Below are positions 1 to 64,000 of a stretch of DNA of 64,000 bases, one piece after another. This DNA comes from Bacteroidales bacterium (lineage in GTDB: Bacteria; Bacteroidota; Bacteroidia; Bacteroidales; VadinHA17): NCBI GenBank assembly GCA_011620595.1, contig WOYX01000040.1:1-64000 (forward strand), written 5' to 3'. A program made the translations under genes and the position numbers. The notes beneath the pieces were generated by a model. That model worked only from the letters and a program-made list of their open reading frames with translations, was not told the DNA's origin and ran no database searches. Within the stretch, counting starts at the first letter, position 1. Every line of letters starts with the position of its first letter.

Positions 1-561
1 ATAGTTATCGACTGCGGCTGCTACGGCAAGGGTGAGGAGCAGAGGCTGGAGCAGCTGCTCACAGACAGAGGACTCAAGCCAAAGCTGCTTCTCAACACCC
101 ACTGCCACCTTGACCACCTCTTCGGAAACCGCTTTATGCTTGAGAGGTACGGACTGCGCACATGGTATCATGAAGGCGACAGTCAGAACCACCTCAACGC
201 GCCGAAGCATGCCCTCATGTTCGGCCTCTCCATGGAGGAGCCCCCCGAGCCTGAGGGATATCTGTCCGACGGCGAGGTGGTGACAGCTGCCGGGGTGAGC
301 TTTGAAGTACTGGCGGTGCCGGGCCATTCGCCCGGCGGGATAGCCTTTTACTCGGAGAAAGCCGGGGTTGTATTTACGGGTGATGCCCTCTTTTCAGGCA
401 GTATCGGCCGTTCTGACCTCCCGGGAGGCAACCACGGGCAGTTGATCGAAAGCATCAGGCGCAGGCTTTTTACCCTGCCTCCTGAAACCGTCGTATATTC
501 GGGTCACGGGCCTGAGACTACCATCGGACGTGAGATCGGCAGCAATCCGTTTTTTGCCTGA
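1..561 (+). CDS. MBL-fold metallo-hydrolase, C-terminal part (5' end outside window)
   Basis: This is a metallo-beta-lactamase-fold hydrolase of the glyoxalase II/YcbL-like type; 186 residues are visible and the reading frame is open from base 1, so the start lies to the left of the window. The zinc motif HxHxDH is present as THCHLDH (bases about 106-126). Further metal-site elements follow: GHSPGG, then the FTGDALF aspartate, and a late SGHGPET histidine. Such enzymes hydrolyse thioesters or related small substrates in the cytoplasm; the substrate cannot be told from the sequence. The frame ends at a TGA about 300 bases before gcvP, so it is probably not co-transcribed with it. The family is secure, the specific function is not. 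Confidence 0.85.
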   Translation: MVIDCGCYGKGEEQRLEQLLTDRGLKPKLLLNTHCHLDHLFGNRFMLERYGLRTWYHEGDSQNHLNAPKHALMFGLSMEEPPEPEGYLSDGEVVTAAGVSFEVLAVPGHSPGGIAFYSEKAGVVFTGDALFSGSIGRSDLPGGNHGQLIESIRRRLFTLPPETVVYSGHGPETTIGREIGSNPFFA

Positions 562-869
562 AACACCCCTTGACACGGAAACGGCGACCGGGAAGCCCGA
601 GAATCAGCACGAGGCAACTGGCTATTCACTGAATAATCAGAAAAAGGACGGCTCGTAATAGTGAGACTGACTGAATTTTATTAAGATGAAACTTACATGA
701 GAAGTAACTCACAAATGGGAATGAATATTTTGTTACATGTAAGTTCCATTCGACCAATGAAATAATAATGAAATAATCGAATAAAACATGATGAATATGC
801 TTTTTTTTCTCTCCGGCTTTCTGTTAATTTCGCCCTATATCCCTGAAATACTTTAATAACAATCATATT
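562..869. other. Intergenic region with one 65-bp palindromic repeat
   Basis: No gene is visible in these 308 bases. The only structure I can support is the 65-bp palindromic element at 686-750, listed separately. The rest, between the element and gcvP, is AT-rich and probably holds the gcvP promoter, but I find no convincing -7 box. I looked for a tandem glycine riboswitch before gcvP and did not see one. Confidence 0.5.
686..750 (+). repeat. 65-bp palindromic dispersed repeat, copy 1
   Basis: The element begins ATGAAACTTACATG and ends CATGTAAGTTCCATT, so its ends form a 14-bp inverted repeat with one A/C mismatch around a loop of about 36 bases. A second copy lies at 9058-9122 in reverse orientation; I count 55 of 65 positions identical, with both arms fully conserved and most changes in the loop. 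The copy ends 119 bases before the gcvP start. The compact palindromic form resembles a REP or MITE-like element; mobility is inferred, not shown. Confidence 0.75.
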
Positions 870-3761
870 ATGACCACCGATAACTTTGTTGACCGTCACA
901 TCGGGCCGCGCGAGAGCGATGCCGCTGAGATGTGCAAAACCATTGGAGTAGATACAGCGGAGCAGCTGATAGAGCAGACCGTTCCGGCTTCTATAAGGCT
1001 TGACAGGCCTCTTAACCTGCCTCCGGCGATGAGTGAGCAGGAGTATCTCTCGCACCTCAGGAAACTGGGCAGTCTCAACAAGCAGTACCGCTCTTTTATC
1101 GGGCAGGGTTATTACGGTGTGGCGGTGCCGCCGGTGATAGTGCGCAACGTACTGGAGAATCCTGCATGGTATACTTCATATACTCCCTACCAGGCTGAGA
1201 TATCGCAGGGCAGGCTGGAGGCACTGCTCAACTTCCAGACCATGGTGACAAGCCTCACGGCCATGGATATTGCCAATGCGTCACTCCTTGATGAAGCCAC
1301 TGCCGCCGGCGAGGCCATGCTAATGATGTTCGGCGCCCGGTCGAGGGAGAAGGTAAAGGCTGGCGCAAACCGTTTCCTGGTTGATAACTCGGTCTTTCCG
1401 CAGACGCGTGCCGTGCTCATCACCCGTGCTGCACCCATGGGAATAAAGATAGAGTTTGCCGACTATGCAGGTTTTGAGGCTGATGACACTGTTTTCGGGC
1501 TGCTGGTTCAGTACCCGTCTGCCAGCGGTGAGATCCGCGACTACCGTGAGATGGTCGAAAAAGCACATGGTGCCGGGGCGCTGGTGGCAGTGGGTGCCGA
1601 CCTGATGAGTCTCGCCCTGCTGATGCCTCCCGGGGAGTGGGGGGCTGACATAGTATACGGATCCAACCAGCGTTTCGGGCTGCCGATGAGTTACGGCGGT
1701 CCTCATGCCGGCTTCTTCGCCACCAGGGATGAGCTGAAGCGCAGCATGCCGGGCCGCATCATAGGCGTCTCCGTTGACGTGCACGGCAACCATGCACTGC
1801 GCATGGCCCTGCAGACACGCGAGCAGCATATAAAGCGTGAGCGTGCCACCTCCAACATATGTACCGCCCAGGCACTGCTGGCAACCATGTCAGGGATGTA
1901 TGCCCAGTATCACGGTCCGGAAGGCATCAGACGCATAGCCATGCATATCTTCTCCACGGCATGTACACTTGCGAAGGCACTGCGCGAGCTGGGATATACC
2001 ATAAGGCATGACCAGTTCTTCGATACAATACGTGTCCAGGCTGTCCCGGGCGTCACTGCCGACATGATTGAAAAGATCGCGCTGGGCAAGGGCATAAATC
2101 TCTGGTACCAGTGCGGCAACTGCGCAGTCATAAGCACGGATGAACTCACGACGCTGAAAGAGATAAATGACATTGTCTCCGTCTTTGCCGAGGTGGCTGG
2201 CAAAGAGGCAGAGGAGGTGACAGATCTCTGTGACTGCTTTTGCATAGACGATAAATTCAAGCGTACCTCGCCATACCTGCAGGAGCGCACCTTCAACAGC
2301 TATCACAGTGAGACAGATATGATGCGCTACATCAAGATGCTGGAGCGCAAGGATTTCTCGCTGGCCAACGGCATGATACCGCTGGGATCATGCACCATGA
2401 AGCTAAACCCTGCGGCCTCCATGTTTGCCATGAGCTGGCCGGAGTTTGCGAACATACATCCGTTTGTCCCTGCCAGCCAGGCTGAGGGGTATCACAGGCT
2501 GATGGAGGAGCTTGGTGAGGCGCTTAAGGAGATCACCGGTTTTGATGCGGTCTCGTTCCAGCCCAACTCCGGCGCTGCGGGAGAATATACCGGGCTGATG
2601 GTCATCAGGCAGTATCACATAAGCCGTAACGAGGGGCACCGCAATGTAGTGCTGATACCCTCCTCGGCTCACGGCACCAACCCGGCAAGCGCGGCCATGG
2701 CAGGTAATAAGGTGGTTGTGGTGGAGTGCGATGAACATGGTAATATCAGTGTTGAAGATCTCAGGAAGAAGGCAGTTGAGAACCGTGACAGCCTCAGTGC
2801 CGCTATGATCACCTATCCTTCAACGCACGGTGTGTTTGAAGAGGCCATCGTGGAGATGACAGGCATAATCCATGAGAACGGCGGACTGGTCTACATGGAC
2901 GGCGCCAACATGAATGCACAGGTAGGACTTACAAGTCCCGGTCACATAGGAGCCGACGTCTGCCACCTTAACCTGCACAAGACCTTTGCCATCCCTCACG
3001 GCGGTGGCGGACCGGGCATGGGACCCATACTCTGCAACAGCAGGCTGGCAGAGTTTCTTCCATCGCATCCGGTGGTGAAGACCGGTGGCAGTCATGGTAT
3101 TACCGCGGTTGCGGCAGCGCCGTTCGGCAGCGCTCACATACTGACCATCAGCCATGCCTATGTGATGATGCTTGGCGCTGAAGGATTGACGAAATCAACG
3201 GTATATGCCATCCTCAACGCCAACTACCTGGCAGCCGCACTGGGGGACATGTATAAGGTGCTTTACACAGGTGCCAACAACCGCTGTGCGCACGAGATGA
3301 TCCTTGACTGCCGGGGCTTCAAAGATGCCGGTGTGGATGAGTCTGATATAGCCAAGAGGCTCATGGATTACGGTTTTCATGCACCTACTCTGTCATTCCC
3401 TGTGCACGGCACCCTGATGGTTGAACCGACAGAGTCGGAGCCAAAGGCAGAGCTCGACAGGTTCATTGATGCCATGAGAAGCATATGGCAGGAGATTGAG
3501 GAGATAAGGAAAGGCAAGGCAGACAGGGAGGATAACGTGCTTAAGAATGCACCCCATACGGCCGCATCGGTAATCTCCGACGGGTGGAGTCATTCCTATC
3601 AGCGCGGGAAAGCCGCCTATCCGCTGCCATGGATCGCCGAGAATAAATTCTGGCCTTCTGTTGGCAGGGTTGACAACGGTTACGGAGACCGCAACCTCGT
3701 CTGCTCATGTGCACCCATCGATTCGTACAGATTCGAAACGCTGAGCTTCGGTAAGGAATAA
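870..3761 (+). CDS. gcvP: Glycine dehydrogenase (decarboxylating), P-protein
   Basis: This is the PLP-dependent P-protein of the glycine cleavage system, which decarboxylates glycine and passes the aminomethyl group to lipoyl-H protein in the cytoplasm. At 963 residues it is the usual full-length fused form with both the N- and C-terminal halves, as in E. coli, rather than the split gcvPA/gcvPB form. The start is supported by the family opening FVDRHIGPRE. The PLP lysine is K704 in the motif NLHKTFAIPHGGGGPGMGP, and the glycine-rich GSCTMKLNP motif lies in the middle. No gcvT or gcvH is adjacent, so the partners are encoded elsewhere. The gene stands alone, preceded by a 65-bp repeat and followed by a hairpin. 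Confidence 0.97.
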   Translation: MTTDNFVDRHIGPRESDAAEMCKTIGVDTAEQLIEQTVPASIRLDRPLNLPPAMSEQEYLSHLRKLGSLNKQYRSFIGQGYYGVAVPPVIVRNVLENPAWYTSYTPYQAEISQGRLEALLNFQTMVTSLTAMDIANASLLDEATAAGEAMLMMFGARSREKVKAGANRFLVDNSVFPQTRAVLITRAAPMGIKIEFADYAGFEADDTVFGLLVQYPSASGEIRDYREMVEKAHGAGALVAVGADLMSLALLMPPGEWGADIVYGSNQRFGLPMSYGGPHAGFFATRDELKRSMPGRIIGVSVDVHGNHALRMALQTREQHIKRERATSNICTAQALLATMSGMYAQYHGPEGIRRIAMHIFSTACTLAKALRELGYTIRHDQFFDTIRVQAVPGVTADMIEKIALGKGINLWYQCGNCAVISTDELTTLKEINDIVSVFAEVAGKEAEEVTDLCDCFCIDDKFKRTSPYLQERTFNSYHSETDMMRYIKMLERKDFSLANGMIPLGSCTMKLNPAASMFAMSWPEFANIHPFVPASQAEGYHRLMEELGEALKEITGFDAVSFQPNSGAAGEYTGLMVIRQYHISRNEGHRNVVLIPSSAHGTNPASAAMAGNKVVVVECDEHGNISVEDLRKKAVENRDSLSAAMITYPSTHGVFEEAIVEMTGIIHENGGLVYMDGANMNAQVGLTSPGHIGADVCHLNLHKTFAIPHGGGGPGMGPILCNSRLAEFLPSHPVVKTGGSHGITAVAAAPFGSAHILTISHAYVMMLGAEGLTKSTVYAILNANYLAAALGDMYKVLYTGANNRCAHEMILDCRGFKDAGVDESDIAKRLMDYGFHAPTLSFPVHGTLMVEPTESEPKAELDRFIDAMRSIWQEIEEIRKGKADREDNVLKNAPHTAASVISDGWSHSYQRGKAAYPLPWIAENKFWPSVGRVDNGYGDRNLVCSCAPIDSYRFETLSFGKE

Positions 3762-3807
3762 TTGACTATATTGTGACAATACCCTGACAGGGCTTGACAT
3801 CATCCTG

Positions 3808-3828
3808 ACGGCGGTGCATTTCCGCCGT
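3808..3828 (+). terminator. Hairpin after gcvP
   Basis: A perfect 7-bp stem (ACGGCGG / CCGCCGT) with a 7-base loop lies 46 bases after the gcvP stop. There is no T-run after it, so it may act as a weak terminator or as a 3'-end stabiliser between gcvP and the GH15 gene. Confidence 0.4.
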
Positions 3829-3853
3829 ATCGTTATATGAATTCAGAAAAGAG

Positions 3854-5635
3854 ATGAATGCCATTCACAAATATGAGATGGGAATCGTGGGCAACTGCTC
3901 ATTCCTGGCCTATATCAACAAGAGCGCAGATGTAACATGGATGTGCCTGCCCCGTTTTGACAGCAGCTTCCTCTTCGGGTCACTGCTCGATGGCAAAAAG
4001 GGAGGGGAATTTTCCATCAGGCCCTCCGGAGATAAATTCTATACCTTTCAGGAATATATCCGCAACACCAACATCCTGACCACAGAGTTCAGAACTGACG
4101 ACGGCAGGTTCAGGGTTACGGACTTTGCCCCAAGGTTCTACCAGTACGACCGCTACTACCGGCCCCTGATGCTAATACGCAAGATTGCGCCGATAGAGGG
4201 CAACCCGTTCATCAATGTCAGGTGCGAACCGGTAGGTAGTTACGGTGCTTTCAGGCCCGAGATCGTTGCCGGCAGCAACCATATCAGGTTTCTGAATCTC
4301 GAGTCGCAGGTCAGGCTGACAACCAATATCCCTCTTACATACATTGTCAATAACCAGTCCTTCCTGCTGAATGACACCTGCTATCTGGCATTCACATACG
4401 GAGTGCCTCTGGAGGCTCCTCTGGAGGCCACTGCCGAGGACTTCCTCGACAAGACCACCAAATACTGGCTTCACTGGATCAAGACCACCTCCATACCCAA
4501 TATCTTTCAGGATGAGATCATCAGGTCTGCCCTGGTGCTGAAGCTTCATCAGTATGAGGACACGGGCGGTATCATAGCCTCAGGGACCACGAGCCTGCCT
4601 GAGGCCCCCGGGGCAGGCCGGAACTGGGATTACCGCTATTGCTGGATGAGGGACTCCTATTATACCCTCAATGCCTTCAATAATCTTGGCCACTTTGAAG
4701 AGCTGGAGCGTTACTTCCTCTATATACAGAATATCATTCTTTCGGAGCAGAAAAAGATAAGGCCGATGTACACAATCGCTGGCACTGCTGTCCCCAGGGA
4801 GAAGGAACTGGATCTTGAGGGTTATCTCTCCAACAAACCCGTTCACCTGGGCAATGACGCCTATAACCAGGAACAGCATGACATCTACGGACAGGTGCTT
4901 GCCAGCCTTTTGCCCCTCTATATTGACAGAAGGCTGAACTACCTGTCCTACAGTAAGTCCAGGGAGGTTATCCACTGGCTTCTCAGCCGTATTGAAGAGA
5001 CCATGGACAGGCCCGATGCCGGCATCTGGGAGTTCCGTGCCATGATGCAGGAGAACTGCTACACCTTCCTCTTTCACTGGGCCGGTGCCAAGGCAGCGGA
5101 GAAGATAGGAGCCAGCTTTGCAGACAACGACATGAAGAGGAGGGCTGAAAAGCTGGCTGTCAGGGCATCGGAAAAGATCGAGATGTGCTATCAGGCTGAC
5201 TTGAAGGCATATATGCAGGCTATCGGAAACAAGAATTATGACGCCGCCACCATCCATCTCATCACCATGAACTACCTGGATCCGGCAGGGGTGAGAGCAC
5301 GGGACCATCTTGACGCTCTGGCAGAACACCTGAAGACTGAAGAGGGACTGCTCTACAGGTATATTCATGAAGATGACTTCGGCACTCCGGAGACGACATT
5401 TCTGGTGTGCGCCTTCTGGTACGCTGAGGCGCTGGCCTGTACGGGCAGGGTGGATGATGCAATGAGAACCATTGAGAAGCTGCTGGAGTTCTCAAATCAC
5501 CTGGGTCTCTTCAGCGAAGACGCCGGACGCGACGGCAGCCAGTGGGGCAACTTCCCTCAGACCTACAGCCATGTAGGACTGATGAATGCAATATACCGGA
5601 TAGCGGCCAGGCTTGACCGGCCGGTCTTCCTGTAA
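3854..5635 (+). CDS. Glycoside hydrolase family 15 protein (glucoamylase/trehalase-like)
   Basis: A 593-residue GH15-type enzyme with an N-terminal beta-sandwich (about residues 1-220) and an (alpha/alpha)6 catalytic domain. The opening EMGIVGNCSFLAYI and the motif NWDYRYCWMRDS (N257 onward) are typical of bacterial GH15 proteins; the family's late catalytic glutamate is probably E513 in PETTFLVCAFW. No signal peptide is seen, so it should act in the cytoplasm. It lies 131 bases before a trehalose-6-phosphate synthase/phosphatase gene, a common pairing in Bacteroidota, which suggests a role in trehalose or alpha-glucan turnover. Known members include glucoamylases and alpha,alpha-trehalases; which one applies here cannot be decided from sequence alone. 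Confidence 0.88.
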   Translation: MNAIHKYEMGIVGNCSFLAYINKSADVTWMCLPRFDSSFLFGSLLDGKKGGEFSIRPSGDKFYTFQEYIRNTNILTTEFRTDDGRFRVTDFAPRFYQYDRYYRPLMLIRKIAPIEGNPFINVRCEPVGSYGAFRPEIVAGSNHIRFLNLESQVRLTTNIPLTYIVNNQSFLLNDTCYLAFTYGVPLEAPLEATAEDFLDKTTKYWLHWIKTTSIPNIFQDEIIRSALVLKLHQYEDTGGIIASGTTSLPEAPGAGRNWDYRYCWMRDSYYTLNAFNNLGHFEELERYFLYIQNIILSEQKKIRPMYTIAGTAVPREKELDLEGYLSNKPVHLGNDAYNQEQHDIYGQVLASLLPLYIDRRLNYLSYSKSREVIHWLLSRIEETMDRPDAGIWEFRAMMQENCYTFLFHWAGAKAAEKIGASFADNDMKRRAEKLAVRASEKIEMCYQADLKAYMQAIGNKNYDAATIHLITMNYLDPAGVRARDHLDALAEHLKTEEGLLYRYIHEDDFGTPETTFLVCAFWYAEALACTGRVDDAMRTIEKLLEFSNHLGLFSEDAGRDGSQWGNFPQTYSHVGLMNAIYRIAARLDRPVFL

Positions 5636-5766
5636 TACCCGCGCAGAATGATTTTCATGTTGACATCAAAGCCCCTTAGTCCGGCCATCCGGTCAATCCG
5701 GCAGATTTGACAGAACCTGATCAACCATGTTGGAAGCGGCATTTTTTTCATAAAAAACAAAAGGAG

Positions 5767-8010
5767 ATGAGCAAAAGCAAACCATCAGATTTCAACAGGA
5801 TAGTGATAGTAGCCTACAGGCTGCCTTTCACTCTCAAGCACCGCAACGGGAACCTTAACGCTGTTCAGAACACCGGGGGACTGGTCTCCGCTATCCTTTC
5901 CCTTACCCAGAAAATGAAGTCGGAAAGCGAGAATGAGACTATGGAGAAAACCGTATGGGTAGGCAAGGGGGAGTACGACAATGAGCGTCTGAACTCACTC
6001 CCTGAGGTTAAGGAGACTTTTGAGCTCAGCTCAGTAAGGATACCAGAGAGTGTGAATGAAAAGTTCTACGGGGGGTTCTGCAATGACCTTATCTGGCCGC
6101 TGTTTCATTATTTTCCGTCGATGGCTGTCTTCGGACAGGGCTATTTTGAGAGCTATAAAAAGGCAAATGAGCTGTTCTATAAAGAGTTGCGAAAGATCAT
6201 CCGCCCTGGCGACTTTGTCTGGATACATGACTACCAGCTTTTCCTTCTGCCGGGCATGGTACGCGAAGAGTTTCCAGAGGCGTCAGTGGCTTTCTTTCTG
6301 CACATTCCGTTCCCGTCATATGAGGTTTTCCGTATTATGCCCGATGGATATCAGAAGGCTATACTACAGGGAATGCTGGGTGCTGACCTCATCGGTTTTC
6401 ACACCCATGACTATGCGCAGCATTTTCTGAAGTCAGTACGAAGATGCCTCGGCTATGACATTTCGCTCAACACGGTCATTGCTGAGGATGTCTATTCGAG
6501 GGCAGATGCCTTCCCCATCAGCATAGACTTCAATAAATTCCATGATGCGGTTCTGTTGCCGGAGACGGAGAAATTTATTTCACGGATACAAAAGCAGAAG
6601 AGAGACCGTCTGCTGATCTTCTCCGTTGACAGGCTTGACTACACGAAGGGTTTCCTCAACAGGCTCTCGGCCTTCGAGCTCTTTCTGGAGAGATATCCCG
6701 GAATGAGGGGGAGGGTGATCTTCAACATGGTGATGGTGCCCTCACGTGACACCATCGTCCGTTACCAGGAGATGAAAAAGGAGATAGAAGCCACGGTGGG
6801 ACGCATAAACGGCAAGTACGGCACGTTGGACTGGAATCCTATCATCTACCAGTACAGGTCGTTGAAGTTCAATGAGCTGGTGGCTCTCTATTCGCACAGT
6901 GACGTCGGCCTGCTGACCCCTCTCCGCGACGGGATGAATTTGGTGGCCAAGGAGTATGTAGCTGCCCAGCATGAACGGGCAGGCATGCTTATCCTGAGCA
7001 AGCTTGCCGGTGCTGCCGCCGAGATGGGAGAGTCCGTGCTGGTCAACCCTTCAGACATAGGTCAGATGGCTGATGCCATATATGAAGCACTTACGATGAA
7101 GAAAGATGAGAAGCATAAGCGCCTCGAAGCGATGAAAAACAGGATCCGCGATTATGATGTCTTCTCATGGGCTGATGACATACTCCGTACTACCGTCAAG
7201 GTGAAGGCTGACAGGGAGAGTTATCGTATCAGGCTTATAAACAAGGATATAGAAGACAGGATTATTACATCATTTTGCAAGGCTGCCTCGCCGGTGCTGT
7301 TCCTTGATTATGACGGCACACTGGTACCGATTCGCGAGTTGCCTGAGATGGCGGTTCCTGAGACAAAGCTGGTTGATCTGACAGCCAGGCTGGCATCAGT
7401 CACCGAACTGGTGATCATCAGCGGCAGGAGCAGGGATTTCCTTGACAGGTGGTTCTCGGAGGTTAATGTGACCCTGGTGGCGGAACACGGGGCCTTCATC
7501 AGGTATGCAGGCGGCGAGTGGGAGTCGTCGCTCGGCCAGGATGCCACCTGGAAGGAGGGGATTATGCCCATTATGAACAGGTTCACCAACCGTTGCAAAG
7601 GCTCTTTTGTCGAGGAGAAGAGGGCTTCACTCTCATGGCACTACCGGAACGCCGATGAGGACTTGTCGGCTCTCAGAGCCATAGAGCTAAAGAGCGAGCT
7701 GGAGGAGATGATACTGAACATGCCGCTACAGATCATTGACGGTCATAAGGTTGTGGAGGTAAAGATGGCCGGTTACAACAAAGGTACTGCAGCCATGAAG
7801 CTGACGGCATCGGGGAGGAATGACTTTGTTCTGGCCATCGGTGACGACAAGACCGACGAGGAGCTCTTTGCAGCTCTTCCTGACAGTGCTGTGACGATCA
7901 AGGTGGGGAAGGGGCCGACAAGGGCCACCTACAACTTCACCAAGCAAACGTCGGTGACCAGGTTCCTGGAAAGGATGATAGAGGCCCGCGAGAAGCAGGA
8001 GTGCAGTTAA
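5767..8010 (+). CDS. Bifunctional trehalose-6-phosphate synthase / trehalose phosphatase
   Basis: A 747-residue fusion. The N-terminal GT20 synthase (about 1-480) joins UDP-glucose and glucose-6-phosphate; it shows WIHDYQLFLLPGM, FFLHIPFPSYEVFRIMP, SVDRLDYTKGF and LRDGMNLVAKEYVA. The C-terminal HAD phosphatase (about 505-745) removes the phosphate; its nucleophile motif is DYDGT (D514, D516), with GDDKTDEELF as the late metal motif. An in-frame TTG exists at 5707, but the ATG at 5767 follows AAAAGGAG and begins at the expected distance before the conserved IVIVAYRLP, so I use it. The gene follows a GH15 gene on the same strand. The product would make trehalose as a compatible solute or stress protectant in the cytoplasm. 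Confidence 0.95.
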   Translation: MSKSKPSDFNRIVIVAYRLPFTLKHRNGNLNAVQNTGGLVSAILSLTQKMKSESENETMEKTVWVGKGEYDNERLNSLPEVKETFELSSVRIPESVNEKFYGGFCNDLIWPLFHYFPSMAVFGQGYFESYKKANELFYKELRKIIRPGDFVWIHDYQLFLLPGMVREEFPEASVAFFLHIPFPSYEVFRIMPDGYQKAILQGMLGADLIGFHTHDYAQHFLKSVRRCLGYDISLNTVIAEDVYSRADAFPISIDFNKFHDAVLLPETEKFISRIQKQKRDRLLIFSVDRLDYTKGFLNRLSAFELFLERYPGMRGRVIFNMVMVPSRDTIVRYQEMKKEIEATVGRINGKYGTLDWNPIIYQYRSLKFNELVALYSHSDVGLLTPLRDGMNLVAKEYVAAQHERAGMLILSKLAGAAAEMGESVLVNPSDIGQMADAIYEALTMKKDEKHKRLEAMKNRIRDYDVFSWADDILRTTVKVKADRESYRIRLINKDIEDRIITSFCKAASPVLFLDYDGTLVPIRELPEMAVPETKLVDLTARLASVTELVIISGRSRDFLDRWFSEVNVTLVAEHGAFIRYAGGEWESSLGQDATWKEGIMPIMNRFTNRCKGSFVEEKRASLSWHYRNADEDLSALRAIELKSELEEMILNMPLQIIDGHKVVEVKMAGYNKGTAAMKLTASGRNDFVLAIGDDKTDEELFAALPDSAVTIKVGKGPTRATYNFTKQTSVTRFLERMIEAREKQECS

Positions 8011-8058
8011 TCCGGAAGTGTCTTGTTGCAGCGCAGTTGCCGGCAGCCGGTCACAATA

Positions 8059-9027
8059 TCAGAAGAGATCTTCTATCACCATTGAATAGAGTTCGGTCTG
8101 CGAGATGCCATACACCGCGGCCTGCTTGGGAAGAATGCTCTCGGGCGTCATCCCCGGAATCGTATTTATCTCGAGGAACTGAGGCCCGTCGGGTGTGATT
8201 ATGAAGTCGACCCTCACAATACCCTTGCAGCCCAGCAGGTCACATATCTCTGAGGAGAGCTCCTGTATCCTTTTTGTCATCTCGTCAGGAAGCCGTGCCG
8301 GGGTGATCTCTTCTGAGAAACCTTCGGTATATTTTGCCTCATAGTCGAAAAACTCCTTTTTCGGAACCACCTCAGTAACGGGCATCACTATCTTTTTGTT
8401 TTTGGTCTTAACGACGCCGCAAGCCACCTCGGTGCCCGGCATGAATGATTCTACCAGCACCTCATCTCCCTCTGTCAGTGCTGCCTCCATTGCAGTAGCA
8501 AATTCGCCCACCTCCTTCACCTTTGTCACGCCGAAGCTGGAACCGCTGGCATTGGGCTTGACGAAACAGGGCAGTCCGATCTCTGTAGCTATTCTTTCAG
8601 CATCATACCGTTGTCCTTTCCTGATCAGCAGTCCGCCGGTCATGGGTATCCCGTATTCGAAGAGGTACAGTTTGCAGGCCTGCTTGTTGAAAGTCAGTGC
8701 CGACACGAAGGAGCTGCAACTGGAATAGGGTATCCCAATCATGTCAAAGTAACCCTGCAGGAGCCCGTCCTCACCCGGGGTCCCGTGAATGGCAATGAAG
8801 GCGGCATCAAACCTGACCCTGCCGTCATCGGGCAACAGTGAGAAGTCATTCTTGTCTATGCTGAAAATCCGTCCCTTCGGGTCTTCCCAGTACCAGTCGA
8901 TCCCCCTGACTGTTATGATGTAGGTTTCATATCTCCCTTTCAGTGCCGAGGCAACACTCTCGGCACTTCTGACTGACACTGGGTATTCGGATGAATTTCC
9001 CCCGGCAATGATGGCAATAGTTTTCAT
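8059..9027 (-). CDS. ddl: D-alanine--D-alanine ligase
   Basis: A 322-residue ATP-grasp ligase that forms D-Ala-D-Ala for peptidoglycan precursors in the cytoplasm. Visible signatures are the N-terminal AGGNSSEYPVS (the glutamate binds the first D-Ala), HGTPGEDGLLQGYFD, the ATP-binding KPNASGSSFGV, the tyrosine region FFDYEAKYTEG, and the metal-binding VRVDFIITPDGPQFLEINTIPGMT. Length and order match the Bacteroidota type. It converges with the trehalose gene (48-base gap) and faces lemA across 322 bases. A 65-bp palindromic repeat ends 30 bases upstream of its start. In many relatives ddl sits beside the rluD and PASTA genes; here a plus-strand insert separates them. Confidence 0.96.
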   Translation of the reverse strand: MKTIAIIAGGNSSEYPVSVRSAESVASALKGRYETYIITVRGIDWYWEDPKGRIFSIDKNDFSLLPDDGRVRFDAAFIAIHGTPGEDGLLQGYFDMIGIPYSSCSSFVSALTFNKQACKLYLFEYGIPMTGGLLIRKGQRYDAERIATEIGLPCFVKPNASGSSFGVTKVKEVGEFATAMEAALTEGDEVLVESFMPGTEVACGVVKTKNKKIVMPVTEVVPKKEFFDYEAKYTEGFSEEITPARLPDEMTKRIQELSSEICDLLGCKGIVRVDFIITPDGPQFLEINTIPGMTPESILPKQAAVYGISQTELYSMVIEDLF

Positions 9028-9057
9028 TAGATAATATATTTATTGTTTCATAGGTCT

Positions 9058-9122
9058 AATGGAACTTACATGTAGTAAAACAATCATTTTCTTTTGCGGG
9101 TTACTGCTCATGTAAGTTTCAT
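9058..9122 (-). repeat. 65-bp palindromic dispersed repeat, copy 2
   Basis: On the minus strand this matches the element at 686-750 (55 of 65 positions). Both copies keep the same single A/C mismatch in the arms; on the opposite strand that pair becomes a G-U wobble, so that strand's RNA could fold into a complete stem. Relative to the downstream gene (ddl here, gcvP for copy 1) both copies point the same way. Confidence 0.75.
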
Positions 9123-9292
9123 TATCCTGCAGTTTTGCCCCAAAATTACATTATTTAGTATCGCGTGAAAACGCTGCCCGAAAAAAGATAATCAATAAGG
9201 GATTTGACAGAGAGTTCGCATAACCTAATCGCCGGGACCTGTTTTAATTTTTCTCTGGTATCAGTGGCGGTGGTCTTGATTTTTATCCGGCT

Positions 9293-9323
9293 TTACAAAA
9301 TCAACAGTTTTTGTGTAAGTTTG
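9293..9323 (+). promoter_or_regulatory. Probable lemA promoter
   Basis: A TAAGTTTG box (9316-9323) matches the Bacteroidota -7 consensus TAnnTTTG, with TTTA 19 bases upstream. It sits 26 bases before the ATG at 9350, which also argues against using the earlier in-frame TTG at 9311. Confidence 0.5.
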
Positions 9324-9349
9324 GGTCTGAAACAAAAACAGACTGGAAA

Positions 9350-9952
9350 ATGGAAAAGAAACCTTTAGGCAGGATAGGTACCATTGTGATTGTACTTGTT
9401 GTTCTGCTGCTTATTGTATCATGGGGTGTAGGTATCTACAACAAAATCATTCCGATGAATGAGAAGGTATCCACGGAGTGGAGCAATGTCGAGACGCAGT
9501 ATCAGCGCCGGGCGGACCTTATTCCCAATTTCGTAAATACTGTCAGGGGAGCTGCCGAGTTTGAACAGGAGACACTGACAAGAGTCATAGAGGCCAGGGC
9601 CAGGGCCACACAGATGACCATTGATCCTTCAAACATCACGCCGGAACAGTTACAGCAGTTTCAGGCAGTACAGAGTGAAGTAAGCTCGGCTTTGCAGCGC
9701 CTGATGGTGGTGGTGGAGCGCTATCCCGACATCAAGGCCACCCAGAACTTCCGCGACCTGCAGGTTGAACTCGAGGGTACTGAGAACAGGATAGCCGTTG
9801 CCAGGAACAACTTCAACGATGCCGCCAGGGAGTACAACACTTTTATTAAGAAGTTCCCGAACAATCTTATCGCCTCTCTCTCAAAGTTTGATGCAAGACC
9901 CTATTTTGAGGCACAGGAGGGAACGGAGACGGCTCCAACGGTACAGTTCTGA
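9350..9952 (+). CDS. lemA: LemA family protein
   Basis: A 200-residue LemA protein: one N-terminal membrane segment (IVIVLVVLLLIVSWGVGIYN, about residues 9-30) followed by a periplasm-facing helical bundle with the family motifs YQRRADLIPNFVNTVRGAA, LQVELEGTENRIAVARN and YNTFIKKFPNNL. The in-frame TTG at 9311 is rejected because a promoter box overlaps it. The molecular role of LemA is not settled. Next come two TPM-domain genes on the same strand, 10 and 2 bases apart, a widespread lemA-TPM operon in Bacteroidota that probably works at the inner membrane. Confidence 0.93.
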   Translation: MEKKPLGRIGTIVIVLVVLLLIVSWGVGIYNKIIPMNEKVSTEWSNVETQYQRRADLIPNFVNTVRGAAEFEQETLTRVIEARARATQMTIDPSNITPEQLQQFQAVQSEVSSALQRLMVVVERYPDIKATQNFRDLQVELEGTENRIAVARNNFNDAAREYNTFIKKFPNNLIASLSKFDARPYFEAQEGTETAPTVQF

Positions 9953-9962
9953 GAATCCGGGG

Positions 9963-10415
9963 ATGAAGGCTGCATCATTTTTCACTGCTGAGCAGCAGGA
10001 GACTATTGTCAGGGCCATCAAGGAGGCTGAGCAAGCAACTTCGGGTGAGATACGGGTGCATGTGGAGACCTCTTGCAAGGGAGATGTCCTTGATGAGGCG
10101 GCCTGGCTCTTCAGAAAACTGGGGATGCACAAGACGGCTGACCGCAACGGGGTGCTGATCTACCTCGCCCTGAAGGAGCGAAGCTTTGCAATAATCGGTG
10201 ACAGAGGCATTAACAGCGTGGTGCCCATAGGCTTCTGGGACAACATACGTGATCATATGAAGTTGCGTTTCAGCGAGGAGAGGTTTGCCGAGGGTCTCGC
10301 CGAAGGGATACTCATGGCCGGTGAGCAGTTGAAGGAACATTTCCCTTACTCGGGGAACGACATCAATGAGCTCTCTGACACAATCTCCTTTGACATAACT
10401 GAACCGGGACTGTAA
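9963..10415 (+). CDS. TPM-domain protein without signal peptide
   Basis: A 150-residue protein made almost only of a TPM (YgcG/Psb32-type) domain: FTAEQQETIVRAIKEAEQ, SGEIRVHVE, LGMHKTADRNGVLIYLAL and FAIIGDRGIN are characteristic. No signal peptide or strong membrane helix is seen, unlike the next gene, so this copy may stay in the cytoplasm or be held by partners. The frame is open further upstream inside lemA; the ATG at 9963, 10 bases after the lemA stop, gives the expected domain start. It lies in the middle of a lemA-TPM-TPM operon. The biochemical function of bacterial TPM proteins is unclear. Confidence 0.88.
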   Translation: MKAASFFTAEQQETIVRAIKEAEQATSGEIRVHVETSCKGDVLDEAAWLFRKLGMHKTADRNGVLIYLALKERSFAIIGDRGINSVVPIGFWDNIRDHMKLRFSEERFAEGLAEGILMAGEQLKEHFPYSGNDINELSDTISFDITEPGL

Positions 10416-10417
10416 TC

Positions 10418-11233
10418 ATGAAAAGGTTAACTTTTATAGCAGCTATTCTATTGTTCATGATTGCACCCCTGTCGGTGACCGGTCAGACATTGCTGCCCAA
10501 GCCTGATCCGCCGCGGCTCGTCAATGACTTTGCCGGGGTGCTCTCCGCACCAGAGCTGAGGGCGCTGGAAGATAAACTGGTCGTTTTCAATGATACCACA
10601 TCGAACCAGATAGCCGTGGTGATCGTTGATGACCTCCAGGGATATGACCGGTCGGACTTTGCCTACAGGGTAGCCAGGGACTGGGGAGTTGGTCAGGGCG
10701 ATTTCAACAACGGGGTGTTGATCCTGGTGAAGACCAAGACGGAGCGGTCAGACGGTCAGATCTTCATTGCCACCGGCTACGGCCTCGAGGGCGCCATCCC
10801 AGACATAGCATGTGCTGAGATCATAGACAGGGAGATACTGCCGCGATTCCGTTCCAACGACTATTACGGGGGCCTCGACGCCGGCACGGATGTGCTGATG
10901 TCACTTGCCGCGGGGGAGTACAGTTATGACAGTTATGCTGAGGGATCCTCATCAGGTATGGTGCCGGGCATAGTCTTCTTCATCGTTCTTATCATCTTCA
11001 TTGTGGCCATATCTTCCGGCAGCTCCAACAACCGGCACATAAGGAGGAGCGGCACGCAGAACCTGCCGCTGTGGCTCCTCATGAGCATGCTGGGCGGAGG
11101 ACGGTCGCACAGCGGCAGCTGGGGCAGCTTCACCGGCGGCAGTGGCAGCGGCGGCTTTTCGGGTGGCGGCGGCGGTTTCGGCGGTTTTGGCGGCGGCAGC
11201 TTCGGCGGCGGCGGAGCAGGGGGCTCCTGGTAG
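10418..11233 (+). CDS. TPM-domain membrane protein with glycine-rich tail (YgcG-like)
   Basis: A 271-residue protein with a signal peptide (MKRLTFIAAILLFMIA, cut after about SVTGQ), a TPM domain (about 30-165, with VNDFAGVLS and NQIAVVIVDDLQGYD), a membrane helix (about 183-203, IVFFIVLIIFIVAIS) and a very glycine/serine-rich C-terminus (about 220-271). This is the classic YgcG layout, with the TPM domain in the periplasm. It starts 2 bases after the previous stop, so translation is probably coupled. The glycine-rich end is immediately followed by a heptanucleotide repeat array starting one base after the stop codon. Confidence 0.9.
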   Translation: MKRLTFIAAILLFMIAPLSVTGQTLLPKPDPPRLVNDFAGVLSAPELRALEDKLVVFNDTTSNQIAVVIVDDLQGYDRSDFAYRVARDWGVGQGDFNNGVLILVKTKTERSDGQIFIATGYGLEGAIPDIACAEIIDREILPRFRSNDYYGGLDAGTDVLMSLAAGEYSYDSYAEGSSSGMVPGIVFFIVLIIFIVAISSGSSNNRHIRRSGTQNLPLWLLMSMLGGGRSHSGSWGSFTGGSGSGGFSGGGGGFGGFGGGSFGGGGAGGSW

Positions 11234-11234
11234 A

Positions 11235-11269
11235 ATTTGCGATTTGCGATTTGCGATTTTCGATTTTCG
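11235..11269 (+). repeat. Heptanucleotide array, left arm (5 units)
   Basis: Five in-phase 7-base units, three ATTTGCG then two ATTTTCG, begin one base after the stop codon of the TPM gene. They are the reverse complement of the units at 11716-11785, so the two arrays frame the S23 gene as an inverted pair. Confidence 0.85.
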
Positions 11270-11335
11270 AAAAAAATCTTGATTTATTGGAGGTTTGCGG
11301 TAACTTTTCCATATGCATTCTTTTGTGGAATAATT

Positions 11336-11707
11336 ATGGAAATGAAGAATCAAATTCAGCTTCGCACCAAGAAGTTGGCATTGGGTATAATATCGCTCTA
11401 CGATCGATTGCCAGGAAGTGTCCCCAATCAGGTTATCAGTCGCCAGTTAATCAGGTCATCATGTTCTGTGGGAGCAAACTACCGGGCGGTTTGCAGGGCT
11501 AAATCATATGCGGATTTCATCAACAAACTAAATGTAGTTGAGGAAGAAGCTGATGAATCCATTTTCTGGCCTGAACTGCTTCCGGACCCGGAATGCGGGT
11601 TTAGAGAGCCGGTTTCAGCCTTCATTACGGAGATGGATGAAATTGTATCAATTGTTGTTGCTGCCAAAAAAACCGCTAAACACAATATGACCAATCAAAA
11701 ATCCTAA
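11336..11707 (+). CDS. Four-helix bundle protein of the S23 / 23S rRNA intervening-sequence family
   Basis: A 123-residue protein with the S23 (IVP) family signature: RTKKLALGIISLYD, SRQLIRSSCSVGANYRAVCR, and KSYADFINKLNVVEEEADES. Members were first seen inside 23S rRNA intervening sequences and are related to the Avd accessory proteins of diversity-generating retroelements; most Bacteroidota copies stand alone, with unknown function. No rRNA, reverse transcriptase or template repeat is present here. The start at 11336 is chosen because the upstream in-frame sequence is translated repeat. The gene is framed by inverted heptanucleotide arrays that fill the gap between two unrelated genes, which looks like a small inserted cassette. 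Confidence 0.88.
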   Translation: MEMKNQIQLRTKKLALGIISLYDRLPGSVPNQVISRQLIRSSCSVGANYRAVCRAKSYADFINKLNVVEEEADESIFWPELLPDPECGFREPVSAFITEMDEIVSIVVAAKKTAKHNMTNQKS

Positions 11708-11715
11708 ATCCACAG

Positions 11716-11785
11716 AAATCGCAAATCGCAAGTCGCAAATCGCAAATTGCACATTGCACATCGCACATCTCAAATCTCAAATCCC
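11716..11785 (+). repeat. Heptanucleotide array, right arm (10 units)
   Basis: Ten in-phase 7-base units drift from AAATCGC through AAATTGC and ACATCGC to AAATCTC and AAATCCC. The last units run into the 3' end of the minus-strand rluD gene and supply its stop codon and final residue. The array is the inverse of the one at 11235-11269. Confidence 0.85.
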
Positions 11786-12835
11786 TTCGGTTCTGCCGGC
11801 GGTATATTTTCTCCATTTATCCAACACGGCGGTCATGTCGGAGGGCAGGGGTGATTCGAAGGAGAGCCGCTGGCCGGTGACCGGGTGATCGAATGAGAGC
11901 GTATGGGCATGGAGTGCCTGGCGCGGAAGCAGCTTGAAGCAGTTTCGTACGAACTGCTGGTATTTGGTAAAGGTGGTCCCCTTCAGTATTCTGTCGCCAC
12001 CGTACTCCTCATCGTTAAAGAGAGGATGGCCCTTCCAGGCCATGTGCACCCTTATCTGGTGGGTGCGGCCGGTCTCGAGGCGGCATTCAATGAGCGACAC
12101 GTATCCCAGGGGCTCGATGATTTTGTAGTGGGTGACGGCATATTTGCCCTGGCTGCCGTCGTGGAAGACCTGCATGATGCGGCGGTCGCGGATGTTGCGG
12201 CCAACATTGCCGGTGACGGTTCCCTCCTCAGGATCGGGGGTGCCCCACACCAGTGCCAGGTAACGGCGTCCCGTGGTGCGGTTGAAGAACTGTTTTGCCA
12301 GCTTGTTGTGGGCATATTCGTTCTTGGCAACGACGAGCAGTCCCGTGGTGTTCTTGTCAATGCGGTGCACCAGTCCCGGCCGCAGCTCCCCGGTCTGAAA
12401 GAGCGGAAGATCCCTGAAGTGGTACATAAGTGCATTCATGAGCGTACCGGAATAATTGCCGTAGGCCGGATGCACCACCATGCCCGCCGCCTTGTCAACC
12501 ACTATGACATCATCATCTTCGTAGACGACATTAACAGGGAGGTCCTGAGGTATAAGCTCTATCTCCCGGGGCGGGTTGGGTAGCAGTATCTGGATGACAT
12601 CCAGTGGTTTGACACGGTAATTGGGTTTTACCGGGGTTTCGTTGACCAGGATGTTTCCTGCCTGCGCTGCGGCCTGTAGGCGCGTCCGTGATACATTCTC
12701 AATGCGGGCTGAGAGGTACTTGTCAATGCGAAGCATTGACTGTCCCGGGTCAACCACGTACCGATAGTGTTCGAAGAGCTCCTGCTCCTGCTCCTGTTCC
12801 TGGTTGTCAGGCAGTTCCGGTTCGGTCATCTGCAC
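11777..12835 (-). CDS. rluD: RluA/RluD-family 23S rRNA pseudouridine synthase
   Basis: A 352-residue pseudouridine synthase with an N-terminal S4 RNA-binding domain (about 30-95, MLRIDKYLSARIENVSRTRLQ) and the catalytic domain with GLVHRIDKNTTGLLVVAKN, whose HRID aspartate is the nucleophile, plus ETGRTHQIRVH. RluD modifies helix 69 of 23S rRNA; family level is certain, the exact target is inferred from similarity. A short glutamine/glutamate-rich stretch lies at residues 11-20. The start is 4 bases from the end of the upstream T9SS gene, so they form one minus-strand operon with the PASTA gene. Its stop codon lies inside a heptanucleotide repeat array. Confidence 0.92.
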   Translation of the reverse strand: MQMTEPELPDNQEQEQEQELFEHYRYVVDPGQSMLRIDKYLSARIENVSRTRLQAAAQAGNILVNETPVKPNYRVKPLDVIQILLPNPPREIELIPQDLPVNVVYEDDDVIVVDKAAGMVVHPAYGNYSGTLMNALMYHFRDLPLFQTGELRPGLVHRIDKNTTGLLVVAKNEYAHNKLAKQFFNRTTGRRYLALVWGTPDPEEGTVTGNVGRNIRDRRIMQVFHDGSQGKYAVTHYKIIEPLGYVSLIECRLETGRTHQIRVHMAWKGHPLFNDEEYGGDRILKGTTFTKYQQFVRNCFKLLPRQALHAHTLSFDHPVTGQRLSFESPLPSDMTAVLDKWRKYTAGRTEGI

Positions 12836-12839
12836 AGTC

Positions 12840-14729
12840 TCATCTGAGTTTTATGATGCGCAGCAGTGAGAGCGGCAGACCTTCGTAGCTCTTTACAAGG
12901 AGGATGTATGTGCCGGCTGCCAGGTGGCTGAGGTCATACCTGCCGCTGCTGTCAAGTGTCAATAGCCTGGCTCCTGAGGAGGAGATCACATCTACCAGGA
13001 AATCGTGCGGAGCCCTGTCGGAGGGCAGAAGTGTCACCTTCCCCGAGGTGGGGTTGGGGTAGAGGGTGAAGAGGTCATTGATGAGGGTGCCGTGGTCTGA
13101 TGATGTTGCTGATCCTTCTCCCCTCATCACCGGTCTGATCATCAGCGTTCCCGGTGCCTGGCTGGCCTGCCAGACGCCGCTGAGCATGAAGTAGTGTCTT
13201 CCGTCGTTCGGGGTGTTGAGGTCAAGGCCGGCATTGAGGAATTTATCGGAGAGCTGGCTCCAGCCTACCCAGAAGTAGTCTGTCACCCGTACGGGCACAT
13301 CAAAAAGATAAGTTACAAAGCCGTTTATCTCCCCGCCCGGTGCGGCAACGGATCCCTGGGCAGAGCCCAGCACCGCTCCCGGCTGTCCGTTGTCGTCTGC
13401 CCATACCATGATGTCAAATGCCCTCTGGTTGGCGTTGTCATAGGCATCGTTGAAGCAGATGCTTATTCCTATGACAGAGTCGGGGATGAAGGATCTGAAG
13501 CGCAGTGCCACCCTGGCGTTGTTTGCTCCCTGGCCGTTGATGCCGTAGCCCGCCTCGGCGGTACCGTCGTCAATGGCAAAATAGTCGGAGAAACGCTGCA
13601 GGTACCTGATTGTGTCATTTAGTTTACGGTCAAAATCATCGGTGACAAGTGATGCTGTTACAAGAAAGCGAGCTGCATCGGTGGCGGCGGTGTTGTAGGT
13701 ATACAAGAGCGGGGCATCATACAGGATGTCAGACAGGGGGGAGGCGTTGGCAGTTCCGGCATCAAAGTCTCGCACCACAGCCCCGGAGGAGAGATCTTTT
13801 ATGGTGACATGCCTGGTTACGTTGCGAACTATGGTGTCGTTATTGCGGTATCTGAAGCTGAGTGCCGGGCCCATGAGTGAGAGGAAAGCCTGGCGGAAGT
13901 GTCTCCACGGCATAGCCTCGTACTCCCTGACCAGTGAACGGAGGGGCAGAGTCATGGCTACGTCGTGGATGACGGTGTCATTACGTGACCTGTTCCTGTC
14001 AAGCCAGACATGGTCGAGGTTCCACTGGTCGGCTGTGCCTGACCGGGATGGATCTTTGAGCACGCCGGCAAGTGAGGCATGGCCGGTGAACCTGAACCTG
14101 AATCCGTTCTTCAGAAACCGGCTGTCAGTCACCGGTATCATCGCCTGTAGGAATCCTGATACCGTATAGCCTTCTGCCTTCCAGACACTGTACCATCTCT
14201 CCTCATCCGGAGCCCAGAAGCTAAGCGTCAGGCTGTCGTCGCTCTCAGGCATGTCAGCCACTCCTCCTGCCTCGTAGAGGAAGCTGAGCCAGATGCTGTC
14301 GCCTGCCGGATATGCCAGGTCGATGGCTCGTGATGTCAGTCTGTCAGCGGTAAAGACAAGGTCTGAAGCCTGGTCATAGAGCAGGCCGTATTCATCAAGG
14401 CAGTCGAAGGTGGCAACGCCCATGGAGGGCTGGCTGACAGAGAAGGTGTTATTCACAAAGACCTGCAGGTCAGACCATCGGTCGACGGAAGGATAAAGGC
14501 TGTCGCGGGAGAAGTCGTCAAAAAAGGGCAGGGCCACCGGCTCCTCCGCTGCTGCTGCCTTCAGGCGCGTCATGCCTGCCATGCCTTCAGGCTGTCCGCC
14601 CGGGGTCATGACCATCATGCCTTCAAGCTGCCTGTTGCGTGTCAGCCCGGTGAAAACCTCCTGTGCCGAAGCACCGGAGGCGGTCAGCAGTAGTGAGAGC
14701 AGGTATATCAGCCAATTGTGTCTCATCAT
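12840..14729 (-). CDS. Secreted protein with type IX secretion sorting domain
   Basis: A 629-residue protein with a signal peptide (LIYLLSLLLTASGASA, cut near residue 23) and a C-terminal type A T9SS sorting domain (about 555-629): FTLYPNPTSGKVTL, a central beta segment and the ending TYILLVKSYEG...RIIKLR. The middle (25-540) looks like beta-sandwich modules but I recognise no catalytic motif. It should be exported through the outer membrane by the type IX system and stay at the surface or be released. Its start overlaps the PASTA gene stop by four bases (ATGA), so the two are probably translationally coupled. The frequent genome neighbourhood with PASTA and rluD genes suggests a conserved envelope role of unknown nature. 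Confidence 0.88.
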   Translation of the reverse strand: MMRHNWLIYLLSLLLTASGASAQEVFTGLTRNRQLEGMMVMTPGGQPEGMAGMTRLKAAAAEEPVALPFFDDFSRDSLYPSVDRWSDLQVFVNNTFSVSQPSMGVATFDCLDEYGLLYDQASDLVFTADRLTSRAIDLAYPAGDSIWLSFLYEAGGVADMPESDDSLTLSFWAPDEERWYSVWKAEGYTVSGFLQAMIPVTDSRFLKNGFRFRFTGHASLAGVLKDPSRSGTADQWNLDHVWLDRNRSRNDTVIHDVAMTLPLRSLVREYEAMPWRHFRQAFLSLMGPALSFRYRNNDTIVRNVTRHVTIKDLSSGAVVRDFDAGTANASPLSDILYDAPLLYTYNTAATDAARFLVTASLVTDDFDRKLNDTIRYLQRFSDYFAIDDGTAEAGYGINGQGANNARVALRFRSFIPDSVIGISICFNDAYDNANQRAFDIMVWADDNGQPGAVLGSAQGSVAAPGGEINGFVTYLFDVPVRVTDYFWVGWSQLSDKFLNAGLDLNTPNDGRHYFMLSGVWQASQAPGTLMIRPVMRGEGSATSSDHGTLINDLFTLYPNPTSGKVTLLPSDRAPHDFLVDVISSSGARLLTLDSSGRYDLSHLAAGTYILLVKSYEGLPLSLLRIIKLR

Positions 14730-15586
14730 AGAGATTCAGGTCCGTTCTCCGGTAAGGTCAGCATCTTACCGCTGTCTGCAGCGACTATCGCGGTGGTGTC
14801 TGCGATGATCTTCAGGCTGTCAGTCGTCAGCCAGATATAGACAGCTGATCCCATCTGAACTGTTGCGTCAATGTGATATTCAGGATTTTGCTTGTATACG
14901 AAGGCATTCAGGGAGTCTTCACCGGTAGTAACATTGGCATCGAACACATATGCTCCGAGGTTCAATGATGAACTCAGTATCTCACTTCTGGCCTGGTCAA
15001 GGGTATACCCAATAAGACGGGGAATGGATGTACGCTGGCTGCTCAGACCCCTTCCCAGGACAAGGTCAATGACCATTCCCTTCTGTACGGAGTCGCCGGG
15101 AGCCACTTCACGGCCATGAAGAGTCTGTTTAAGCACAAAATCGACTGTCAGGTCGGGCACATAGGTCAGCTGTCCTACCTGCAGTCCTGCTGTTTCAATA
15201 ACCGATACCGCCTGCCTCCTTGGCAGTCCCACGAGGTCAGGCACGGCAACCATTTCAGGATTGAAGGCATTTATGGTTACTTTTATTATCCGTCCTTTCT
15301 TTACCCGGTGTCCGGGTAGCGGCATCTGCTCCGCCACGCAGCCGCGGGGGACGAAGGCCGTATATACGGAGTCGATGATCTGGAAGCGCATTTTGTTTTT
15401 CTCTGCCACGCGTCTAGCCTCATCGATGGTCAGTCCCCTCATTTCGGGTGTTGGTCTCGACTGGCCGTGATGGGTGTAGATGTTAAGGAAGATGATGAGT
15501 AAGAGTACTATGGCAACGCCGATGACCATTGCCAGGCCTGCATTCTTCCAAAAGACCCGGCTTTTCAGAAATTCCTTGAAACTCAT
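14726..15586 (-). CDS. PASTA-domain membrane protein
   Basis: A 286-residue protein with a short cytoplasmic start, one membrane helix (about 15-37, LAMVIGVAIVLLLIIFLNIY) and three PASTA repeats outside (about 45-112, 113-182 and 183-256; each opens with a phrase like VPDLVGLPRRQAVSVIE or IPRLIGYTLDQARSEI). PASTA domains bind peptidoglycan stem peptides or beta-lactams in kinases and penicillin-binding proteins; here there is no kinase or transpeptidase domain. It is the first gene of the minus-strand PASTA-T9SS-rluD set, overlapping the next gene by four bases. A cell-wall sensing or scaffold role is inferred. Confidence 0.9.
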   Translation of the reverse strand: MSFKEFLKSRVFWKNAGLAMVIGVAIVLLLIIFLNIYTHHGQSRPTPEMRGLTIDEARRVAEKNKMRFQIIDSVYTAFVPRGCVAEQMPLPGHRVKKGRIIKVTINAFNPEMVAVPDLVGLPRRQAVSVIETAGLQVGQLTYVPDLTVDFVLKQTLHGREVAPGDSVQKGMVIDLVLGRGLSSQRTSIPRLIGYTLDQARSEILSSSLNLGAYVFDANVTTGEDSLNAFVYKQNPEYHIDATVQMGSAVYIWLTTDSLKIIADTTAIVAADSGKMLTLPENGPESL

Positions 15587-15655
15587 CGTGTGATGAAGTA
15601 TTAAATTATAAACGCAGGGTCAAAGATAAAATTATATTATGAGATCGGAGGTCAG

Positions 15656-16765
15656 TTACCACTCCCTTACCGGGTGGTATAGTGTATCCCTCTCCACAGG
15701 TCTGAATCCGGCGGATCGTATCATAGCCACCAGCTCGGTGGTTGAGAGTGTAGTGCCGCCTTCGGTGGCGCCGGCCATGGAGTATATTCTTGTAGTGTCA
15801 TCGATGGTGCCGTCGAGGTCATCGGTGCCGAAGGCAAGGCTCATCATGGCTGCATCCCTGCCTGTGGCTGGCCAGTAGGCCTTGATATGGCTGAAGTTGT
15901 CGAGAAAGATGCGCGAGAGAGCATAATTGCGCATATCTTCGGTGACAGGTACCTCTCCCAGCTCATGCATTCGGTTGTTCTCCCTCCGGAACTTCAGTGG
16001 TATGAATGCATTGAAACCCCCGGTGCGGTCCTGCAGCTCTCTGAGCCTCATCATATGGTCTATGCGCTGCGCCGGGCTCTCGGCATGACCGTAGAGCATG
16101 GTGGCGTTGGAGGTGATGCCCAGGTTGTGAGCCGTTTCGTGTATTGTCAGCCATGTGTCAGCGTCAGCCTTCTCGCGGCATATCTTCCTGCGCAGTGAGG
16201 CGTCAAATATCTCGGCGCCACCGCCAGGTATGGAGTCGAGGCCGCAGTCATGCAGGTACTTAAGTCCTTCAGCATAGGTCATGCCTGCCTTTTTGATCAT
16301 ATAGTGCAGCTCTGTGGCCGAGAAGGCCTTAATGCTTATGTCGGGCCGCAGTGCGCGTATTGATGAGAGCATCTTTCCGTAATAGTATATGTCACGCGAC
16401 GGATGAACGCCGCCGGTGATATGTACCTCTGTCACCGGCACCCCCTCAAAGCGCCTTACGATGTCAAGGATATCACTCTCCGAGAGCTCCCAGCTGTCAG
16501 GGTGACCCTCGGGCTTGTGATAGGAACAGAAGCGGCAGTTGTAGATGCAGACGTTGGTAGGTTCTATGTGGAAGTTGCGGTTAAAGAAGACTGCATCATC
16601 GCTTTTTGCCCTTTTGACAGCAGTAGCGAGAAGGGCAAGCAGGGAGAGGTCAGCCCGGTTGTAAAGAGTCAGGGCCTCTTCGGGGGTGACTCTTCTGCCG
16701 TCGAAGACGGCCATGGCTATCTCCCTCAGCTCAGAGTCGGTGTTTCTCAGAAGAATCTCATTCAT
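15656..16765 (-). CDS. mqnE: Aminofutalosine synthase (radical SAM)
   Basis: A 369-residue radical SAM enzyme of the futalosine pathway to menaquinone. The cluster motif is CxxxCxxC (C73, C77, C80) within EPTNVCIYNCRFC. I call MqnE rather than MqnC because of the motifs LDSIPGGGAEIFD and SNATMLYGHAES and the later RTGGFNAFIPL, which match MqnE. The reaction joins 3-[(1-carboxyvinyl)oxy]benzoate with SAM-derived adenosyl to give aminofutalosine in the cytoplasm. No other mqn gene is adjacent. A bidirectional hairpin separates it from rpmH upstream. Presence of this gene implies the organism makes menaquinone by the futalosine route. Confidence 0.93.
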   Translation of the reverse strand: MNEILLRNTDSELREIAMAVFDGRRVTPEEALTLYNRADLSLLALLATAVKRAKSDDAVFFNRNFHIEPTNVCIYNCRFCSYHKPEGHPDSWELSESDILDIVRRFEGVPVTEVHITGGVHPSRDIYYYGKMLSSIRALRPDISIKAFSATELHYMIKKAGMTYAEGLKYLHDCGLDSIPGGGAEIFDASLRRKICREKADADTWLTIHETAHNLGITSNATMLYGHAESPAQRIDHMMRLRELQDRTGGFNAFIPLKFRRENNRMHELGEVPVTEDMRNYALSRIFLDNFSHIKAYWPATGRDAAMMSLAFGTDDLDGTIDDTTRIYSMAGATEGGTTLSTTELVAMIRSAGFRPVERDTLYHPVREW

Positions 16766-16804
16766 TGCACCAGTGTTGACAAATTTAACCTCAGTATGCC
16801 GGAA

Positions 16805-16843
16805 TAGAAAAGAAAAACCGCCCTAATTGTTCATTAAGACGGT
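16805..16843 (-). terminator. Rho-independent terminator after rpmH
   Basis: An 11-bp stem with two G-U pairs (ACCGTCTTAAT / ATTAGGGCGGT on the minus strand, 16817-16843) and a 5-base loop is followed by TTTTTCTTTTC on that strand. It sits just after rpmH and before mqnE. T-rich sequence on the other side could let it work in both directions. Confidence 0.8.
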
Positions 16844-16868
16844 CATTTTTTTATTGTCAGTCAGCCTT

Positions 16869-17027
16869 TCAGTTCTTCTTTCCCGGTTCATCGGAGACGG
16901 TAAGCTTACTCCTGCCCTTGGCCCTGCGGGCAGCAAGCACACGCCTGCCGTCGGGTGTTGACATTCTCTCCCTGAATCCGTGAGTATTGCTCCTCCTCCT
17001 TCTTGACGGCTGAAATGTCCTTTTCAT
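16869..17027 (-). CDS. rpmH: 50S ribosomal protein L34
   Basis: A 52-residue, very basic protein that begins [19 protein letters not shown] and continues with [19 protein letters not shown], which is the full L34 signature. It is a structural component of the large ribosomal subunit. The C-terminal extension ([11 protein letters not shown]) is a little longer than in E. coli L34 (46 residues). It has its own TAnnTTTG-type promoter and a strong terminator, so it is probably a single-gene unit; the usual partner rnpA is not adjacent. Confidence 0.97.
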
Positions 17028-17071
17028 CTGTTGCTTGAATTATGTTGTTTACTTTCCCTTTTTTAAGACTG

Positions 17072-17079
17072 CAAAGCTA
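17072..17079 (-). promoter_or_regulatory. Probable rpmH -7 box
   Basis: The minus strand reads TAGCTTTG, a full match to the Bacteroidota TAnnTTTG box, 44 bases before the rpmH ATG. The -33 region is not clear. Confidence 0.5.
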
Positions 17080-17125
17080 GTCATTAATTTGAAATAAATA
17101 ACAGGTAGGGATATTTTTTTATCTT

Positions 17126-17749
17126 TCACCCCGGCAGGTAGACGATTTTTTTGGTCTCAAAGTAAGGTTCGTCAAACCAGCGGCTTACCGGAACAACCAT
17201 GCATTCTGCCGCAAAGGGTTCCAGTTCACCGGTGAGATCGCCGCCTTTAAGGACGATCCACCCGTTTTTGAGGCTGTTGAATGAGCGTGGGGAGATCAGG
17301 TGCCGGGTGATCTTCACGAGCCGGCTCATCTCCGTCACTGCCCTGCCGACTATAAAATCATAGCTGCCGGTGATATCTTCAGACCTGGCGGCGATGGCCG
17401 TTACATTGCCGACATTCGCAGCTGTTGCGATCTCCCGGGCCACCTTTATCTTTTTGGCGATTGAGTCGACGAGGGTAAACCTGACATCCGGGAAGAGGAT
17501 GGCAAGGGGTATTCCGGGGAGTCCTCCTCCGGTACCTATATCCGCCACGGAGGTGCCGGGAAGGAAAGTGATGAGGCGGGCTATGGCCAGGCTGTGCAGC
17601 AGGTGGTTGGTTGCGAAGTTTTTAATATCCTTTCTGGAGATGACATTTATCTTTTCATTCCACTCACTGTAGAGTGCGGGCAGCAATGAGAACTGCCGGC
17701 GCTGCTCAGCGGTGAGCGACGGGAAGTATTTTTGGGCGACGGTGGTCAA
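17126..17749 (-). CDS. rsmG: 16S rRNA (guanine527-N7)-methyltransferase
   Basis: A 207-residue SAM-dependent methyltransferase (GidB family). Visible motifs are YSEWNEKINVISRKD at the N-terminus, the SAM site VADIGTGGGLPGIPLAI, FTLVDSIAKKIKVA, and FIVGRAVTEM. It methylates G527 of 16S rRNA; loss of this modification is known to give low-level streptomycin resistance in several bacteria. The start overlaps the stop of the ECF sigma gene by four bases, so these two are likely co-translated. Length is normal for the family. Confidence 0.95.
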   Translation of the reverse strand: MTTVAQKYFPSLTAEQRRQFSLLPALYSEWNEKINVISRKDIKNFATNHLLHSLAIARLITFLPGTSVADIGTGGGLPGIPLAILFPDVRFTLVDSIAKKIKVAREIATAANVGNVTAIAARSEDITGSYDFIVGRAVTEMSRLVKITRHLISPRSFNSLKNGWIVLKGGDLTGELEPFAAECMVVPVSRWFDEPYFETKKIVYLPG

Positions 17750-18345
17750 ATCCCGCTCTTTTTGTTCTGGACAGTGTTGTAGATAAGCACTTTAGCTCTG
17801 AAGAGGCGGGCCTTTACCGTTCCAATCGGGAGGCTGAGTTCCGAGGCGATCTCCTCATAGGAGTACTCTTCAAAGTAGCGCAGTTCTATCAGGCGGCGAT
17901 AGCGTGGCTTGAGAGCCTTGACTATCCTGTTGAGTGACGCTGCCGTCTCCCTGTCTATCATCAGCTCGTCAGGGCCCCTGCTGTCAGAGGCAACGGTAGC
18001 CTCCACCTCTGACTCTTCCCCCTCTTCATGGTCAAAAGGCCTGGGACTCTGGCTCTTGCGCCTCATGAAGTCTATGCAGTTGTTGGTGGCGATGCGAAAA
18101 AGCCATGTGCTGAAGGCATGTGAAGGAACATATTTTGCCAGGTTTTGGAAGGCTTTTCCAAACGCCTCAATGGTAAGATCCTCGGCATCAGACGGGTTGT
18201 TGACCATTCTGAGCATGACATAATAGACCGAGTCGCGGTACCTGTTGAGCAACTCCGTGTATGCCCTGCTCTCACCGTTCAGGGCCCGCTGAATGACTCT
18301 CAGGTCGTACTGTGCTTTTTCCGATAAGCCGGTTTCTACTTCCAT
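17746..18345 (-). CDS. ECF-type RNA polymerase sigma factor
   Basis: A 199-residue sigma-70 family factor of the ECF group: sigma region 2 (about 25-95, with YVMLRMVNNPSDAEDLTIEAF and TWLFRIATNNCIDFMRR) and region 4 (about 135-190, with RRLIELRYFEEYSYEEIA and LPIGTVKARLFRA), joined by an acidic linker. No anti-sigma gene is next to it; instead it overlaps the glycosyltransferase upstream by 10 bases and rsmG downstream by four. Such constitutively placed, RpoE-like factors are common in Bacteroidota. The regulon cannot be inferred from this window. Confidence 0.92.
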   Translation of the reverse strand: MEVETGLSEKAQYDLRVIQRALNGESRAYTELLNRYRDSVYYVMLRMVNNPSDAEDLTIEAFGKAFQNLAKYVPSHAFSTWLFRIATNNCIDFMRRKSQSPRPFDHEEGEESEVEATVASDSRGPDELMIDRETAASLNRIVKALKPRYRRLIELRYFEEYSYEEIASELSLPIGTVKARLFRAKVLIYNTVQNKKSGI

Positions 18346-19475
18346 GTCTTTATCCTCCTCCTGCTCCTTCCGGTTGCTGTCAGGTAAAGGACTCCGTTAA
18401 TCAACGGCGCCAAGATATCAAAAAAGAGCGAATTAAACCATAAGCCTGGTTCGTTGAATGTAGCTGACGCTCTTTTGAGTATGACGGAGCGCATGACCAG
18501 GCGTGCGATGGCTAGCGCAACCACCACGGGCCAGAATGCCGTCATCACCGCCAGTGAGACCAGCAGTCCGTACCATAAAACCCTGGAAAAGGGTTCCAGG
18601 AACAGTCTTGCCTTATCCTTTTGCTTGTAGTATGCAGCTGCAAGGAAGTGTCTTCTCTTCTGCTTGACCCATGAGGCGATGCTCTTCTCCGCAACGGAGA
18701 GGGTGAACGAATTATGGGAGAGCATCAGGCTGATGTTGTCAGGTGTGGCATTGCGGTTCACGAAGAGATCGTCATCACCTGACATGATATGGTTATGCGG
18801 GCCGAAGCCACCTTTATCAAAGAAAAAACTGCGGCGGTAAGCCAGGTTTCTTCCTACGCCCATGTAAGGTACCCCTGCCATGGCCATACCGAAGTACTGC
18901 ATGGCAGTAAACATGGTTTCGTAGCGGATGTAGCGGTTGAGGATCCCGGTGCCGGGCATGTAGGCCCCGTAACCTATAATGATATCTGCATCTCCGGCGG
19001 CAGCCGCGGCCACTTCTCCCAGCCAGAACGGGGAAGCGGGCCTGCAGTCGGCGTCGGTGAAGACCAGCAGGTCGTTCTTCGCCGCCTTGATACCTATCAG
19101 CATCGCCAGCTTTTTGGTATGGGTAAAGCCCGGATCCTTCTGAATCATACTCACCTTAAGGTGCGGGTATTGCTTCAGCATCTCCCCCAGAACATCAGCG
19201 GTGCCGTCTTCAGAGCAGTCGTTGACAACCACCACCTCGAACAGCGGATATTCCTGCTCCAGTACCGAAGGCAAAAACATCTTCAGGTTGTCTGCCTCAT
19301 TGCGGGCACAGATGACCACGGAGAGGGGTGGCAACTCGTGCCGGGCATCCTTCCTGCCGTTGGGGCCGCGGGCTGCGGCGCGGTAATAACGAAGCCAGTA
19401 CCATCCCTGGATAAATGCCGCCGACAGCAGCAGTGCCAGCAGAGTTATATGGAGAGGATCAGTTGATAAGATCAT
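18336..19475 (-). CDS. Membrane glycosyltransferase, GT2 family
   Basis: A 379-residue GT2 enzyme with an N-terminal membrane helix (about 8-28), a GT-A catalytic domain and about three C-terminal hydrophobic segments (from residue 295). Nucleotide-sugar and metal residues are visible in VVNDCSEDGT and FTDADCRPASP; SGDDDLFVNR and WVKQKRRH correspond to the ED/QxxRW region. It probably adds a sugar to a lipid or polymer at the inner membrane; the acceptor is unknown. It is the first gene of the GT2-sigma-rsmG set and overlaps the sigma gene by 10 bases. Divergent tgt lies 152 bases away with an inverted repeat in between. Confidence 0.9.
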   Translation of the reverse strand: MILSTDPLHITLLALLLSAAFIQGWYWLRYYRAAARGPNGRKDARHELPPLSVVICARNEADNLKMFLPSVLEQEYPLFEVVVVNDCSEDGTADVLGEMLKQYPHLKVSMIQKDPGFTHTKKLAMLIGIKAAKNDLLVFTDADCRPASPFWLGEVAAAAAGDADIIIGYGAYMPGTGILNRYIRYETMFTAMQYFGMAMAGVPYMGVGRNLAYRRSFFFDKGGFGPHNHIMSGDDDLFVNRNATPDNISLMLSHNSFTLSVAEKSIASWVKQKRRHFLAAAYYKQKDKARLFLEPFSRVLWYGLLVSLAVMTAFWPVVVALAIARLVMRSVILKRASATFNEPGLWFNSLFFDILAPLINGVLYLTATGRSRRRIKTWK

Positions 19476-19510
19476 TCAACGCTCAATGTGTGCGAAGCAA
19501 TATTATAAAG

Positions 19511-19566
19511 AATTGGAAAACGGTTACAAGAATCTTTTCAACAATATGGCTGTCGTTTTCCCAATT
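19511..19566. promoter_or_regulatory. Inverted repeat between divergent GT2 and tgt genes
   Basis: AATTGGAAAACG (19511-19522) and CGTTTTCCCAATT (19554-19566) are complementary over 12 bp with one bulged base and are 31 bases apart. The position between two divergent starts suits an operator or loop, but a chance match in AT-rich sequence cannot be excluded. Confidence 0.35.
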
Positions 19567-19602
19567 TGATAACTCTCTGTTCAAAATCAGCAGGATTAAC
19601 CT

Positions 19603-19610
19603 TACTTTTG
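19603..19610 (+). promoter_or_regulatory. Probable tgt -7 box
   Basis: TACTTTTG matches TAnnTTTG and lies 17 bases before the ATG at 19628, which supports that start over the longer open frame beginning inside the GT2 gene. Confidence 0.45.
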
Positions 19611-19627
19611 TGACCGTCACACAACGG

Positions 19628-20758
19628 ATGATGTTCAGGATAGATCAGAAAGACAACTCCACATCAGCCAGGGCAGGGGTTCTGCGCACGGCTCACGGCG
19701 AGATACCCACCCCTGTGTTCATGCCTGTCGGCACCGCTGCCACCGTCAAGGGTGTGCTGCACCGTGACCTGCGGACGGAGATTAATGCCCCGGTGATACT
19801 TGTCAACACCTACCATCTCTACCTGCGTCCCGGCACCGGTATCATCAACAGTGCAGGGGGGGTGCATGGCTTCATGTCGTGGGACAGGCCTGTGGTTACT
19901 GACAGCGGGGGATACCAGGTTTTTTCGCTGGCTGCCAACAGGAAGCTGACGGAGGAGGGGGCCATCTTCAGGTCGCACATTGACGGCTCAAGGCATCTAT
20001 TCACCCCGGAGAGGGTTGTAGAGATCCAAAGGCTGCTGGGTTCGGACATTATGATGGCGTTTGACGAGTGCGCGCCCTGGCCCTGTGATCACGGTTATGC
20101 CCAGAGGTCAATGGAGCTGACTCACCGCTGGCTCGACAGGTGTGTGGCTCATTACAGGAAGACAGAGCCTCTCTACGGTTATGAGCAGATGCTCTTCCCG
20201 ATAGTACAGGGGGCTGTATACGGTGACCTGCGGCGTATCTCCGCCGAGAAGGCAGCATCGATGGATATGGCTGGCAACGCCATCGGTGGTCTCTCTGTGG
20301 GTGAGCCGACAGAGGTGATGTATGAGATGACGGAGGTGGTTAACAGCATACTGCCTGAAGAAAAACCGCGTTACCTCATGGGAGTGGGCACTCCGGCCAA
20401 CATCCTTGAGAGCATCGCGCGGGGAGTGGATATGTTTGACTGCGTGATGCCCTCACGCAACGGAAGGAACGGGATGTTGTTTACACGTGACGGCATAATA
20501 AACATAAGGAACAAACGTTGGGCTGAAGATCTGTCACCGGTAGACGCCACGTCAGACTCAGAGATCAGCCGTACCTATTCAAAGGCTTACCTGCGCCACC
20601 TGGTGATATCGGGAGAGATGCTCGGAGCACAGATAGCAACCATACATAACCTGGCATTCTACCTCAGCCTTGTCAGGGAGGCGAGAAAGAAGATACTCGA
20701 AGGAACATTCGGACCATGGAAGGAAGAGACGGTAAAAAGAATTTCAGGGAGAGCCTGA
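19628..20758 (+). CDS. tgt: tRNA-guanine transglycosylase
   Basis: A 376-residue enzyme that swaps guanine-34 for preQ1 in tRNAs with GUN anticodons on the way to queuosine. Motifs include HGEIPTPVFMPVGT, VTDSGGYQVFSL (the aspartate acts as general base), IVQGAVYGDLRR, GGLSVGEP and FDCVMPSRNGRNGMLFT. The zinc-binding region is unusual: where most bacterial Tgt proteins have CxCxxC, this one reads SDSEIS with serines, while the IHNL histidine remains. I recall the same loss in other Bacteroidota, so it is a lineage trait rather than damage. The longer frame back to 19415 overlaps the GT2 gene and is rejected. The next gene overlaps by 43 bases. Confidence 0.95.
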   Translation: MMFRIDQKDNSTSARAGVLRTAHGEIPTPVFMPVGTAATVKGVLHRDLRTEINAPVILVNTYHLYLRPGTGIINSAGGVHGFMSWDRPVVTDSGGYQVFSLAANRKLTEEGAIFRSHIDGSRHLFTPERVVEIQRLLGSDIMMAFDECAPWPCDHGYAQRSMELTHRWLDRCVAHYRKTEPLYGYEQMLFPIVQGAVYGDLRRISAEKAASMDMAGNAIGGLSVGEPTEVMYEMTEVVNSILPEEKPRYLMGVGTPANILESIARGVDMFDCVMPSRNGRNGMLFTRDGIINIRNKRWAEDLSPVDATSDSEISRTYSKAYLRHLVISGEMLGAQIATIHNLAFYLSLVREARKKILEGTFGPWKEETVKRISGRA

Positions 20759-21855
20759 GGAAGCTTGCCCCGACGATACTGGACCGCTATATCATAAGGC
20801 AGTTCCTGGGCACGTTTCTCTTCTCGCTTGTGCTCATACTGGGCATAGCTGTGATCTTCGACTTCTCGGAGAAGATTGACGACTTCATCCAGAAGCAGGC
20901 ACCTCTGAAGGCTATCATCTTTGATTATTATCTCAACTTCATCCCATATTTTGCCACCCTCTTTGCCCCGATGTTCGTTTTCATTTCGGTGATTTTTTTT
21001 ACTTCGAGGATGGCTGTCAACACCGAGATCATAGCCATGCTCAACAGCGGGATGAGCTTCCCGAGGCTGCTTGTGCCATACTTTGTCTCTGCCGCCTTCA
21101 TTGCTGTGGCTGCCTTCATGATGCTGAACTACGTGCTTCCGCATTCGAACATTGCCCGGCTTGATTTTGAGGAGAAGTACTATCGGAGGTCTGATTTCAG
21201 GCAGATAAACGTCTCCTCGGTGCATCGCCAGGTATACCCTAACGTCTACATCTACATGGAGTCATACAACAAGATATCACAGAGCGGGCGCAATTTCAGC
21301 ATGGAGAAATTCGACGAGCAGGGGAGGCTGGAGTCCAAGCTGACGGCCAATATGATCAGGTGGGATACCACAACCAACAAGTGGGGGGCATGGTGGTACT
21401 ATATAAGGGAGAATGACAGTCTCGGGGAGAGGATCACCACAGGGCGGCGCATTGACACCGTGCTGAATGTGGGGCCTGACGATTTCACGCGTGCCCCGGA
21501 GTTCGTATATACAATGACTCACAGCGAGCTCATCAACTACATTGATGTACTCCGGTCACAGGGTTCAGATGAGATAAAGCTCTATCTCAATGAGAAGCAC
21601 CGGCGCAATGCCTCCCCCTTTGCTTTCTTTGTTCTGACTCTCATCGGCGTCTCGCTCTCCTCACGCAAGATTAAGGGTGGCATTGGCATGCAGATAGGGC
21701 TGGGCCTGGCACTGACATTCTCATATATTCTCTTCATGCAGTTTGCGTCGCAGTTTTCACTGAAAGGCGACCTCAACCCGGCACTGGCCATGTGGATACC
21801 GAACATTATCTATTCCTTCATCGCCCTGGGGACCTATCTCTACGCACCGAAGTGA
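20716..21855 (+). CDS. LptF/LptG family permease
   Basis: A 379-residue inner-membrane protein with six predicted helices: three near the N-terminus (FLFSLVLILGIAVIFDF, TLFAPMFVFISVIFF, FVSAAFIAVAAFMM), a periplasmic beta-jellyroll region (about 130-285) and three at the C-terminus (FAFFVLTLIGVSLS, IGLGLALTFSYILFM, IIYSFIALGTYLYAP). The LptF/G pair with LptB extracts lipopolysaccharide from the inner membrane. Only one copy is present here; the partner must be elsewhere. Its start lies inside the last 43 bases of tgt, a coupling often seen in this phylum. LptF and LptG cannot be told apart with confidence. Confidence 0.9.
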   Translation: MEGRDGKKNFRESLRKLAPTILDRYIIRQFLGTFLFSLVLILGIAVIFDFSEKIDDFIQKQAPLKAIIFDYYLNFIPYFATLFAPMFVFISVIFFTSRMAVNTEIIAMLNSGMSFPRLLVPYFVSAAFIAVAAFMMLNYVLPHSNIARLDFEEKYYRRSDFRQINVSSVHRQVYPNVYIYMESYNKISQSGRNFSMEKFDEQGRLESKLTANMIRWDTTTNKWGAWWYYIRENDSLGERITTGRRIDTVLNVGPDDFTRAPEFVYTMTHSELINYIDVLRSQGSDEIKLYLNEKHRRNASPFAFFVLTLIGVSLSSRKIKGGIGMQIGLGLALTFSYILFMQFASQFSLKGDLNPALAMWIPNIIYSFIALGTYLYAPK

Positions 21856-21944
21856 CCCCCGTGGCAGGATGAGGGAAATTTGTTTATATTGCCGTGTTTT
21901 TTTTCAACGGTAAACAGGGGGTAAAAACCTAAACAGAAACAGCT

Positions 21945-23489
21945 ATGGCACTGGAAAAGAAGATACGTGAGCTCAAGGAGAAGCGCGAGAAGATGCTTCT
22001 CGGCGGCGGTGAGGAGGCTATCAGGAAGCAGAAGGCAATGGGTAAGAATACTGCCCGTGAGCGCATTCTTGCCATTCTTGACGATGGCTCCTTCAGTGAG
22101 TACGATATGTTTGTCGAGCATGATGCGCGCGACTTTGGTATGGACAAGAAACATCTGCCCAGCGACGGGGTGGTGATAGGCACAGGTACCGTCAGCGGCA
22201 ACCCGGTGGCCATCTACGCGCAGGATTTCACAGTTGCCGGCGGGTCGCTGGGCCTTATGCATTCGCGTAAGATCACCAAGATCATGGATCATGCACTGAA
22301 GATGAGGATACCGCTTATCGGCATCAACGACTCCGGAGGAGCGCGCATACAGGAGGGGGTCAACTCCCTGGCCGGTTACGGTGAGATATTCTTTAGGAAC
22401 ACCATTTCCAGTGGCGTGATACCGCAGATTTCGGTGATACTGGGTCCCTGTGCCGGAGGGGCAGTATACTCGCCTGCCCTGACCGACTTCGTCTTTGTGG
22501 TGGACAATATCTCCAAGATGTTCATCACCGGTCCCGAGGTGATCAAGACCGTTCTCGGGGAGGAGATCTCCATGGAGGCGCTGGGTGGTGCCCGTGTGCA
22601 CTGTGAGACCTCCGGCAATGCTCACTTCTTTTCAGTATCGGAGGATGAGTGCTTCGGCCAGATAAAGAAGCTGATCTCATTTCTCCCGCGCAACAATGAG
22701 GTCAGGGCGGAGGTTGTTGAGACGGTGCCGCCCGACAGCAGTTATGATATTGAGAATATCGTCCCGGGTGATCCCACGCTGCCGTACGATGTCAGAGAGG
22801 TGATCAGGGCTGTTGCTGACGGTTCGGATTTCTTTGAGATACAGGAGATGTATGCCCGCAACATGGTGATAGGCTTCGGGCGTCTGGGAGGCAGGACGGT
22901 GGGGTTTGTTGCCAATCAGCCGCTGGAGATGGCGGGCGTGCTTGACGTAGACTCTTCGGACAAGGCTGCCAGGTTCATCCGTTACTGTGATGCCTTCAGC
23001 ATACCCATCATCACCTTTGTTGACCTGCCGGGGTATCTTCCGGGCATAGACCAGGAGCATGCCGGGGTGATACGCCACGGTGCCAAGGTCCTCTATTCCT
23101 ACAGTGAGGCCACGGTGCCCAAGCTGACGGTGATATTGCGCAAGGCCTACGGCGGAGGATACATAGCCATGGGCTCACGTCACCTGCGTGCCGATTTTGT
23201 TTTTGCCTGGCCTACGGCTGAGATAGCCGTGATGGGTCCGGAGGGAGCTGCCAACATCATCTTCCGCAAGGAGATAACCTCTGCCTCCGATCCTGATGAG
23301 GTGCGCCGCCAGAAGGTTGAGGAGTACAAGGAGAAATTTGCCAATCCCTACGTGGCAGCATCGCGCGGTTATGTGGATTCGGTCATTGAGCCGACGGAGA
23401 CACGCAGGCTGCTGCTGCATGGCCTGGAGGTGTCATCCGGCAAGCATGTTCAGATGCCGTTCAAGAAGCATGGCATACCACCCTTCTGA
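21945..23489 (+). CDS. mmdA: Methylmalonyl-CoA decarboxylase / propionyl-CoA carboxylase carboxyltransferase subunit
   Basis: A 514-residue acyl-CoA carboxyltransferase with the two crotonase-like halves of the AccD/MmdA family. Signatures are AMGKNTARERILAILDDGSF, LGLMHSRKITKIMDHA, INDSGGARIQEGV, GPCAGGAVYSPAL, and in the C-half YLPGIDQEHAGVIRHGAK and LRKAYGGGYIAMGS. It moves a carboxyl group between methylmalonyl-CoA or propionyl-CoA and a biotin carrier. A small biotin-carrier gene follows at once. Together with meaB at 38 kb this fits the succinate-propionate route. The membrane sodium-pump beta subunit is not next door, so the choice between decarboxylase and carboxylase is open; mmdA is the most common assignment. 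Confidence 0.88.
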   Translation: MALEKKIRELKEKREKMLLGGGEEAIRKQKAMGKNTARERILAILDDGSFSEYDMFVEHDARDFGMDKKHLPSDGVVIGTGTVSGNPVAIYAQDFTVAGGSLGLMHSRKITKIMDHALKMRIPLIGINDSGGARIQEGVNSLAGYGEIFFRNTISSGVIPQISVILGPCAGGAVYSPALTDFVFVVDNISKMFITGPEVIKTVLGEEISMEALGGARVHCETSGNAHFFSVSEDECFGQIKKLISFLPRNNEVRAEVVETVPPDSSYDIENIVPGDPTLPYDVREVIRAVADGSDFFEIQEMYARNMVIGFGRLGGRTVGFVANQPLEMAGVLDVDSSDKAARFIRYCDAFSIPIITFVDLPGYLPGIDQEHAGVIRHGAKVLYSYSEATVPKLTVILRKAYGGGYIAMGSRHLRADFVFAWPTAEIAVMGPEGAANIIFRKEITSASDPDEVRRQKVEEYKEKFANPYVAASRGYVDSVIEPTETRRLLLHGLEVSSGKHVQMPFKKHGIPPF

Positions 23490-23496
23490 TCATCTC

Positions 23497-23832
23497 ATGA
23501 CACGTAACGATATGGAAAAGAAAGCTAACGACAGGCTTAGCATAGACCACACATGGTATACCACCAGGATCAGTGCGCGTCATGCTGCACGCAAGCCCTA
23601 TGCGCCTGCCGACCCGGGAGTGATAAGCAGTTTCATCCCGGGAACGGTGGTGGAGGTAATGGTCAGTGTGGGTGACACGGTAGAGGAGGGTGATGATATT
23701 CTGATCCTCGATGCCATGAAGATGAAAAACAGGCTTAAGAGCCATATAGCCGGGAAAGTGACTTCCGTCAATATAAAACCGGGGGACAGGGTCTCCAAGG
23801 GAGCGGTGCTGGCAGTGGTGGAGTGCTGCTGA
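23497..23832 (+). CDS. Biotin/lipoyl carrier protein (acyl-CoA carboxylase BCCP)
   Basis: A 111-residue biotin carboxyl carrier protein. The biotinylation site is K75 in LILDAMKMKNRLKS, followed by the second hammerhead motif GDRVSKGAVLAVVE. The N-terminal 35 residues are polar and probably flexible. Start candidates are the ATG at 23497 and one at 23512; I use the first, 7 bases after the mmdA stop. It carries CO2 on biotin between the carboxyltransferase and a partner carboxylase or decarboxylase. The gene ends with two cysteines (ECC) right before a tandem repeat region. Confidence 0.9.
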   Translation: MTRNDMEKKANDRLSIDHTWYTTRISARHAARKPYAPADPGVISSFIPGTVVEVMVSVGDTVEEGDDILILDAMKMKNRLKSHIAGKVTSVNIKPGDRVSKGAVLAVVECC

Positions 23833-23856
23833 GGAAGCTCAATACAGGTGCCCGGC

Positions 23857-23995
23857 ATGTTTTGTGCCGCGAAAGGTTTAACGCAGTGCCCCGTCTGATT
23901 TCGTGCCCGGAAGTATTTAGTGCAATTATCCTTCTGATTTCGTGCCCGGAAGTATTTAATGCAATTATCCTTCTGATTTCGTGCTGAGACTGGTT
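23857..23995 (-). repeat. 39-bp tandem repeat array
   Basis: Two near-identical 39-base units (from 23894 and 23933), the start of a third (23972) and a more diverged unit before them (from about 23857) fill the gap between the biotin-carrier and ispE stops. Unit landmarks are TCTGATTTCGTGCCCGGAAG and GCAATTATCC. The period is 13 codons, so an open frame with 13-residue repeats exists on the minus strand, but it has no coding support. Confidence 0.85.
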
Positions 23996-24819
23996 TATTG
24001 CAGTTCAACGGCTGTCTTCAGAAGGTATCGGGAGACCTCGCGCGGCAGCTCCGGCGGTTTGCTGAAGATGCCATATACGGAAGATCCGCTGCCCGACATG
24101 GATGCATAGATGGCGCCTGCCTCGTAGAGTGCATCCTTCAGCCTGCCTATCATGGGGTAACGGCTGATAATGCCCGGCTCAAAATCGTTCACGACCCTCT
24201 CTTTCCATTCGGTCAGCGGCAGGCTCAGAAGCTGCCTGAGCGACTCTCCTTCAGGGTCAGGATGGCTTCCCGCATAGGCCTCGGCAGTGCTTACATTCAG
24301 GTCAGGGTAAAGCAGTGTGATGTGCCAGGGGCTGAGATCGAGGGGGAATTCCGAAAGTATGTTACCCACACCTTCGGCAAACGACGGGGTTCCGTCAATG
24401 AAGAAGGGAGCGTCACTGCTGAGCCTGCCGGCGAAGGATCGCAGTTCCTCGGCGTTGAGGCCGAAGTTGAAATACCGGTTCAGTGCCTTAAGCATGCCTG
24501 CAGCATCGGATGACCCGCCACCGAGACCGGCACCCACAGGTATGCTCTTGTGCAGATGGATACGGAGAAAGGGGAAATCAAACGAACGGCGCATCAGCTT
24601 TACGGCCTTCATGACAAGGTTTTCATCCGGATCATTCTGCTCCATAACACCGGTGACTGTCAGGGTGTCACTCTTCCTGCTGTCCTTTCTTACCACAAAC
24701 TCCAGCGCGTCAGTCAGCGCGACAGGGTAGAAGAAGGTCTCTATATTATGATACCCGTCAGGCCGCTTTTCAACGATCCTTAGTCCTATGTTTATCTTGG
24801 CACCCGGAAATACAACCAT
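23995..24819 (-). CDS. ispE: 4-diphosphocytidyl-2-C-methyl-D-erythritol kinase
   Basis: A 274-residue GHMP kinase of the MEP isoprenoid pathway, phosphorylating CDP-ME at the 2-hydroxyl with ATP. Motifs are the N-terminal GAKINIGLRIVEKRPDGYH, the ATP loop PVGAGLGGGSSDAAGML, DAPFFIDGTPSFAEG, and the C-terminal ASMSGSGSSVYGIF. Length is normal. The gene converges with mmdA/BCCP and its last codons touch the 39-bp tandem repeats. It faces dnaB across about 214 bases. Confidence 0.96.
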   Translation of the reverse strand: MVVFPGAKINIGLRIVEKRPDGYHNIETFFYPVALTDALEFVVRKDSRKSDTLTVTGVMEQNDPDENLVMKAVKLMRRSFDFPFLRIHLHKSIPVGAGLGGGSSDAAGMLKALNRYFNFGLNAEELRSFAGRLSSDAPFFIDGTPSFAEGVGNILSEFPLDLSPWHITLLYPDLNVSTAEAYAGSHPDPEGESLRQLLSLPLTEWKERVVNDFEPGIISRYPMIGRLKDALYEAGAIYASMSGSGSSVYGIFSKPPELPREVSRYLLKTAVELQ

Positions 24820-24940
24820 TACAGCCCCTCTCTTGTGAGATCAAAAATATACGAACCTTTTCAAATATCATCATTTTTCACTATTTTATCCGTTTTCAAC
24901 ATCTTTTTAACATCTGCTGTTTGAAACAAAAAAGAGAAGA

Positions 24941-24974
24941 TTTGAAACCCTGACTGTTGTTATTGTTAAATTTG
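24941..24974 (+). promoter_or_regulatory. Probable dnaB promoter
   Basis: TTTG at 24941-24944 and TAAATTTG at 24967-24974 match the Bacteroidota -33/-7 pattern with a 22-base spacer, slightly long. The start codon lies 59 bases downstream. Confidence 0.45.
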
Positions 24975-25033
24975 ACGACGGCGGGAGTATCCGGATGTAT
25001 TTTCCAAATAGCTGATTAACAATTTAATATTTA

Positions 25034-26560
25034 ATGTCACAGGTAACTTCAAGGGGAAGGCAGGATAAGAAGTCTTCAGTGGTTGTCATACCAGAGGGCG
25101 GCAGGGTGCCGCCTCAGTCGCCCGAGATGGAAGAGGCTGTTCTCGGTGCTGCGATGCTTGAGATAGAGGCTGCCAGGATGGTGGTCGACATGCTCAGGCC
25201 TGAGGTGTTCTATTCTACAGCGCATCAGAAGATTTTTGCCGCTATCTTAGAGCTCAACAAGCGGGATCAGCCGATAGACCTTCTGACGGTCACCCAGGAG
25301 CTGAAGAGGGTCAATGATCTCGAGGAGGTAGGCGGTGCAGTATATCTTACAGAGCTGACATCCAGGATCGTCTCCGCCGCCAACATAGAGTATCATGCCC
25401 GTATTGTCCTGCAGAAGTATATTCAGCGTGAGCTGATACGTGCAGCCACCCTCATTCAGAATATGGTTTATGAGGACACTCTTGATGTCACTGAGCTGCT
25501 TGACAAGAGTGAGGATGAGTTGTTCAGGATAGCAGAGGGCAATATCAAGCATGAGGTAGCTCCGATCCATGAGGTCATCAAGCAGGCACTGTCGGAGATA
25601 GAGGAGCTGGGCAAGAAGGAGGATGCTCTTGTCGGAGTGCCGTCGGGCTTTACGAAGCTTGACAGGCTGACCTCCGGGTGGCAGAAGTCCGAGCTGGTGA
25701 TCATAGCCGCCAGGCCCTCAATGGGCAAGACTGCCTTTGCCCTGACCATGGCACGCAACATGGCCATAGAGCACGGCAGGAAGGTGGCGATCTTCTCACT
25801 GGAGATGGCAGCCATACAGCTGGTTAACAGGCTCATTGTCTCAGAGACGGAGATTCCCGGCGAGAAGATCCGCAATGGCAAACTCTCAGCCGAAGAGTGG
25901 TCATTGCTCGAGTCACGCATCAAAGCACTCACCGAGGCCCCGATATATATTGATGACACCCCGGCCATCTCAGTCTTTGAGCTGAGGGCCAAGTGCCGCA
26001 GGCTCAAGGCGCAGGGTAAGCTTGACCTGGTGGTTGTCGACTACCTTCAGCTGATGACCGGACCGCCCGATGCGGGCAGCCGCGAGCAGGAGGTGAGCTC
26101 CATCTCCCGTTCGCTGAAGAGCATCGCCAAGGAGCTGGCGGTGCCTGTGCTGGCTCTCTCGCAGCTCAACAGGTCGGTGGAGACACGCGGGGGCAACAAG
26201 AAGCCCATGCTCTCCGACCTTCGTGAGTCAGGTGCCATTGAACAGGACGCCGACATGGTTGTCTTTATCCACAGGCCTGAGAAGATGGGGGTGTCGCAGT
26301 TCGAGGACGGACAGTCGACCAAGGGTCATGCTGACATTATCCTTGCAAAGAACCGTAACGGTCCTACTGATGAGATACTGCTTTACTTCAAGGAGGACCG
26401 TGCCACCTTTGTTGAGCCTGACGACTTCGGCAGTGAGGTCGGCTACACCGACGAGGCGCCGGGAGGAGTATATACCCTTGGGTCAAAGATGAATGATGAT
26501 CTCTCGTCAGACTTCAGCGACTTCTCTCCGGACGACAACGGCCGCAAACCGCTATTCTGA
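25034..26560 (+). CDS. dnaB: Replicative DNA helicase
   Basis: A 508-residue hexameric 5'-3' helicase that drives the replication fork. The N-terminal domain (about 25-130) begins PPQSPEMEEAVLGAAMLE; the RecA-like C-terminal domain contains Walker A RPSMGKTAFAL (near residue 230), SLEMAAIQLVNR, Walker B VVVDYLQLM, and QLNRSVETRG followed by LSDLRESGAIEQDADM. No intein is present. The C-terminal 50 residues are acidic and polar. It converges with rsmI, overlapping it by 9 bases at the stops. Confidence 0.97.
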   Translation: MSQVTSRGRQDKKSSVVVIPEGGRVPPQSPEMEEAVLGAAMLEIEAARMVVDMLRPEVFYSTAHQKIFAAILELNKRDQPIDLLTVTQELKRVNDLEEVGGAVYLTELTSRIVSAANIEYHARIVLQKYIQRELIRAATLIQNMVYEDTLDVTELLDKSEDELFRIAEGNIKHEVAPIHEVIKQALSEIEELGKKEDALVGVPSGFTKLDRLTSGWQKSELVIIAARPSMGKTAFALTMARNMAIEHGRKVAIFSLEMAAIQLVNRLIVSETEIPGEKIRNGKLSAEEWSLLESRIKALTEAPIYIDDTPAISVFELRAKCRRLKAQGKLDLVVVDYLQLMTGPPDAGSREQEVSSISRSLKSIAKELAVPVLALSQLNRSVETRGGNKKPMLSDLRESGAIEQDADMVVFIHRPEKMGVSQFEDGQSTKGHADIILAKNRNGPTDEILLYFKEDRATFVEPDDFGSEVGYTDEAPGGVYTLGSKMNDDLSSDFSDFSPDDNGRKPLF

Positions 26561-27256
26561 TGCCGTGACATGACCTGCGGTTTGATCGCGGGAGCCTGCT
26601 ATGGTTATTACTATCTCGCCCCGCGGGGCTGTCTCGCGGAAATGTGCTGCCAGTGATGAGAGGCTGCCCCGTACCGTCTCCTCGAACTTCTTTGTCAGTT
26701 CCCTTGATACAGAGGCACGGCGTTCAGCACCGAGCGCTGCTGCCAGCTCCTCAAGGGTCTTTACCAGCCTGAAGGGCGATTCGTAAAATATCATTGTTCT
26801 CTCCTCGCCGGCCAGGGTCGAGATCCTCTTCTGCCTGCCCTTCTTCTGCGGCAGGAATCCCTCGAAGCAGAAGCGGTCTGACGGCAGCCCGGAGTTGACC
26901 AGCGCCGGGACAAATGCCGTGGGGCCGGGGAGCGACTCAACGGGGATTTCCCGCTCGATGCACATGCGTACCAGCAGGAATCCCGGATCGGAGATGCCCG
27001 GGGTACCGGCATCGGTGATGAGCGCCGTGACTGTGCCTCTTTCCATCAGGTCACAGAGCGACTCAATGGTCTTGTGTTCATTGAATTTGTGGTGCGAACG
27101 GAGAGGAACCCTGATGCCATAGTGGTCAAGCAGTATGCGGCTCTTCCTGGTATCTTCGGCAAGTATCAGGTCAGCCGATTTCAGAACCTCGAGGGCACGC
27201 ACTGTAATATCACCCAGGTTGCCTATGGGAGTAGGTACCAGGATCAGCTTAGACAT
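26552..27256 (-). CDS. rsmI: 16S rRNA (cytidine1402-2'-O)-methyltransferase
   Basis: A 234-residue tetrapyrrole-methylase-fold enzyme that adds a 2'-O-methyl to C1402 of 16S rRNA. Signatures are VPTPIGNLGDITVRALEVL, ADLILAEDTRKSRILLDHY, ALITDAGTPGISDPG, LPGPTAFVPALVNSGLP and FYESPFRLVKTL. The usual C-terminal extension is short, as in other Bacteroidota. The start overlaps the end of the upstream hypothetical gene by 8 bases, so the two are probably one transcript. Confidence 0.96.
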   Translation of the reverse strand: MSKLILVPTPIGNLGDITVRALEVLKSADLILAEDTRKSRILLDHYGIRVPLRSHHKFNEHKTIESLCDLMERGTVTALITDAGTPGISDPGFLLVRMCIEREIPVESLPGPTAFVPALVNSGLPSDRFCFEGFLPQKKGRQKRISTLAGEERTMIFYESPFRLVKTLEELAAALGAERRASVSRELTKKFEETVRGSLSSLAAHFRETAPRGEIVITIAGSRDQTAGHVTASE

Positions 27257-28133
27257 TCAGGCTGAATTTTCTTCTTACCACATCAACAAATGACAACTGT
27301 GCTGCAGGGTCCGACCCCATGACGGTGCTCTCATCGAGGATCTTCATGGCCTCACCGAGGGAGACGGCCGCATTCAGCCTGCTGACGGCATCATTGTAGG
27401 CGGCTGCATCACCGCTGAAGAGCTCGCGTATATAGTAGAACTTGTCATTGATGCCGATTGCGGCAGCGATATCAGCTATAGGCTTGCTGTGCATCACGGA
27501 GGTAACCACCTCATCCTTTCTTGAAGCAGACATCTTTTCGCCAAGGGTTCCCGTCACACCGAACCTGTCGGCCAGTATCGCCTTTACACTCTCCTGTGGC
27601 CTGGCTTTTGACCCGGCAGGGCTCTTCACGGTTTCTGATTCAACCTTTTCAGGCTCAACACTTGCCTGAGGGGCTGCTGTCTCAATCACCCCTCTCTGTC
27701 CTACCGCTTCACTATTCTCAATCGTGACCTTCCTCTCCGTTGTTACTTCCTTCTCAACGGTCGCGGCAGTCGCGCTTTTCTCAATTGTCACCGCCTCGTC
27801 TGCGGTCACGGCAGTCGCGCTTTTCTCAATTGTCACCGCCTCGTCTGCGATCACGGCGGTCACACTTTCCCCGGTTGTCACCGTCTTTTCAGCGGTCTCG
27901 ACAGTAACGCTCTTCGACTCGCCGGCCACAACTGAATGGCCCGCCGTTCGGGCTTCGCCGGCACCGTACAGCCCGGGGAGGAGCTTCAGCATGTCAGATG
28001 CGCTACGGATCCTTGACTTTGCCAGCTCGGTCTCTGCAATGTGTGAACCGGGTACTTCCGAGAGCTGGTCAAGCATTGCAATTGCCTCCTCCAGATCCCT
28101 TCCTATAATGCCTACTGCTTTTGTGAAATCCAT
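27249..28133 (-). CDS. Conserved Bacteroidota protein with internal 15-residue repeats
   Basis: A 294-residue protein of no known function. Residues 1-60 are helical ([21 protein letters not shown]); the middle (about 75-185) is low-complexity, rich in T, V, A, E, with four 15-residue repeats such as [15 protein letters not shown]; the C-terminal 110 residues are a compact conserved domain ([37 protein letters not shown]). Similar C-termini occur next to tdk or rsmI in other Bacteroidota. An upstream in-frame TTG exists at 28175, but a TACTTTTG box overlaps it and CAAAGAGAG precedes the ATG at 28133, so I use that. It overlaps rsmI and is divergent from tdk. Confidence 0.8.
27724..27903 (-). 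repeat. 45-bp in-frame tandem repeats within the conserved hypothetical gene
   Basis: Four 45-base units start at 27724, 27769, 27814 and 27859. The second and third are nearly identical, the outer ones diverged. The period keeps the reading frame, adding 15 residues per unit, so copy number could vary without breaking the gene. Confidence 0.85.
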
Positions 28134-28172
28134 CTCTCTTTGTTTTTTATTATGATCGTTTTCTTTATTTTG

Positions 28173-28180
28173 CAAAAGTA
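28173..28180 (-). promoter_or_regulatory. Probable -7 box of the repeat-containing gene
   Basis: The minus strand reads TACTTTTG, matching TAnnTTTG, 39 bases before the ATG at 28133. It overlaps the more distal TTG codon, which decides the start. Confidence 0.45.
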
Positions 28181-28249
28181 ATTAATTCTGATCTTCTCAG
28201 CCTTAATAATAGTGTCACATTACTGAACGGCCTAACCCAAAGCTTAAGT

Positions 28250-28831
28250 ATGGAGTTTCTCGAAAATTCAGTCTTCAATGCAGGGAAGCGCGGATCTTTA
28301 GAGGTTATAGCGGGGTCGATGTTCTCAGGCAAGACCGAGGAGCTGATCCGAAGGGTGCGCAGGGCCATGTATGCCGGCCTCAGGGTTGAAATATTCAAAC
28401 CGTCACTTGACACCAGGTACTCGGAGACCAGGGTAGTGTCACACGATGAGAAGTCGATCGTTTCCACCCCCGTTGAGAATGCCTCGTCGATATTGCTTCT
28501 GGCTGCCGGCGTTGAGGTTGTGGGTATAGACGAGGCCCAGTTCTTTGACGACACTCTTCCGGAGGTCTGTTCGGCTCTTGCGGATTCGGGCACAAGGGTG
28601 ATCGTGGCAGGGCTCGACATGGATTTTGCAGGCAAACCCTTCGGACCCATGCCTGCACTGATGGCGATAGCCGAGTATGTGACCAAGGTACATGCGATAT
28701 GTGTCAGGTGCGGCAACCTTGCCCATTTTTCACACCGGAAGACCGATGACGAGAAGGTGGTGGTGCTGGGTGAAAAGGATATTTACGAGCCCCTGTGCCG
28801 TTCATGTTACCTGGAAGCAGTCAGACGATGA
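28250..28831 (+). CDS. tdk: Thymidine kinase
   Basis: A 193-residue type II thymidine kinase of the salvage pathway. The P-loop is [15 protein letters not shown]; the second motif [10 protein letters not shown] and lasso-region [15 protein letters not shown] are intact. Zinc cysteines appear as CVRCGN and CRSCY. It phosphorylates deoxythymidine with ATP in the cytoplasm. It is divergent from the hypothetical/rsmI pair and convergent with the Crp/Fnr gene, only 3 bases apart. Confidence 0.96.
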
Positions 28832-28834
28832 CCG

Positions 28835-29536
28835 TCAGCCCATGTGGCTGATCTTCTCGAGTCTTGCAGGATCTACAATGCTGATTCTTTTACCTTCCAG
28901 GGCAATTACCGACTCGGTGGCAAACATCGAGAGGGTTCTGATGGCATTAGAGGTGGTCATGTTCGAGAGACATGCCAGGTCCTCCCTGGAGACATAGGCC
29001 CTGATAGTCTTACCGTCATTCTCGACTCCATAGGTGTCACGCAGTACCAGCAATGACTCAGCAAGCCGGCCCCTGATATGCTTCTGGGTCAGGGATACCG
29101 TTCTTTCACTGGAAAAGGATAATTCAAGTGCCATCATACGCATGAGCTTGATGGAGAGGTCGGAATCGCGCTGCAGGAGCTTCAGGAACTGATTGCTGTC
29201 AATCCGGCAGACACCAGATTCTTCAATGGCTACCGCCGAGGCATAATACCTGGTGCCCGCAATGATGGCAGAAAAGCCTATGAGTCCCTGAGGCCTGATC
29301 ATCCTTATGATCTGCTCCCTGCCTCCGATGCCCTCCTTGAACACCTTCACCTTGCCGTAGGCGAGACAATAAAGACCGGCAGGCCTGGCCCCCTCGGTAA
29401 AGATAACATCCCCTTTCTTGAATGATGAACAGATGTGATCACGAAGCAGAAACTCCTTCTCTTCGTCAGACAATTCCCTGAAAAGCGAAAACGGGCCCTC
29501 AAGGCACTGTTCCATGTAAGGATCACTATAAACCAT
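28835..29536 (-). CDS. Crp/Fnr-family transcriptional regulator
   Basis: A 233-residue regulator with an N-terminal cyclic-nucleotide-binding-type beta-roll (about 15-135, FKKGDVIFTEGARPAGLYCL and LIGFSAIIAG) and a C-terminal winged helix (about 160-225, VSREDLACLSNMTTSNAIRTL). The cysteine pattern of FNR iron-sulfur sensors is absent, and the cAMP-contact residues of Crp are not obvious, so the ligand is unknown. Its C-terminal helix-turn-helix type is common among Bacteroidota regulators of redox or stress genes. The gene has its own -7 box. Confidence 0.9.
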   Translation of the reverse strand: MVYSDPYMEQCLEGPFSLFRELSDEEKEFLLRDHICSSFKKGDVIFTEGARPAGLYCLAYGKVKVFKEGIGGREQIIRMIRPQGLIGFSAIIAGTRYYASAVAIEESGVCRIDSNQFLKLLQRDSDLSIKLMRMMALELSFSSERTVSLTQKHIRGRLAESLLVLRDTYGVENDGKTIRAYVSREDLACLSNMTTSNAIRTLSMFATESVIALEGKRISIVDPARLEKISHMG

Positions 29537-29561
29537 TTCCCCGTATGTTGAATAACATATG

Positions 29562-29569
29562 CAAAGATA
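29562..29569 (-). promoter_or_regulatory. Probable -7 box of the Crp/Fnr regulator gene
   Basis: The minus strand reads TATCTTTG, a match to TAnnTTTG, 25 bases before the ATG at 29536. Confidence 0.45.
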
Positions 29570-29647
29570 TTAAAAATATTGGCCCAGGTGGAAATTAACA
29601 CTTTTTAACACACTAAAGTACAAGTAGTTGGAGGTGGCTGCGGGTAG

Positions 29648-31309
29648 TCAACGGTATCTGGCCACGATAGGTATTCTCCTGCCGCTGCCGAATGCTTTTG
29701 CGGAGACACGCAGGATAGGAGGAGTCTGTTTTCTTTTGAATTCGCTGATGCGTACCAGCCTGATCACCTTCTCAACCAGTTCCCTGTCAGATCCTTCACC
29801 GATAATGGTGTCTGCTGACTTCCCGAGATCTATATAACTGTAGAGCACGGGGTCGAGCAGGTGGTATGGTGGCAGTGTGTCAATATCAAGCTGGTCGGGT
29901 TTCAGTTCTGCTGAAGGTGGCTTGACGAGGATGGCATGGGGGATGATCTCCCTCTGCGAGTTTATCTCTCCAGCCAGTCGGTATACCTCGGTCTTGTAAA
30001 GATCGCCTATTACCGAAAGTCCACCGGCCATGTCACCGTAGAGTGTTCCATAACCCGTCGCGGCCTCACTTTTGTTGGAAGTGTTGAGGAGCACAAGCCC
30101 GAACTTGTTTGCAAAAGCCATTAGCATCAGTGCCCGCAGTCTCGACTGGATATTTTCCTCGGTCACGTCGGGTTCCCTGCCGGCAAAAAAAGGTTTCAGG
30201 GTTTTGTCGACCGCCTGCCGGGCCTCTTCAATACTAACGATGTGGTAGGGTGCTCCCAATGTTTCGGCCATCTTTACGGAGTCGGCCACGGAGTGATCAG
30301 AGGACCATACAGACGGCATCAGCAGTGAGAGGGTGTTCTCAGGCCCCAGGGCTTCCGCAGCCAGGGCAAGGACCACGGCCGAGTCAATACCTCCTGATAG
30401 CCCCACTATGGCCTTTTTGAGTCCGCTCTTGGCAAAGAAGTCCCCTATGCCCGTCACCAGTGCACGGTGTACATGTGCGGTCATATCTTCAGGTAAACCT
30501 GGCGGGCAGGAGTATTGTTCACTTTTGTATCCCGGGGAGGGCACGTCGACTATCCTTACCTCTTCCTCACAGAATGCCAGTCTCTCGAGCACGGTCCCGT
30601 CAGAACCGATCAGTACTGACGATCCGTCGAAAATCAGTTCCGTATAGCCGCCTACCTGGTTGACTGATATGAGAGGTTTACCGTACTCCCGGGCATTTCT
30701 TGAGAAAACCTCATCCCTGATCTTTATCCTGTTGTGAGAGAATGGGTTGGCAGCGATATTTATTATCAGGGAGGGATTCTCCTTCATGATCTCATCGAGT
30801 GGTGCGATGCTGTAAAGCCGCCATAGGCCCTTGTCGCCGAAAGGCTGCTCGTCCCATATGTCCTCACAAATGGTTATTGCTATCCTGGTTCCGTTCAGTT
30901 CCACTGTCCGGAAGATGTTACCGGGCTGAAAGTACCTGTCTTCGTCAAAGATGTCGTAGGTAGGCAGGAGGGTCTTGGAGGTTACGGCTTTCACCCTGCC
31001 GTCCTGCAGGAAGAAGGCGGAGTTGTGCAGGCTTTTGCCGTAGAGACCGGCATTTGGGGAGGGGCCTCCAACGATGGCGGCTATTCCCGTGCAATGTAAG
31101 GCGATCTCCTCCACTGATGCCATGGAGGCATTGACAATATCACTCCGGAGCAGCAGGTCAAGGGGAGGGTAGCCGGTGACGGCGAGCTCGGAGAAGACTA
31201 TGAGATCGGCTCCTCCGCTTTTCGCAATACCGATGGAGGAGATGATCTTCTTCCTGTTGCCGGCGATATCACCCGGGATATAACTTAGCTGTGCAAGTGC
31301 AACCCTCAT
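29648..31309 (-). CDS. nadE: Glutamine-dependent NAD+ synthetase
   Basis: A 553-residue two-domain enzyme making NAD+ from deamido-NAD+ with ammonia from glutamine. The N-terminal nitrilase-like glutaminase (1-260) has FSELAVTGYPPLDLL (Glu), KTLLPTYDIFDEDRYF (Lys) and ITICEDIWDE (Cys). The C-terminal synthetase (285-540) has the PP-loop VGLSGGIDSAVVLALA and NTSNKSEAATGYGTLYGD. It lies 10 bases after a beta-barrel gene on the same strand and near gldB; nadE beside gldB is a familiar arrangement in Bacteroidota. Confidence 0.96.
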   Translation of the reverse strand: MRVALAQLSYIPGDIAGNRKKIISSIGIAKSGGADLIVFSELAVTGYPPLDLLLRSDIVNASMASVEEIALHCTGIAAIVGGPSPNAGLYGKSLHNSAFFLQDGRVKAVTSKTLLPTYDIFDEDRYFQPGNIFRTVELNGTRIAITICEDIWDEQPFGDKGLWRLYSIAPLDEIMKENPSLIINIAANPFSHNRIKIRDEVFSRNAREYGKPLISVNQVGGYTELIFDGSSVLIGSDGTVLERLAFCEEEVRIVDVPSPGYKSEQYSCPPGLPEDMTAHVHRALVTGIGDFFAKSGLKKAIVGLSGGIDSAVVLALAAEALGPENTLSLLMPSVWSSDHSVADSVKMAETLGAPYHIVSIEEARQAVDKTLKPFFAGREPDVTEENIQSRLRALMLMAFANKFGLVLLNTSNKSEAATGYGTLYGDMAGGLSVIGDLYKTEVYRLAGEINSQREIIPHAILVKPPSAELKPDQLDIDTLPPYHLLDPVLYSYIDLGKSADTIIGEGSDRELVEKVIRLVRISEFKRKQTPPILRVSAKAFGSGRRIPIVARYR

Positions 31310-31319
31310 TGCGGGAGGT

Positions 31320-32015
31320 TCAGAATTTCAATCCCAGCCTGATCTTTACCATCCTGATGCCGGACCTGTCGTCGGGCTGGTTCGCATCCTCCAGGTCTTT
31401 GGTTATGTCAAAGAAATCCTGGGCATAACCAAGCCCTGCGACGATAGATGCGTCTATAGCCAGCTCATATTCAATTCCTATGCCTATATGCCATCCTGCA
31501 TTGAGGCCGTATACCTCGTTCCTCGCATTTTCATGCCTGATATCGATCGCCGGCACGTCAATGGTCGACTTGATCCGCATCCTGATATCGAATCCCAGGT
31601 CAGTGAAATAGGTCAGATAGCCCACCTGGTCGGGCTGGAACCGGATTCCGGCGGGAATATTCAGGTAATGGATGTTATACCGTACCTCAGTTCCCGGATC
31701 CAGCGGCTGCGGGAAATTGGTGAAGACAAGTGTATGTTCCTCATCCGTGCTTTGTCTCCCGCCTGCTGAGAGAAAGCTCAGTCCTGATGATATGGCAAAA
31801 TTGTCAGCAAAGAAATGAAATACATTCAGTCCGATGTCAAAGCCGGCCTTTACCCCTTCGCCCCTGTAGCAGGATTCGTTTGAGCCCATCCATGAGATAA
31901 CGGGGTCAGCATGAACCGCAAATTGAAGTTCCTGGGCCGAAAGGCTCACGGGTGCAGAGACCAGGGCCGCAACAGCCAGAGCCCTGAGGACCGACAGTTT
32001 GTTTGTTTTGTACAT
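31320..32015 (-). CDS. PorT-like outer-membrane beta-barrel protein
   Basis: A 231-residue protein with a signal peptide (LSVLRALAVAALVSAPVSLSAQ) and alternating hydrophobic beta strands ending in KIRLGLKF, a typical C-terminal aromatic outer-membrane signal. The pattern matches the PorT / OMP_b-brl group of small 8- to 10-stranded barrels. Function is unknown; PorT itself is a T9SS component, but family resemblance alone does not show that role. It is the first gene of a two-gene unit with nadE and is divergent from gldB. Confidence 0.82.
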   Translation of the reverse strand: MYKTNKLSVLRALAVAALVSAPVSLSAQELQFAVHADPVISWMGSNESCYRGEGVKAGFDIGLNVFHFFADNFAISSGLSFLSAGGRQSTDEEHTLVFTNFPQPLDPGTEVRYNIHYLNIPAGIRFQPDQVGYLTYFTDLGFDIRMRIKSTIDVPAIDIRHENARNEVYGLNAGWHIGIGIEYELAIDASIVAGLGYAQDFFDITKDLEDANQPDDRSGIRMVKIRLGLKF

Positions 32016-32034
32016 CTTCTCGTAGTTAGCCTCT

Positions 32035-32042
32035 CAAAATTA
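32035..32042 (-). promoter_or_regulatory. Probable -7 box of the beta-barrel/nadE unit
   Basis: The minus strand reads TAATTTTG, a full TAnnTTTG match, 19 bases before the ATG at 32015. Confidence 0.45.
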
Positions 32043-32088
32043 TAAATAAAAGTCCTTATTTTGCGAAAAAAGATCTTATTCCGTTGAT

Positions 32089-33117
32089 ATGACCAATCGA
32101 CTGTCATTGCTCCTGTTGTTTGCCGCCCTGCTGACCATTGCTCTTCTCAGCTCATGCCACCGTGATCCCTACAAGGTTGATCTGTCAGGTATTGAGTGTG
32201 ACCTGTCTGTCAGGGATCTTGGCAACGCCATTTTTGAGACACCGCCGAATGAGCTTGCCGCCAGGGCTGAGTCACTTAAGCAGGAGTATGGCAATGCCCT
32301 GAACATCTACAGCAGTGTCATCGGGCTGGGAGATATCTCCGATGAGAGATGGTCCTCGGCCTTTATCCTCTTTGCCACTGACCTGCGCAACCTGGAACTC
32401 TGGGATGATGTAAAGCGCGTTTTTCCCGACAATAAAAACCTGGAGAAGGAGCTTGAAGAAGCCTTCAGGCATTACAAATATTACTTTCCTGACAGGGTGA
32501 TACCTGAGGTAATCGTTTGCATTTCCGTTTTCAACAACAGCATAATAGTCGATGACTCACTGCTGATGGTCAGTCTTGACCGTTATCTGGGAGCTGACTC
32601 GAAATACTATCCCTCCCTTGGCATTTATAGTTATCAGGCCCGTAAGATGACCCCCGCCCATATAGCCACCGACTGCATGTATGCCTGGGCTGCGACCGAG
32701 TGGGATTACAGGGAGATCGGGTACGGCATCCGGAACCTTCTCAACTCAATGCTGCATGAGGCCAAGCTGGTCTATTTCACAAAACGTATGATGCCATCTG
32801 TTGCAGACACCCTGCTTCACGGTTTTACGGCTGACCAGCTTGAGTTCTGCAGGCAGGGGGAGAGAGAGATGTGGGAGTATCTTGTCGGGCATGACCTGCT
32901 CTTCTCCACTGACGGTTTTCTGATACGCAAGTTTACAGGCGAGGCGCCGTTCACCACCTATTTTTCGGAGGAGTCGCCCGGCAGGGCAATAGTCTGGATC
33001 GGTTTCAGGATAATAGAGAAGTTCATGAACAGCAATCCCTCGGTGACGATGGAGGAACTGATGAGCATGGCCGATTGCCAGGCTATCCTCAGCGGCGCCA
33101 GGTATAATCCCAACTGA
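32089..33117 (+). CDS. gldB: Gliding-motility lipoprotein GldB
   Basis: A 342-residue lipoprotein: signal peptide with lipobox LLSSC (Cys at about 22), then a largely helical domain like GldB (DLSVRDLGNAIF, YYFPDRVIPEVIVCIS, VSLDRYLGADSKYY). GldB is needed for gliding in Flavobacterium and is kept in many non-gliding Bacteroidota; it is distantly related to zinc-peptidase-like DUF2268 proteins, but here the corresponding LHEAKLVYF lacks a full HExxH. It is divergent from the beta-barrel/nadE unit and followed by a ferredoxin on the other strand with a terminator between. Confidence 0.85.
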   Translation: MTNRLSLLLLFAALLTIALLSSCHRDPYKVDLSGIECDLSVRDLGNAIFETPPNELAARAESLKQEYGNALNIYSSVIGLGDISDERWSSAFILFATDLRNLELWDDVKRVFPDNKNLEKELEEAFRHYKYYFPDRVIPEVIVCISVFNNSIIVDDSLLMVSLDRYLGADSKYYPSLGIYSYQARKMTPAHIATDCMYAWAATEWDYREIGYGIRNLLNSMLHEAKLVYFTKRMMPSVADTLLHGFTADQLEFCRQGEREMWEYLVGHDLLFSTDGFLIRKFTGEAPFTTYFSEESPGRAIVWIGFRIIEKFMNSNPSVTMEELMSMADCQAILSGARYNPN

Positions 33118-33120
33118 TGC

Positions 33121-33152
33121 AAAAAAAAGAAACTGCCCTTTCAGACAGCTTC
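33121..33152 (-). terminator. Rho-independent terminator of the ferredoxin gene
   Basis: On the minus strand a 9-bp stem (GAAGCTGTC / GGCAGTTTC, with G-U pairs) and 6-base loop is followed by eight T residues. It lies just after the ferredoxin stop. Confidence 0.8.
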
Positions 33153-33178
33153 CGGTTTCCCTAAAAAGCGAATGCGGT

Positions 33179-33346
33179 TTAATCCGGATGAATTGCCTCT
33201 ACAGGGCATACGTCGGCGCAGGCACCACAATCGGTACATATATCAGGGTCGATTACGTAGATATCTCCCTCAGAGATAGCCTCAACCGGACATTCATCTA
33301 TGCAGGTTCCGCAAGCTGTGCAGTCATCTGTAATTTTGTAAGCCAT
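33179..33346 (-). CDS. Small 2[4Fe-4S] ferredoxin
   Basis: A 55-residue clostridial-type ferredoxin with two CxxCxxCxxxCP motifs: CTACGTCIDECP near the start and CTDCGACADVCP near the end. Each motif set binds one [4Fe-4S] cluster, together giving a low-potential electron carrier in the cytoplasm, typical of anaerobes. The start MAYKITDDC is canonical. It is a single-gene unit with its own terminator. No partner oxidoreductase is adjacent. Confidence 0.96.
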   Translation of the reverse strand: MAYKITDDCTACGTCIDECPVEAISEGDIYVIDPDICTDCGACADVCPVEAIHPD

Positions 33347-33440
33347 TATTGAATTTGTTTTTAAAGATTACGGGCGTAAAATTATCTTTTATTTTATGAA
33401 GTTCCTAACCAAATTCTGATAAAATTTGCCCTTGCCTCTA

Positions 33441-33508
33441 TGGTGATCAAATATGGTACCATTGATTCCCCGCCTGGTAATCAAATATGGTGCCATTGAT
33501 TCCCCGTC
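33441..33508. repeat. 34-bp direct duplication resembling IS21-type ends
   Basis: Two adjacent 34-base units (33441-33474 and 33475-33508) differ at three positions. Each carries GGTRATCAAATATGG and CCATTGATTCCCCG, and the first has the perfect palindrome ATGGTACCAT. The GGTGATCAAATA phrasing resembles the multiple repeats at the ends of IS21-family elements in Bacteroidota; no transposase gene is near, so this would be a relic. It ends 84 bases after (downstream of) the stop of the large minus-strand gene. Confidence 0.6.
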
Positions 33509-33592
33509 AGTTGCGCCGGAGCCAGCCAGATCAGAGGCAGCAGCCGCTTTTCCCTGATGTCCCGGGTATTAAGTACGATGTTGTATTCAGGA

Positions 33593-36500
33593 TCAGAAAT
33601 CGAGGCTGAAGGAAAGGTAAAATATTTTCGGGAGGAGGTAGCCGTTATCGATACCCCATGCGATGTCACCCCTGACGAAATAGCCGAAGAGCTGTGCCCT
33701 TACGCCCCCGCCGAAACCCTGTACCAGGGGATTGCGCATGGCATCGAGCCTGACCACCACCGGTCCGTTGCGTATGACCTTATCATTCCAGTAGTTTTCA
33801 TTGCCCCAGGGGTCCCATCCTGACCACGCCATGCCAATGTCATAGAAGCCGACAAGCTGGAGGCTGTTGAGGAGGTTGGATCGGAGGGGGTGACCTGCAA
33901 AATATCTTACCACAGGCCAGCGTATCTCACTGTTTATCAGAGCAAAGTTGCTTCCGTTACGAATATTCTGGGTAAATCCCCGCATATTGGTGGCCAGGGC
34001 CTGGAATCCGTAGTTGACGTTGGGGTTGACGGGTACGGTCTGGTCGAACATGGGTAACTGATTGAACAGGTAGCCCATCCAGTTGTCGACGCCACCCATG
34101 TAATAGATCAGTCGTGACGGACCGAAAGAGGTGCTTGCCGCAAACCTGTTTGCCCAGATCAGGTCGCGGTGGATCTTCTGATAATGTCTGAAATCGGCAC
34201 CGAAGACGAACATATCGCTTTTTCTTTCAGTGACCTCCCGGTAGTATTCTCCAAACACCTTAAATCTGGTACCGTAGTATATATTGATGGTCCGTTTGCG
34301 GGTATTGTCATATATCACCTCGCCCTTCAATCCTGCCCAATGGCGGTCTGACGATGGAGCCATGAGGCTGGCCTGGTCCGTTGACTGGATGACGTAGTTG
34401 TCATAGCGGTAGGTGAGGGTTCCCTTCAGGGCGAGCACTGCGCTCAGCGGTTTCCTGAGAGAGGCATAGGTGGTGTAGCTCTTTATCTTGTAATAGAGAG
34501 TGTCATTATAGCTGTCAAACGACTGCTTGTGAAACAGCACCTGCTTGTCAAACTTCCCCCTGAGGGCCTCCAGGCTGACCAGGTACTCGTTGCTGTCAAA
34601 GTTGCCGGAGAAACGGAAGCCACCGGTAATACGATAATCCTCAAAAAGGTCAATGGTACCCAGCTTAAAGAGTATGTTGAGGCCGGGATTGAAATAGGGC
34701 GCTCCGCCGTTGTATGCCTGGTAGGTATTGTTCAGGAAGTTGAAGTCGATCTGTGTGGCAGTGTAGTTATTGTAGAAGGCGGGCCTGTAGACCAGGGCGG
34801 TGGGCATCGGCACCCTGGAAGTGTCAAGGTCTATGTCCATGTAATCCTTCCGCCACTGCAGCTCGTAGAAGTTCTCCTTCTCCTTTTCGAAGACATAGTT
34901 ACGGAAGTCGATGGGTTCGTCAGCCGCATAGTACTCGTAGAGTGGTTTTTGGAGAGTGTCGTTCATACGTGCCCGCTCCGCCAGGAGCCAGTCCCTGATA
35001 CGGTTGATGCTGTCGGCAGCCCTCAGCATGGTTATCTCCTCCTCCCTCCATGCAGTGGTGCGTATATCATTGCTGCTGACCCGGGGCGCGTCGCCTGTGG
35101 CACCTGCATGAAGCCTGTAGCGTCCGTTGTCAAAGATCACTGCAGCATCCTGCCCTGCGTTCCTGTCAAAGGCTTCAAGGTTGCGGGGGAAATCTGTTGC
35201 CTGGTGACCGTCGATGAAGTACATGTAATGAATGGCTGTGTCAATAAAGGCTATGGAACTGTCAATGGCGGCATCGTAGTAATTCAGGATACCGTTGCCG
35301 TTGCTGATATAACCCGTGGAGAGGGCAGTGGCCTGCATAGGATCCAGGTAATCGTTGAGGGTGCCTTCATCGAGTCTGGTGAGAATGTTGCCACGGGCTT
35401 TGAGATCATAGGTAAAGAGGTTGAAGGTAAGGCCTGTCTCCTCCTGTGGGTCACCCCGGTTTGAGAGTGTGTCGGTAAGCCTGTTTGATGAAAAGATTAT
35501 GGTCTCATCCTTTCCTCTGATGAATGAGGGGTCAAAATCATCAGCCACGTCATAGGTCAGGCGTTCGTTGGTGCCGCTGATTATCGTGTGGAGATAGATA
35601 TCGGTCATACCGTTGATGATGGCCGAGACCAGCAGGCGGGTGCCGTCGGGTGAGTAGGAGAGTGAGAGTACCTTCTCGAAGAAGGGCATGGTACGCTGCT
35701 CTATGTTCTTCTGGTCGGTACGGTAGAAGTAAAGCTCCACGCCGCCCTTCTCCTCATTGGCAAAGGTCAGTATCTGGCCTCCGGGGTGCCAGGTGATCAC
35801 GGGATAGGTATGGTCAACCGACTGTTCATACTTTGGCTCAGCGGTAAAAATCTTTTTCGATTTGCCGGTGGAGGTGTCGTATATCCAGATTCTGCGTTTG
35901 CCCCAGTCGTTGGATACATAGGCTATCATTCGTCCGTCGGGACTGATCTTCACCGAGGTGTACCGCTCCTGGGGTTTTGACTTTCTGATCTCGGGTGGTT
36001 TCCTGTACTCTTCGCCCGGTTTGATACTGTAATAATTTGCGTAGAATTCCTTCCAGTCACGGTAGGTATCCTTTATGCTCTTTCCCAGCCCGTATAAAAA
36101 TCCGTCCTCAATATTCTTGTAGATTTTTGACAGGTATATGATATTGGGAATGATGGCATCGCCATATGTCTCGCCTATGTATTTCCAGAATGAGTGGCCG
36201 GCAAAGACTGCCTCCTCATATTCGAGGTTGTCAAGGTTCCTGTATCTGCCGTTTTCGAACCCGTCCCTGACACGGTTGTCGGTTTCACTGTCCCATCCGA
36301 AGGCTACGTAGTTAATGAGTCCCTTGATGTACCAGTCGGGTATCTGTATCCGGGAGCTGCTGGTTGTCCTGTCACGGACATCGGCATTGTAGAGCATCTC
36401 ATAGACCACCACCTCGGCTATTGCCGATGCTATCAGCTTGCTGAATTCTTCGTGGTCGCCGTTGAACCAGAGCATAACCTTGTTCTTGATGACCCGGCTG

Positions 36501-36865
36501 TAGCCTCCGACGTTGTAGTCCTCTTCTGCCGATATCAGACCGACGTTGCTCTGCCGGTAATCGTTCTTCTTATTGTAGACTATGAGAATCAGGCGCTTGT
36601 CAAGGGTGTAGTCAAAATAGTCCTCAATCTCGTTGAGCTTCTCTTCCGCCACCACGGAGGCATACTCAGCCACCTCGCGGCCGAACTCATTGTAGTAGCA
36701 ATCTATATCATCAAACCTGAAATAGGTCCAGTAGAAGTCCCGGTGCTGTACCCGGTTCTTGCCGAAGGTCATCTGCATGCCGTTGTAGAACTGTCCTGAT
36801 GCCGGCATGGCAGTCAGCAGCAGGAGGGTTGTCAGTGCAAGTATGAAGGGACTTTTCGAGCGCAT
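33593..36865 (-). CDS. TolB-like propeller / Omp85-type barrel protein with degenerate peptidase-MA domain
   Basis: A 1090-residue exported protein. After a signal peptide (LALTTLLLLTAMPASGQ) comes a peptidase-MA-like domain (about 30-275), whose expected HExxH site reads ASAIAEVVVYEML and so lacks the histidines. Residues about 295-490 hold PD40/WD40-like beta-propeller repeats (VKISPDGRMIAYVSND, LSYSPDGTRLLVSA). After a long linker the C-terminal third (about 690-1090) looks like an Omp85/BamA-type barrel, with YMGGVDNWMGY, FALINSEIRWPVVRYF and the aromatic end FYLSFSLDF. The start at 36865 gives a proper signal peptide; the frame extends 19 codons further. No POTRA domain is evident. A role in outer-membrane protein or lipid handling is inferred only. 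Confidence 0.8.
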   Translation of the reverse strand: MRSKSPFILALTTLLLLTAMPASGQFYNGMQMTFGKNRVQHRDFYWTYFRFDDIDCYYNEFGREVAEYASVVAEEKLNEIEDYFDYTLDKRLILIVYNKKNDYRQSNVGLISAEEDYNVGGYSRVIKNKVMLWFNGDHEEFSKLIASAIAEVVVYEMLYNADVRDRTTSSSRIQIPDWYIKGLINYVAFGWDSETDNRVRDGFENGRYRNLDNLEYEEAVFAGHSFWKYIGETYGDAIIPNIIYLSKIYKNIEDGFLYGLGKSIKDTYRDWKEFYANYYSIKPGEEYRKPPEIRKSKPQERYTSVKISPDGRMIAYVSNDWGKRRIWIYDTSTGKSKKIFTAEPKYEQSVDHTYPVITWHPGGQILTFANEEKGGVELYFYRTDQKNIEQRTMPFFEKVLSLSYSPDGTRLLVSAIINGMTDIYLHTIISGTNERLTYDVADDFDPSFIRGKDETIIFSSNRLTDTLSNRGDPQEETGLTFNLFTYDLKARGNILTRLDEGTLNDYLDPMQATALSTGYISNGNGILNYYDAAIDSSIAFIDTAIHYMYFIDGHQATDFPRNLEAFDRNAGQDAAVIFDNGRYRLHAGATGDAPRVSSNDIRTTAWREEEITMLRAADSINRIRDWLLAERARMNDTLQKPLYEYYAADEPIDFRNYVFEKEKENFYELQWRKDYMDIDLDTSRVPMPTALVYRPAFYNNYTATQIDFNFLNNTYQAYNGGAPYFNPGLNILFKLGTIDLFEDYRITGGFRFSGNFDSNEYLVSLEALRGKFDKQVLFHKQSFDSYNDTLYYKIKSYTTYASLRKPLSAVLALKGTLTYRYDNYVIQSTDQASLMAPSSDRHWAGLKGEVIYDNTRKRTINIYYGTRFKVFGEYYREVTERKSDMFVFGADFRHYQKIHRDLIWANRFAASTSFGPSRLIYYMGGVDNWMGYLFNQLPMFDQTVPVNPNVNYGFQALATNMRGFTQNIRNGSNFALINSEIRWPVVRYFAGHPLRSNLLNSLQLVGFYDIGMAWSGWDPWGNENYWNDKVIRNGPVVVRLDAMRNPLVQGFGGGVRAQLFGYFVRGDIAWGIDNGYLLPKIFYLSFSLDF

Positions 36866-37088
36866 ATGCAAAACGGATCTGCACTTTCCGGATTCAGCAA
36901 AATCTGTTCCAAAGGCAGGCAACCGTATGGCAAAACTAATGGAATAACCAATAAAAAAACAGTGACTTGTCGATTTTTATTATTTTTGGAGCTGATTATG
37001 ATGCAATATAACTGGCTTGATCTTTGTTATGTTAAATGCAACCAGAAATCAACCTGAAGTTTGTCCGGGTAATAAAATGAGATAAAAT

Positions 37089-38180
37089 ATGAAAAGGATT
37101 TTTTCAGCAGTTGTTTTATTATTGCTTGCAACCGGGATTTGGGCGCAGCCCAGGATTAAATTTGAAGATACGCGTCACAATTACGGGACGATCAAGGAGG
37201 AGGCCGGCAAGCAGGAGGCGGTTTTCAACTTCACCAACACCGGCGATTCCGTTCTTGTCATCACCAGGGTACAGTCATCATGTGGCTGCACGGCAGCTGA
37301 CTATACCAAAGCGCCTGTTCCTCCGGGAGGCAAGGGTTTTGTCACGGCGGTCTTTGATCCCCGTGGTTACAGCAGTCGCTTTGCCAAGAGCATTTCGGTG
37401 TACACCAACGCCAGACCGCCGGTCACTGTGCTGATCATTGAAGGACAGGTAGTTCCGCGTGAGAAGACAGTGGAAGAGCTCTATACTTTTGCCGTGGGGC
37501 CGGTGAGGTTCCAGTCAAACCATCTGGCGTTCACCACTACGAAGAAGAACGAGAAGAAGATCAGGGTGATGCCTGTCATCAACACCTCGAAGGAGCCTGC
37601 CACGGTTGAGTTTGAAGGTATCCCTGCCCACCTGTCGCTTAAGATGAATCCGGCCACTCTCAAGCCCGGAGAGAAGGGGGTGATTGAGGGCAGCTATGAC
37701 GCCAGGCTCAACAGCAGCAGCTGGGGCAATGTCAATGACCTGATACGCCTTAAGGTAAACGGAGAGCAGATGAAGAACATTTACCTTTATGTCTCAGCCA
37801 ACCTGGTGGAGGACTTTTCAGGGCTGAGCAGCCAGGAGCTGGCCAATGCACCCGTTCTGAAGCTGGAGTCGAATACAGTTGATTTCGGAACCATCAAACA
37901 GAAATCTTCTGCCGATGTTGAGTTCAAGTTCACCAATGAGGGCAAGAGCGATCTCATCATCAGGCATGTCAAGTCGGGATGCGGATGCACGGCACTGATG
38001 CCCACTGAGAATGTGATCAAGCCGGGCGCCCAGGGTTCCATCAAGGCCAGATTCAATTCCGGCGGTTACAAGGGACAGATATACAAGAACATCTTCATCT
38101 ACACCAATGATCCGAAGAATTCTGAGGTTATGCTGATGATCAAGGGTCAGGTACTTGTGGAGGAGAGTGCAGAAAAGTAA
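37089..38180 (+). CDS. Secreted protein with two DUF1573 domains
   Basis: A 363-residue exported protein with a signal peptide (VLLLLATGIWAQ, cut near residue 19) and two DUF1573 Ig-like domains of the ASPM/SPD-2/Hydin type: about 22-125 (HNYGTIKEEAG, VITRVQSSCGCTAADYT) and about 255-360 (VDFGTIKQKSSADVEFKF, IIRHVKSGCGCTALMPT). A third, diverged beta-sandwich lies between. The conserved CGCT motif occurs in both. Function in Bacteroidota is unknown; a periplasmic or surface scaffold is plausible. The meaB gene follows 25 bases later on the same strand. Confidence 0.88.
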   Translation: MKRIFSAVVLLLLATGIWAQPRIKFEDTRHNYGTIKEEAGKQEAVFNFTNTGDSVLVITRVQSSCGCTAADYTKAPVPPGGKGFVTAVFDPRGYSSRFAKSISVYTNARPPVTVLIIEGQVVPREKTVEELYTFAVGPVRFQSNHLAFTTTKKNEKKIRVMPVINTSKEPATVEFEGIPAHLSLKMNPATLKPGEKGVIEGSYDARLNSSSWGNVNDLIRLKVNGEQMKNIYLYVSANLVEDFSGLSSQELANAPVLKLESNTVDFGTIKQKSSADVEFKFTNEGKSDLIIRHVKSGCGCTALMPTENVIKPGAQGSIKARFNSGGYKGQIYKNIFIYTNDPKNSEVMLMIKGQVLVEESAEK

Positions 38181-38205
38181 CGGACAGCCGGGGGACAGGA
38201 GGGAT

Positions 38206-39306
38206 ATGAACAGTGCAAAAGGCCAGGCCGGAGTACTTTCGGTTCAGAAAGGAGTTGTGCAGCCCCCCAGCATAAACCCCGATATGGCCAACCGTCTCCG
38301 GCGGAACAGGAGAAAAAAGCTAACTGCCGATGACTACGCCGACGGCATCCTGCGCGGCAACCGTACCATACTCAGTCAGGCCATAACGCTCATTGAGAGC
38401 TCACTGCCGGAGCATTACGATCTTGCCCAGGCGGTGGTGGAACGTTGCCTGCCTGCCAGCTCCCGCTCTGTCAGGCTCGGCATCACAGGTGTTCCCGGTG
38501 CCGGCAAAAGCACTTTCATTGAGACCTTTGGCACTATGCTTACACGTTATTACGGCAGGCGTCTTGCAGTCCTGACAATTGACCCAAGCAGCCAGCAGAG
38601 CAAGGGAAGCATCATGGGTGACAAGACGAGGATGGAGCAGCTGAGTGTAGACCCTGATGCCTTCATACGGCCGTCACCCTCAGCAGGTACTCTCGGCGGG
38701 GTGGCCCGCAAGACACGGGAGACAATAATTCTTTGCGAGGCCGCCGGCTTTGACACCATAATTGTTGAGACAGTGGGCGTGGGACAGTCGGAGACTGCCG
38801 CACACTCCATGGTCGATTTCTTCCTGGTGCTCATGCTTGCCGGAGCCGGTGATGAGCTACAGGGCATCAAGCGCGGAATTATGGAGATGGCTGATACGAT
38901 TATCATAAACAAAGCTGACGGCAATAATATTCAGAAGGCAGAGATGGCAAGGGTAGAGTATGAAAATGCACTGCATCTCTTTCCTCCAGCACCGTCTAAG
39001 TGGAGCCCCAGGGTGATGACCTGCTCGTCGCTCGAGAAGACGGGGATAAACGAAGTTTGGGAGACGGTACGCGATTATGTCAGTCTGACAAAGGGCAACG
39101 GCTGGTTCTGGGAGAGAAGGAGGGAACAGGCGGTCACACGAATGCACGAGACCATTATAGATTCTCTGAAGTATTCATTCTACAACCATCCGGAGGTGAT
39201 GGCACTGCTGCCCAAGCTGGAGAAACAGCTGCGCGAAGGCGAGATGACATCATACAAGCCGGCACTGATGTTGCTCGATAAATATTTCGGAAGCAACTGC
39301 CGGTAA
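38206..39306 (+). CDS. meaB: Methylmalonyl-CoA mutase-associated GTPase MeaB
   Basis: A 366-residue G3E P-loop GTPase that loads and protects the B12 cofactor of methylmalonyl-CoA mutase. The P-loop is GITGVPGAGKSTFIET, followed by LTIDPSSQQSKGSIMGDKTRM, IIVETVGVGQSE, and the base-binding NKADGNN. The ATG at 38206 is chosen because it follows GGAGGGAT and is outside the DUF1573 gene. The mutase genes are not in the window. With mmdA and the biotin carrier it supports a methylmalonyl-CoA pathway. Confidence 0.95.
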   Translation: MNSAKGQAGVLSVQKGVVQPPSINPDMANRLRRNRRKKLTADDYADGILRGNRTILSQAITLIESSLPEHYDLAQAVVERCLPASSRSVRLGITGVPGAGKSTFIETFGTMLTRYYGRRLAVLTIDPSSQQSKGSIMGDKTRMEQLSVDPDAFIRPSPSAGTLGGVARKTRETIILCEAAGFDTIIVETVGVGQSETAAHSMVDFFLVLMLAGAGDELQGIKRGIMEMADTIIINKADGNNIQKAEMARVEYENALHLFPPAPSKWSPRVMTCSSLEKTGINEVWETVRDYVSLTKGNGWFWERRREQAVTRMHETIIDSLKYSFYNHPEVMALLPKLEKQLREGEMTSYKPALMLLDKYFGSNCR

Positions 39307-39334
39307 TCACAAATTTCGGACTTTATTGAGGAAA

Positions 39335-39381
39335 ACAGGCAGGTTTTTCATCTGCCTGTATGAACTCATGGAGTTTTTTTT
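39335..39381 (+). terminator. Double hairpin terminator after meaB
   Basis: A perfect 8-bp stem (ACAGGCAG / CTGCCTGT, loop 9) is followed by a 5-bp stem (AACTC / GAGTT, loop 3) that ends in a run of eight T residues. Together they should end the DUF1573-meaB transcript. Confidence 0.7.
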
Positions 39382-39382
39382 G

Positions 39383-39390
39383 TATGTTTG
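39383..39390 (+). promoter_or_regulatory. Probable -7 box of the TlpA gene
   Basis: TATGTTTG matches TAnnTTTG and lies 43 bases before the ATG at 39434, immediately after the meaB terminator. Confidence 0.45.
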
Positions 39391-39433
39391 AACCTTCAAA
39401 AAATTAGAGTGTTATATAATTAAAACGGTTAAA

Positions 39434-40540
39434 ATGAAAAAGACAGCTTTCCTTGTTTTAATAATGGCAATTGCGGCATCATGTGCCAGGGAACCGCAAT
39501 ACCGGATTACCGGTACCATTGACGGTGCGGGCAGCGAGGTAATTATACTGCAGAAGCGTATTCCCGGAGGTTATGATATTATTGACTCTGCAACCATGGA
39601 GAACGGCTCCTTTGAGATGACCGGCACCGTCGAGTATCCGCAGATGGTGAACCTCGCGATCAAGAATAAGCGGGGAGGCCTCAGTTTCTTCATTGAGAAC
39701 TCCGACATTACCGTACACGGCCATGCCGACTCACTGTGGCTGGCATCTGTTGCCGGATCCCTGACCCAGGGCGAGTTTGACACCTACAAGGCTGCATTCG
39801 ATGAGTCGAATGAAGAGATGTCAAAGATCTATGACCGTTACCGTGAGGCAAAGATGGCCGGTGATGACGAGCTTGCCGGCTCCATCGAAAAGGAGATTGA
39901 GGCATTGGATGCCAGGCAGACCGAGATGAAGAAGGAGTTCATTGTCAACAATCCTTCATCATATGTTACTCCCACCGTGCTGAACGAGATTTCATACTAT
40001 CTGGAGGCTGATGAACTTGAGAGCCTGCTGGGAAAGCTTGACACATCACTCAACAAGGTTCAGTCGGTTGTCACCCTGAAGGAGAGACTCGTCAAACTCA
40101 AGGCTGTTGCAGTCGGTCAGAAGGCTCCCGATTTCACGCTGAATGACACTGAGGGCAATCCTGTATCCCTCTACTCGAAGCTGGGCGGGGATACGAAGCT
40201 GCTGCTTGTCGATTTCTGGGCAGCATGGTGCCCTCCCTGCCGCCAGGAGAACCCCAACGTGGTAAAGGTGTGGAAAGAGTACAACAAGAAGGGTTTCGAC
40301 GTGCTGGGCGTGTCACTTGACCGCAACAGGGAGGACTGGCTCAAGGCGATAGAGGATGACAAACTTACCTGGACACACATCTCTGACCTCAAATACTGGG
40401 ACTGTGCTCCTGCAAAACTGTATGCCGTAACAGGCATACCGGCCAACTTCCTTATTGACGGTGAGGGGGTGATAGTAGGCCATAACCTCAGGGGAGCGGC
40501 GCTTGAAGAAAAGGTCAAAGAACTGCTCGGCTCTAAATAA
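39434..40540 (+). CDS. TlpA/ResA-like thioredoxin lipoprotein with DUF4369 domain
   Basis: A 368-residue lipoprotein (lipobox IAASC, Cys at about 17). The N-terminal DUF4369 domain (about 22-120, YRITGTIDGAGSEVIIL) is followed by a helical linker and a thioredoxin domain (about 225-368) with the active site WCPPC (W265, C266, C269) in VDFWAAWCPPCRQENP, and the cis-proline region TGIPANFLID. It should act as a periplasmic thiol-disulfide oxidoreductase, probably reducing. No cytochrome maturation genes are adjacent, so the substrate is unknown. It has its own promoter and terminator. Confidence 0.92.
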   Translation: MKKTAFLVLIMAIAASCAREPQYRITGTIDGAGSEVIILQKRIPGGYDIIDSATMENGSFEMTGTVEYPQMVNLAIKNKRGGLSFFIENSDITVHGHADSLWLASVAGSLTQGEFDTYKAAFDESNEEMSKIYDRYREAKMAGDDELAGSIEKEIEALDARQTEMKKEFIVNNPSSYVTPTVLNEISYYLEADELESLLGKLDTSLNKVQSVVTLKERLVKLKAVAVGQKAPDFTLNDTEGNPVSLYSKLGGDTKLLLVDFWAAWCPPCRQENPNVVKVWKEYNKKGFDVLGVSLDRNREDWLKAIEDDKLTWTHISDLKYWDCAPAKLYAVTGIPANFLIDGEGVIVGHNLRGAALEEKVKELLGSK

Positions 40541-40565
40541 TATTAAGAATTTTGACTAATTTAGG

Positions 40566-40600
40566 AAGCCGTTGGGGAAGCAGTTCTCCAGCGGCTTTTT
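40566..40600 (+). terminator. Rho-independent terminator after the TlpA gene
   Basis: A stem of up to 13 bp beginning AAGCCG and closing CGGCTT, with two G-T pairs and a short loop, is followed by TTTTTC. It lies 25 bases after the stop and 17 bases before the next start codon. Confidence 0.8.
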
Positions 40601-40617
40601 CATCATATAAACCGGAA

Positions 40618-42144
40618 ATGAGCAAGAAGGAAGATTTTCTGAACTACATGAGGCAGGGCTATGCGTGCAAGGGTGATTTCATTGTCCTTGGCGGTGCCAG
40701 GCTTGACGGCGAGGCTGTCGCTGATGCACATATCAGGATACCTCTGAAGACGCTTAACAGGCACGGTCTGATTGCAGGCGCAACGGGTACGGGCAAGACC
40801 AAGAGCCTGCAGGTGATAACCGAGCAGCTCTCACTGAAGGGGATACCCTCGCTGGTGATGGATGTCAAGGGTGACCTCAGCGGACTGGCCAGGCCGGGGG
40901 TGGAGACCCCGTTCATCACCAACAGGCATGCAAGTATCAATCTGCCCTGGTCCACCATGGGATTTCCGGTGGAGCTGCTGACCCTGTCGGAACAAAACGG
41001 AGTGCGTCTGCGTGCGACGGTCTCGGAATTCGGGCCGGTGCTCTTCTCACGGATACTCGACCTGAACGATACCCAGGGAGGGATAATGTCAATAATCTTC
41101 AAATACTGCGATGACAACAAGCTGGGGCTGGTTGACCTCAGGGATATCAGGAAGGTGATACAGTACCTTCAGGGCGAGGGCAAGGCTGAGCTTGAAAAGG
41201 AGTACGGGGCCATGTCACCGGCATCGACCGGCGTCATATTGCGTAAGATAATTGAGCTGGAGCAGCAGGGGGCGGATCGCTTCTTCGGTGAGGAGTCATT
41301 TGACATAAAGGATCTGATGCGCCGTGACAGCAACGGCAACGGTTATATAAACATCATCCGGCTGACCGACATACAGGACAAACCCAAGCTCTTTTCGACC
41401 TTTATGCTGTCACTGCTGGCAGAGGTCTACAATAGCATGCCTGAGAGAGGTGATCAGCCGAAACCGGAGCTTGTGATCTTCATTGATGAGGCTCATCTCG
41501 TCTTTAACCAGGCCAGCAAAATCCTCCTTGAGCAGATCGAAACAATTGTCAAACTCATTCGTTCCAAGGGCGTGGGAGTATATTTCATCACGCAGAATCC
41601 GATGGATGTGCCTGCTCCTGTGCTTGCCCAGCTTGGTCTTAAGGTACAGCATGCGCTGAGGGCCTTTACTGCAAATGACAGGAAGAACATCAGGCTTACA
41701 GCAGAGAACTTTCCGATCTCATCATGGTACAACACGGAGGAAGCCCTTACCTCACTGGGAACAGGCGAGGCGCTGGTGACGGCCCTCAATGAGAAGGGGA
41801 TACCCACCCCTCTTGCAGCCATGGTTGTCCGTGCCCCTATGAGCAGGATGGACATACTCACGGAGGAGGAGATAGATTCGATAAACAGTTCATCACCGCT
41901 GGTGGTGAAGTACTCCCGGGTTGTTGACCCCGAGAGTGCGGCGGAGATCCTCGAGAAGAAGATATCCTCAGCCGAACTGAAAAGGAAAGAGGCCCAGGAG
42001 AGAAAGGCAAGGGAGAAGGTGACTGGTCGCAGTCCGCGTACCACCACCACGCGGCGCAGGACAACCCATCCGGTGGTGAAGGTGCTTACCTCTGCCACCT
42101 TCATACGCGGTGTAATGGGTATCCTGACGAAGGCAATGAAATGA
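40618..42144 (+). CDS. HerA-like ATPase (DUF853 / helicase HerA-type)
   Basis: A 508-residue P-loop ATPase of the HerA/FtsK superfamily. The Walker A motif is GLIAGATGTGKTKSLQV, Walker B VIFIDEAHLVF, and the family motif KSKGVGVYFITQNPMDVP is present as RSKGVGVYFITQNPMDVP. The middle carries the TVSEFGPVLFSRILDLND insert typical of DUF853. The last 50 residues are basic and repeat-rich. Such proteins are often annotated as helicases, but biochemical roles are not established. The ATG at 40618 follows CCGGAA; an in-frame TTG at 40552 lies within the terminator region and is rejected. Confidence 0.88.
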   Translation: MSKKEDFLNYMRQGYACKGDFIVLGGARLDGEAVADAHIRIPLKTLNRHGLIAGATGTGKTKSLQVITEQLSLKGIPSLVMDVKGDLSGLARPGVETPFITNRHASINLPWSTMGFPVELLTLSEQNGVRLRATVSEFGPVLFSRILDLNDTQGGIMSIIFKYCDDNKLGLVDLRDIRKVIQYLQGEGKAELEKEYGAMSPASTGVILRKIIELEQQGADRFFGEESFDIKDLMRRDSNGNGYINIIRLTDIQDKPKLFSTFMLSLLAEVYNSMPERGDQPKPELVIFIDEAHLVFNQASKILLEQIETIVKLIRSKGVGVYFITQNPMDVPAPVLAQLGLKVQHALRAFTANDRKNIRLTAENFPISSWYNTEEALTSLGTGEALVTALNEKGIPTPLAAMVVRAPMSRMDILTEEEIDSINSSSPLVVKYSRVVDPESAAEILEKKISSAELKRKEAQERKAREKVTGRSPRTTTTRRRTTHPVVKVLTSATFIRGVMGILTKAMK

Positions 42145-42167
42145 TGAGATACTTACGCAGAACCTGA

Positions 42168-42187
42168 AGCCGGAATGTACCCCGGCT
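42168..42187 (+). terminator. Hairpin after the HerA-like gene
   Basis: A 6-bp GC-rich stem (AGCCGG / CCGGCT) with an 8-base loop lies 23 bases after the stop. There is no T-run, so termination is only possible, not certain. Confidence 0.3.
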
Positions 42188-42402
42188 CCTGAGGAAGCGA
42201 TTATCTCAAAATAAAACTGAAAGTCCGGACAGCGACTCTGTGAAGAAACAGTACTGATTTACGGGCCAGTGCCTTAAGTCCTAAGAAAGTAGATTGAAAT
42301 ACAGCATGCAAGTCAAAAAATAAGTGATTGTGAACTATCAGAGTAATCAGCAGAGATCAAAAAAATGCCGGAATTCATTTATTTTAACCAAATAGATAAA
42401 CC

Positions 42403-42798
42403 CTGAAGACAAAAATATTTACAGTTGTTACGATAGCAACGTTATCCGTTGCTTCACTCCAGGCCCAGGTGAGTTTTAGTGTAGTTGCCGGGCCCAACTT
42501 TCAGAACATTACCGGTAAGCAGTCCTTGGACTATGAGAATTTTTCCTATGAGCAGAAGATTAAGTTCAGTAACCGGATAACCTGGGATGAATACTCGGAT
42601 ATGGATCATGCATACTATAGGCCATTTGATGCGGGAGCCAATATTTTTGCAGGCTATGAGCTGGAAATGGGGCTTTTCTTCCAGTTGAATGCACAGATGG
42701 GTATGCTGAAAATGAATCCGGAGATTGAGGAGGCGGAGGATGATGAAGCTGCATACAAGAATACCGGTTTCGGAATATCAATTGGCTATAACTTCTGA
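42403..42798 (+). pseudogene. Decayed OMP beta-barrel gene (lost ATG, shortened)
   Basis: The frame encodes a good signal peptide (TVVTIATLSVASLQAQ) and pieces of a PorT-like barrel (VSFSVVAGPNFQNITGK and FDAGANIFAGYELEMG, ending GFGISIGYNF). Two things look wrong. The codon where the signal peptide should start is CTG (42403), with a stop two codons before it, so no ATG is available upstream; the first usual start is a GTG at 42469, after the signal peptide. And at 131 residues it is shorter than the roughly 190-220 of its family, as if a middle section were missing. A working CTG-start gene remains possible. Confidence 0.55.
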
Positions 42799-42861
42799 TC
42801 CTGCGTTAACCCTCAAAAAACCGTTCGCCTCATCCGAGAGGTTTTATTATGTTCCTGATGT

Positions 42862-42971
42862 CAGTATTCAGTAATCAGTGTTGCAATCCACAAATCATCA
42901 AATTCTTAATTCTTAATTCTTCATTCTTAATTCTTCACTACTGCCTGCCGACTGCCGACTGCCGACCGCCG
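42862..42971 (+). repeat. Drifting heptanucleotide array
   Basis: About fifteen 7-base units stay in one phase while their sequence drifts: CAGTATT, CAGTAAT, CAGTGTT, then ATCAAAT, TCTTAAT (three copies) and TCTTCAT, then TACTGCC and TGCCGAC (three copies). The array ends two bases before the stop codon of the minus-strand aldo/keto reductase gene. Confidence 0.85.
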
Positions 42972-42973
42972 GA

Positions 42974-43960
42974 TCACCAGAGGTGGTGCACCAGCGGTCT
43001 TATGTCCTCTTCGTAGATATGCCTGATTGCTGAGAGCTGTTCATCTGTAAGCGCGGGAAGTGAAGCAGCTTCAATATTAGATCTCACCTGCTCCGTGGAT
43101 GATGCTCCCGGGATGATGCAGCTCACCTCATCGCGCATGAGTATCCACCGCAGGGCCACATGTGACAGGGGCATCTCTGCCGGGAAGAGCTCCCTAAGCC
43201 GTGCGACTGCCTGCAGTCCCCTGTCATAGGGCACCCCGGCAAAGGTCTCGCCCTTGTCGAACATCATGCCGTTGCGGTTGAAGAAACGGTGGTCACCGGG
43301 TGCGAACCTGCTCTCCGGCGAGAATTTACCCGTAAGAAGTCCGCTGGCCAGGGGAACCCTGATAATCAGACCGACCTCCTTCTCGCGGGCCATGGAGAAG
43401 AACCTCTCGTGGGGTCGCTGGCGGAAGATGTTATAGATTATCTGTACAGTGGTGACATTATCATATTCAATGGCCTTGATAGCCTCCTCCACCTTTTCAA
43501 CGCTGACGCCCAGGTTGCGTATCTTGCCCTCCTCCCTGAGCCTCTCAAACTCACCGAAAATCTCCGGGCGGTAATATACCTCCATGGGCGGACAGTGCAG
43601 CTGTATCAGGTCAATGCAGTCAGTGCCGATCCTTTTCAGTGAGTCCTCGACATATGCCCTGAGGACAGCCGGGGTGTACCCTTTGTTAACGTGGGGGTTT
43701 ATCTGTCGCCCGCACTTGGTTGCTATCCCGATCTCTCTGCCCGATGCCCGCACTGCCCTCCCGACAGCCTTCTCGCTCTCACCGTCGGAATAGACGTCTG
43801 CCGTGTCAATGAAATTGACCCCGTTGTCTATGGCCTCGCGGATAATAGAGTCAGCAAGGTCCGGGTCAAATTTTGATCCCCATTTTCCTCCTACCTGCCA
43901 GGTGCCCAACGATATCACAGACACCTCAAGGCCGCTCTTTCCCAGTTTCCTGTAGTTCAT
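42974..43960 (-). CDS. Aldo/keto reductase
   Basis: A 328-residue TIM-barrel oxidoreductase using NADPH. Catalytic tetrad positions are visible: NFIDTADVYSDG (Asp, Tyr), IATKCG (Lys) and LIQLHCPP (His). NADP-binding features near the C-terminus are IPGASSTEQVRSNIEA. It probably reduces aldehydes or ketosugars in the cytoplasm; the substrate is unknown. The gene stands alone; its 3' end borders the heptanucleotide array, and a beta-barrel gene lies upstream on the same strand. Confidence 0.93.
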   Translation of the reverse strand: MNYRKLGKSGLEVSVISLGTWQVGGKWGSKFDPDLADSIIREAIDNGVNFIDTADVYSDGESEKAVGRAVRASGREIGIATKCGRQINPHVNKGYTPAVLRAYVEDSLKRIGTDCIDLIQLHCPPMEVYYRPEIFGEFERLREEGKIRNLGVSVEKVEEAIKAIEYDNVTTVQIIYNIFRQRPHERFFSMAREKEVGLIIRVPLASGLLTGKFSPESRFAPGDHRFFNRNGMMFDKGETFAGVPYDRGLQAVARLRELFPAEMPLSHVALRWILMRDEVSCIIPGASSTEQVRSNIEAASLPALTDEQLSAIRHIYEEDIRPLVHHLW

Positions 43961-43996
43961 ATCTCTCCGTTGTTTTATTTCCAGGCAATTTATCTG

Positions 43997-44971
43997 TTAT
44001 CGTGCAATATTGTAATAGGAAACGGTCAGGCTGAATGTAATCGGGTTCAGCCCTATGCTATGATCTGTCAATACCCTGTTGCCCTTTGAGTAAATCCACG
44101 GGGTTCGGTTCAGCTTAACTGCGTATCCTCCCGCAATTCCGAACGACCATCTGTCGCTCCGCCCATGCATGCCTGAATACATAAGATACTCTAAATTCAG
44201 TCCTGCCACCGCTATGGTCTGATTGAACCTCAGGTCAATGTCTCTCTCATCAAGATAGCGGGTCATGGATATCTTCCTGTCGCCCGGGTAGTTAAGCAAC
44301 CTGTATCTCAGCCACCGTGCCGAGAGGAGAGGAGTGATCCTTACCCTGCGGGAGTTGACAAGGTCATAGCCTATGCTGAGTTTGTACAGGGTATTGTTAA
44401 GGTCAACGGAGATGGTGTCGAGGTCATCCTGGTAGCTGTAGCCCATGCCGATCCCCAGTCCGAAATAGACACCTGAGAATGAGGCCCCGAGTTCCGGTCC
44501 TATCACGGCAAAGTATCTCATCAGGTCTGTGTTGTGGGATCCCAGAGCCGGAGTAAACTCTTCAAAATCGGAAAAAACGGCATCCATTGTAAGTGATGAC
44601 CGCATGATGACTTTCTTCCTGAGGTCGCTGTAACTGTCATCGAGGAACATCTCATCAGGTATATATATCGGTGTAAGGTTGATCTCCAGGGGATAGACTG
44701 TTGATTCATCAATTACAACCTCCACAGGATTGAATCCCAGGCATTCTACTTTCAGGCTCATATCCCTGCCCGGTTCGAGAAGCAGGTGAAAGATTCCGTT
44801 CATGTCGGCTGCTGTGCAGTTGGAGGTATTGACCTGGCATGCCGTGGCGCCCACTATGGGAACATCGCGGTTATCTCTGATAACTCCGGTGACGACTGTT
44901 CCCTGTGCTGCTGCGCCGATTGAAACTGCTGCAAGTAATGTTACTGCAAAGATCCGGGCAGCCATTCTCAT
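43997..44971 (-). CDS. Exported beta-barrel protein with carboxypeptidase-like regulatory domain
   Basis: A 324-residue protein: signal peptide (MAARIFAVTLLAAVSIGAAAQ), a carboxypeptidase-D regulatory-like Ig domain (about 25-110, VVTGVIRDNRDVPIVGATAC, FNPVEVVIDE), then an alternating beta-strand region (about 150-324) that looks like an outer-membrane barrel. The frame is open 76 codons further upstream, but that part has no conserved features and would bury the signal peptide, so I start at 44971. Function is unknown. It is divergent from the S9 peptidase gene. Confidence 0.78.
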   Translation of the reverse strand: MRMAARIFAVTLLAAVSIGAAAQGTVVTGVIRDNRDVPIVGATACQVNTSNCTAADMNGIFHLLLEPGRDMSLKVECLGFNPVEVVIDESTVYPLEINLTPIYIPDEMFLDDSYSDLRKKVIMRSSLTMDAVFSDFEEFTPALGSHNTDLMRYFAVIGPELGASFSGVYFGLGIGMGYSYQDDLDTISVDLNNTLYKLSIGYDLVNSRRVRITPLLSARWLRYRLLNYPGDRKISMTRYLDERDIDLRFNQTIAVAGLNLEYLMYSGMHGRSDRWSFGIAGGYAVKLNRTPWIYSKGNRVLTDHSIGLNPITFSLTVSYYNIAR

Positions 44972-45212
44972 AACTGCGATCTTCTCTGTTTTGCATTTAC
45001 TGGCTGACAGCTGCTGGTGGGGCCGGGGACTGCAGTCCGGGGAAAGTGCCGTTATGCAGGGGTTTCTCTTCATCGACTCTGATTTAAGGATCAAATTAAA
45101 CAAAATTCCCGGACAATCTGTTTCAGTTTGAAGGCCGGGGGAAAGCTGAAGAACATCTTTTAGATTATGATTAAATATTACATTTATCCGGTTAACCAAA
45201 TAGAACAGAACG

Positions 45213-48101
45213 ATGAAAAGATTTTTTTTGCTATGCCTTCTGGTTGGCTTTGCTCTTTATGCAGTTGCACAGGAGAAGAGGCCTCTGACGATAGATGATA
45301 TTGTACAGTGGAACCGCATCACCGAGAGGGTAATATCAGATGACGGATCGCTGATGGCATTCAAAACCGAGCCTTCACAGGGCGACCCTGTTGTGACTCT
45401 CTATGGGGGGGATGCTGAGCTGAAGGGTACGTTCAACTGTGCCACCTTCGTGAAAATCTCTGCGGACTCAAGGCATCTCTTCTTCACCATCAAACCTCCC
45501 TACGAAGAGGTACGGGCTCTGAAGCTCAAGAAGACCAAAAAGGAGGATATGCCTCTTGACAAGCTGGGAATATACAATGTGGCTGCCGGTACGACCGACA
45601 CCATTGAGAGGCTGAAGTCCTACAAGGTTCCCGCAAAATGGGCAGGATGGATCGCATGGCAGACCGAGCCGCTGAAGTCGAAGCCCGCAACCCCGAAGGA
45701 CAGCGCCGGGAATGGCAGTGAGAAGAAGCAGGAGGTTGGAAAGGAAGCAGGAAAGGAAATCCCCAAAACGGAAACCGGCAACGAGCCCGGCATGGAGAGC
45801 GGAAAAGAAGCCGGTGTGAACGGGAAGAAACCCAAAAGCGAATCTGCAGATAACGGTTATACTCTTTACTACCGTAACCTTAACACCGGCAAGACCGACT
45901 CGGTAAGGTTTGTCACCGATTACCTGTTTGCCGAGGAGTCGGAGAAGCTAATGTATACAACTACGGGAGATGACAATGGCCTGGAGCCGGGGGTGGTGAT
46001 CGTCGACCTGAAAAAGGGTGAGAGCACCGTGTTATATTCCGGCAAGGCTAAATACAAGCAGCTGGCCATTGACAAGGAGGGAGAGAGGGCTGCCTTTATC
46101 ATCTCGTTCGATGAGAAGGACAAGGTTGGCAACACATACTCACTCTGTTACTGGGATGGCAGCGGACTGGCCTCAGTGGCTGCCGCTCAGGGCACAGAGG
46201 GTCTTCCTGAAGGATGGATAATCAATGAGAATGCCAGCCTGATCTTTGGAGAGACGACGCCGAGGCTCTATTTTGGAACCTCGCCGGAATATAAGCTTAA
46301 GGATACTACTGTTCTTGACGAGGAGCGTGCCAACGTGGATGTATGGCACTGGGAGGAAGGCATCCTCCATACCGCGCAGGTGGTCAGGAAATCAAGGGAG
46401 ATGAAAAAGTATTATACGGCTGTTTATCATGCCGACCTGAAGAAGGCGGTGCAACTGGCCACTGAAGAGAGGCCTGACGTACATCTGGCCGACAAGGGTG
46501 ATGCACAAAAAGTCGCTGCCTTCTCGTCGCTGCCCTATGACCTCGAATCGATGTGGGAGGGACGTGCAAAGAATGACATGTGGATTGTTGATGTCAATAC
46601 AGGTGAGGCTCAGATGATCAGGCAGGCTCTCAGGGCCAGGGCCCGATTCTCGCCGGCAGGAAAATATCTCTACTGGTATCATGAGGCAGACAGTTCGTGG
46701 TATTCCTACGATGTGGCTGCAGGCAGGGAGTACAGGCTGACAGACCCCAAAAAACTGCCCGTCTGGGATGAGCTGCATGATGTCCCCGATCTTCCGGGCT
46801 CATACCCTGCGGTGGGCTGGCTGAAGGATGACGCGGCTTTCCTGGTATCAGACAGGTATGACATATGGTCCCTGGACCCGACTGCCGGACGTGCACCGGT
46901 AAACGTTACCGGCAACGGCCGCAGTGAAAGGATAAGCTACAGGCTTATCGATTTCGACACGGAGAATGAGTATATCGACCCTTCCGTGAAACAGCACCTG
47001 CAGGGTGTCAACGAGGCAACGCGCAGCCAGGCTATCTATTCACTTGAAATGAAGAAGAAGGCTCTTCCCGTCAGGCTTACCGGCGGCGATTACAACTACG
47101 GCAACCTGGTAAAGGCGAAAAAGAGCAACGCACTGATGTACACCAGGGAGAACTTCGGTCTCTTTCCCGATTACCTGCTGTCAGACCTCTCTTTCAGGTC
47201 TGAGAAGAGGCTCACCGATGCCAACCCTCAACAGAAGGATTTCAGATGGGGTACAGCCGAGCTGGTAAAGTGGACTTCGCTTGATGGGCTGGAGCTGGAG
47301 GGGCTTCTGTATAAGCCGGAAGGCTTTGACCCGAACAAAAAGTACCCGATGATCGTAAACTTTTACGAGAAGAGCTCGGCAGAGCTGTTCAGGCACAGGA
47401 ATCCTGAGCCGGGCAGATCTACCATTGATTATCATTATTATACAAGTCACGGGTACCTGATCTTCAATCCTGATGTCTATTATATTGACGGTTATCCCGG
47501 CCAGAGCGCTTACAACTGCGTAATGCCCGGCATCATGTCGCTCATTGAGAAGGGATTTGTTGATGTGAAGCGTATTGGTGCCCAGGGTCACAGCTGGGGC
47601 GGCTACCAGGTGGCATATCTTGCCACCCGCACAAATCTCTTTGCCGCAATTGAGTCCGGTGCACCAGTGGTCAATATGTACAGTGCCTACGGTGGCATAC
47701 GGTGGGAGTCGGGAGTAAACCGGTCAATGCAGTATGAGCACCAGCAGAGTCGCATAGGGGCTACGATCTGGGAGGCACCCCATCTTTACTGGGAGAACTC
47801 ACCGCTCTTCTCCATTGACAAGATTGAGACCCCGATACTGATCATGGCCAATGACCAGGATGGCGCGGTGCCATGGTACCAGGGCATAGAGTTCTTCGTC
47901 GCCATGAGGCGTCTCGGCAAGCCTGCATGGCTGCTCAACTACAACGGTGAGCCTCACTGGGCACAGAAGCTGCCCAACAGGATCGATTTCCAGAAGCGCA
48001 TGGCTCAGTTCTTCCATCATTACCTAAAAGGAGAGCCGATGCCGGTCTGGATGAAGGAAGGCGTTCCGGCAACGGAAAAGGAGTTCACGCTGGGATACTA
48101 A
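45213..48101 (+). CDS. S9-family serine peptidase (prolyl oligopeptidase type), exported
   Basis: A 962-residue peptidase with a signal peptide (FFLLCLLVGFALYAVAQ), a beta-propeller-like N-terminal part (25-640) and the alpha/beta-hydrolase catalytic domain (about 690-945). The triad is S794 in GAQGHSWGGYQ, D883 in MANDQDGAVP, and H915 in NGEPHWAQK. Inserted in the propeller at about 148-215 is a low-complexity lysine/glutamate/glycine-rich segment with repeated GKEAG units, probably a flexible loop. It should cut peptides in the periplasm or at the surface. It is a single gene followed by two hairpins before the SusC gene. Confidence 0.93.
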   Translation: MKRFFLLCLLVGFALYAVAQEKRPLTIDDIVQWNRITERVISDDGSLMAFKTEPSQGDPVVTLYGGDAELKGTFNCATFVKISADSRHLFFTIKPPYEEVRALKLKKTKKEDMPLDKLGIYNVAAGTTDTIERLKSYKVPAKWAGWIAWQTEPLKSKPATPKDSAGNGSEKKQEVGKEAGKEIPKTETGNEPGMESGKEAGVNGKKPKSESADNGYTLYYRNLNTGKTDSVRFVTDYLFAEESEKLMYTTTGDDNGLEPGVVIVDLKKGESTVLYSGKAKYKQLAIDKEGERAAFIISFDEKDKVGNTYSLCYWDGSGLASVAAAQGTEGLPEGWIINENASLIFGETTPRLYFGTSPEYKLKDTTVLDEERANVDVWHWEEGILHTAQVVRKSREMKKYYTAVYHADLKKAVQLATEERPDVHLADKGDAQKVAAFSSLPYDLESMWEGRAKNDMWIVDVNTGEAQMIRQALRARARFSPAGKYLYWYHEADSSWYSYDVAAGREYRLTDPKKLPVWDELHDVPDLPGSYPAVGWLKDDAAFLVSDRYDIWSLDPTAGRAPVNVTGNGRSERISYRLIDFDTENEYIDPSVKQHLQGVNEATRSQAIYSLEMKKKALPVRLTGGDYNYGNLVKAKKSNALMYTRENFGLFPDYLLSDLSFRSEKRLTDANPQQKDFRWGTAELVKWTSLDGLELEGLLYKPEGFDPNKKYPMIVNFYEKSSAELFRHRNPEPGRSTIDYHYYTSHGYLIFNPDVYYIDGYPGQSAYNCVMPGIMSLIEKGFVDVKRIGAQGHSWGGYQVAYLATRTNLFAAIESGAPVVNMYSAYGGIRWESGVNRSMQYEHQQSRIGATIWEAPHLYWENSPLFSIDKIETPILIMANDQDGAVPWYQGIEFFVAMRRLGKPAWLLNYNGEPHWAQKLPNRIDFQKRMAQFFHHYLKGEPMPVWMKEGVPATEKEFTLGY

Positions 48102-48117
48102 AACAGATTTTTTAAAT

Positions 48118-48193
48118 CCTGCGCTGATACACTGAATTGCGCAGGCGGATACTGAGGCACAGACGGACAACCTGTCCGTCTGTGCCTCAGTAT
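48118..48193. terminator. Two hairpins, one a perfect 21-bp inverted repeat
   Basis: The first hairpin pairs CCTGCGC (48118-48124) with GCGCAGG (48139-48145). The second is a perfect 21-bp inverted repeat, 48149-48169 against 48173-48193, with a 3-base ACC loop; the arm begins ATACTGAGGC and ends ACGGACA. No T-run follows. It may end the S9 peptidase transcript from either strand or protect its 3' end. Confidence 0.75.
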
Positions 48194-48277
48194 ATGTGGG
48201 AATTATGTAAATTATACTTAAAATTTTGTAATCCATCTAATCCGTTGATTGACAACCTTTGTCTTATCGGACAGGAG

Positions 48278-48293
48278 ACGTTGCCGGCAGCGT
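48278..48293. promoter_or_regulatory. Operator-like palindrome upstream of susC
   Basis: The 16-base sequence ACGTTGCCGGCAGCGT is a near-perfect palindrome (one T/G asymmetry per arm) about the central CG, the form typical of LacI-family operators. It lies about 180 bases before the SusC start. No LacI gene is in the window, so its use is inferred. Confidence 0.35.
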
Positions 48294-48475
48294 TTCTTGT
48301 TTCGTTGTATTCAGTCAATATTAAATAATTAATAAACAAATACATATTTATCGTTGTTGTAGTAATATATAGGTGTTGATTGTCCATTTTTTTACCCTTG
48401 AGAAATTTAAAGATCAACTATGAGTGTGCATTAACCAGTAGATACTTCATAATTTGTATAAAATATCTGCCCAAC

Positions 48476-51400
48476 ATGAAAAAAATTATCTTTTTTCTCT
48501 TGTTGTTCCTTATCTGGCTTGACCCTCTTTTGGCGCAGGTTAACCTGAAAGGGACAATAGTTGATGATCAGAACCTGCCCCTCCCGGGAGTGTCAGTCCG
48601 TGTAAAGAACACATTCAGGGGCACCATGACCGACACAGACGGCACTTACACACTTAGTGCGTTGCCAACGGATACCCTTGTTTTTTCGATGGTAGGGATG
48701 ATCACACAGGAGATCGTGCCAGGGAACCGTACCGTGATTAATATTCAGATGGAAACTGAGACTACAATCATGGATGAGGTAGTAGTAATAGGTTACGGAA
48801 CGGTAAGAAAGAGTGACCTTACCGGGTCTGTGAGCTCAGTCAAAACTGAGGACCTGCTGAAGGTAACATCACTGAATCCTGAGCAGGGGCTTCAGGGGAA
48901 GGTAACAGGCGTTCAGGTGATAAGCACCTCGGGTGCTCCCGGAGCAGGAGCGGCAGTCAGGGTACGAGGAGTAGGCACCTTCAATAACTCATCCCCGATA
49001 TTTGTTGTTGACGGGGTGATACTTGACGATATCTCCTTCCTCAACTCTTCGGATATTGCATCCATGGAGGTGCTGAAAGATGCTTCTGCCACTGCCATTT
49101 ACGGATCAAGGGGAGCCAACGGCGTCATCATCATCACAACAAAAACAGGCACGATGGGCCAGGAGAAGGCAAGTTTCAACGTCAATTCTGAGTTCGGAAT
49201 ACAGCACCTGGCAAAGAAAATCGATCTTCTCAGCGGCAGGGAGTTTGCTATTATTTCCAACGAGATAGTTGCCGGGTCCTACAATAACGTTGATCTTGTT
49301 CCCAATACCGACTGGCAGGACCTGGTGTTCACCACGGCACAGATTCACAATCACCAGATATCGGTCACGGGAGCCACGAAGCTGACGCAATACTACGTGG
49401 GAATCGGGGCCTTCATCCAGGATGGTATAATTGACAAATCGAACTACAGCCGTATCACGCTGAAACTTAACAATACGTATAATTTAACGCCATTTCTCAA
49501 ACTTGGCAACAACCTGACCATCGCACCCTACACCCAGCAGAACGCGCCTAATGTAACATACTCGGTATACCGTGCGCAGCCGGTGCTTGAGCCCTATTAC
49601 GATGACGGCTCTTTTGCCGTGGTCTATAATGTTGGCAACCCGTTGGCTCAGCTTGCATATTCAAACGATTTCAGAAAAGGGATAAGAGGTGTCGGTAATA
49701 TTTTTGCGGAGGCCTCATTTCTAGATTCTTTTACACTGAGGACAAGTTTCGGGATAGATGCTTCATACAACAAATCGACCAGTTTTTCTCCGGCTTACAC
49801 TGTCTATAACCCTGATGGCACTGCCTCCCAGCAGCAAAATATCCTCAGCGATTTGTACAAGGGTACCTCTGATAACCTCAACTGGCTTTGGGAAAACACC
49901 CTGAGTTACCGGAAAACATTCATGGATATTCATTCTCTTGACCTGGTAGCTGGCTATACCATGCAGGAATCGACTTCTGAGTATCTGGGCATTCCGGGAG
50001 AGAATATACTGCGTGACGGACAGGATTTCTGGTATATCAGTCCTTCTTACATATATGACCCCGCCAATAATGTCAACACGATCCAGTCGATATCCAACGG
50101 AGTTGATGCGGGATTATACTATTCCATGATCTCTTATATCTTCCGGGCCAATTATTCACTTGACAATAAATATATTGCTACTGTCACTTTTCGTCGGGAC
50201 GGCTCCTCGAAATTTGCAAAGGAGAACAGGTTTTCAAACTTTCCGTCGTTTGCCCTTGGATGGAATATAGGGAACGAGCAATTCATGAAATCGGTTGATG
50301 CAGTATCAAAGCTCAAGGTCAGAGCCAGCTGGGGAATAATTGGCAATGAGAAGATAAGTTACTATGACCGTTATGCGAGGGTGCAGTCGTCTATCATAGC
50401 CGTGCTGGGCAATCCGGATGCTCCGATTCCTGCTGCAACTTACGGCAAGAGCGGCAACCCGGACCTGAAATGGGAGAGCACCACTCAAACAGATATAGGT
50501 GTTGAGGTTGGCTTTTTAGCAAACAAGCTCATGGGCGAATTTGACTTTTACAATCGCGTTACCAATGACATACTGGTTGAACTTTCAACTCCGGGTCACC
50601 TGGGCAACGGGCAGGGTCAGAAGGTGCGTTACAATGCGGCATCCGTTCTGAACAGGGGATTTGAGTTCAACCTGAACTGGAGGGAGAAGAGAGGCGATTT
50701 CACCTACTCTGTAGGCCTCCTGGGTTCGACCATTCACAATGAGGTGCTTGAGATAGGAGGCACCAGCGGTGTTGACTCCACGCTTATTGGTGGTTACCTG
50801 GGTGACGGAAGGCCTGTAACGTTGAGCCGCGTCGGACTGCCTATCGGTGCATTTTACGGGTACAAGACAGATGGCATTTTCCAGGATGAAGGTGAGCTTG
50901 ATGCTTATCCCCATTCTGCCCAGGCCGGACCTGGTGATCTCAGGTTTGTTGATGTGACTCATGACGGTATCCTTGACGGGCGTGACAGGACCTATATCGG
51001 TTCACCCATTCCAAAATTCATTTTTGGTTTCAACGGTAGCATAGAATATAAGGGAATTGACTTTGCCCTTGACTTCCAGGGTCAGACAGGGAATAAGATC
51101 TTCAACGGGAAGGAGGTGGTAAGGCCTGATCCCTACAACTTCGAGAAACATGTCTTCAGCCGATGGACCGGTCCGGGCACAAGCAACAGTGAACCCCGGC
51201 CCTCTTTTGGAGGGTACAATTTCACACCTTCAGATAGGTTTATCCAGGACGGTTCATTCATAAGGCTGAGAAGTGTCTCCCTTGGTTACACACTGCCGGC
51301 CCGTTTATCACAGAAGGCCTTCATGCAACAGCTCAGGGTATATGTCAAGGGATCAAACCTGTTCACTCTTACCAGGTTTACCGGTTATACGCCGGAAATC

Positions 51401-51490
51401 GGGAGCTATGATGTTCTGTCGAACGGAATAGACTATGGCGCCTATCCCATCACTTCCGTCTACTCAGTTGGTGTTAACCTGCAATTCTAA
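48476..51490 (+). CDS. SusC/RagA-type TonB-dependent outer-membrane transporter
   Basis: A 1004-residue importer. After a signal peptide (FFLLLFLIWLDPLLAQ) come a carboxypeptidase-like regulatory domain (about 20-105, LKGTIVDDQNLPLPGVSVRV), a TonB box (MDEVVVIGYGT), a plug domain (about 115-235, GSRGANGVIIITTKTG) and a 22-stranded barrel to the aromatic end VYSVGVNLQF. The start at 48476 is chosen because the longer frame lacks a signal peptide. SusD follows 5 bases later. Together they form the lipoprotein-capped pore that imports oligosaccharides; given the two GH144 genes downstream, the substrate is probably beta-1,2-glucan fragments. Confidence 0.95.
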   Translation: MKKIIFFLLLFLIWLDPLLAQVNLKGTIVDDQNLPLPGVSVRVKNTFRGTMTDTDGTYTLSALPTDTLVFSMVGMITQEIVPGNRTVINIQMETETTIMDEVVVIGYGTVRKSDLTGSVSSVKTEDLLKVTSLNPEQGLQGKVTGVQVISTSGAPGAGAAVRVRGVGTFNNSSPIFVVDGVILDDISFLNSSDIASMEVLKDASATAIYGSRGANGVIIITTKTGTMGQEKASFNVNSEFGIQHLAKKIDLLSGREFAIISNEIVAGSYNNVDLVPNTDWQDLVFTTAQIHNHQISVTGATKLTQYYVGIGAFIQDGIIDKSNYSRITLKLNNTYNLTPFLKLGNNLTIAPYTQQNAPNVTYSVYRAQPVLEPYYDDGSFAVVYNVGNPLAQLAYSNDFRKGIRGVGNIFAEASFLDSFTLRTSFGIDASYNKSTSFSPAYTVYNPDGTASQQQNILSDLYKGTSDNLNWLWENTLSYRKTFMDIHSLDLVAGYTMQESTSEYLGIPGENILRDGQDFWYISPSYIYDPANNVNTIQSISNGVDAGLYYSMISYIFRANYSLDNKYIATVTFRRDGSSKFAKENRFSNFPSFALGWNIGNEQFMKSVDAVSKLKVRASWGIIGNEKISYYDRYARVQSSIIAVLGNPDAPIPAATYGKSGNPDLKWESTTQTDIGVEVGFLANKLMGEFDFYNRVTNDILVELSTPGHLGNGQGQKVRYNAASVLNRGFEFNLNWREKRGDFTYSVGLLGSTIHNEVLEIGGTSGVDSTLIGGYLGDGRPVTLSRVGLPIGAFYGYKTDGIFQDEGELDAYPHSAQAGPGDLRFVDVTHDGILDGRDRTYIGSPIPKFIFGFNGSIEYKGIDFALDFQGQTGNKIFNGKEVVRPDPYNFEKHVFSRWTGPGTSNSEPRPSFGGYNFTPSDRFIQDGSFIRLRSVSLGYTLPARLSQKAFMQQLRVYVKGSNLFTLTRFTGYTPEIGSYDVLSNGIDYGAYPITSVYSVGVNLQF

Positions 51491-51495
51491 GAAAG

Positions 51496-52977
51496 ATGAA
51501 AACAAAGATTTCCATATCAATCATCCTGATGGCATTCCTTCTGATCACGGCGGGATGCGAAGACTTTCTCCAGAAGGATCCGCAGGGAGAGCTGACCCAG
51601 GAGGCGTTCCCTGTAACTGCATCGGACGCTTTGCTTGCAACCAATGCCGTATATTCAACCATTCGTAACTGGGCTTATCATTCAGGTGGTTATCCGATAA
51701 TGGATATCATGTCAGATGATGCCCACAAGGGCAGTAACCCCAATGACCAGCTACCCACTATCGGCCCGTATGATAAATTCACCCATACTACAACCCAGGA
51801 TGGGCTAGACCGCTGGTGGAGCTCATTATACGAAGGTATCAAGAGGGCCAACGTGGTCATAGAAATGGTACCGTCAATTAATATGAGCACTGATCTTCGG
51901 AACCGTTGTATTGCTGAGGCCAGTTTCCTGAGGGGACTCTATTATTTTGATCTTGTACGAGCTTTCGGAGGAGTGCCCAAAGTTACCATAACGACACCTC
52001 CTACAAAGGTTCCACGCTCAACGGCAGGGGAAATATATGATCTTATAATTTCTGATCTTGAATATGCAATTACGAACCTCCCGGAGAAAAGCGCCTACGG
52101 TCCCGATGATGCAGGCCGGGCAACGAAGGGGGCTGCCAAATCGCTTCTGGCAAAGGTTTATCTGTTCAGGAAGGATTTTATCAATGCCGAAAAGTATGCA
52201 CTGGAAGTCATTATATCAGATGAGTATGACCTCGAGCCTGTTTTTGCCGATGCTAACGGCAAATTGGGTGAGCACGGAGTGGAATCGGTATTTGAGGTAG
52301 GAGCCATGGAAGTCGACGGGGCCGGAGGAAACCAGTATGCCAACACGCAGGGCGTCAGAGGTTCGCCTAACAGGGGATGGGGATTCAACAGGCCTTCCCT
52401 TGATCTTCGCTACTCCTTTGAGACAGGTGACCCACGTCTCGATGCCACTATAATTGACCTGGGCGAAACACTGGACGGGATACTTATCCTGGGCGACGGT
52501 ACAACGCCCGATGAGACACTTGACGGTGATCAAAATGTAATTGAGGTGGAGTGTTACAATCAGAAGATATGGTACCCTGGCAACAACACTACCACCCAGT
52601 GGGGTCATAACAGGAGGCTGATCCGTTACGCCGACGTTCTGCTTATGGCGGCAGAAGCGCTGAATGAGAATGATGACCCTGATGGCGCCCTGCTCTACCT
52701 CAATGAGGTAAGAAGACGTGCAAGACAGGGCAACAACAGCATCCTCCCTGACATTACAGAGACAAGCAAGGGTCCTCTAAGAGACATTATCATTGAAGAA
52801 CGGAGGCATGAACTTGCTCTTGAGGGACACAGATTCTGGGACCTTGTCAGAACCGACAGGGCAGCAACAGTGCTGGGTCCTCTTGGCTTTGTCACAGGGA
52901 AACACGAGTTATTCCCGATTCCTCAGAATGAAATTGATATATCCCAGGGATCTCTTGAGCAGAATCCCAACTGGTAA
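51496..52977 (+). CDS. SusD/RagB-type nutrient-binding lipoprotein
   Basis: A 493-residue surface lipoprotein (lipobox LLITAGC, Cys at about 20) with the TPR-like helical SusD fold. Hallmarks are CIAEASFLRGLYYFDLVRAF near residue 137 and EERRHELALEGHRFWDLVRT near residue 435. It caps the SusC barrel and holds the incoming glycan. Several aromatic residues that could stack on glucose are present but the binding site cannot be defined from sequence. It is the second gene of the glycan locus, 5 bases after susC. Confidence 0.95.
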   Translation: MKTKISISIILMAFLLITAGCEDFLQKDPQGELTQEAFPVTASDALLATNAVYSTIRNWAYHSGGYPIMDIMSDDAHKGSNPNDQLPTIGPYDKFTHTTTQDGLDRWWSSLYEGIKRANVVIEMVPSINMSTDLRNRCIAEASFLRGLYYFDLVRAFGGVPKVTITTPPTKVPRSTAGEIYDLIISDLEYAITNLPEKSAYGPDDAGRATKGAAKSLLAKVYLFRKDFINAEKYALEVIISDEYDLEPVFADANGKLGEHGVESVFEVGAMEVDGAGGNQYANTQGVRGSPNRGWGFNRPSLDLRYSFETGDPRLDATIIDLGETLDGILILGDGTTPDETLDGDQNVIEVECYNQKIWYPGNNTTTQWGHNRRLIRYADVLLMAAEALNENDDPDGALLYLNEVRRRARQGNNSILPDITETSKGPLRDIIIEERRHELALEGHRFWDLVRTDRAATVLGPLGFVTGKHELFPIPQNEIDISQGSLEQNPNW

Positions 52978-53024
52978 GTTATTAAAGAGTGCTTATGAAT
53001 GTTAAATTAAAAATCGAAAATTTT

Positions 53025-54251
53025 ATGAAAAGAAAACATGTTTTTTCAAGTATGCTTTTTGTTGTTGTGGCATTTTCACTAATGCTCACCAGCTGCAAAA
53101 AGGATCCGGAGCCACTGGCCCTTGTGAGCCTTATGGCCGGGTCGATTGACCTCAATGGAGCCACCTCACCGAATAATGTTCCGGTGAACCCCACTATCGT
53201 GGCTACATTTAATGTTGAAGTGGATCCCGCAACGGCTACCACAACGAACATCACCATGGTTCAGGATTATGATGATGCCGCAATTGACCTGACAGTTACA
53301 ACCTCGGGCAAGACTATCACGATCGTTCCGCAGGCCAGCCTGGGTACGGGTGCTCTCTACCAGCTCAGTTTCGGGGCGGGGCTGAAGTCTCTCGACGCTC
53401 TTGCCATCACCCCGTTCCAGAGAACCTTCACCACTGAAGGCACATTTGCTCCTGCCGGTGCAATAGCACACTTCACCTTTGAAGACAACCCCAATGATAT
53501 CATCGGGTCGTGGGATCCGGCAGCTGCAGATATCATTGACATAACCTACACAGCATCAAGGAAGGCCGCCGCCGGCAAGGCTGCCACTTTCAACGGCACC
53601 ACAAGCCTTATTGAGATCCCCAACGGTGACCTCATTATGAATACCACCAGCTTCACGGTCGCATTCTGGATGAAGACCAACTCAACCGACAAGACCAACG
53701 GGCATTTTGTCATGGGTCTTGCCGGATGGAACGGCTTCCAGTATGAAGTGTTCGGTGGCTATGACGGATCAAAATTCGCTTTCCAGTACGAGCATGCAAC
53801 AGGAACAGCGGCTGAGGACATGTGGTTCCCGGCGCTTGCTGACCTTGGCTGGCAGGGCTGGACCTATGCAAAGAGCCTGACAGTTGACGAGATGACTGCG
53901 CTGCTGAAGGATGCCTGGATTAATGTCATTTACACCTTCAATGGTCCGACAAAAGTTGGAACCCTGTACTTCAACGGACAGAAGATGAAGAGTTTCGACT
54001 TCAACCTGTGGCCTGACGAAGATGCCAAGAGAAGCGTTACCGGGCTGAAGTATGCAGGTCTTCCTGCAGGCAACCACCTGGCACTCGGCTTCATCCAGGA
54101 AAGGAACAACAGAACCATCAGTGATGAATGGGCTGATTATGCTCTTCCGGAGAACAATCACTTCAAGGGACAGCTTGATGACATCCGTTTCTGGCACAAG
54201 GCACTTACGGAAACCGAAATCGGTCTTATGTACAACTCGGAGAAACCGTAA
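53025..54251 (+). CDS. Surface glycan-binding lipoprotein candidate (Ig-like plus LamG-like)
   Basis: A 408-residue lipoprotein (lipobox LMLTSC, Cys at about 24). A bacterial Ig-like (Big_5 type) domain (about 45-135, VNPTIVATFNVEVDPATATT) is followed by a LamG/concanavalin-like domain (about 150-405, IAHFTFEDNPNDIIGSWD, FNGTTSLIEIPN, RTISDEWADYALPEN, GQLDDIRFWHKALTETEI). There is no catalytic motif. Its place directly after susD is where SusE/SusF-type surface glycan-binding proteins sit, so a beta-1,2-glucan-binding role is inferred. The frame extends 12 codons upstream; the ATG at 53025 gives a proper lipoprotein signal. Confidence 0.85.
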   Translation: MKRKHVFSSMLFVVVAFSLMLTSCKKDPEPLALVSLMAGSIDLNGATSPNNVPVNPTIVATFNVEVDPATATTTNITMVQDYDDAAIDLTVTTSGKTITIVPQASLGTGALYQLSFGAGLKSLDALAITPFQRTFTTEGTFAPAGAIAHFTFEDNPNDIIGSWDPAAADIIDITYTASRKAAAGKAATFNGTTSLIEIPNGDLIMNTTSFTVAFWMKTNSTDKTNGHFVMGLAGWNGFQYEVFGGYDGSKFAFQYEHATGTAAEDMWFPALADLGWQGWTYAKSLTVDEMTALLKDAWINVIYTFNGPTKVGTLYFNGQKMKSFDFNLWPDEDAKRSVTGLKYAGLPAGNHLALGFIQERNNRTISDEWADYALPENNHFKGQLDDIRFWHKALTETEIGLMYNSEKP

Positions 54252-54277
54252 CAGTTAGTTTATTGGTTTGAACTTGC

Positions 54278-54315
54278 GGAGGGTCCCGGCAAGAGCCCGG
54301 ACCCTCCTTTTTTTC
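54278..54315 (+). terminator. Strong terminator inside the glycan locus
   Basis: A perfect 9-bp stem (GGAGGGTCC / GGACCCTCC) with a 12-base apical loop that may pair further is followed by seven T residues. It separates the susC-susD-lipoprotein genes from the enzyme genes that follow on the same strand. Confidence 0.85.
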
Positions 54316-54334
54316 TTATATTAATTAAGTCAAC

Positions 54335-56302
54335 ATGTGGAACAGGTTAATGGGAGCGTGGCTGGTGGTCCTTGCGGTGCTTGCCCTGTCTTGCGAGAAA
54401 AAGGAGCCGGATGGTGGCAGTACAGGTACTGTCCAGCTTATAAGGGCAAAAGTAGGTACTGTCTATCTTGACCTTCAGAGCCCCGTCGTCGACATTCCTG
54501 TTGATAAAAATGCTGTCATCGAGTTCAGCAATGTACTGGATACGGCTTCGGCCCGGAAAAGCATTCTTCTGAAAAAGAACGGAATAACATTGATCACCGG
54601 TGCCTGGTCCTTTATTGACGGCAACCGTACAGTGGCTTTCACCCCAGCCCAGAACCTGGAGCACTATGCAGATTACACTCTGGAGATCACCTCATCGCTC
54701 AAAGGCGTCAACGGCGAGACCTTTCCGGGTGTCATCTATAACTTCAAAACCGTCAATGGCAGGATGGTTATCAGTTCCATTACCATTAACGGCCAGCCAT
54801 TTATGCCTCCTGCCCTGCCTAAAAATGTCAGCAGAACAGCGACAGAAATCATTGTCACTTTTTCCGAAGCCCTTAATCCTTCTGATTTTCAGTCTTACTT
54901 CAGTTTCCAGGTGCCGGCGGCTTATGCTCTCTCCGACGGAAACAGGAGAGTGACGGTTACAGCCACCGCAACTCTTGACTATTACAGGAGATATTCGTTT
55001 ATTGTAGCAAGCAGCCTCAAGGGAGTGAATGGCTTCACTTTCGACGGTTTTTCAAACTCCTTCATTACGGACCTGGATCCGACCCCGAAATTTCCGCTGA
55101 TTTCTGATGATGAGCTTCTTGAGCTTGTACAGCAGCAGACATTCAGGTATTTCTATGACTTTGCGCATCCTTTGAGCGGCCTGGCGCGTGAGCGCAACAG
55201 CTCGGGCGACGTTGTTACCACGGGTGGCTCAGGCTTTGGGGTGATGGCCCTTATCGTTGCTATGGAGAGGGGTTTCATCACCAGGGGAGACGGGCTTGCC
55301 CATATGGATAAGATCCTTGATTTTCTGGAGACCTGTGACCGTTATCACGGCGTATGGCCTCACTGGCTCAACGGATCGACAGGCAGGACGATACCCTTCA
55401 GTGAGAAGGATGACGGGGGTGACCTTGTAGAAACATCATTCCTCATCCAGGGACTTATCACCTTCCGTCAGTATCTTGACCCGGGAGTGACAGCTGAGCA
55501 GCTCCTCATCAACCGTATAAACGCACTTTGGCAGGCAGTTGAGTACGACTTCTTCACGCAGGGACTGAATGCCCTGTACTGGCACTGGTCGCCCAACTAT
55601 GGGTTCAACATGAACATGATGCTGCGCGGCTACAATGAAACCCTGATCTGTTATGTTCTCGGGGCTGGATCACCCACGCACACCATTAGCAGGGATACTT
55701 ACAGATACGGTTATATGAATGACGGCGCCATACTTAACGGCAGTACTTACTACGGGATTACCCTGCCCATGGGTTGGCCATACGGAGGGCCGCTCTTCTT
55801 CACCCATTATTCCTTCCTCGGGCTCGATCCCCGCAATCTTGAAGACAGCTATGTGAATTACTGGGAACAAAACAATGCTCATTCACTTATTAACTGGAAG
55901 CACTGCGAGATAAATCCCTCCGGTTATGTGAGCTACGGCAGTGACTGCTGGGGGCTGACCGCCAGCGACAACCAGGCTGGGTACGGTGCACATTCGCCCA
56001 CAAATGACCTGGGAGTGATCACCCCAACGGCTGCGGCCTCATCGCTTCCTTATACTCCTGAGCCGTCGATGAATGCCATCAAACACTTCTATTATATTCT
56101 GGGTGACAGGCTATGGGGCGAATACGGCTTTTACGATGCATTCAATGCAACCGCCGGGTGGTGGGGCACATCCTATCTTGCCATAGATCAGGGACCGATA
56201 GTCTGTATGATCGAGAATTACCGCACAGGACTTTTATGGGATCTCTTCATGTCGGCCCCGGAGGTTAGGACCGGTCTTGATAAACTTGGATTTACATACT
56301 GA
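54335..56302 (+). CDS. GH144-family enzyme (endo-beta-1,2-glucanase type) with two Ig-like domains
   Basis: A 655-residue lipoprotein (lipobox VLALSC, Cys at about 20). Two Ig-like domains (about 35-140 and 145-245; note the repeated phrase SSLKGVNG) precede a GH144-type (alpha/alpha)6 domain (about 255-655), with QQQTFRYFYDFAHP, GFGVMALIVAMERGFI, FLETCDRYHGVWPHWL, DGGDLVETSFLIQGL, SDCWGLTASDN and TSYLAIDQGPIVCMIENYR. GH144 enzymes cut beta-1,2-glucan by inversion, releasing sophorose and other short sugars. Being surface- or periplasm-anchored next to susCD suggests first-step cutting. The exact mode (endo or exo) is not visible. Confidence 0.88.
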   Translation: MWNRLMGAWLVVLAVLALSCEKKEPDGGSTGTVQLIRAKVGTVYLDLQSPVVDIPVDKNAVIEFSNVLDTASARKSILLKKNGITLITGAWSFIDGNRTVAFTPAQNLEHYADYTLEITSSLKGVNGETFPGVIYNFKTVNGRMVISSITINGQPFMPPALPKNVSRTATEIIVTFSEALNPSDFQSYFSFQVPAAYALSDGNRRVTVTATATLDYYRRYSFIVASSLKGVNGFTFDGFSNSFITDLDPTPKFPLISDDELLELVQQQTFRYFYDFAHPLSGLARERNSSGDVVTTGGSGFGVMALIVAMERGFITRGDGLAHMDKILDFLETCDRYHGVWPHWLNGSTGRTIPFSEKDDGGDLVETSFLIQGLITFRQYLDPGVTAEQLLINRINALWQAVEYDFFTQGLNALYWHWSPNYGFNMNMMLRGYNETLICYVLGAGSPTHTISRDTYRYGYMNDGAILNGSTYYGITLPMGWPYGGPLFFTHYSFLGLDPRNLEDSYVNYWEQNNAHSLINWKHCEINPSGYVSYGSDCWGLTASDNQAGYGAHSPTNDLGVITPTAAASSLPYTPEPSMNAIKHFYYILGDRLWGEYGFYDAFNATAGWWGTSYLAIDQGPIVCMIENYRTGLLWDLFMSAPEVRTGLDKLGFTY

Positions 56303-56308
56303 GAATAG

Positions 56309-57688
56309 ATGAGAACGATATACCTAATCCTCCTGACGGCTCTTGTGCTTGCCTCGTGCAGCCGGCAGACGCAGATCACCTTCGTTTCAAAGGGGAAGGT
56401 TGATTATCAGCTTTCACCAGATGAGACAGCCATGCTTGACTCAATCCAGCAGAAGACCTTTCAGTTCTTTCTGCATGAGCATCATCCTGAATGGGGCATT
56501 GTCAAGGACCGTGCGGCAGACTGGGCACCAGCCAGCATCGCCTCAACGGGGTTCGGCCTGGTGTCTTTTGCCGTAGGAGCGGAGAGAAACTGGATTACCC
56601 GTGAGGAGGCAGCCATGATAACCCTGAACACTCTTGACTTCTTCCTCAACTCAGTACAGAGTGCCGATACTGCAGCAATGGGGTACAAAGGCTTTTACTA
56701 CCATTTCCTGCGCATGAGCAGTGGCACCAGGGAATGGAAATGTGAGTTGTCTTCTGTTGATACGGGTCTCCTTATGATGGGAATAATCTTTGCCCGTAAC
56801 TATTACAGCCTTGACAATGATACTGAACGCCGGATCCGTTCACAGGCTGCTACTATTCTGAACCGCATAGAGTGGAATTTCATGATGATGCCTGATACGG
56901 GCAGATATGCCCGGCAGATCTCCATGGGCTGGCATCCTGAGCAGGGGCTTCACCATATGGGCTGGAGCGGGTATAATGAAGCGCTGTTTCTCTATATACT
57001 TGCCGCAGGAAGCGGAATGGAGAATGCTGAAGAGAGTTATGACTCATGGTTAAGCTCCTATAAATGGCATACGCCTTACGATGGCCTTTCTCATGTGGCT
57101 TTTCCGCCACTCTTCGGGCACCAGTTCTCACAGGCATTCATTGACTTTCGAGGTATAGCTGACTCATACATGAAGGAGAAGGGGATTGACTATTTCGAAA
57201 ATTCACGCCGTGCAACATACGTCCAGCGGCAGTATGCCATTGATAATCCTCACGGGTGGGTCGGGTATGATTCGCTCTGCTGGGGTATAACAGCCAGTGA
57301 CGGGCCGACGGATATCTATAATTTTGACGGCAGGGAGTTCTATGGCTACGCCGGGAGAGGCACCAGCGGTCCTGACTATAACTATTTTGATGACGGAACC
57401 ATCGCTCCTTACGGGCCACTGTCATCATTGCCCTTTGCCCCGGAGATCGTTCTGCCTGCCATAAAATCAATAAATGAAAAATATGGCGACCGGCTGTGGG
57501 GCAAATACGGATATTACGACTCCTTTAACCCTACCGTCAATTGGTTCAATGATGATTACATAGGCATTGACCAGGGTCCGATGCTTATCATGATAGAGAA
57601 TTTCAGGACAGGGCTGGTTTGGGATAACGTGATGAAGGATCCTGTTATCAGGGAAGGCCTCAACAGGCTGGGATTCTCATATCTGTAA
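56309..57688 (+). CDS. GH144-family enzyme, single-domain lipoprotein
   Basis: A 459-residue lipoprotein (lipobox LVLASC, Cys at about 17) that is almost only the GH144 domain: IQQKTFQFFLHEHHPEWGIV, STGFGLVSFAVGAERNWI, CELSSVDTGLLMMG, WSGYNEALFLYILA, CWGITASDGP and DYIGIDQGPMLIMIENFRTG. It starts 6 bases after the previous GH144 gene. The two paralogues differ clearly in the loop between EN-type motifs and in the N-terminal domains, so they probably differ in product or location, for example surface versus periplasm. Substrate beta-1,2-glucan is inferred from the family. Confidence 0.9.
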   Translation: MRTIYLILLTALVLASCSRQTQITFVSKGKVDYQLSPDETAMLDSIQQKTFQFFLHEHHPEWGIVKDRAADWAPASIASTGFGLVSFAVGAERNWITREEAAMITLNTLDFFLNSVQSADTAAMGYKGFYYHFLRMSSGTREWKCELSSVDTGLLMMGIIFARNYYSLDNDTERRIRSQAATILNRIEWNFMMMPDTGRYARQISMGWHPEQGLHHMGWSGYNEALFLYILAAGSGMENAEESYDSWLSSYKWHTPYDGLSHVAFPPLFGHQFSQAFIDFRGIADSYMKEKGIDYFENSRRATYVQRQYAIDNPHGWVGYDSLCWGITASDGPTDIYNFDGREFYGYAGRGTSGPDYNYFDDGTIAPYGPLSSLPFAPEIVLPAIKSINEKYGDRLWGKYGYYDSFNPTVNWFNDDYIGIDQGPMLIMIENFRTGLVWDNVMKDPVIREGLNRLGFSYL

Positions 57689-57733
57689 TTTTTTTGCAAG
57701 CCGCGACAAAACACTGCAAATGCCGTTACCACG

Positions 57734-60700
57734 ATGAAGTCCCACCTCATCAGAATACCAGCCATCTTCCTGTTGCCGGTTCTTGCAGTTGCCAGCGGCA
57801 ACGCCCAGGTAACAATCCTGGATGAGTTTGAAAACGCAAACGGATGGTCTTACAATCTCTCGGAAGGGGTTACAATGAACCACTCCACTGAAAAGGGAGT
57901 TGCCGGCAATGCCATCCGAATCGACTATGATTTCACAAAAGGGTCCGGTTACGGGGGAATTCAGAAGCTTTTTCCGTTGGAGCTCCCTGAGAACTATGAG
58001 TTTACCTTCTGGCTGAAGGCCGAGTCGCCTTCAAACAACTTTGAGATTAAGTTTATTGACAGCACAGGGAATAATGTATGGTGGGTCAATAACCGGAACT
58101 ATTCCTTTCCCGGGGAGTGGAAAAAGATCCGCATAAAGAAACGTCATATTGAGTTTGCCTGGGGACCTGCGGAAGGCCGGGAACCTGATCGTTTTGACCG
58201 GATAGAGTTTACCGTCGCATCATTTGTCGGTGGCAGAGGCACGCTATGGATAGATGACCTCAGGTTTGAGCCCCTGGCGCCTGAAAGGCATTCATGGCCG
58301 GCGCCGTCACTGTCAGCTTCATCATCAGCCAGGAGGCATTCACCTGATCTTATGGGTGACAGCTCCGACAAAACCTTCTGGCAAAGCCGTAAAGCGGGGA
58401 GAGAGAACATAACCGTTGACTTTATTGTGAAAAGGGAGTTCGGAGGTGTTCAGATCAGGTGGCTGGAAGGTCATCAGGCCGGGAGCTTTGAGATTTATCT
58501 GTCCGATGACGGCAGGAGATGGGAAAAGGCATACTCTGTCTCTTCCAACAGGGGAGAGGTGAGCTTCGTGAGACTTCCCGAAGCAGAGGCAAGGTATCTA
58601 AGGCTGGAAATGGCAGAACCCTCAGCTGACGGCACATTCAGCATTACAGAAATCGAATTTCCGGATGTGGGCAGCACAATAACGCCCAATGATTTCCTGA
58701 TATACTGTGCAAAGAATTCACCCCCGGGAAACTATCCCGAATACTTCTCGGAACGGGCATCATACTGGACTGTAACGGGTGTCAATAATGACACAAAAGA
58801 GGCTCTGATCAACGAATCGGGGATGGTTGAGGTTGACAAATCGCTCTTTTCCATTGAGCCGATGCTGAGAGTAGGCGATTCGCTGGTAAACTGGAGCAAT
58901 ACCCATCCGGGGCAGTCGATGGTTTTTTCCGGGGCTGCCGGTGAGACTGACTTTGTTCCGTCAGTGACATGGCAGCACGGCGGGCTGAAGTTTGTCACGG
59001 GAGTCTCATCAGGCGGCACTGCCAATGTAAATTCCATGCTCTACATCGGTTATTCATTTGAAAATCTCTCGAACCGGCCTGTTGATTTTGAGTTTTACCT
59101 GCTGGTACGCCCGTTCCAGGTTAATCCCTGGTACCAGTTCCTCAACACAGTAGGTGGAAGTGGAAAGATTAATACCATAAGTGAGGAGGCCGGGGGCCGG
59201 ATCGCAGTTGATGACAGGGTCATCCTTTTGACCAGGGCATATGATTCTTTCGGTTCAGCCGTATTCGATGAGGGCAATCTCGTGGACATGCTGCGTGCCG
59301 GAAGAATGCCTCCCTTCAAAACCGCAACAGACAGGGCGGGGATGGCAAACGGTGTGATGAAATATTCAATGCACCTGGAGCCCGGTGAAGGGGAGGAGTT
59401 CTTTGCAGCAGTCCAGTATCATGGCAGAGAGTCGATTGAAGGGAATATGGATGTAAAAGATATGGCCGGCGCCTTCTACAGTGCGGCCGGTTTCTGGAGG
59501 ACGAAGACGGATCACATACGGTTTAATCTGCCCCATTCAGCTGACAGGATCATTGATACCTGGAGATCAAATCTTGTCTACATCCTGATCAACAGGGACA
59601 ATGTTGGCATCCAGCCAGGGTCACGCTCATATGAACGGAGCTGGATACGTGACGGGGCCCTGACATCTTCAGCACTGCTCAAATCGGGTATTGTTGAAGA
59701 GGTCAGAGATTTTACAGACTGGTATGCGTCACACCAGTTTGAGAACGGCAAGGTGCCATGCGTGGTTGATTCAAGGGGTCCTGACCCGGTGCCGGAGCAC
59801 GACAGCCACGGTGAACTGATCTATCTGATCCGTGAGTATTTCAATTTCACCGGTGACACCGTTTTTCTGAGATCAAAAAACGAAAACGTGCTGAGAGCAG
59901 TTGACTATATTGAGTCTCTTGTTGCGCAACGATCAACAGATCACTTCCGCTATGGGAATGACAGTATCCGTGCCTGTTACGGGCTGGTGCCCGAGTCGAT
60001 CAGTCATGAAGGCTACTCGGCAAAACCGATGCACTCATACTGGGATGACTTCTTTACAATGAAAGGACTGAAGGATGCAGCTGAAATACAGAAGATTCTG
60101 GGCGAGAGTGAAAATTACCGGAGGATAGCCGGCATCAGGGATACTTTCCGTGTAAATCTGTACAACTCCCTCGATCTGGCCATGAAGGTCAGGAAGATTG
60201 ATTACATCCCGGGCTGTGTGGAGCTGGGTGACTTCGATGCTACATCAACCACCATCGCACTCACCCCGTGCAATGAACTGCATAACCTTCCTGTTCCGCA
60301 GGTTTACAATACTTTTAACAAGTATTACGCTTTTTTTCTCGACAGGAGGGATGGCAGGAGAGACTGGGTCAATTACACTCCTTATGAAAACCGCCTGATA
60401 GGATCATTCATCATGCTTGACCAGCCTGAAATGGCACACGAGCTGATTGAGTATTTTCTGAATGATCAGCGTCCGCCAGGCTGGAACCAATGGGCCGAGG
60501 TGGTCTGGAAGGATTACCGTCACCCGGGATTTATAGGAGACATGCCCCATACATGGTGCGGAAGCGACTTTATCAATGCCATCAGGTCTATGTTCGTTTA
60601 CGAAAACGAATATGATCATACACTTATTCTTGCCTCTGCCCTGTACCAGGACTGGATCGATGCTCCCGGGGGGATGTCGGTTGAAAATCTGCCTACCTAT

Positions 60701-60919
60701 TATGGTGAGATATCCTACTCGATACAGAAGGAGGGCAACAGTTACCGTTTTTCCATTACCGGCGATATCGATCTGCCTGAAGGGGGTATCAGAATAAGGA
60801 ATTTCAACGGGCGAAAAATGCCGTTGGCAATTACAGTCAACGGTAAGGAGTCAACGGATTTCAATGAAAGGGAGATTGCGGTCAGGGAGGTGCCCGCTAA
60901 TATTGTGATATATTATTAA
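57734..60919 (+). CDS. Multidomain glucoamylase-like (alpha/alpha)6 enzyme, family not recognised
   Basis: A 1061-residue exported protein. After a signal peptide (FLLPVLAVASGNAQ, to about 24) come a CBM11/CIA30-like beta-sandwich (about 25-185), a discoidin/F5-8C domain (about 190-315), another beta-sandwich (about 320-600), an (alpha/alpha)6-type domain (about 610-960) and a beta tail. The motif SYERSWIRDGALTSS (W637, R639, D640) resembles the WxRD substrate-site motif of GH15 and relatives; other conserved-looking sites are PEHDSHGELIYLIREY and WNQWAEVVWKDYRHP. The layout (beta-sandwich plus helical barrel) fits clans containing GH15, GH65 and GH94, but I cannot assign it. Being secreted, it is unlikely to be a phosphorylase. 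Between GH144 and importer genes, it probably acts on beta-1,2-glucan or its decorations. Confidence 0.75.
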   Translation: MKSHLIRIPAIFLLPVLAVASGNAQVTILDEFENANGWSYNLSEGVTMNHSTEKGVAGNAIRIDYDFTKGSGYGGIQKLFPLELPENYEFTFWLKAESPSNNFEIKFIDSTGNNVWWVNNRNYSFPGEWKKIRIKKRHIEFAWGPAEGREPDRFDRIEFTVASFVGGRGTLWIDDLRFEPLAPERHSWPAPSLSASSSARRHSPDLMGDSSDKTFWQSRKAGRENITVDFIVKREFGGVQIRWLEGHQAGSFEIYLSDDGRRWEKAYSVSSNRGEVSFVRLPEAEARYLRLEMAEPSADGTFSITEIEFPDVGSTITPNDFLIYCAKNSPPGNYPEYFSERASYWTVTGVNNDTKEALINESGMVEVDKSLFSIEPMLRVGDSLVNWSNTHPGQSMVFSGAAGETDFVPSVTWQHGGLKFVTGVSSGGTANVNSMLYIGYSFENLSNRPVDFEFYLLVRPFQVNPWYQFLNTVGGSGKINTISEEAGGRIAVDDRVILLTRAYDSFGSAVFDEGNLVDMLRAGRMPPFKTATDRAGMANGVMKYSMHLEPGEGEEFFAAVQYHGRESIEGNMDVKDMAGAFYSAAGFWRTKTDHIRFNLPHSADRIIDTWRSNLVYILINRDNVGIQPGSRSYERSWIRDGALTSSALLKSGIVEEVRDFTDWYASHQFENGKVPCVVDSRGPDPVPEHDSHGELIYLIREYFNFTGDTVFLRSKNENVLRAVDYIESLVAQRSTDHFRYGNDSIRACYGLVPESISHEGYSAKPMHSYWDDFFTMKGLKDAAEIQKILGESENYRRIAGIRDTFRVNLYNSLDLAMKVRKIDYIPGCVELGDFDATSTTIALTPCNELHNLPVPQVYNTFNKYYAFFLDRRDGRRDWVNYTPYENRLIGSFIMLDQPEMAHELIEYFLNDQRPPGWNQWAEVVWKDYRHPGFIGDMPHTWCGSDFINAIRSMFVYENEYDHTLILASALYQDWIDAPGGMSVENLPTYYGEISYSIQKEGNSYRFSITGDIDLPEGGIRIRNFNGRKMPLAITVNGKESTDFNEREIAVREVPANIVIYY

Positions 60920-60941
60920 CGGCTGAAAAATAAATGCTTTC

Positions 60942-63026
60942 ATGAAAGGGAGAGACAAGAGCACAATGAAGGCCGCCGGGCACAATAATCATATTTCTTT
61001 TGGTCAGCTTGCCGCCTATTCCGCGGGAGGCATTATACCCATTGCCCTGTTTAACATAGCCGGTCAGCTGGTTGGCCTGATGGGCAATATAAGCCTGGGG
61101 CTGAGCGCATTCTGGCTGGGGTTCATCATGATTATCCCCAGGCTATGGGATGCCTTCTCCGATCCTATTGTAGGCCATCTCTCTGACAACACCCGGAGCC
61201 GGCTGGGACGCAGGAGGCCCTATCTCCTTATAGGCGGCATAGCTGTAGCGGTTTTCTTTGTTGTCATGTGGTGGATCCCCAAGGGAGAGGCGGTGCATGC
61301 ATGGTTCCCCACTGATGCCGGTTTTCAGCGGTTCCAGCTTGTATACATACTGTTTGGCCTGCTCCTGTTCTTCACTGCCACCACCGTCTTCGAGATACCT
61401 CACGGTGCCCTGGGCATGGAGATGACAACCGATCCTCATGAACGAACCCGTCTTTTCAGCGGCAAAAGTTTTGTAGGCAACCTCTTCGCCATGAGCACCC
61501 CCTGGCTCTTTGCCCTGGCCAATACCGAGGCCTTCAGGGGGCCCGGAGGAAATGAGGCTGACGGAATGAGATATGTATCCCTTCTCATAGCGGCCGTGAT
61601 TATTCCACTCTCCTTCTGGTGGACCGCCAAACTGCGGGAGCCCGGGTTTGTGAAGGTCGCAAAACAGGAGAAGACACATTTCTGGAATGACATGAAGATA
61701 GTGGGCACCAACAAGAATTTCATCTACCTGGTGATGACAATTTTTACACTGGCTATGGGCTTTAACTTTGTCAACCTGCTCGGATCTTACATACCTATCT
61801 TTTATGTCTTCGGTGGCGATAAAATTGCAGGCGCCAGGCTGCTGGGCATTAACGGGACAATCTGGGCAATCACCGGCGTGCTGGCCGTCTTTCCGTTGAA
61901 CTGGATAAGCCCGAAGCTGGGGAAACGGAATACACTCATAGTTGCCATGGTGCTGATGTGCGTCGCACAGCTTTCAAAGATCGTCTGTTATAACCCGGAG
62001 CATCCGTACCTGATCATTATCCCGACAATAATGCTGTCTGCAGGAATGCTTTTCTTCTTTACACTCGGGTCATCGATGGTAGGAGATATTTGTGATGAGG
62101 ACGAACTGAAGACCGGGCACAGGTCGGAGGGGAGCTATTATTCCATCTACTGGTGGTTCATAAAGCTGGGTACCGCCTTTGCCAGTTTTGTGGCAGGAAT
62201 CCTGATAACACTGACCCTTTTCGATCAGACACAGGTAACAAAAGTTGACAGTCTTCAGGGAAGCGTGCGTGATATGCAGAGCAAGATCCGGGACTGGAGA
62301 GGGTATGATGGTGCAGGTGCAGGCCCGGAATTGATCAGAACTGCCAGGTCGCAGACATCAGAGGCGTTGAAGGAGTCCAAAGACTACCTGCTTTATCTTG
62401 AAAATGAGGTGGCAAAAAAGCCGGAGAAGAAAAGAACCGGGTACGCTGAGAATGACGCCCGCAGAAGGAATGTATTTATGAACGCTGCCACTGCCTCAAA
62501 GTCGATGATCAGTAAACTGGAGTCAGTGGATGCAGCCCTGGCTCAGGCATCACCGGCACATGCTGATTCACTCATCAGCGCGGCAATTCCTCTCATTATG
62601 CAGTCGAAACTGCTGAAGGCGAGAATCTATTCATTCGATCTGCTGGCACACCTTCAGGCCAGGACAAAACAGCATGAGAAAAGCAGGGAGCATACGGCCC
62701 GGCTGACTCAGAATATATCCATGATCAATGACAGGATCAACGCTCTGAGCCCCGGTTCGGCGCCGGATATGCTTTACAGTGAGCTGGCTGCGATTGAAAA
62801 GGACATCGAGCCCCTGAAAAAGCAGTCGCCCTATACCCTGCTGATGATGAGGGTCGTAGAGATTGGACTGCCACTGCTCTTAAGTCTCCTGGCCCTCTTC
62901 TTTGCTGTGCGGTATACGCTGACTGAAAAAAGGACATTTGAGATCAAAGAGCTGCTCAGGCAGAGGAACATGGGAAATAATGACGGCACCGGACAGCCGG
63001 GAAGAGAGCAGGTTATACAAAATTAA
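60942..63026 (+). CDS. GPH-type MFS sugar transporter with a large insertion
   Basis: A 694-residue transporter of the glycoside-pentoside-hexuronide (GPH) group of the MFS superfamily. Features are IIPRLWDAFSDPIVGHLSDN, the RSRLGRRRPYLLIGG loop, FEIPHGALGMEMTTDPHERT, and MVGDICDEDELKTGHRSEG. Family members usually have about 450-500 residues; here about 200 extra residues (about 427-627), rich in charged and helix-forming residues, lie between helix 11 and helix 12 (IGLPLLLSLLALFFAV). With both termini inside, this loop would face the periplasm. The likely cargo is the short beta-1,2-glucan oligosaccharides made by the GH144 enzymes. It lies 22 bases after the 1061-residue enzyme gene. Confidence 0.88.
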   Translation: MKGRDKSTMKAAGHNNHISFGQLAAYSAGGIIPIALFNIAGQLVGLMGNISLGLSAFWLGFIMIIPRLWDAFSDPIVGHLSDNTRSRLGRRRPYLLIGGIAVAVFFVVMWWIPKGEAVHAWFPTDAGFQRFQLVYILFGLLLFFTATTVFEIPHGALGMEMTTDPHERTRLFSGKSFVGNLFAMSTPWLFALANTEAFRGPGGNEADGMRYVSLLIAAVIIPLSFWWTAKLREPGFVKVAKQEKTHFWNDMKIVGTNKNFIYLVMTIFTLAMGFNFVNLLGSYIPIFYVFGGDKIAGARLLGINGTIWAITGVLAVFPLNWISPKLGKRNTLIVAMVLMCVAQLSKIVCYNPEHPYLIIIPTIMLSAGMLFFFTLGSSMVGDICDEDELKTGHRSEGSYYSIYWWFIKLGTAFASFVAGILITLTLFDQTQVTKVDSLQGSVRDMQSKIRDWRGYDGAGAGPELIRTARSQTSEALKESKDYLLYLENEVAKKPEKKRTGYAENDARRRNVFMNAATASKSMISKLESVDAALAQASPAHADSLISAAIPLIMQSKLLKARIYSFDLLAHLQARTKQHEKSREHTARLTQNISMINDRINALSPGSAPDMLYSELAAIEKDIEPLKKQSPYTLLMMRVVEIGLPLLLSLLALFFAVRYTLTEKRTFEIKELLRQRNMGNNDGTGQPGREQVIQN

Positions 63027-63036
63027 GTTGACGGAT

Positions 63037-64000
63037 ATGGTACTTGGGATTGAGGGACGTAATTTCATTCAGGATGACAAAAAGGTATTTCTCAATTCAG
63101 GAGAGATACATTATTTCAGGATCAGGCGCGGACTGTGGAACAGGCACCTTGATGAGGCCGTGAAGGCCGGCCTCGCGTCAGTAAGCACATATATTCCCTG
63201 GGCCTGGCATGAGGAAGAGGAGGGGCTGTTCGACTTTGACGGCTCAACATGCCCTGAGAAAGACCTTGAAGGATGGCTCCGCAGTTGCCATGAACATGGA
63301 CTGACATGCATTGTAAAACCGGGTCCCTTTATCCTTGCCGAATTCAGGGGAGCCGGCCTGCCTGACTGGTTCATTGAGAAGTACGGAGAGGAGGTCCGGA
63401 TGAGGACTCGCAGTGGCAGCAGGGTCATGAGCGACGGGGTCAGCCTTTTCAATGAAAAGTACATTGAGAAGGTGGGGTTGTGGTATGACAGGATAATGCC
63501 TCTGATACGGCGGAATGAAGCCTCCTCGGGCGGACCAGTAATAATGATGCAGATATGCAATGAGATAGGAGTATTCTCATGGCTTGCACATCAGGCGGAC
63601 TATGGTAACGCCGTGAGAGAAAGGTTCATCTCGTGGCTGAAGGAGAGGTACGGAAACATCAGTGAGCTTAATAAACTCTGGGGGACAGACTACGCCGGCT
63701 TTGACCGTCTTGAACTCCCCCCTGACGGTCTGACACCGTATAGCTCAGCCGGAGACAGGGGACGCGACAATGAATGGCACCTGTTCTGGAGGAGATACTA
63801 CGGTGACTACCTGAGAAAACTGACCGTAATGGCCAGGGAGAGAGGCGTTACCGTTCCTTTCTACCACAATCTTCCCGGATGGATCTATGGCAACGGTTAC
63901 GAGTTCCCGGTCAATAACACCATGTATGAGGATCTCTACAATGATAAGAGTGAACTCTTCTTCGGAGTAGATCATATTCCCGAATTCGTTTCATACCGCA
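63037..64000 (+). CDS. GH35-type beta-glycosidase, N-terminal part (runs off the right edge)
   Basis: The visible 321 residues match GH35: LNSGEIHYFRIRRGLWNRHL, AGLASVSTYIPWAWHEEEEG, IVKPGPFILAEF and the acid/base motif MMQICNEIG, the counterpart of QxENE in known beta-galactosidases. No signal peptide is present, so it should act in the cytoplasm on sugars brought in by the MFS carrier 10 bases upstream. Most GH35 enzymes are beta-galactosidases, but I recall a GH35 1,2-beta-oligoglucan glucosyltransferase from Ignavibacterium album, which would suit this locus. The nucleophile half of the domain lies partly beyond the window. Confidence 0.85.
   Translation, partial: MVLGIEGRNFIQDDKKVFLNSGEIHYFRIRRGLWNRHLDEAVKAGLASVSTYIPWAWHEEEEGLFDFDGSTCPEKDLEGWLRSCHEHGLTCIVKPGPFILAEFRGAGLPDWFIEKYGEEVRMRTRSGSRVMSDGVSLFNEKYIEKVGLWYDRIMPLIRRNEASSGGPVIMMQICNEIGVFSWLAHQADYGNAVRERFISWLKERYGNISELNKLWGTDYAGFDRLELPPDGLTPYSSAGDRGRDNEWHLFWRRYYGDYLRKLTVMARERGVTVPFYHNLPGWIYGNGYEFPVNNTMYEDLYNDKSELFFGVDHIPEFVSYR

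Follow-up and report, generated by a model that had tools for sequence, protein, structure and literature searches.

A palindromic repeat upstream of gcvP and ddl in a Bacteroidales genome: a probable non-autonomous mobile element with an ATGAA target

What does a palindromic sequence do that stands, in two copies, upstream of two genes that we take to be gcvP and ddl (these and the other gene names used here are presumed from sequence families)? The question arises from a preliminary description of a 64,000-nucleotide stretch of a Bacteroidales genome (hereafter, the window; contig WOYX01000040.1, positions 1 to 64,000), in which a 65-bp sequence was reported to recur in inverted form with fully conserved arms. 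The comparison of 686-750 with the reverse complement of 9058-9122 indeed yields 55 identical positions of 65, the runner-up ungapped match to 686-750 within the window being 35/65, and the arms of stem P1 are identical between the two copies. The preliminary description is also right that both copies have the same orientation relative to the downstream gene, and that 119 and 30 bases separate them from the start of gcvP and of ddl, respectively. The element is longer than first reported, as the similarity runs approximately 35 bases past the 65 bp (82/101 for 686-786 compared with 9022-9122); its length is approximately 95 bp (plus strand, 686-780; minus strand, 9028-9122; Table 1), and the right end of the ddl copy falls exactly at the start codon, its last base being followed by ATGAAA. 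Comparison of the copies suggests that this is probably a non-autonomous mobile element with the target ATGAA, moved in trans.

Table 1. Positions of the two element copies, their stems and the adjacent genes in the window.
Feature	Position	Strand	Comment
Element copy A, ~95 bp, upstream of gcvP	686..780	+	BLAST and covariance-model match 686-786
Copy A, stem P1, left arm ATGAAACTTACATG	686..699	+	
Copy A, stem P1, right arm CATGTAAGTTCCAT	736..749	+	
Copy A, stem P4, left side CATTCG, CAT common to P1	747..752	+	
Copy A, stem P4, right side, ATG reads ATA	778..783	+	
Copy A, terminal target hexamer ATAAAA (most copies ATGAAA)	781..786	+	
gcvP-like ORF, 963 aa; start 89 nt past the start of the copy A terminal hexamer	870..3761	+	
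Element copy B, ~95 bp, directly upstream of ddl	9028..9122	-	BLAST and covariance model
Copy B, stem P1, left arm	9109..9122	-	
Copy B, stem P1, right arm	9059..9072	-	
Copy B, stem P4, left side CATTAG	9056..9061	-	
Copy B, stem P4, right side CTAATG; ATG is the ddl start codon	9025..9030	-	
Target hexamer ATGAAA, ddl codons 1-2	9022..9027	-	Empty site in relative G021
ddl-like ORF, 322 aa	8059..9027	-	

When the whole 3.08-Mb genome (G000) was searched by BLAST with a 115-base query, 47 matches had E<=10, and for 42 of these E was below 3e-5. The covariance model constructed from 40 copies gave 98 matches at E<=1, of which 78, all forward, were kept; the 20 dropped rows were three isolated weak matches and 17 opposite-strand matches lying on a copy, the latter being due to the palindromic nature of the element. 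Such a genome-wide search had been proposed in the preliminary description, and the numerous copies with compensating changes envisaged there are present.

Of the 78 copies, 44 have their right end exactly at an ATG that begins a frame of at least 80 aa, and for two more this frame is 69-76 aa long; the script count of 48/78 at starts includes four inexact cases, three with non-ATG codons and one with the start 5 nt downstream. The remaining rows, classified by eye, are six copies followed directly by another copy, five in nested pairs, and 17 that are neither, the gcvP copy with its ATAAAA being among these non-start copies. The copies in contigs C9 and C49 share their flanks and the downstream gene start, and possibly represent a single place that was assembled twice. 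The background was estimated from non-coding ATGAAA hexamers, for which the ratio of start to other positions is 8:14 for the window and, in 20 of 60 stretches of genome G180, 64:83, compared with 50:17 for element copies in this genome by a looser count (odds ratios 5.1 and 3.8, respectively); the strict count of 46:21 gives, by hand, an odds ratio of about 2.8 relative to G180. This excess over the background indicates that the hexamer itself does not fully account for the preference for, or retention at, start codons.

The structure was analyzed using an alignment of 87 copies, 20 of which were chosen by hand from this genome, while the other 67 were mostly picked by a filter that demanded an ATGAAAC-like left end, GTTCCAT and ATGA, so that these letters are conserved partly because of how the rows were selected. 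Stems were tested by column, P1 being positions 1-13/66-78, P2 14-17/27-30, and P4 79-81/108-110. The stem cells are paired in 82.1% of cases, compared with 74.2% in shuffled alignments, cells changed on both sides number 164 compared with 68.7, and the covariation score is 0.222 compared with 0.102 in shuffles and at most 0.062 in slid versions; two other measures, the number of pairs changed on both sides (8 compared with 6.5, 42/500) and of further pair types (25 compared with 24.9, 302/500), are not clearly above shuffles. Judging by these columns, P1 and P4 covary. In full, P4 is formed by CATxxG paired with CxxATG, whose ATG belongs to the target, and the most frequent P4 combinations (n=112) are CAG/CTG (47), CCG/CGG (12), TAG/CTA and TCG/CGA (9 each), and CTG/CAG (6), while among 40 BLAST-picked copies of this genome TCG/CGA (19) and TAG/CTA (6) were counted. 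The CAT of P4 is also the partner of the first ATG in P1, and thus both ends of the element would compete for one motif. Extension of P1 by the base preceding the element gave no consistent pairing.

The A/C pair in the arms, G/T on the opposite strand, that had been noted in the preliminary description proved real: at position 4 of P1, A-C was found in 37 of the 40 BLAST-picked copies, the other three having A-T, T-C and G-C, and in all 87 rows of the wider alignment, partly by construction, as the C of this pair is demanded by the filter that picked most of the 67 rows. Apart from this position, wobble pairs of the sense-strand G-T kind are found 11, 15 and 9 times in P1, P2 and P4, respectively, and those of the opposite-strand kind 14, 38 and 12 times, a weak lean towards the opposite strand; tandem G-A mismatches, present in many arms where other copies have T-A pairs, suit the sense strand better. 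As RNA, the 65-nt window copies are predicted to fold better on the opposite strand (-20.3 and -21.2 compared with -11.9 and -15.6 kcal/mol). As DNA, over 100-109 nt, the strands are close; among the five elements tried, P1 together with P4 is predicted in both window copies and in L413, while the folds of L297 and L279 lack P4, and that of L297 is no better than shuffles. No Rfam family matched above its gathering score in six loci; at a relaxed threshold six loci gave five matches, all below the gathering score, two of them over copies. The inner frame seen in this genome, considered as a candidate leader peptide, was rejected: in 47 of the 87 rows the first frame stops after four codons, in the others it stops at other lengths or never, and the inner-loop lengths are not multiples of three.

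The fixed place before genes, the sense orientation, the conserved stems, the start codon included in P4 and the enrichment at starts would all be expected of an immobile, conserved cis-regulatory RNA leader of a regulon, and a shared regulatory RNA was one of the suggestions of the preliminary description. Orthologous genes of relatives speak against it. For 12 genes with a copy and eight genomes of the same genus, 96 comparisons gave 12 cases without data, 27 with the element and 57 without. All 27 filled ones belong to genomes G004, G020 and G021, and the other five relatives have none at the 12 genes; G002, G009, G012 and G015 have 3, 19, 1 and 7 model matches, respectively, elsewhere in the genome. 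Clean empty sites were found for ddl in G021, cysS and hlyD in G004, AKR in G020, and lytTR in both G020 and G004; in each of them the left flank joins the start codon directly, so the orthologous empty sites put the insertion point directly before the start ATG.

Moreover, three copies (contigs C24, C16 and C29) are inserted at an internal ATGAAA-like site of another copy, the remainder of which follows, and identical copies occur at unrelated places (see below). In the loci of the genome_contigs collection, 67 of 168 copies stand at the start of a frame of at least 60 aa, two lie at the locus edge, and 99 do neither, tandem copies included. The preceded genes look unrelated, with no common function seen, contrary to the expectation that under regulation copies would stand before certain genes only. 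The regulatory leader is thus contradicted as the full explanation and, as such, is very improbable, while regulation as a by-product of insertion is possible.

As to the mobile element, comparison of sequences shows insertion at ATGAA(A) in a single orientation and, insofar as the ATGA common to element and target permits a decision, 5' of this motif. All 14 copies of genome G069 have ATGAAA as the target. In the genome_contigs set, from which 21 copies preceding another copy were left out, 89 of the remaining 91 have ATGAA; both larger target sets, this one and that from the present genome, were anchored on ATGA by script. Across the sets, ATGAA is the only clearly conserved flank. In G069 (loci L408-L421), T stands just before ATGAAA in 13 of 14 copies, a preference absent from the other two sets.

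In the empty alleles, ddl and hlyD have ATGAAA, cysS (G004) has ATGGAA, and AKR (G020) and lytTR (G020 and G004) have ATGCAA. Hence three of the five clean empty sites are not ATGAA, and at those the pre-insertion hexamer cannot be read directly; together with the two covariation measures close to shuffles, this slightly lowers our confidence in the mobile-element reading. In the E2 gene, seven of seven orthologues read ATGAGA, while the left end of the element is ATGAAA in most copies; the left copy of the motif is thus the element's own, with no longer target duplication.

The family is widespread. In the genome_contigs collection at least 116 stretches matched the DNA pattern, and the 80 records listed are assigned by name to Bacteroidales, Bacteroidetes, Bacteroidota, Sphingobacteriia (one MAG), Anaerophaga, Thermophagus, Marinilabilia and Geofilum. 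A second model, with 20 candidates scored per genome and accordingly low copy counts, recognized the family in 49 of the 197 genomes sampled from the order. In the genus, 15 of 22 genomes match, with 80, 92, 92 and 74 matches in G000, G004, G020 and G021, respectively, opposite-strand matches included. Among 23 viral stretches that matched one exact pattern, none had the element structure, and no plasmid or phage record matched the window copy.

Copies close to identity are found in G069, where seven of 36 are identical over 100 bases, and 16 are at least 97% alike (one over 86 bases only); the identical ones lie at different places and have different flanks. Copies 98% alike were also found on different contigs of Thermophagus (L323 and L276) and of Anaerophaga Valhall (L331 and L292); such likeness points to recent movement. 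Among 21 G069 copies with script-readable ends, 13 open at least 80 aa at ATG, and two more do so at a changed codon. One young copy (L473, contig C67), shortened by a small deletion close to its right end, still directly precedes an ATGAAA opening a long frame. None of the 36 places in G069 contains an internal gene that would indicate an autonomous parent; contig C5 there has a weak partial match (72% over 1-81). Two right ends without a clear left arm (L335 and L301) were examined, and no long element was found at either.

At genes, the start codon and the protein are kept, the element becoming the last 95 nt of the leader, and its A+T-rich tail may then serve as the new translation start region. 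Insertions at start codons may be tolerated or kept because the tail supplies this region. The sense orientation, the enrichment at starts beyond the ATGAAA background and the tandem G-A pairs of the sense strand could also be produced by an RNA route, in which the leader RNA is reverse-transcribed and inserted at start codons. Young G069 copies also stand at ATGAAA opening just 6-11 codons, and the peptide frames are not conserved, which leaves this route scarcely credible.

The favoured route for the mobile element, though somewhat less likely than not, is transfer as a single strand in the manner of IS200/IS605. On the opposite strand the target is TTCAT, and the element would begin just 3' of it and end in GTTTCAT; one internal ATGG, just 5' of P1, could pair both with the TTCAT side and with the GTTTCAT end. 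As in IS200/IS605 and their non-autonomous derivatives, PATEs, there are a 4-5 nt target on one side, ends predicted to fold and no ordinary target duplication, and the fixed target of that family has its counterpart in ATGAA (TTCAT on the opposite strand), although some empty alleles of relatives differ. According to passages of PMC6006769, the hairpin foot of IS200/IS605 is preceded on its 5' side by a short motif that can base-pair with the cleavage sites. In contrast to them, the single guide-like motif of the element would, by the predicted pairing, serve both ends, the element is only about 95 bp long with no gene-bearing copy seen, and several element-rich genomes lack Y1 transposases; genomes with young copies do not consistently carry this enzyme, contrary to what such a route would lead one to expect.

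In particular, no Y1 transposase (PF01797) was found in the assemblies, not closed, of G000, G020, G021, G180 and Geofilum, and G069 has only a partial match inside a 1270-aa frame. The domain is present in eight of 22 genomes of the genus, in seven of the eight genomes behind the named loci (Geofilum being the exception), and in 13 of 14 element-bearing genomes of the order, G180 being the one without it. Only two of 65 Y1 loci have an element, one each, at approximately 0.4 and 0.9 kb from the domain, and none has elements on both sides. The two single copies, which belong to two genomes (L388, 2273-2370, and L434, 467-558), could reflect either chance or a link.

These two loci and the Bacteroidetes' own TnpA-REP subclass 2.6, for which passages of PMC6006769 describe atypical flanking structures, agree with another explanation, a REP-type palindrome moved by a RAYT/TnpA-REP transposase; so do the hairpin with a conserved short foot motif on the opposite strand, the many intergenic copies and the tandem arrays, as REP/REPIN are likewise high-copy intergenic palindromes, also in tandem arrays, and thought to be moved in trans. 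Unlike them, the element stands at ATGAA, in this genome mostly at start codons, and no clear linked transposase was found; among the 65 Y1 loci there is no RAYT gene flanked by copies. The foot motif is ATGG/CCAT, with no GTAG/CGTC tag of the kind given for REPs in passages of PMC3733652. The absence of Y1 from G000, G020, G021 and G180 likewise stands against this explanation, as does a locus of Thermophagus xiamenensis (L390), where the palindrome flanking the transposase gene is a different one. We consider it quite improbable.

The gene in L390 (1246-1788, minus strand) encodes a 180-aa Y1/TnpA-REP-like protein, and is flanked on both sides by the palindrome gttgtggatt..aatccacaac, with which it likely forms a RAYT-REP pair. 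It resembles subclass 2.6, as far as this subclass is characterized in passages of PMC6006769.

The third route to be weighed involves a tyrosine recombinase acting in the manner of integron cassettes, on a folded hairpin strand and a short target, with ATGAAA as the crossover core. The element shares with integron attC sites an imperfect palindrome, tandem arrays, a fixed orientation and AAC/GTT in the arms of P1, and it has ATGAA(A) at both ends. The genome encodes, in addition to XerC and XerD, a third, IntI/XerA-like, recombinase, and a tandem element pair (C41:4712-4903) lies approximately 1.6 kb beyond the frame upstream of its gene. Still, an IntI-like gene (>400 bits) is present in 11 of 22 genomes of the genus, this one included, in a pattern that does not track copy number: it is absent from G004 and G021, with 92 and 74 matches, and present in G007, G013 and G017, which have zero. 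No element was found in IntI-like loci L077-L088, within up to approximately 1.5 kb on each side. The attC boxes have the consensus RYYYAAC ... GTTRRRY, which the outer arm bases of ATGAAAC ... GTTCCAT do not fit. No cassette genes were seen, the target is ATGAA, and ATGAGA in E2 means that identity of all six bases is not needed. All this makes the recombinase route unlikely. The recombinase gene itself (L047, 1425-3111, minus strand, contig C41) is preceded by an overlapping frame that contains a repeat-rich stretch and a run of N.

The element also resembles DDE-type MITEs in being small, present in many copies and provided with an inverted repeat. Unlike in MITEs, its inverted repeat is inside one part of the element, the outer ends ATGAAACTT.. 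and ..AATCGA, by inspection, not being inverted repeats of each other, and there is no duplication beyond the shared ATGA. Of the MITE/REP idea put forward in the preliminary description, the dispersed mobile repeat stands, while the classical MITE and, as tested, the known REP/RAYT pairs do not. No description of the element was found in open-licence papers, and the matches listed for element strings in that literature look unrelated by title.

Taken together, we see somewhat less than even chances that this is a new, minimal class of mobile elements that has colonized start codons in Bacteroidales, brings its own translation start region, uses one motif to recognize both ends and the target by mutually exclusive pairing of ATG, and relies for its movement on an enzyme that belongs to none of the known Y1, DDE and integron types. 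Mobile elements often harm the gene that they hit or land between genes. Here the element lands on start codons of presumed housekeeping-type genes, leaving the protein unchanged and replacing the leader. The paired filled and empty leaders are thus natural material for measuring translation start in these bacteria, and the element points to a mobilising enzyme that acts in trans. If the single-motif pairing model is true, this would make the element a self-guided insertion module of unusually small size.

The orientation of copies relative to replication was considered in G180, a 5.26-Mb contig whose GC-skew sign changes, with exceptions, near 2.0 Mb. Of 23 copies (10 from the order survey and 13 added from 15 good matches, two of which were already among the 10, three weak ones being left out), 14 are in the lagging-strand orientation, compared with 44% of genes (one-sided p 0.07, hand count). 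Among copies with at least 57 bits, a cut chosen after seeing the data of this one genome, 10 of 13 are so oriented (p 0.016; p 0.09 against one half), which gives only a hint of a lagging-strand bias such as would be expected of IS200/IS605-derived elements.

Finally, similar-looking elements with other arm sequences are found in ddl of G004 (L123), PNP of G009 (L178) and fhs of G007 (L154); by eye, they stand at the same start codons as copies described here, which suggests several parallel families. Copies in L377, L359, L311, L280 and L322 end at near-identical sequences starting with ATGAATCCTCATTAA, perhaps another dispersed repeat serving as a target.

What the first reader, a model, noticed from the sequence alone, without database searches (positions are those of the whole stretch)
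48476..64000. Beta-1,2-glucan utilization locus with an unusual enzyme set
Two GH144 lipoproteins directly follow susC/susD and a LamG lipoprotein, and are followed by a large unassigned enzyme, a GPH importer and a GH35 enzyme. In better-known cases beta-1,2-glucan fragments are finished by GH3 beta-glucosidases or GH94 phosphorylases; neither is visible here. The set suggests another way to finish the pathway, through a secreted glucoamylase-like enzyme and a cytoplasmic GH35. Seen: gene order and motifs. Known: GH144 cuts beta-1,2-glucan. Inferred: the substrate of the whole locus.
Basis: partly seen in the sequence, partly recalled or inferred. Interest (0 to 1): 0.75.

Follow-up and report, generated by a model that had tools for sequence, protein, structure and literature searches.

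The report
Beta-1,2-glucan locus with unassigned enzyme
This is a bacterial gene cluster for eating beta-1,2-glucan; the 'missing' finishing enzyme (a GH94 phosphorylase) lies about 1.5 kb beyond the window's edge, but one large secreted enzyme in the cluster belongs to an uncharacterised family that always travels with beta-1,2-glucanases.

Summary
In detail: susC, susD, a LamG lipoprotein, two GH144 lipoproteins, a 1061-aa secreted protein, a GPH importer and a GH35 enzyme lie on one strand in operon-like order. The headline inference fails. [quoted passage not shown] The GH35 protein matches the beta-1,2-glucosyltransferase IaSGT of Ignavibacterium album, with all seven conserved subsite -1/catalytic residues. 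An I. album cluster with two GH144, GH35 and GH94 is already published, so the pathway is of a known kind. Two points are new. The gene order recurs in dozens of environmental Bacteroidota loci. The 1061-aa protein belongs to a family whose catalytic part has no Pfam, NCBIfam or PDB sequence assignment: supersandwich plus (alpha/alpha)6 fold, remotely GH15-like, candidate catalytic acids conserved. GH144 was present in all 79 of its loci with enough upstream sequence. It also occurs beside GH3, GH1 or GH94 genes, so it probably does not merely replace a beta-glucosidase. Its substrate is unknown; an alpha-linked or branched part of natural beta-1,2-glucans is one testable guess.

The parts
48476..51490 (+). 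SusC-like TonB-dependent outer-membrane transporter
   Evidence: TIGR04056 849 bits
51496..52977 (+). SusD-like surface lipoprotein
   Evidence: PF07980, PF14322; lipobox by reading
53025..54251 (+). LamG/Big_5 lipoprotein, probable surface glycan-binding protein
   Evidence: PF13385, PF13205; homologue in 19 of 37 long related loci
54335..56302 (+). GH144a lipoprotein, beta-1,2-glucanase with two N-terminal Big_5 domains
   Evidence: PF10091 240 bits; CpSGL E 1e-147 and conserved KDxGGDLVETSF and GYNE motifs
56309..57688 (+). GH144b lipoprotein, XcSGL-like beta-1,2-glucanase
   Evidence: PF10091 244 bits; XcSGL 8XUL E 4e-109
57734..60919 (+). 1061-aa secreted enzyme of unassigned family: CBM11-like region, CBM32 domain, supersandwich, (alpha/alpha)6 domain
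   Evidence: signal peptide by reading
60942..63026 (+). GPH-family sugar:cation symporter
   Evidence: PF13347 220 bits; TIGR00792 167 bits, below its cut-off of 231
62980..64000 (+). GH35, SGT-type beta-1,2-glucosyltransferase (cut by the window end; continues to contig position 65478). An alternative start at about 63037 would avoid the overlap with the symporter gene. The next genes on the contig, outside the window, are GH94 SOGP (about 65465-68809) and a probable SusR-like regulator (68905-71718)
   Evidence: IaSGT 7VKW E 9e-154, all seven conserved residues kept; SOGP and regulator

Best explanation
The locus is a polysaccharide utilisation locus for beta-1,2-glucan. The SusCD pair and the LamG lipoprotein bind the glucan at the cell surface; the GH144a lipoprotein cuts it there, and GH144b (surface or periplasm) shortens it further to sophoro-oligosaccharides. 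The 1061-aa secreted enzyme processes those oligosaccharides or a linkage that GH144 cannot cut; I think it most likely an inverting, exo-acting hydrolase remotely related to GH15 and not merely a replacement for a beta-glucosidase. The GPH symporter imports the products. In the cytoplasm GH94 SOGP phosphorolyses oligosaccharides of three or more units, giving glucose 1-phosphate and finally sophorose, and the GH35 SGT-type enzyme moves a glucosyl unit from sophorose to another glucoside. A SusR-like regulator downstream probably controls the set. Gene identities and order are shown; locations, order of steps, substrate of the whole locus and the role of the 1061-aa enzyme are inferred.
For: Two GH144 proteins close to assayed beta-1,2-glucanases (PMC12102758). 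SOGP with all SOGP domains overlapping the GH35 gene. GH35 keeps every conserved IaSGT residue. The same set (two GH144, GH35, GH94) is published in Ignavibacterium album (PMC8861115). The order GH144-1061aa-GPH-GH35-SOGP recurs: in 37 related loci of 22 kb or more GH144 is in 37, GPH 34, GH35 34, SOGP 33. All 20 strong carrier genomes in a sample of 395 also carry GH144, against 116 of 375 others, P about 2e-10. Remote GH15 relation by profile: 81%, E 1.3e-5, against under 1% for two controls.
Against: No induction or activity data exist. GH144 linkage alone does not prove the substrate: a GH35 next to GH144 in Bacteroides xylanisolvens is a beta-1,2-galactosidase and does not act on beta-1,2-gluco-oligosaccharides (PMC11739564). 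IaSGT is not a hydrolase, so how sophorose becomes glucose here is not explained unless a GH3 elsewhere in the genome helps (five GH3 genes). The GH15 link of the 1061-aa enzyme is weak, and several catalytic loops in its model have pLDDT below 50. GH144a could be exo- instead of endo-acting.
Confidence: 0.85

Rival explanations
1. One reading: the pathway lacks both GH3 and GH94 and is finished only by a secreted glucoamylase-like enzyme and a cytoplasmic GH35.
For: No GH3 is seen in the locus, and no GH94 lies within 48476-64000.
Against: A GH94 SOGP gene follows directly on the same contig and overlaps the GH35 gene, and it is in 33 of 37 long related loci.
Confidence: 0.02
2. The 1061-aa enzyme is simply a secreted beta-1,2-glucosidase that replaces GH3.
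For: GH144 loci of non-carrier genomes have GH3 in 15 of 20 and never this enzyme; the window locus and its nearest relatives show no GH3. Its fold neighbours include beta-acting GH94 and GH116 enzymes.
Against: 16 of 37 long carrier loci also hold a GH3, and a distant carrier holds GH94 and GH1 beside it. Its closest sequence relation is to GH15, which acts on alpha bonds (GH15 specificity from general knowledge).
Confidence: 0.3
3. The locus targets another glycan, for example a beta-1,2-galactan or a plant sophoroside, and GH144 has a changed specificity.
For: In Bacteroides xylanisolvens a GH35 linked to GH144 is a beta-1,2-galactosidase (PMC11739564).
Against: Here GH35 is of the glucosyltransferase group and GH94 is SOGP: several glucose-specific beta-1,2 families in one gene run.
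Confidence: 0.06

Closest known systems
Ignavibacterium album beta-1,2-glucan cluster (IALB_1177, 1179, 1185, 1187; PMC8861115)
   Same: Two GH144 proteins, a GH35 SGT and a GH94 protein in one cluster; related Ignavibacteria loci also hold the 1061-aa enzyme (L063, L081, L094).
   Different: Here import is by SusCD and a GPH symporter instead of an ABC transporter, and GH94 is a stand-alone SOGP; the I. album GH94 protein is described as a homologue of a C-terminal SOGP domain of a cyclic glucan synthase.
Bacteroidota GH144 plus GH3 loci (such as the Bacteroides thetaiotaomicron cluster with BT_3567)
   Same: SusCD and GH144.
   Different: They use a GH3 beta-glucosidase; the 20 non-carrier GH144 loci sampled had no 1061-aa enzyme, GPH, GH35 or SOGP of this type.
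GH15 (glucoamylase, glucodextranase) as relative of the 1061-aa enzyme
   Same: Supersandwich plus (alpha/alpha)6 barrel, W-x-R-D motif, a Glu aligned near the GH15 base, GDMPHTW against GNFPQAF motif.
   Different: Below every family cut-off; extra CBM11-like and CBM32 regions; strict beta-1,2-glucan gene context.

Membership tests
GH144 (both lipoproteins) | Match to PF10091 above cut-off over the domain | tested here: met
   240 and 244 bits against a cut-off of 27
GH144 (both lipoproteins) | Clan-conserved catalytic Glu (CpSGL E211/XcSGL E239 position) and acidic residue at CpSGL E142 position | tested here: met
   GYNE motif in both; VET in GH144a, VDT in GH144b as in XcSGL. The 8XUL chain has Q at the Glu position, which I read as the mutant used for the complex
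GH144 (both lipoproteins) | Hydrolysis of beta-1,2-glucan | not testable with these tools
   needs assay
GH35 SGT (EC 2.4.1.391) | Residues Y52, E102, N175, E176, N275, E343, Y378 of IaSGT | tested here: met
   all identical
GH35 SGT (EC 2.4.1.391) | Glucosyl transfer from sophorose without hydrolysis | not testable with these tools
   needs assay
GH94 SOGP (gene outside the window) | SOGP_N, SOGP_2nd, GH94 and SOGP_4th domains | tested here: met
   all above cut-off; 5H3Z E 6e-171
GH15 (1061-aa enzyme) | Match to PF00723 or a GH15 NCBIfam model above cut-off | tested here: not met
   PF00723 E 0.2, and 0.02 at best in relatives; TIGR01577 20-43 bits against a cut-off of 821
GH15 (1061-aa enzyme) | GH15 catalytic acid and base positions | tested here: inconclusive
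   E922 aligns near the base in hhalign; the acid region is not aligned there and is assigned by motif only (E754 or E759)
GH94 (1061-aa enzyme) | Family-level sequence match | tested here: not met
   No Pfam GH94 match; hhalign to SOGP 22%, E 9e-4; signal peptide present by reading
Polysaccharide utilisation locus | SusC/SusD pair next to glycan enzymes and a regulator | tested here: met
   the regulator assignment is weak (GerE below cut-off)

The most novel reading that the evidence does not exclude
The 1061-aa protein founds a new glycoside hydrolase family that is a fixed part of one type of beta-1,2-glucan utilisation, acting on a linkage that GH144 and SOGP cannot handle, such as the alpha-1,6 bond of cyclic glucans of the Xanthomonas or Ralstonia type.
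Probability: 0.3. Interest if true: 0.7.

Novelty: new variant of a known kind. Interest (0 to 1): 0.5.

Why it matters
Beta-1,2-glucans are symbiosis and virulence glycans, and few enzymes that break them are known. Known enzymes explain this locus except for one. That one is a large secreted protein with conserved candidate catalytic residues, no family assignment in the libraries searched, and strict linkage to beta-1,2-glucanases across Bacteroidota and Ignavibacteria. It is a ready target for assay and could explain how natural, substituted or cyclised glucans are fully degraded.

Tried and rejected
Missing GH94: rejected, the gene is past the window edge. GH35 as beta-galactosidase: rejected by best PDB matches and residues. 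XcSGL-like protein as one of the new families GH192-194: checked in PMC12102758; XcSGL is GH144. The 1061-aa enzyme as simple GH3 replacement: weakened by co-occurrence (the GH3 count for carrier loci wrongly included GH35 and is not used). Single-sequence structure prediction failed (pLDDT 31) and was replaced by an alignment-based one. A PDB search with Bacteroidota GH15 proteins gave nothing at 1e-10, so GH15 catalytic residues were not mapped onto a solved structure. No paper found in the literature searches made describes the 1061-aa family. A first whole-class search found the protein in 1 of 295 genomes; that sample held few carriers. One search was a malformed query of mine; one search was a wrongly formatted first attempt at this report.

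Full report
Observation. The window is the first 64,000 bases of contig C56, which is 88,282 bases long. From 48476 onwards the genes lie on the + strand with small gaps or overlaps: SusC, SusD, a LamG/Big_5 lipoprotein, two GH144 lipoproteins, a 1061-aa secreted protein, a GPH symporter and a GH35 protein. Family models confirm these. Both GH144 proteins match PF10091 at about 240 bits; the first aligns with the endo-beta-1,2-glucanase CpSGL and the second is closest to XcSGL. XcSGL (XCC2207) is an assayed GH144 beta-1,2-glucanase (PMC12102758).

What the window cut off. Beyond position 64000 the GH35 gene continues to about C56:65478. The next gene (about C56:65465-68809, 1115 aa) overlaps it and carries SOGP_N, SOGP_2nd, GH94 and SOGP_4th domains, with LpSOGP (5H3Z) as best solved relative, E 6e-171. 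A 937-aa protein follows with a LuxR-type helix-turn-helix at its C-terminus, which I read as a SusR-like regulator; this rests on a GerE match below cut-off and on reading the sequence. GH3 is not seen in the locus, though five GH3 matches lie elsewhere in the genome.

The GH35 enzyme. Its best solved relative is IaSGT, the beta-1,2-glucosyltransferase of Ignavibacterium album (E 9e-154), and Y52, E102, N175, E176, N275, E343 and Y378 of IaSGT are all conserved. The IaSGT paper names these as the conserved subsite -1 and catalytic residues, reports sophorose as donor and no hydrolytic activity, and describes the source cluster as holding two GH144 proteins, GH35 and a GH94 protein (PMC8861115). 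The pathway logic of this locus is therefore largely published. SOGP acts on sophoro-oligosaccharides of three units or more (PMC11842490), which would leave sophorose for the GH35 enzyme.

Conservation. A scan of GTDB genomes with the 1061-aa protein gave 77 loci. In the 37 that are 22 kb or longer, GH144 is in all, GPH and GH35 in 34, SOGP in 33, SusC in 26, LamG in 19. A profile search of 395 genomes of the phylum found 20 carriers with E below 1e-200; one further weak fragment (G466) is not counted. All 20 also carry GH144, against 116 of 375 non-carriers, P about 2e-10; this treats genomes as independent, which related species are not. In the 79 loci with at least 2 kb upstream, GH144 was always in the locus, and within 400 bp upstream in 67. 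Twenty GH144 loci from non-carrier genomes had GH3 in 15 and none of the GPH, GH35 or SOGP of this type. Two organisations thus exist: GH144 with GH3, and GH144 with the 1061-aa enzyme, GPH, GH35 and SOGP; 16 of 37 of the latter also hold a GH3. In more distant carriers the enzyme sits near GH144 together with an ABC importer, GH94 and GH1, or GH2.

The 1061-aa enzyme. No Pfam or NCBIfam model covers its catalytic part above cut-off, and no PDB sequence matches that part; only a CBM11-like and a CBM32 region match. An alignment-based AlphaFold2 model (59 sequences, mean pLDDT 83, pTM 0.82) has strands of a supersandwich followed by an (alpha/alpha)6-type helical domain. Foldseek gives GH94, dextran dextrinase, alpha-rhamnosidase, glucodextranase, GH116, kojibiose phosphorylase and amylo-1,6-glucosidase structures, mostly at 9-13% identity. 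Several catalytic loops have pLDDT below 50, so their geometry should not be trusted. Profile-profile comparison supports a remote GH15 relation: 81%, E 1.3e-5, against 22% for SOGP and under 1% for two controls, GH15 with SOGP and this family with GH144. The WIRDG motif aligns with GH15 W-x-RD, GDMPHTW with GNFPQAF, and E922 falls near the GH15 base; E754 or E759 is the likely acid by motif only. R639, D640, E759 and E922 are invariant in 78 sequences, E754 in 77. It begins with a signal peptide by reading, so a phosphorylase role is unlikely, and I favour an inverting hydrolase.

What it might do. A simple beta-glucosidase role is possible but does not explain why it coexists with GH3 or GH1. 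A linkage that GH144, SOGP and beta-glucosidases cannot cut would explain both the strict linkage and the coexistence; natural candidates are the alpha-1,6 bond of cyclised glucans and branches on osmoregulated periplasmic glucans (these glucans are described in PMC11842490). This is inference, given as a hypothesis with probability about 0.3.

Verdict. The locus is real and its substrate is most likely beta-1,2-glucan. The enzyme set is not unusual in the way stated, since the GH94 step is present and the GH35 step is known. The interest lies in the uncharacterised enzyme family, a candidate new GH family. Absence from CAZy itself could not be checked here.

Noticed in passing
window 60942-63026: The GPH symporter is 694 aa long; the MFS_2 match ends at residue 433 and about 220 mostly hydrophilic residues precede a last hydrophobic segment. 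Matches of about the same length recur in related loci.
   Followed up: partly
window 48149-48193: A perfect hairpin of 21 base pairs lies between the S9 peptidase gene and susC (z-score -11.4); possibly a terminator.
   Followed up: partly
window 3854-8010: A GH15 protein (one of the proteins used as GH15 yardstick) is followed by a trehalose-6-phosphate synthase/phosphatase-like fusion.
   Followed up: no
L026, L027, L033, L035, L038, L039: About 2.3 kb is inserted between GH144a and GH144b in these loci, and a GH3 match is present in each; I infer that the insert is the GH3 gene.
   Followed up: partly
L133:11782-16304: In a distant carrier the 1061-aa family is followed by a GH94 and a GH1 gene and preceded by an ABC importer and two GH144 genes.
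   Followed up: partly
G000 contig C17:3627-4910 (L218): A second, different GH94 enzyme (544 bits) is encoded elsewhere in the genome.
   Followed up: no
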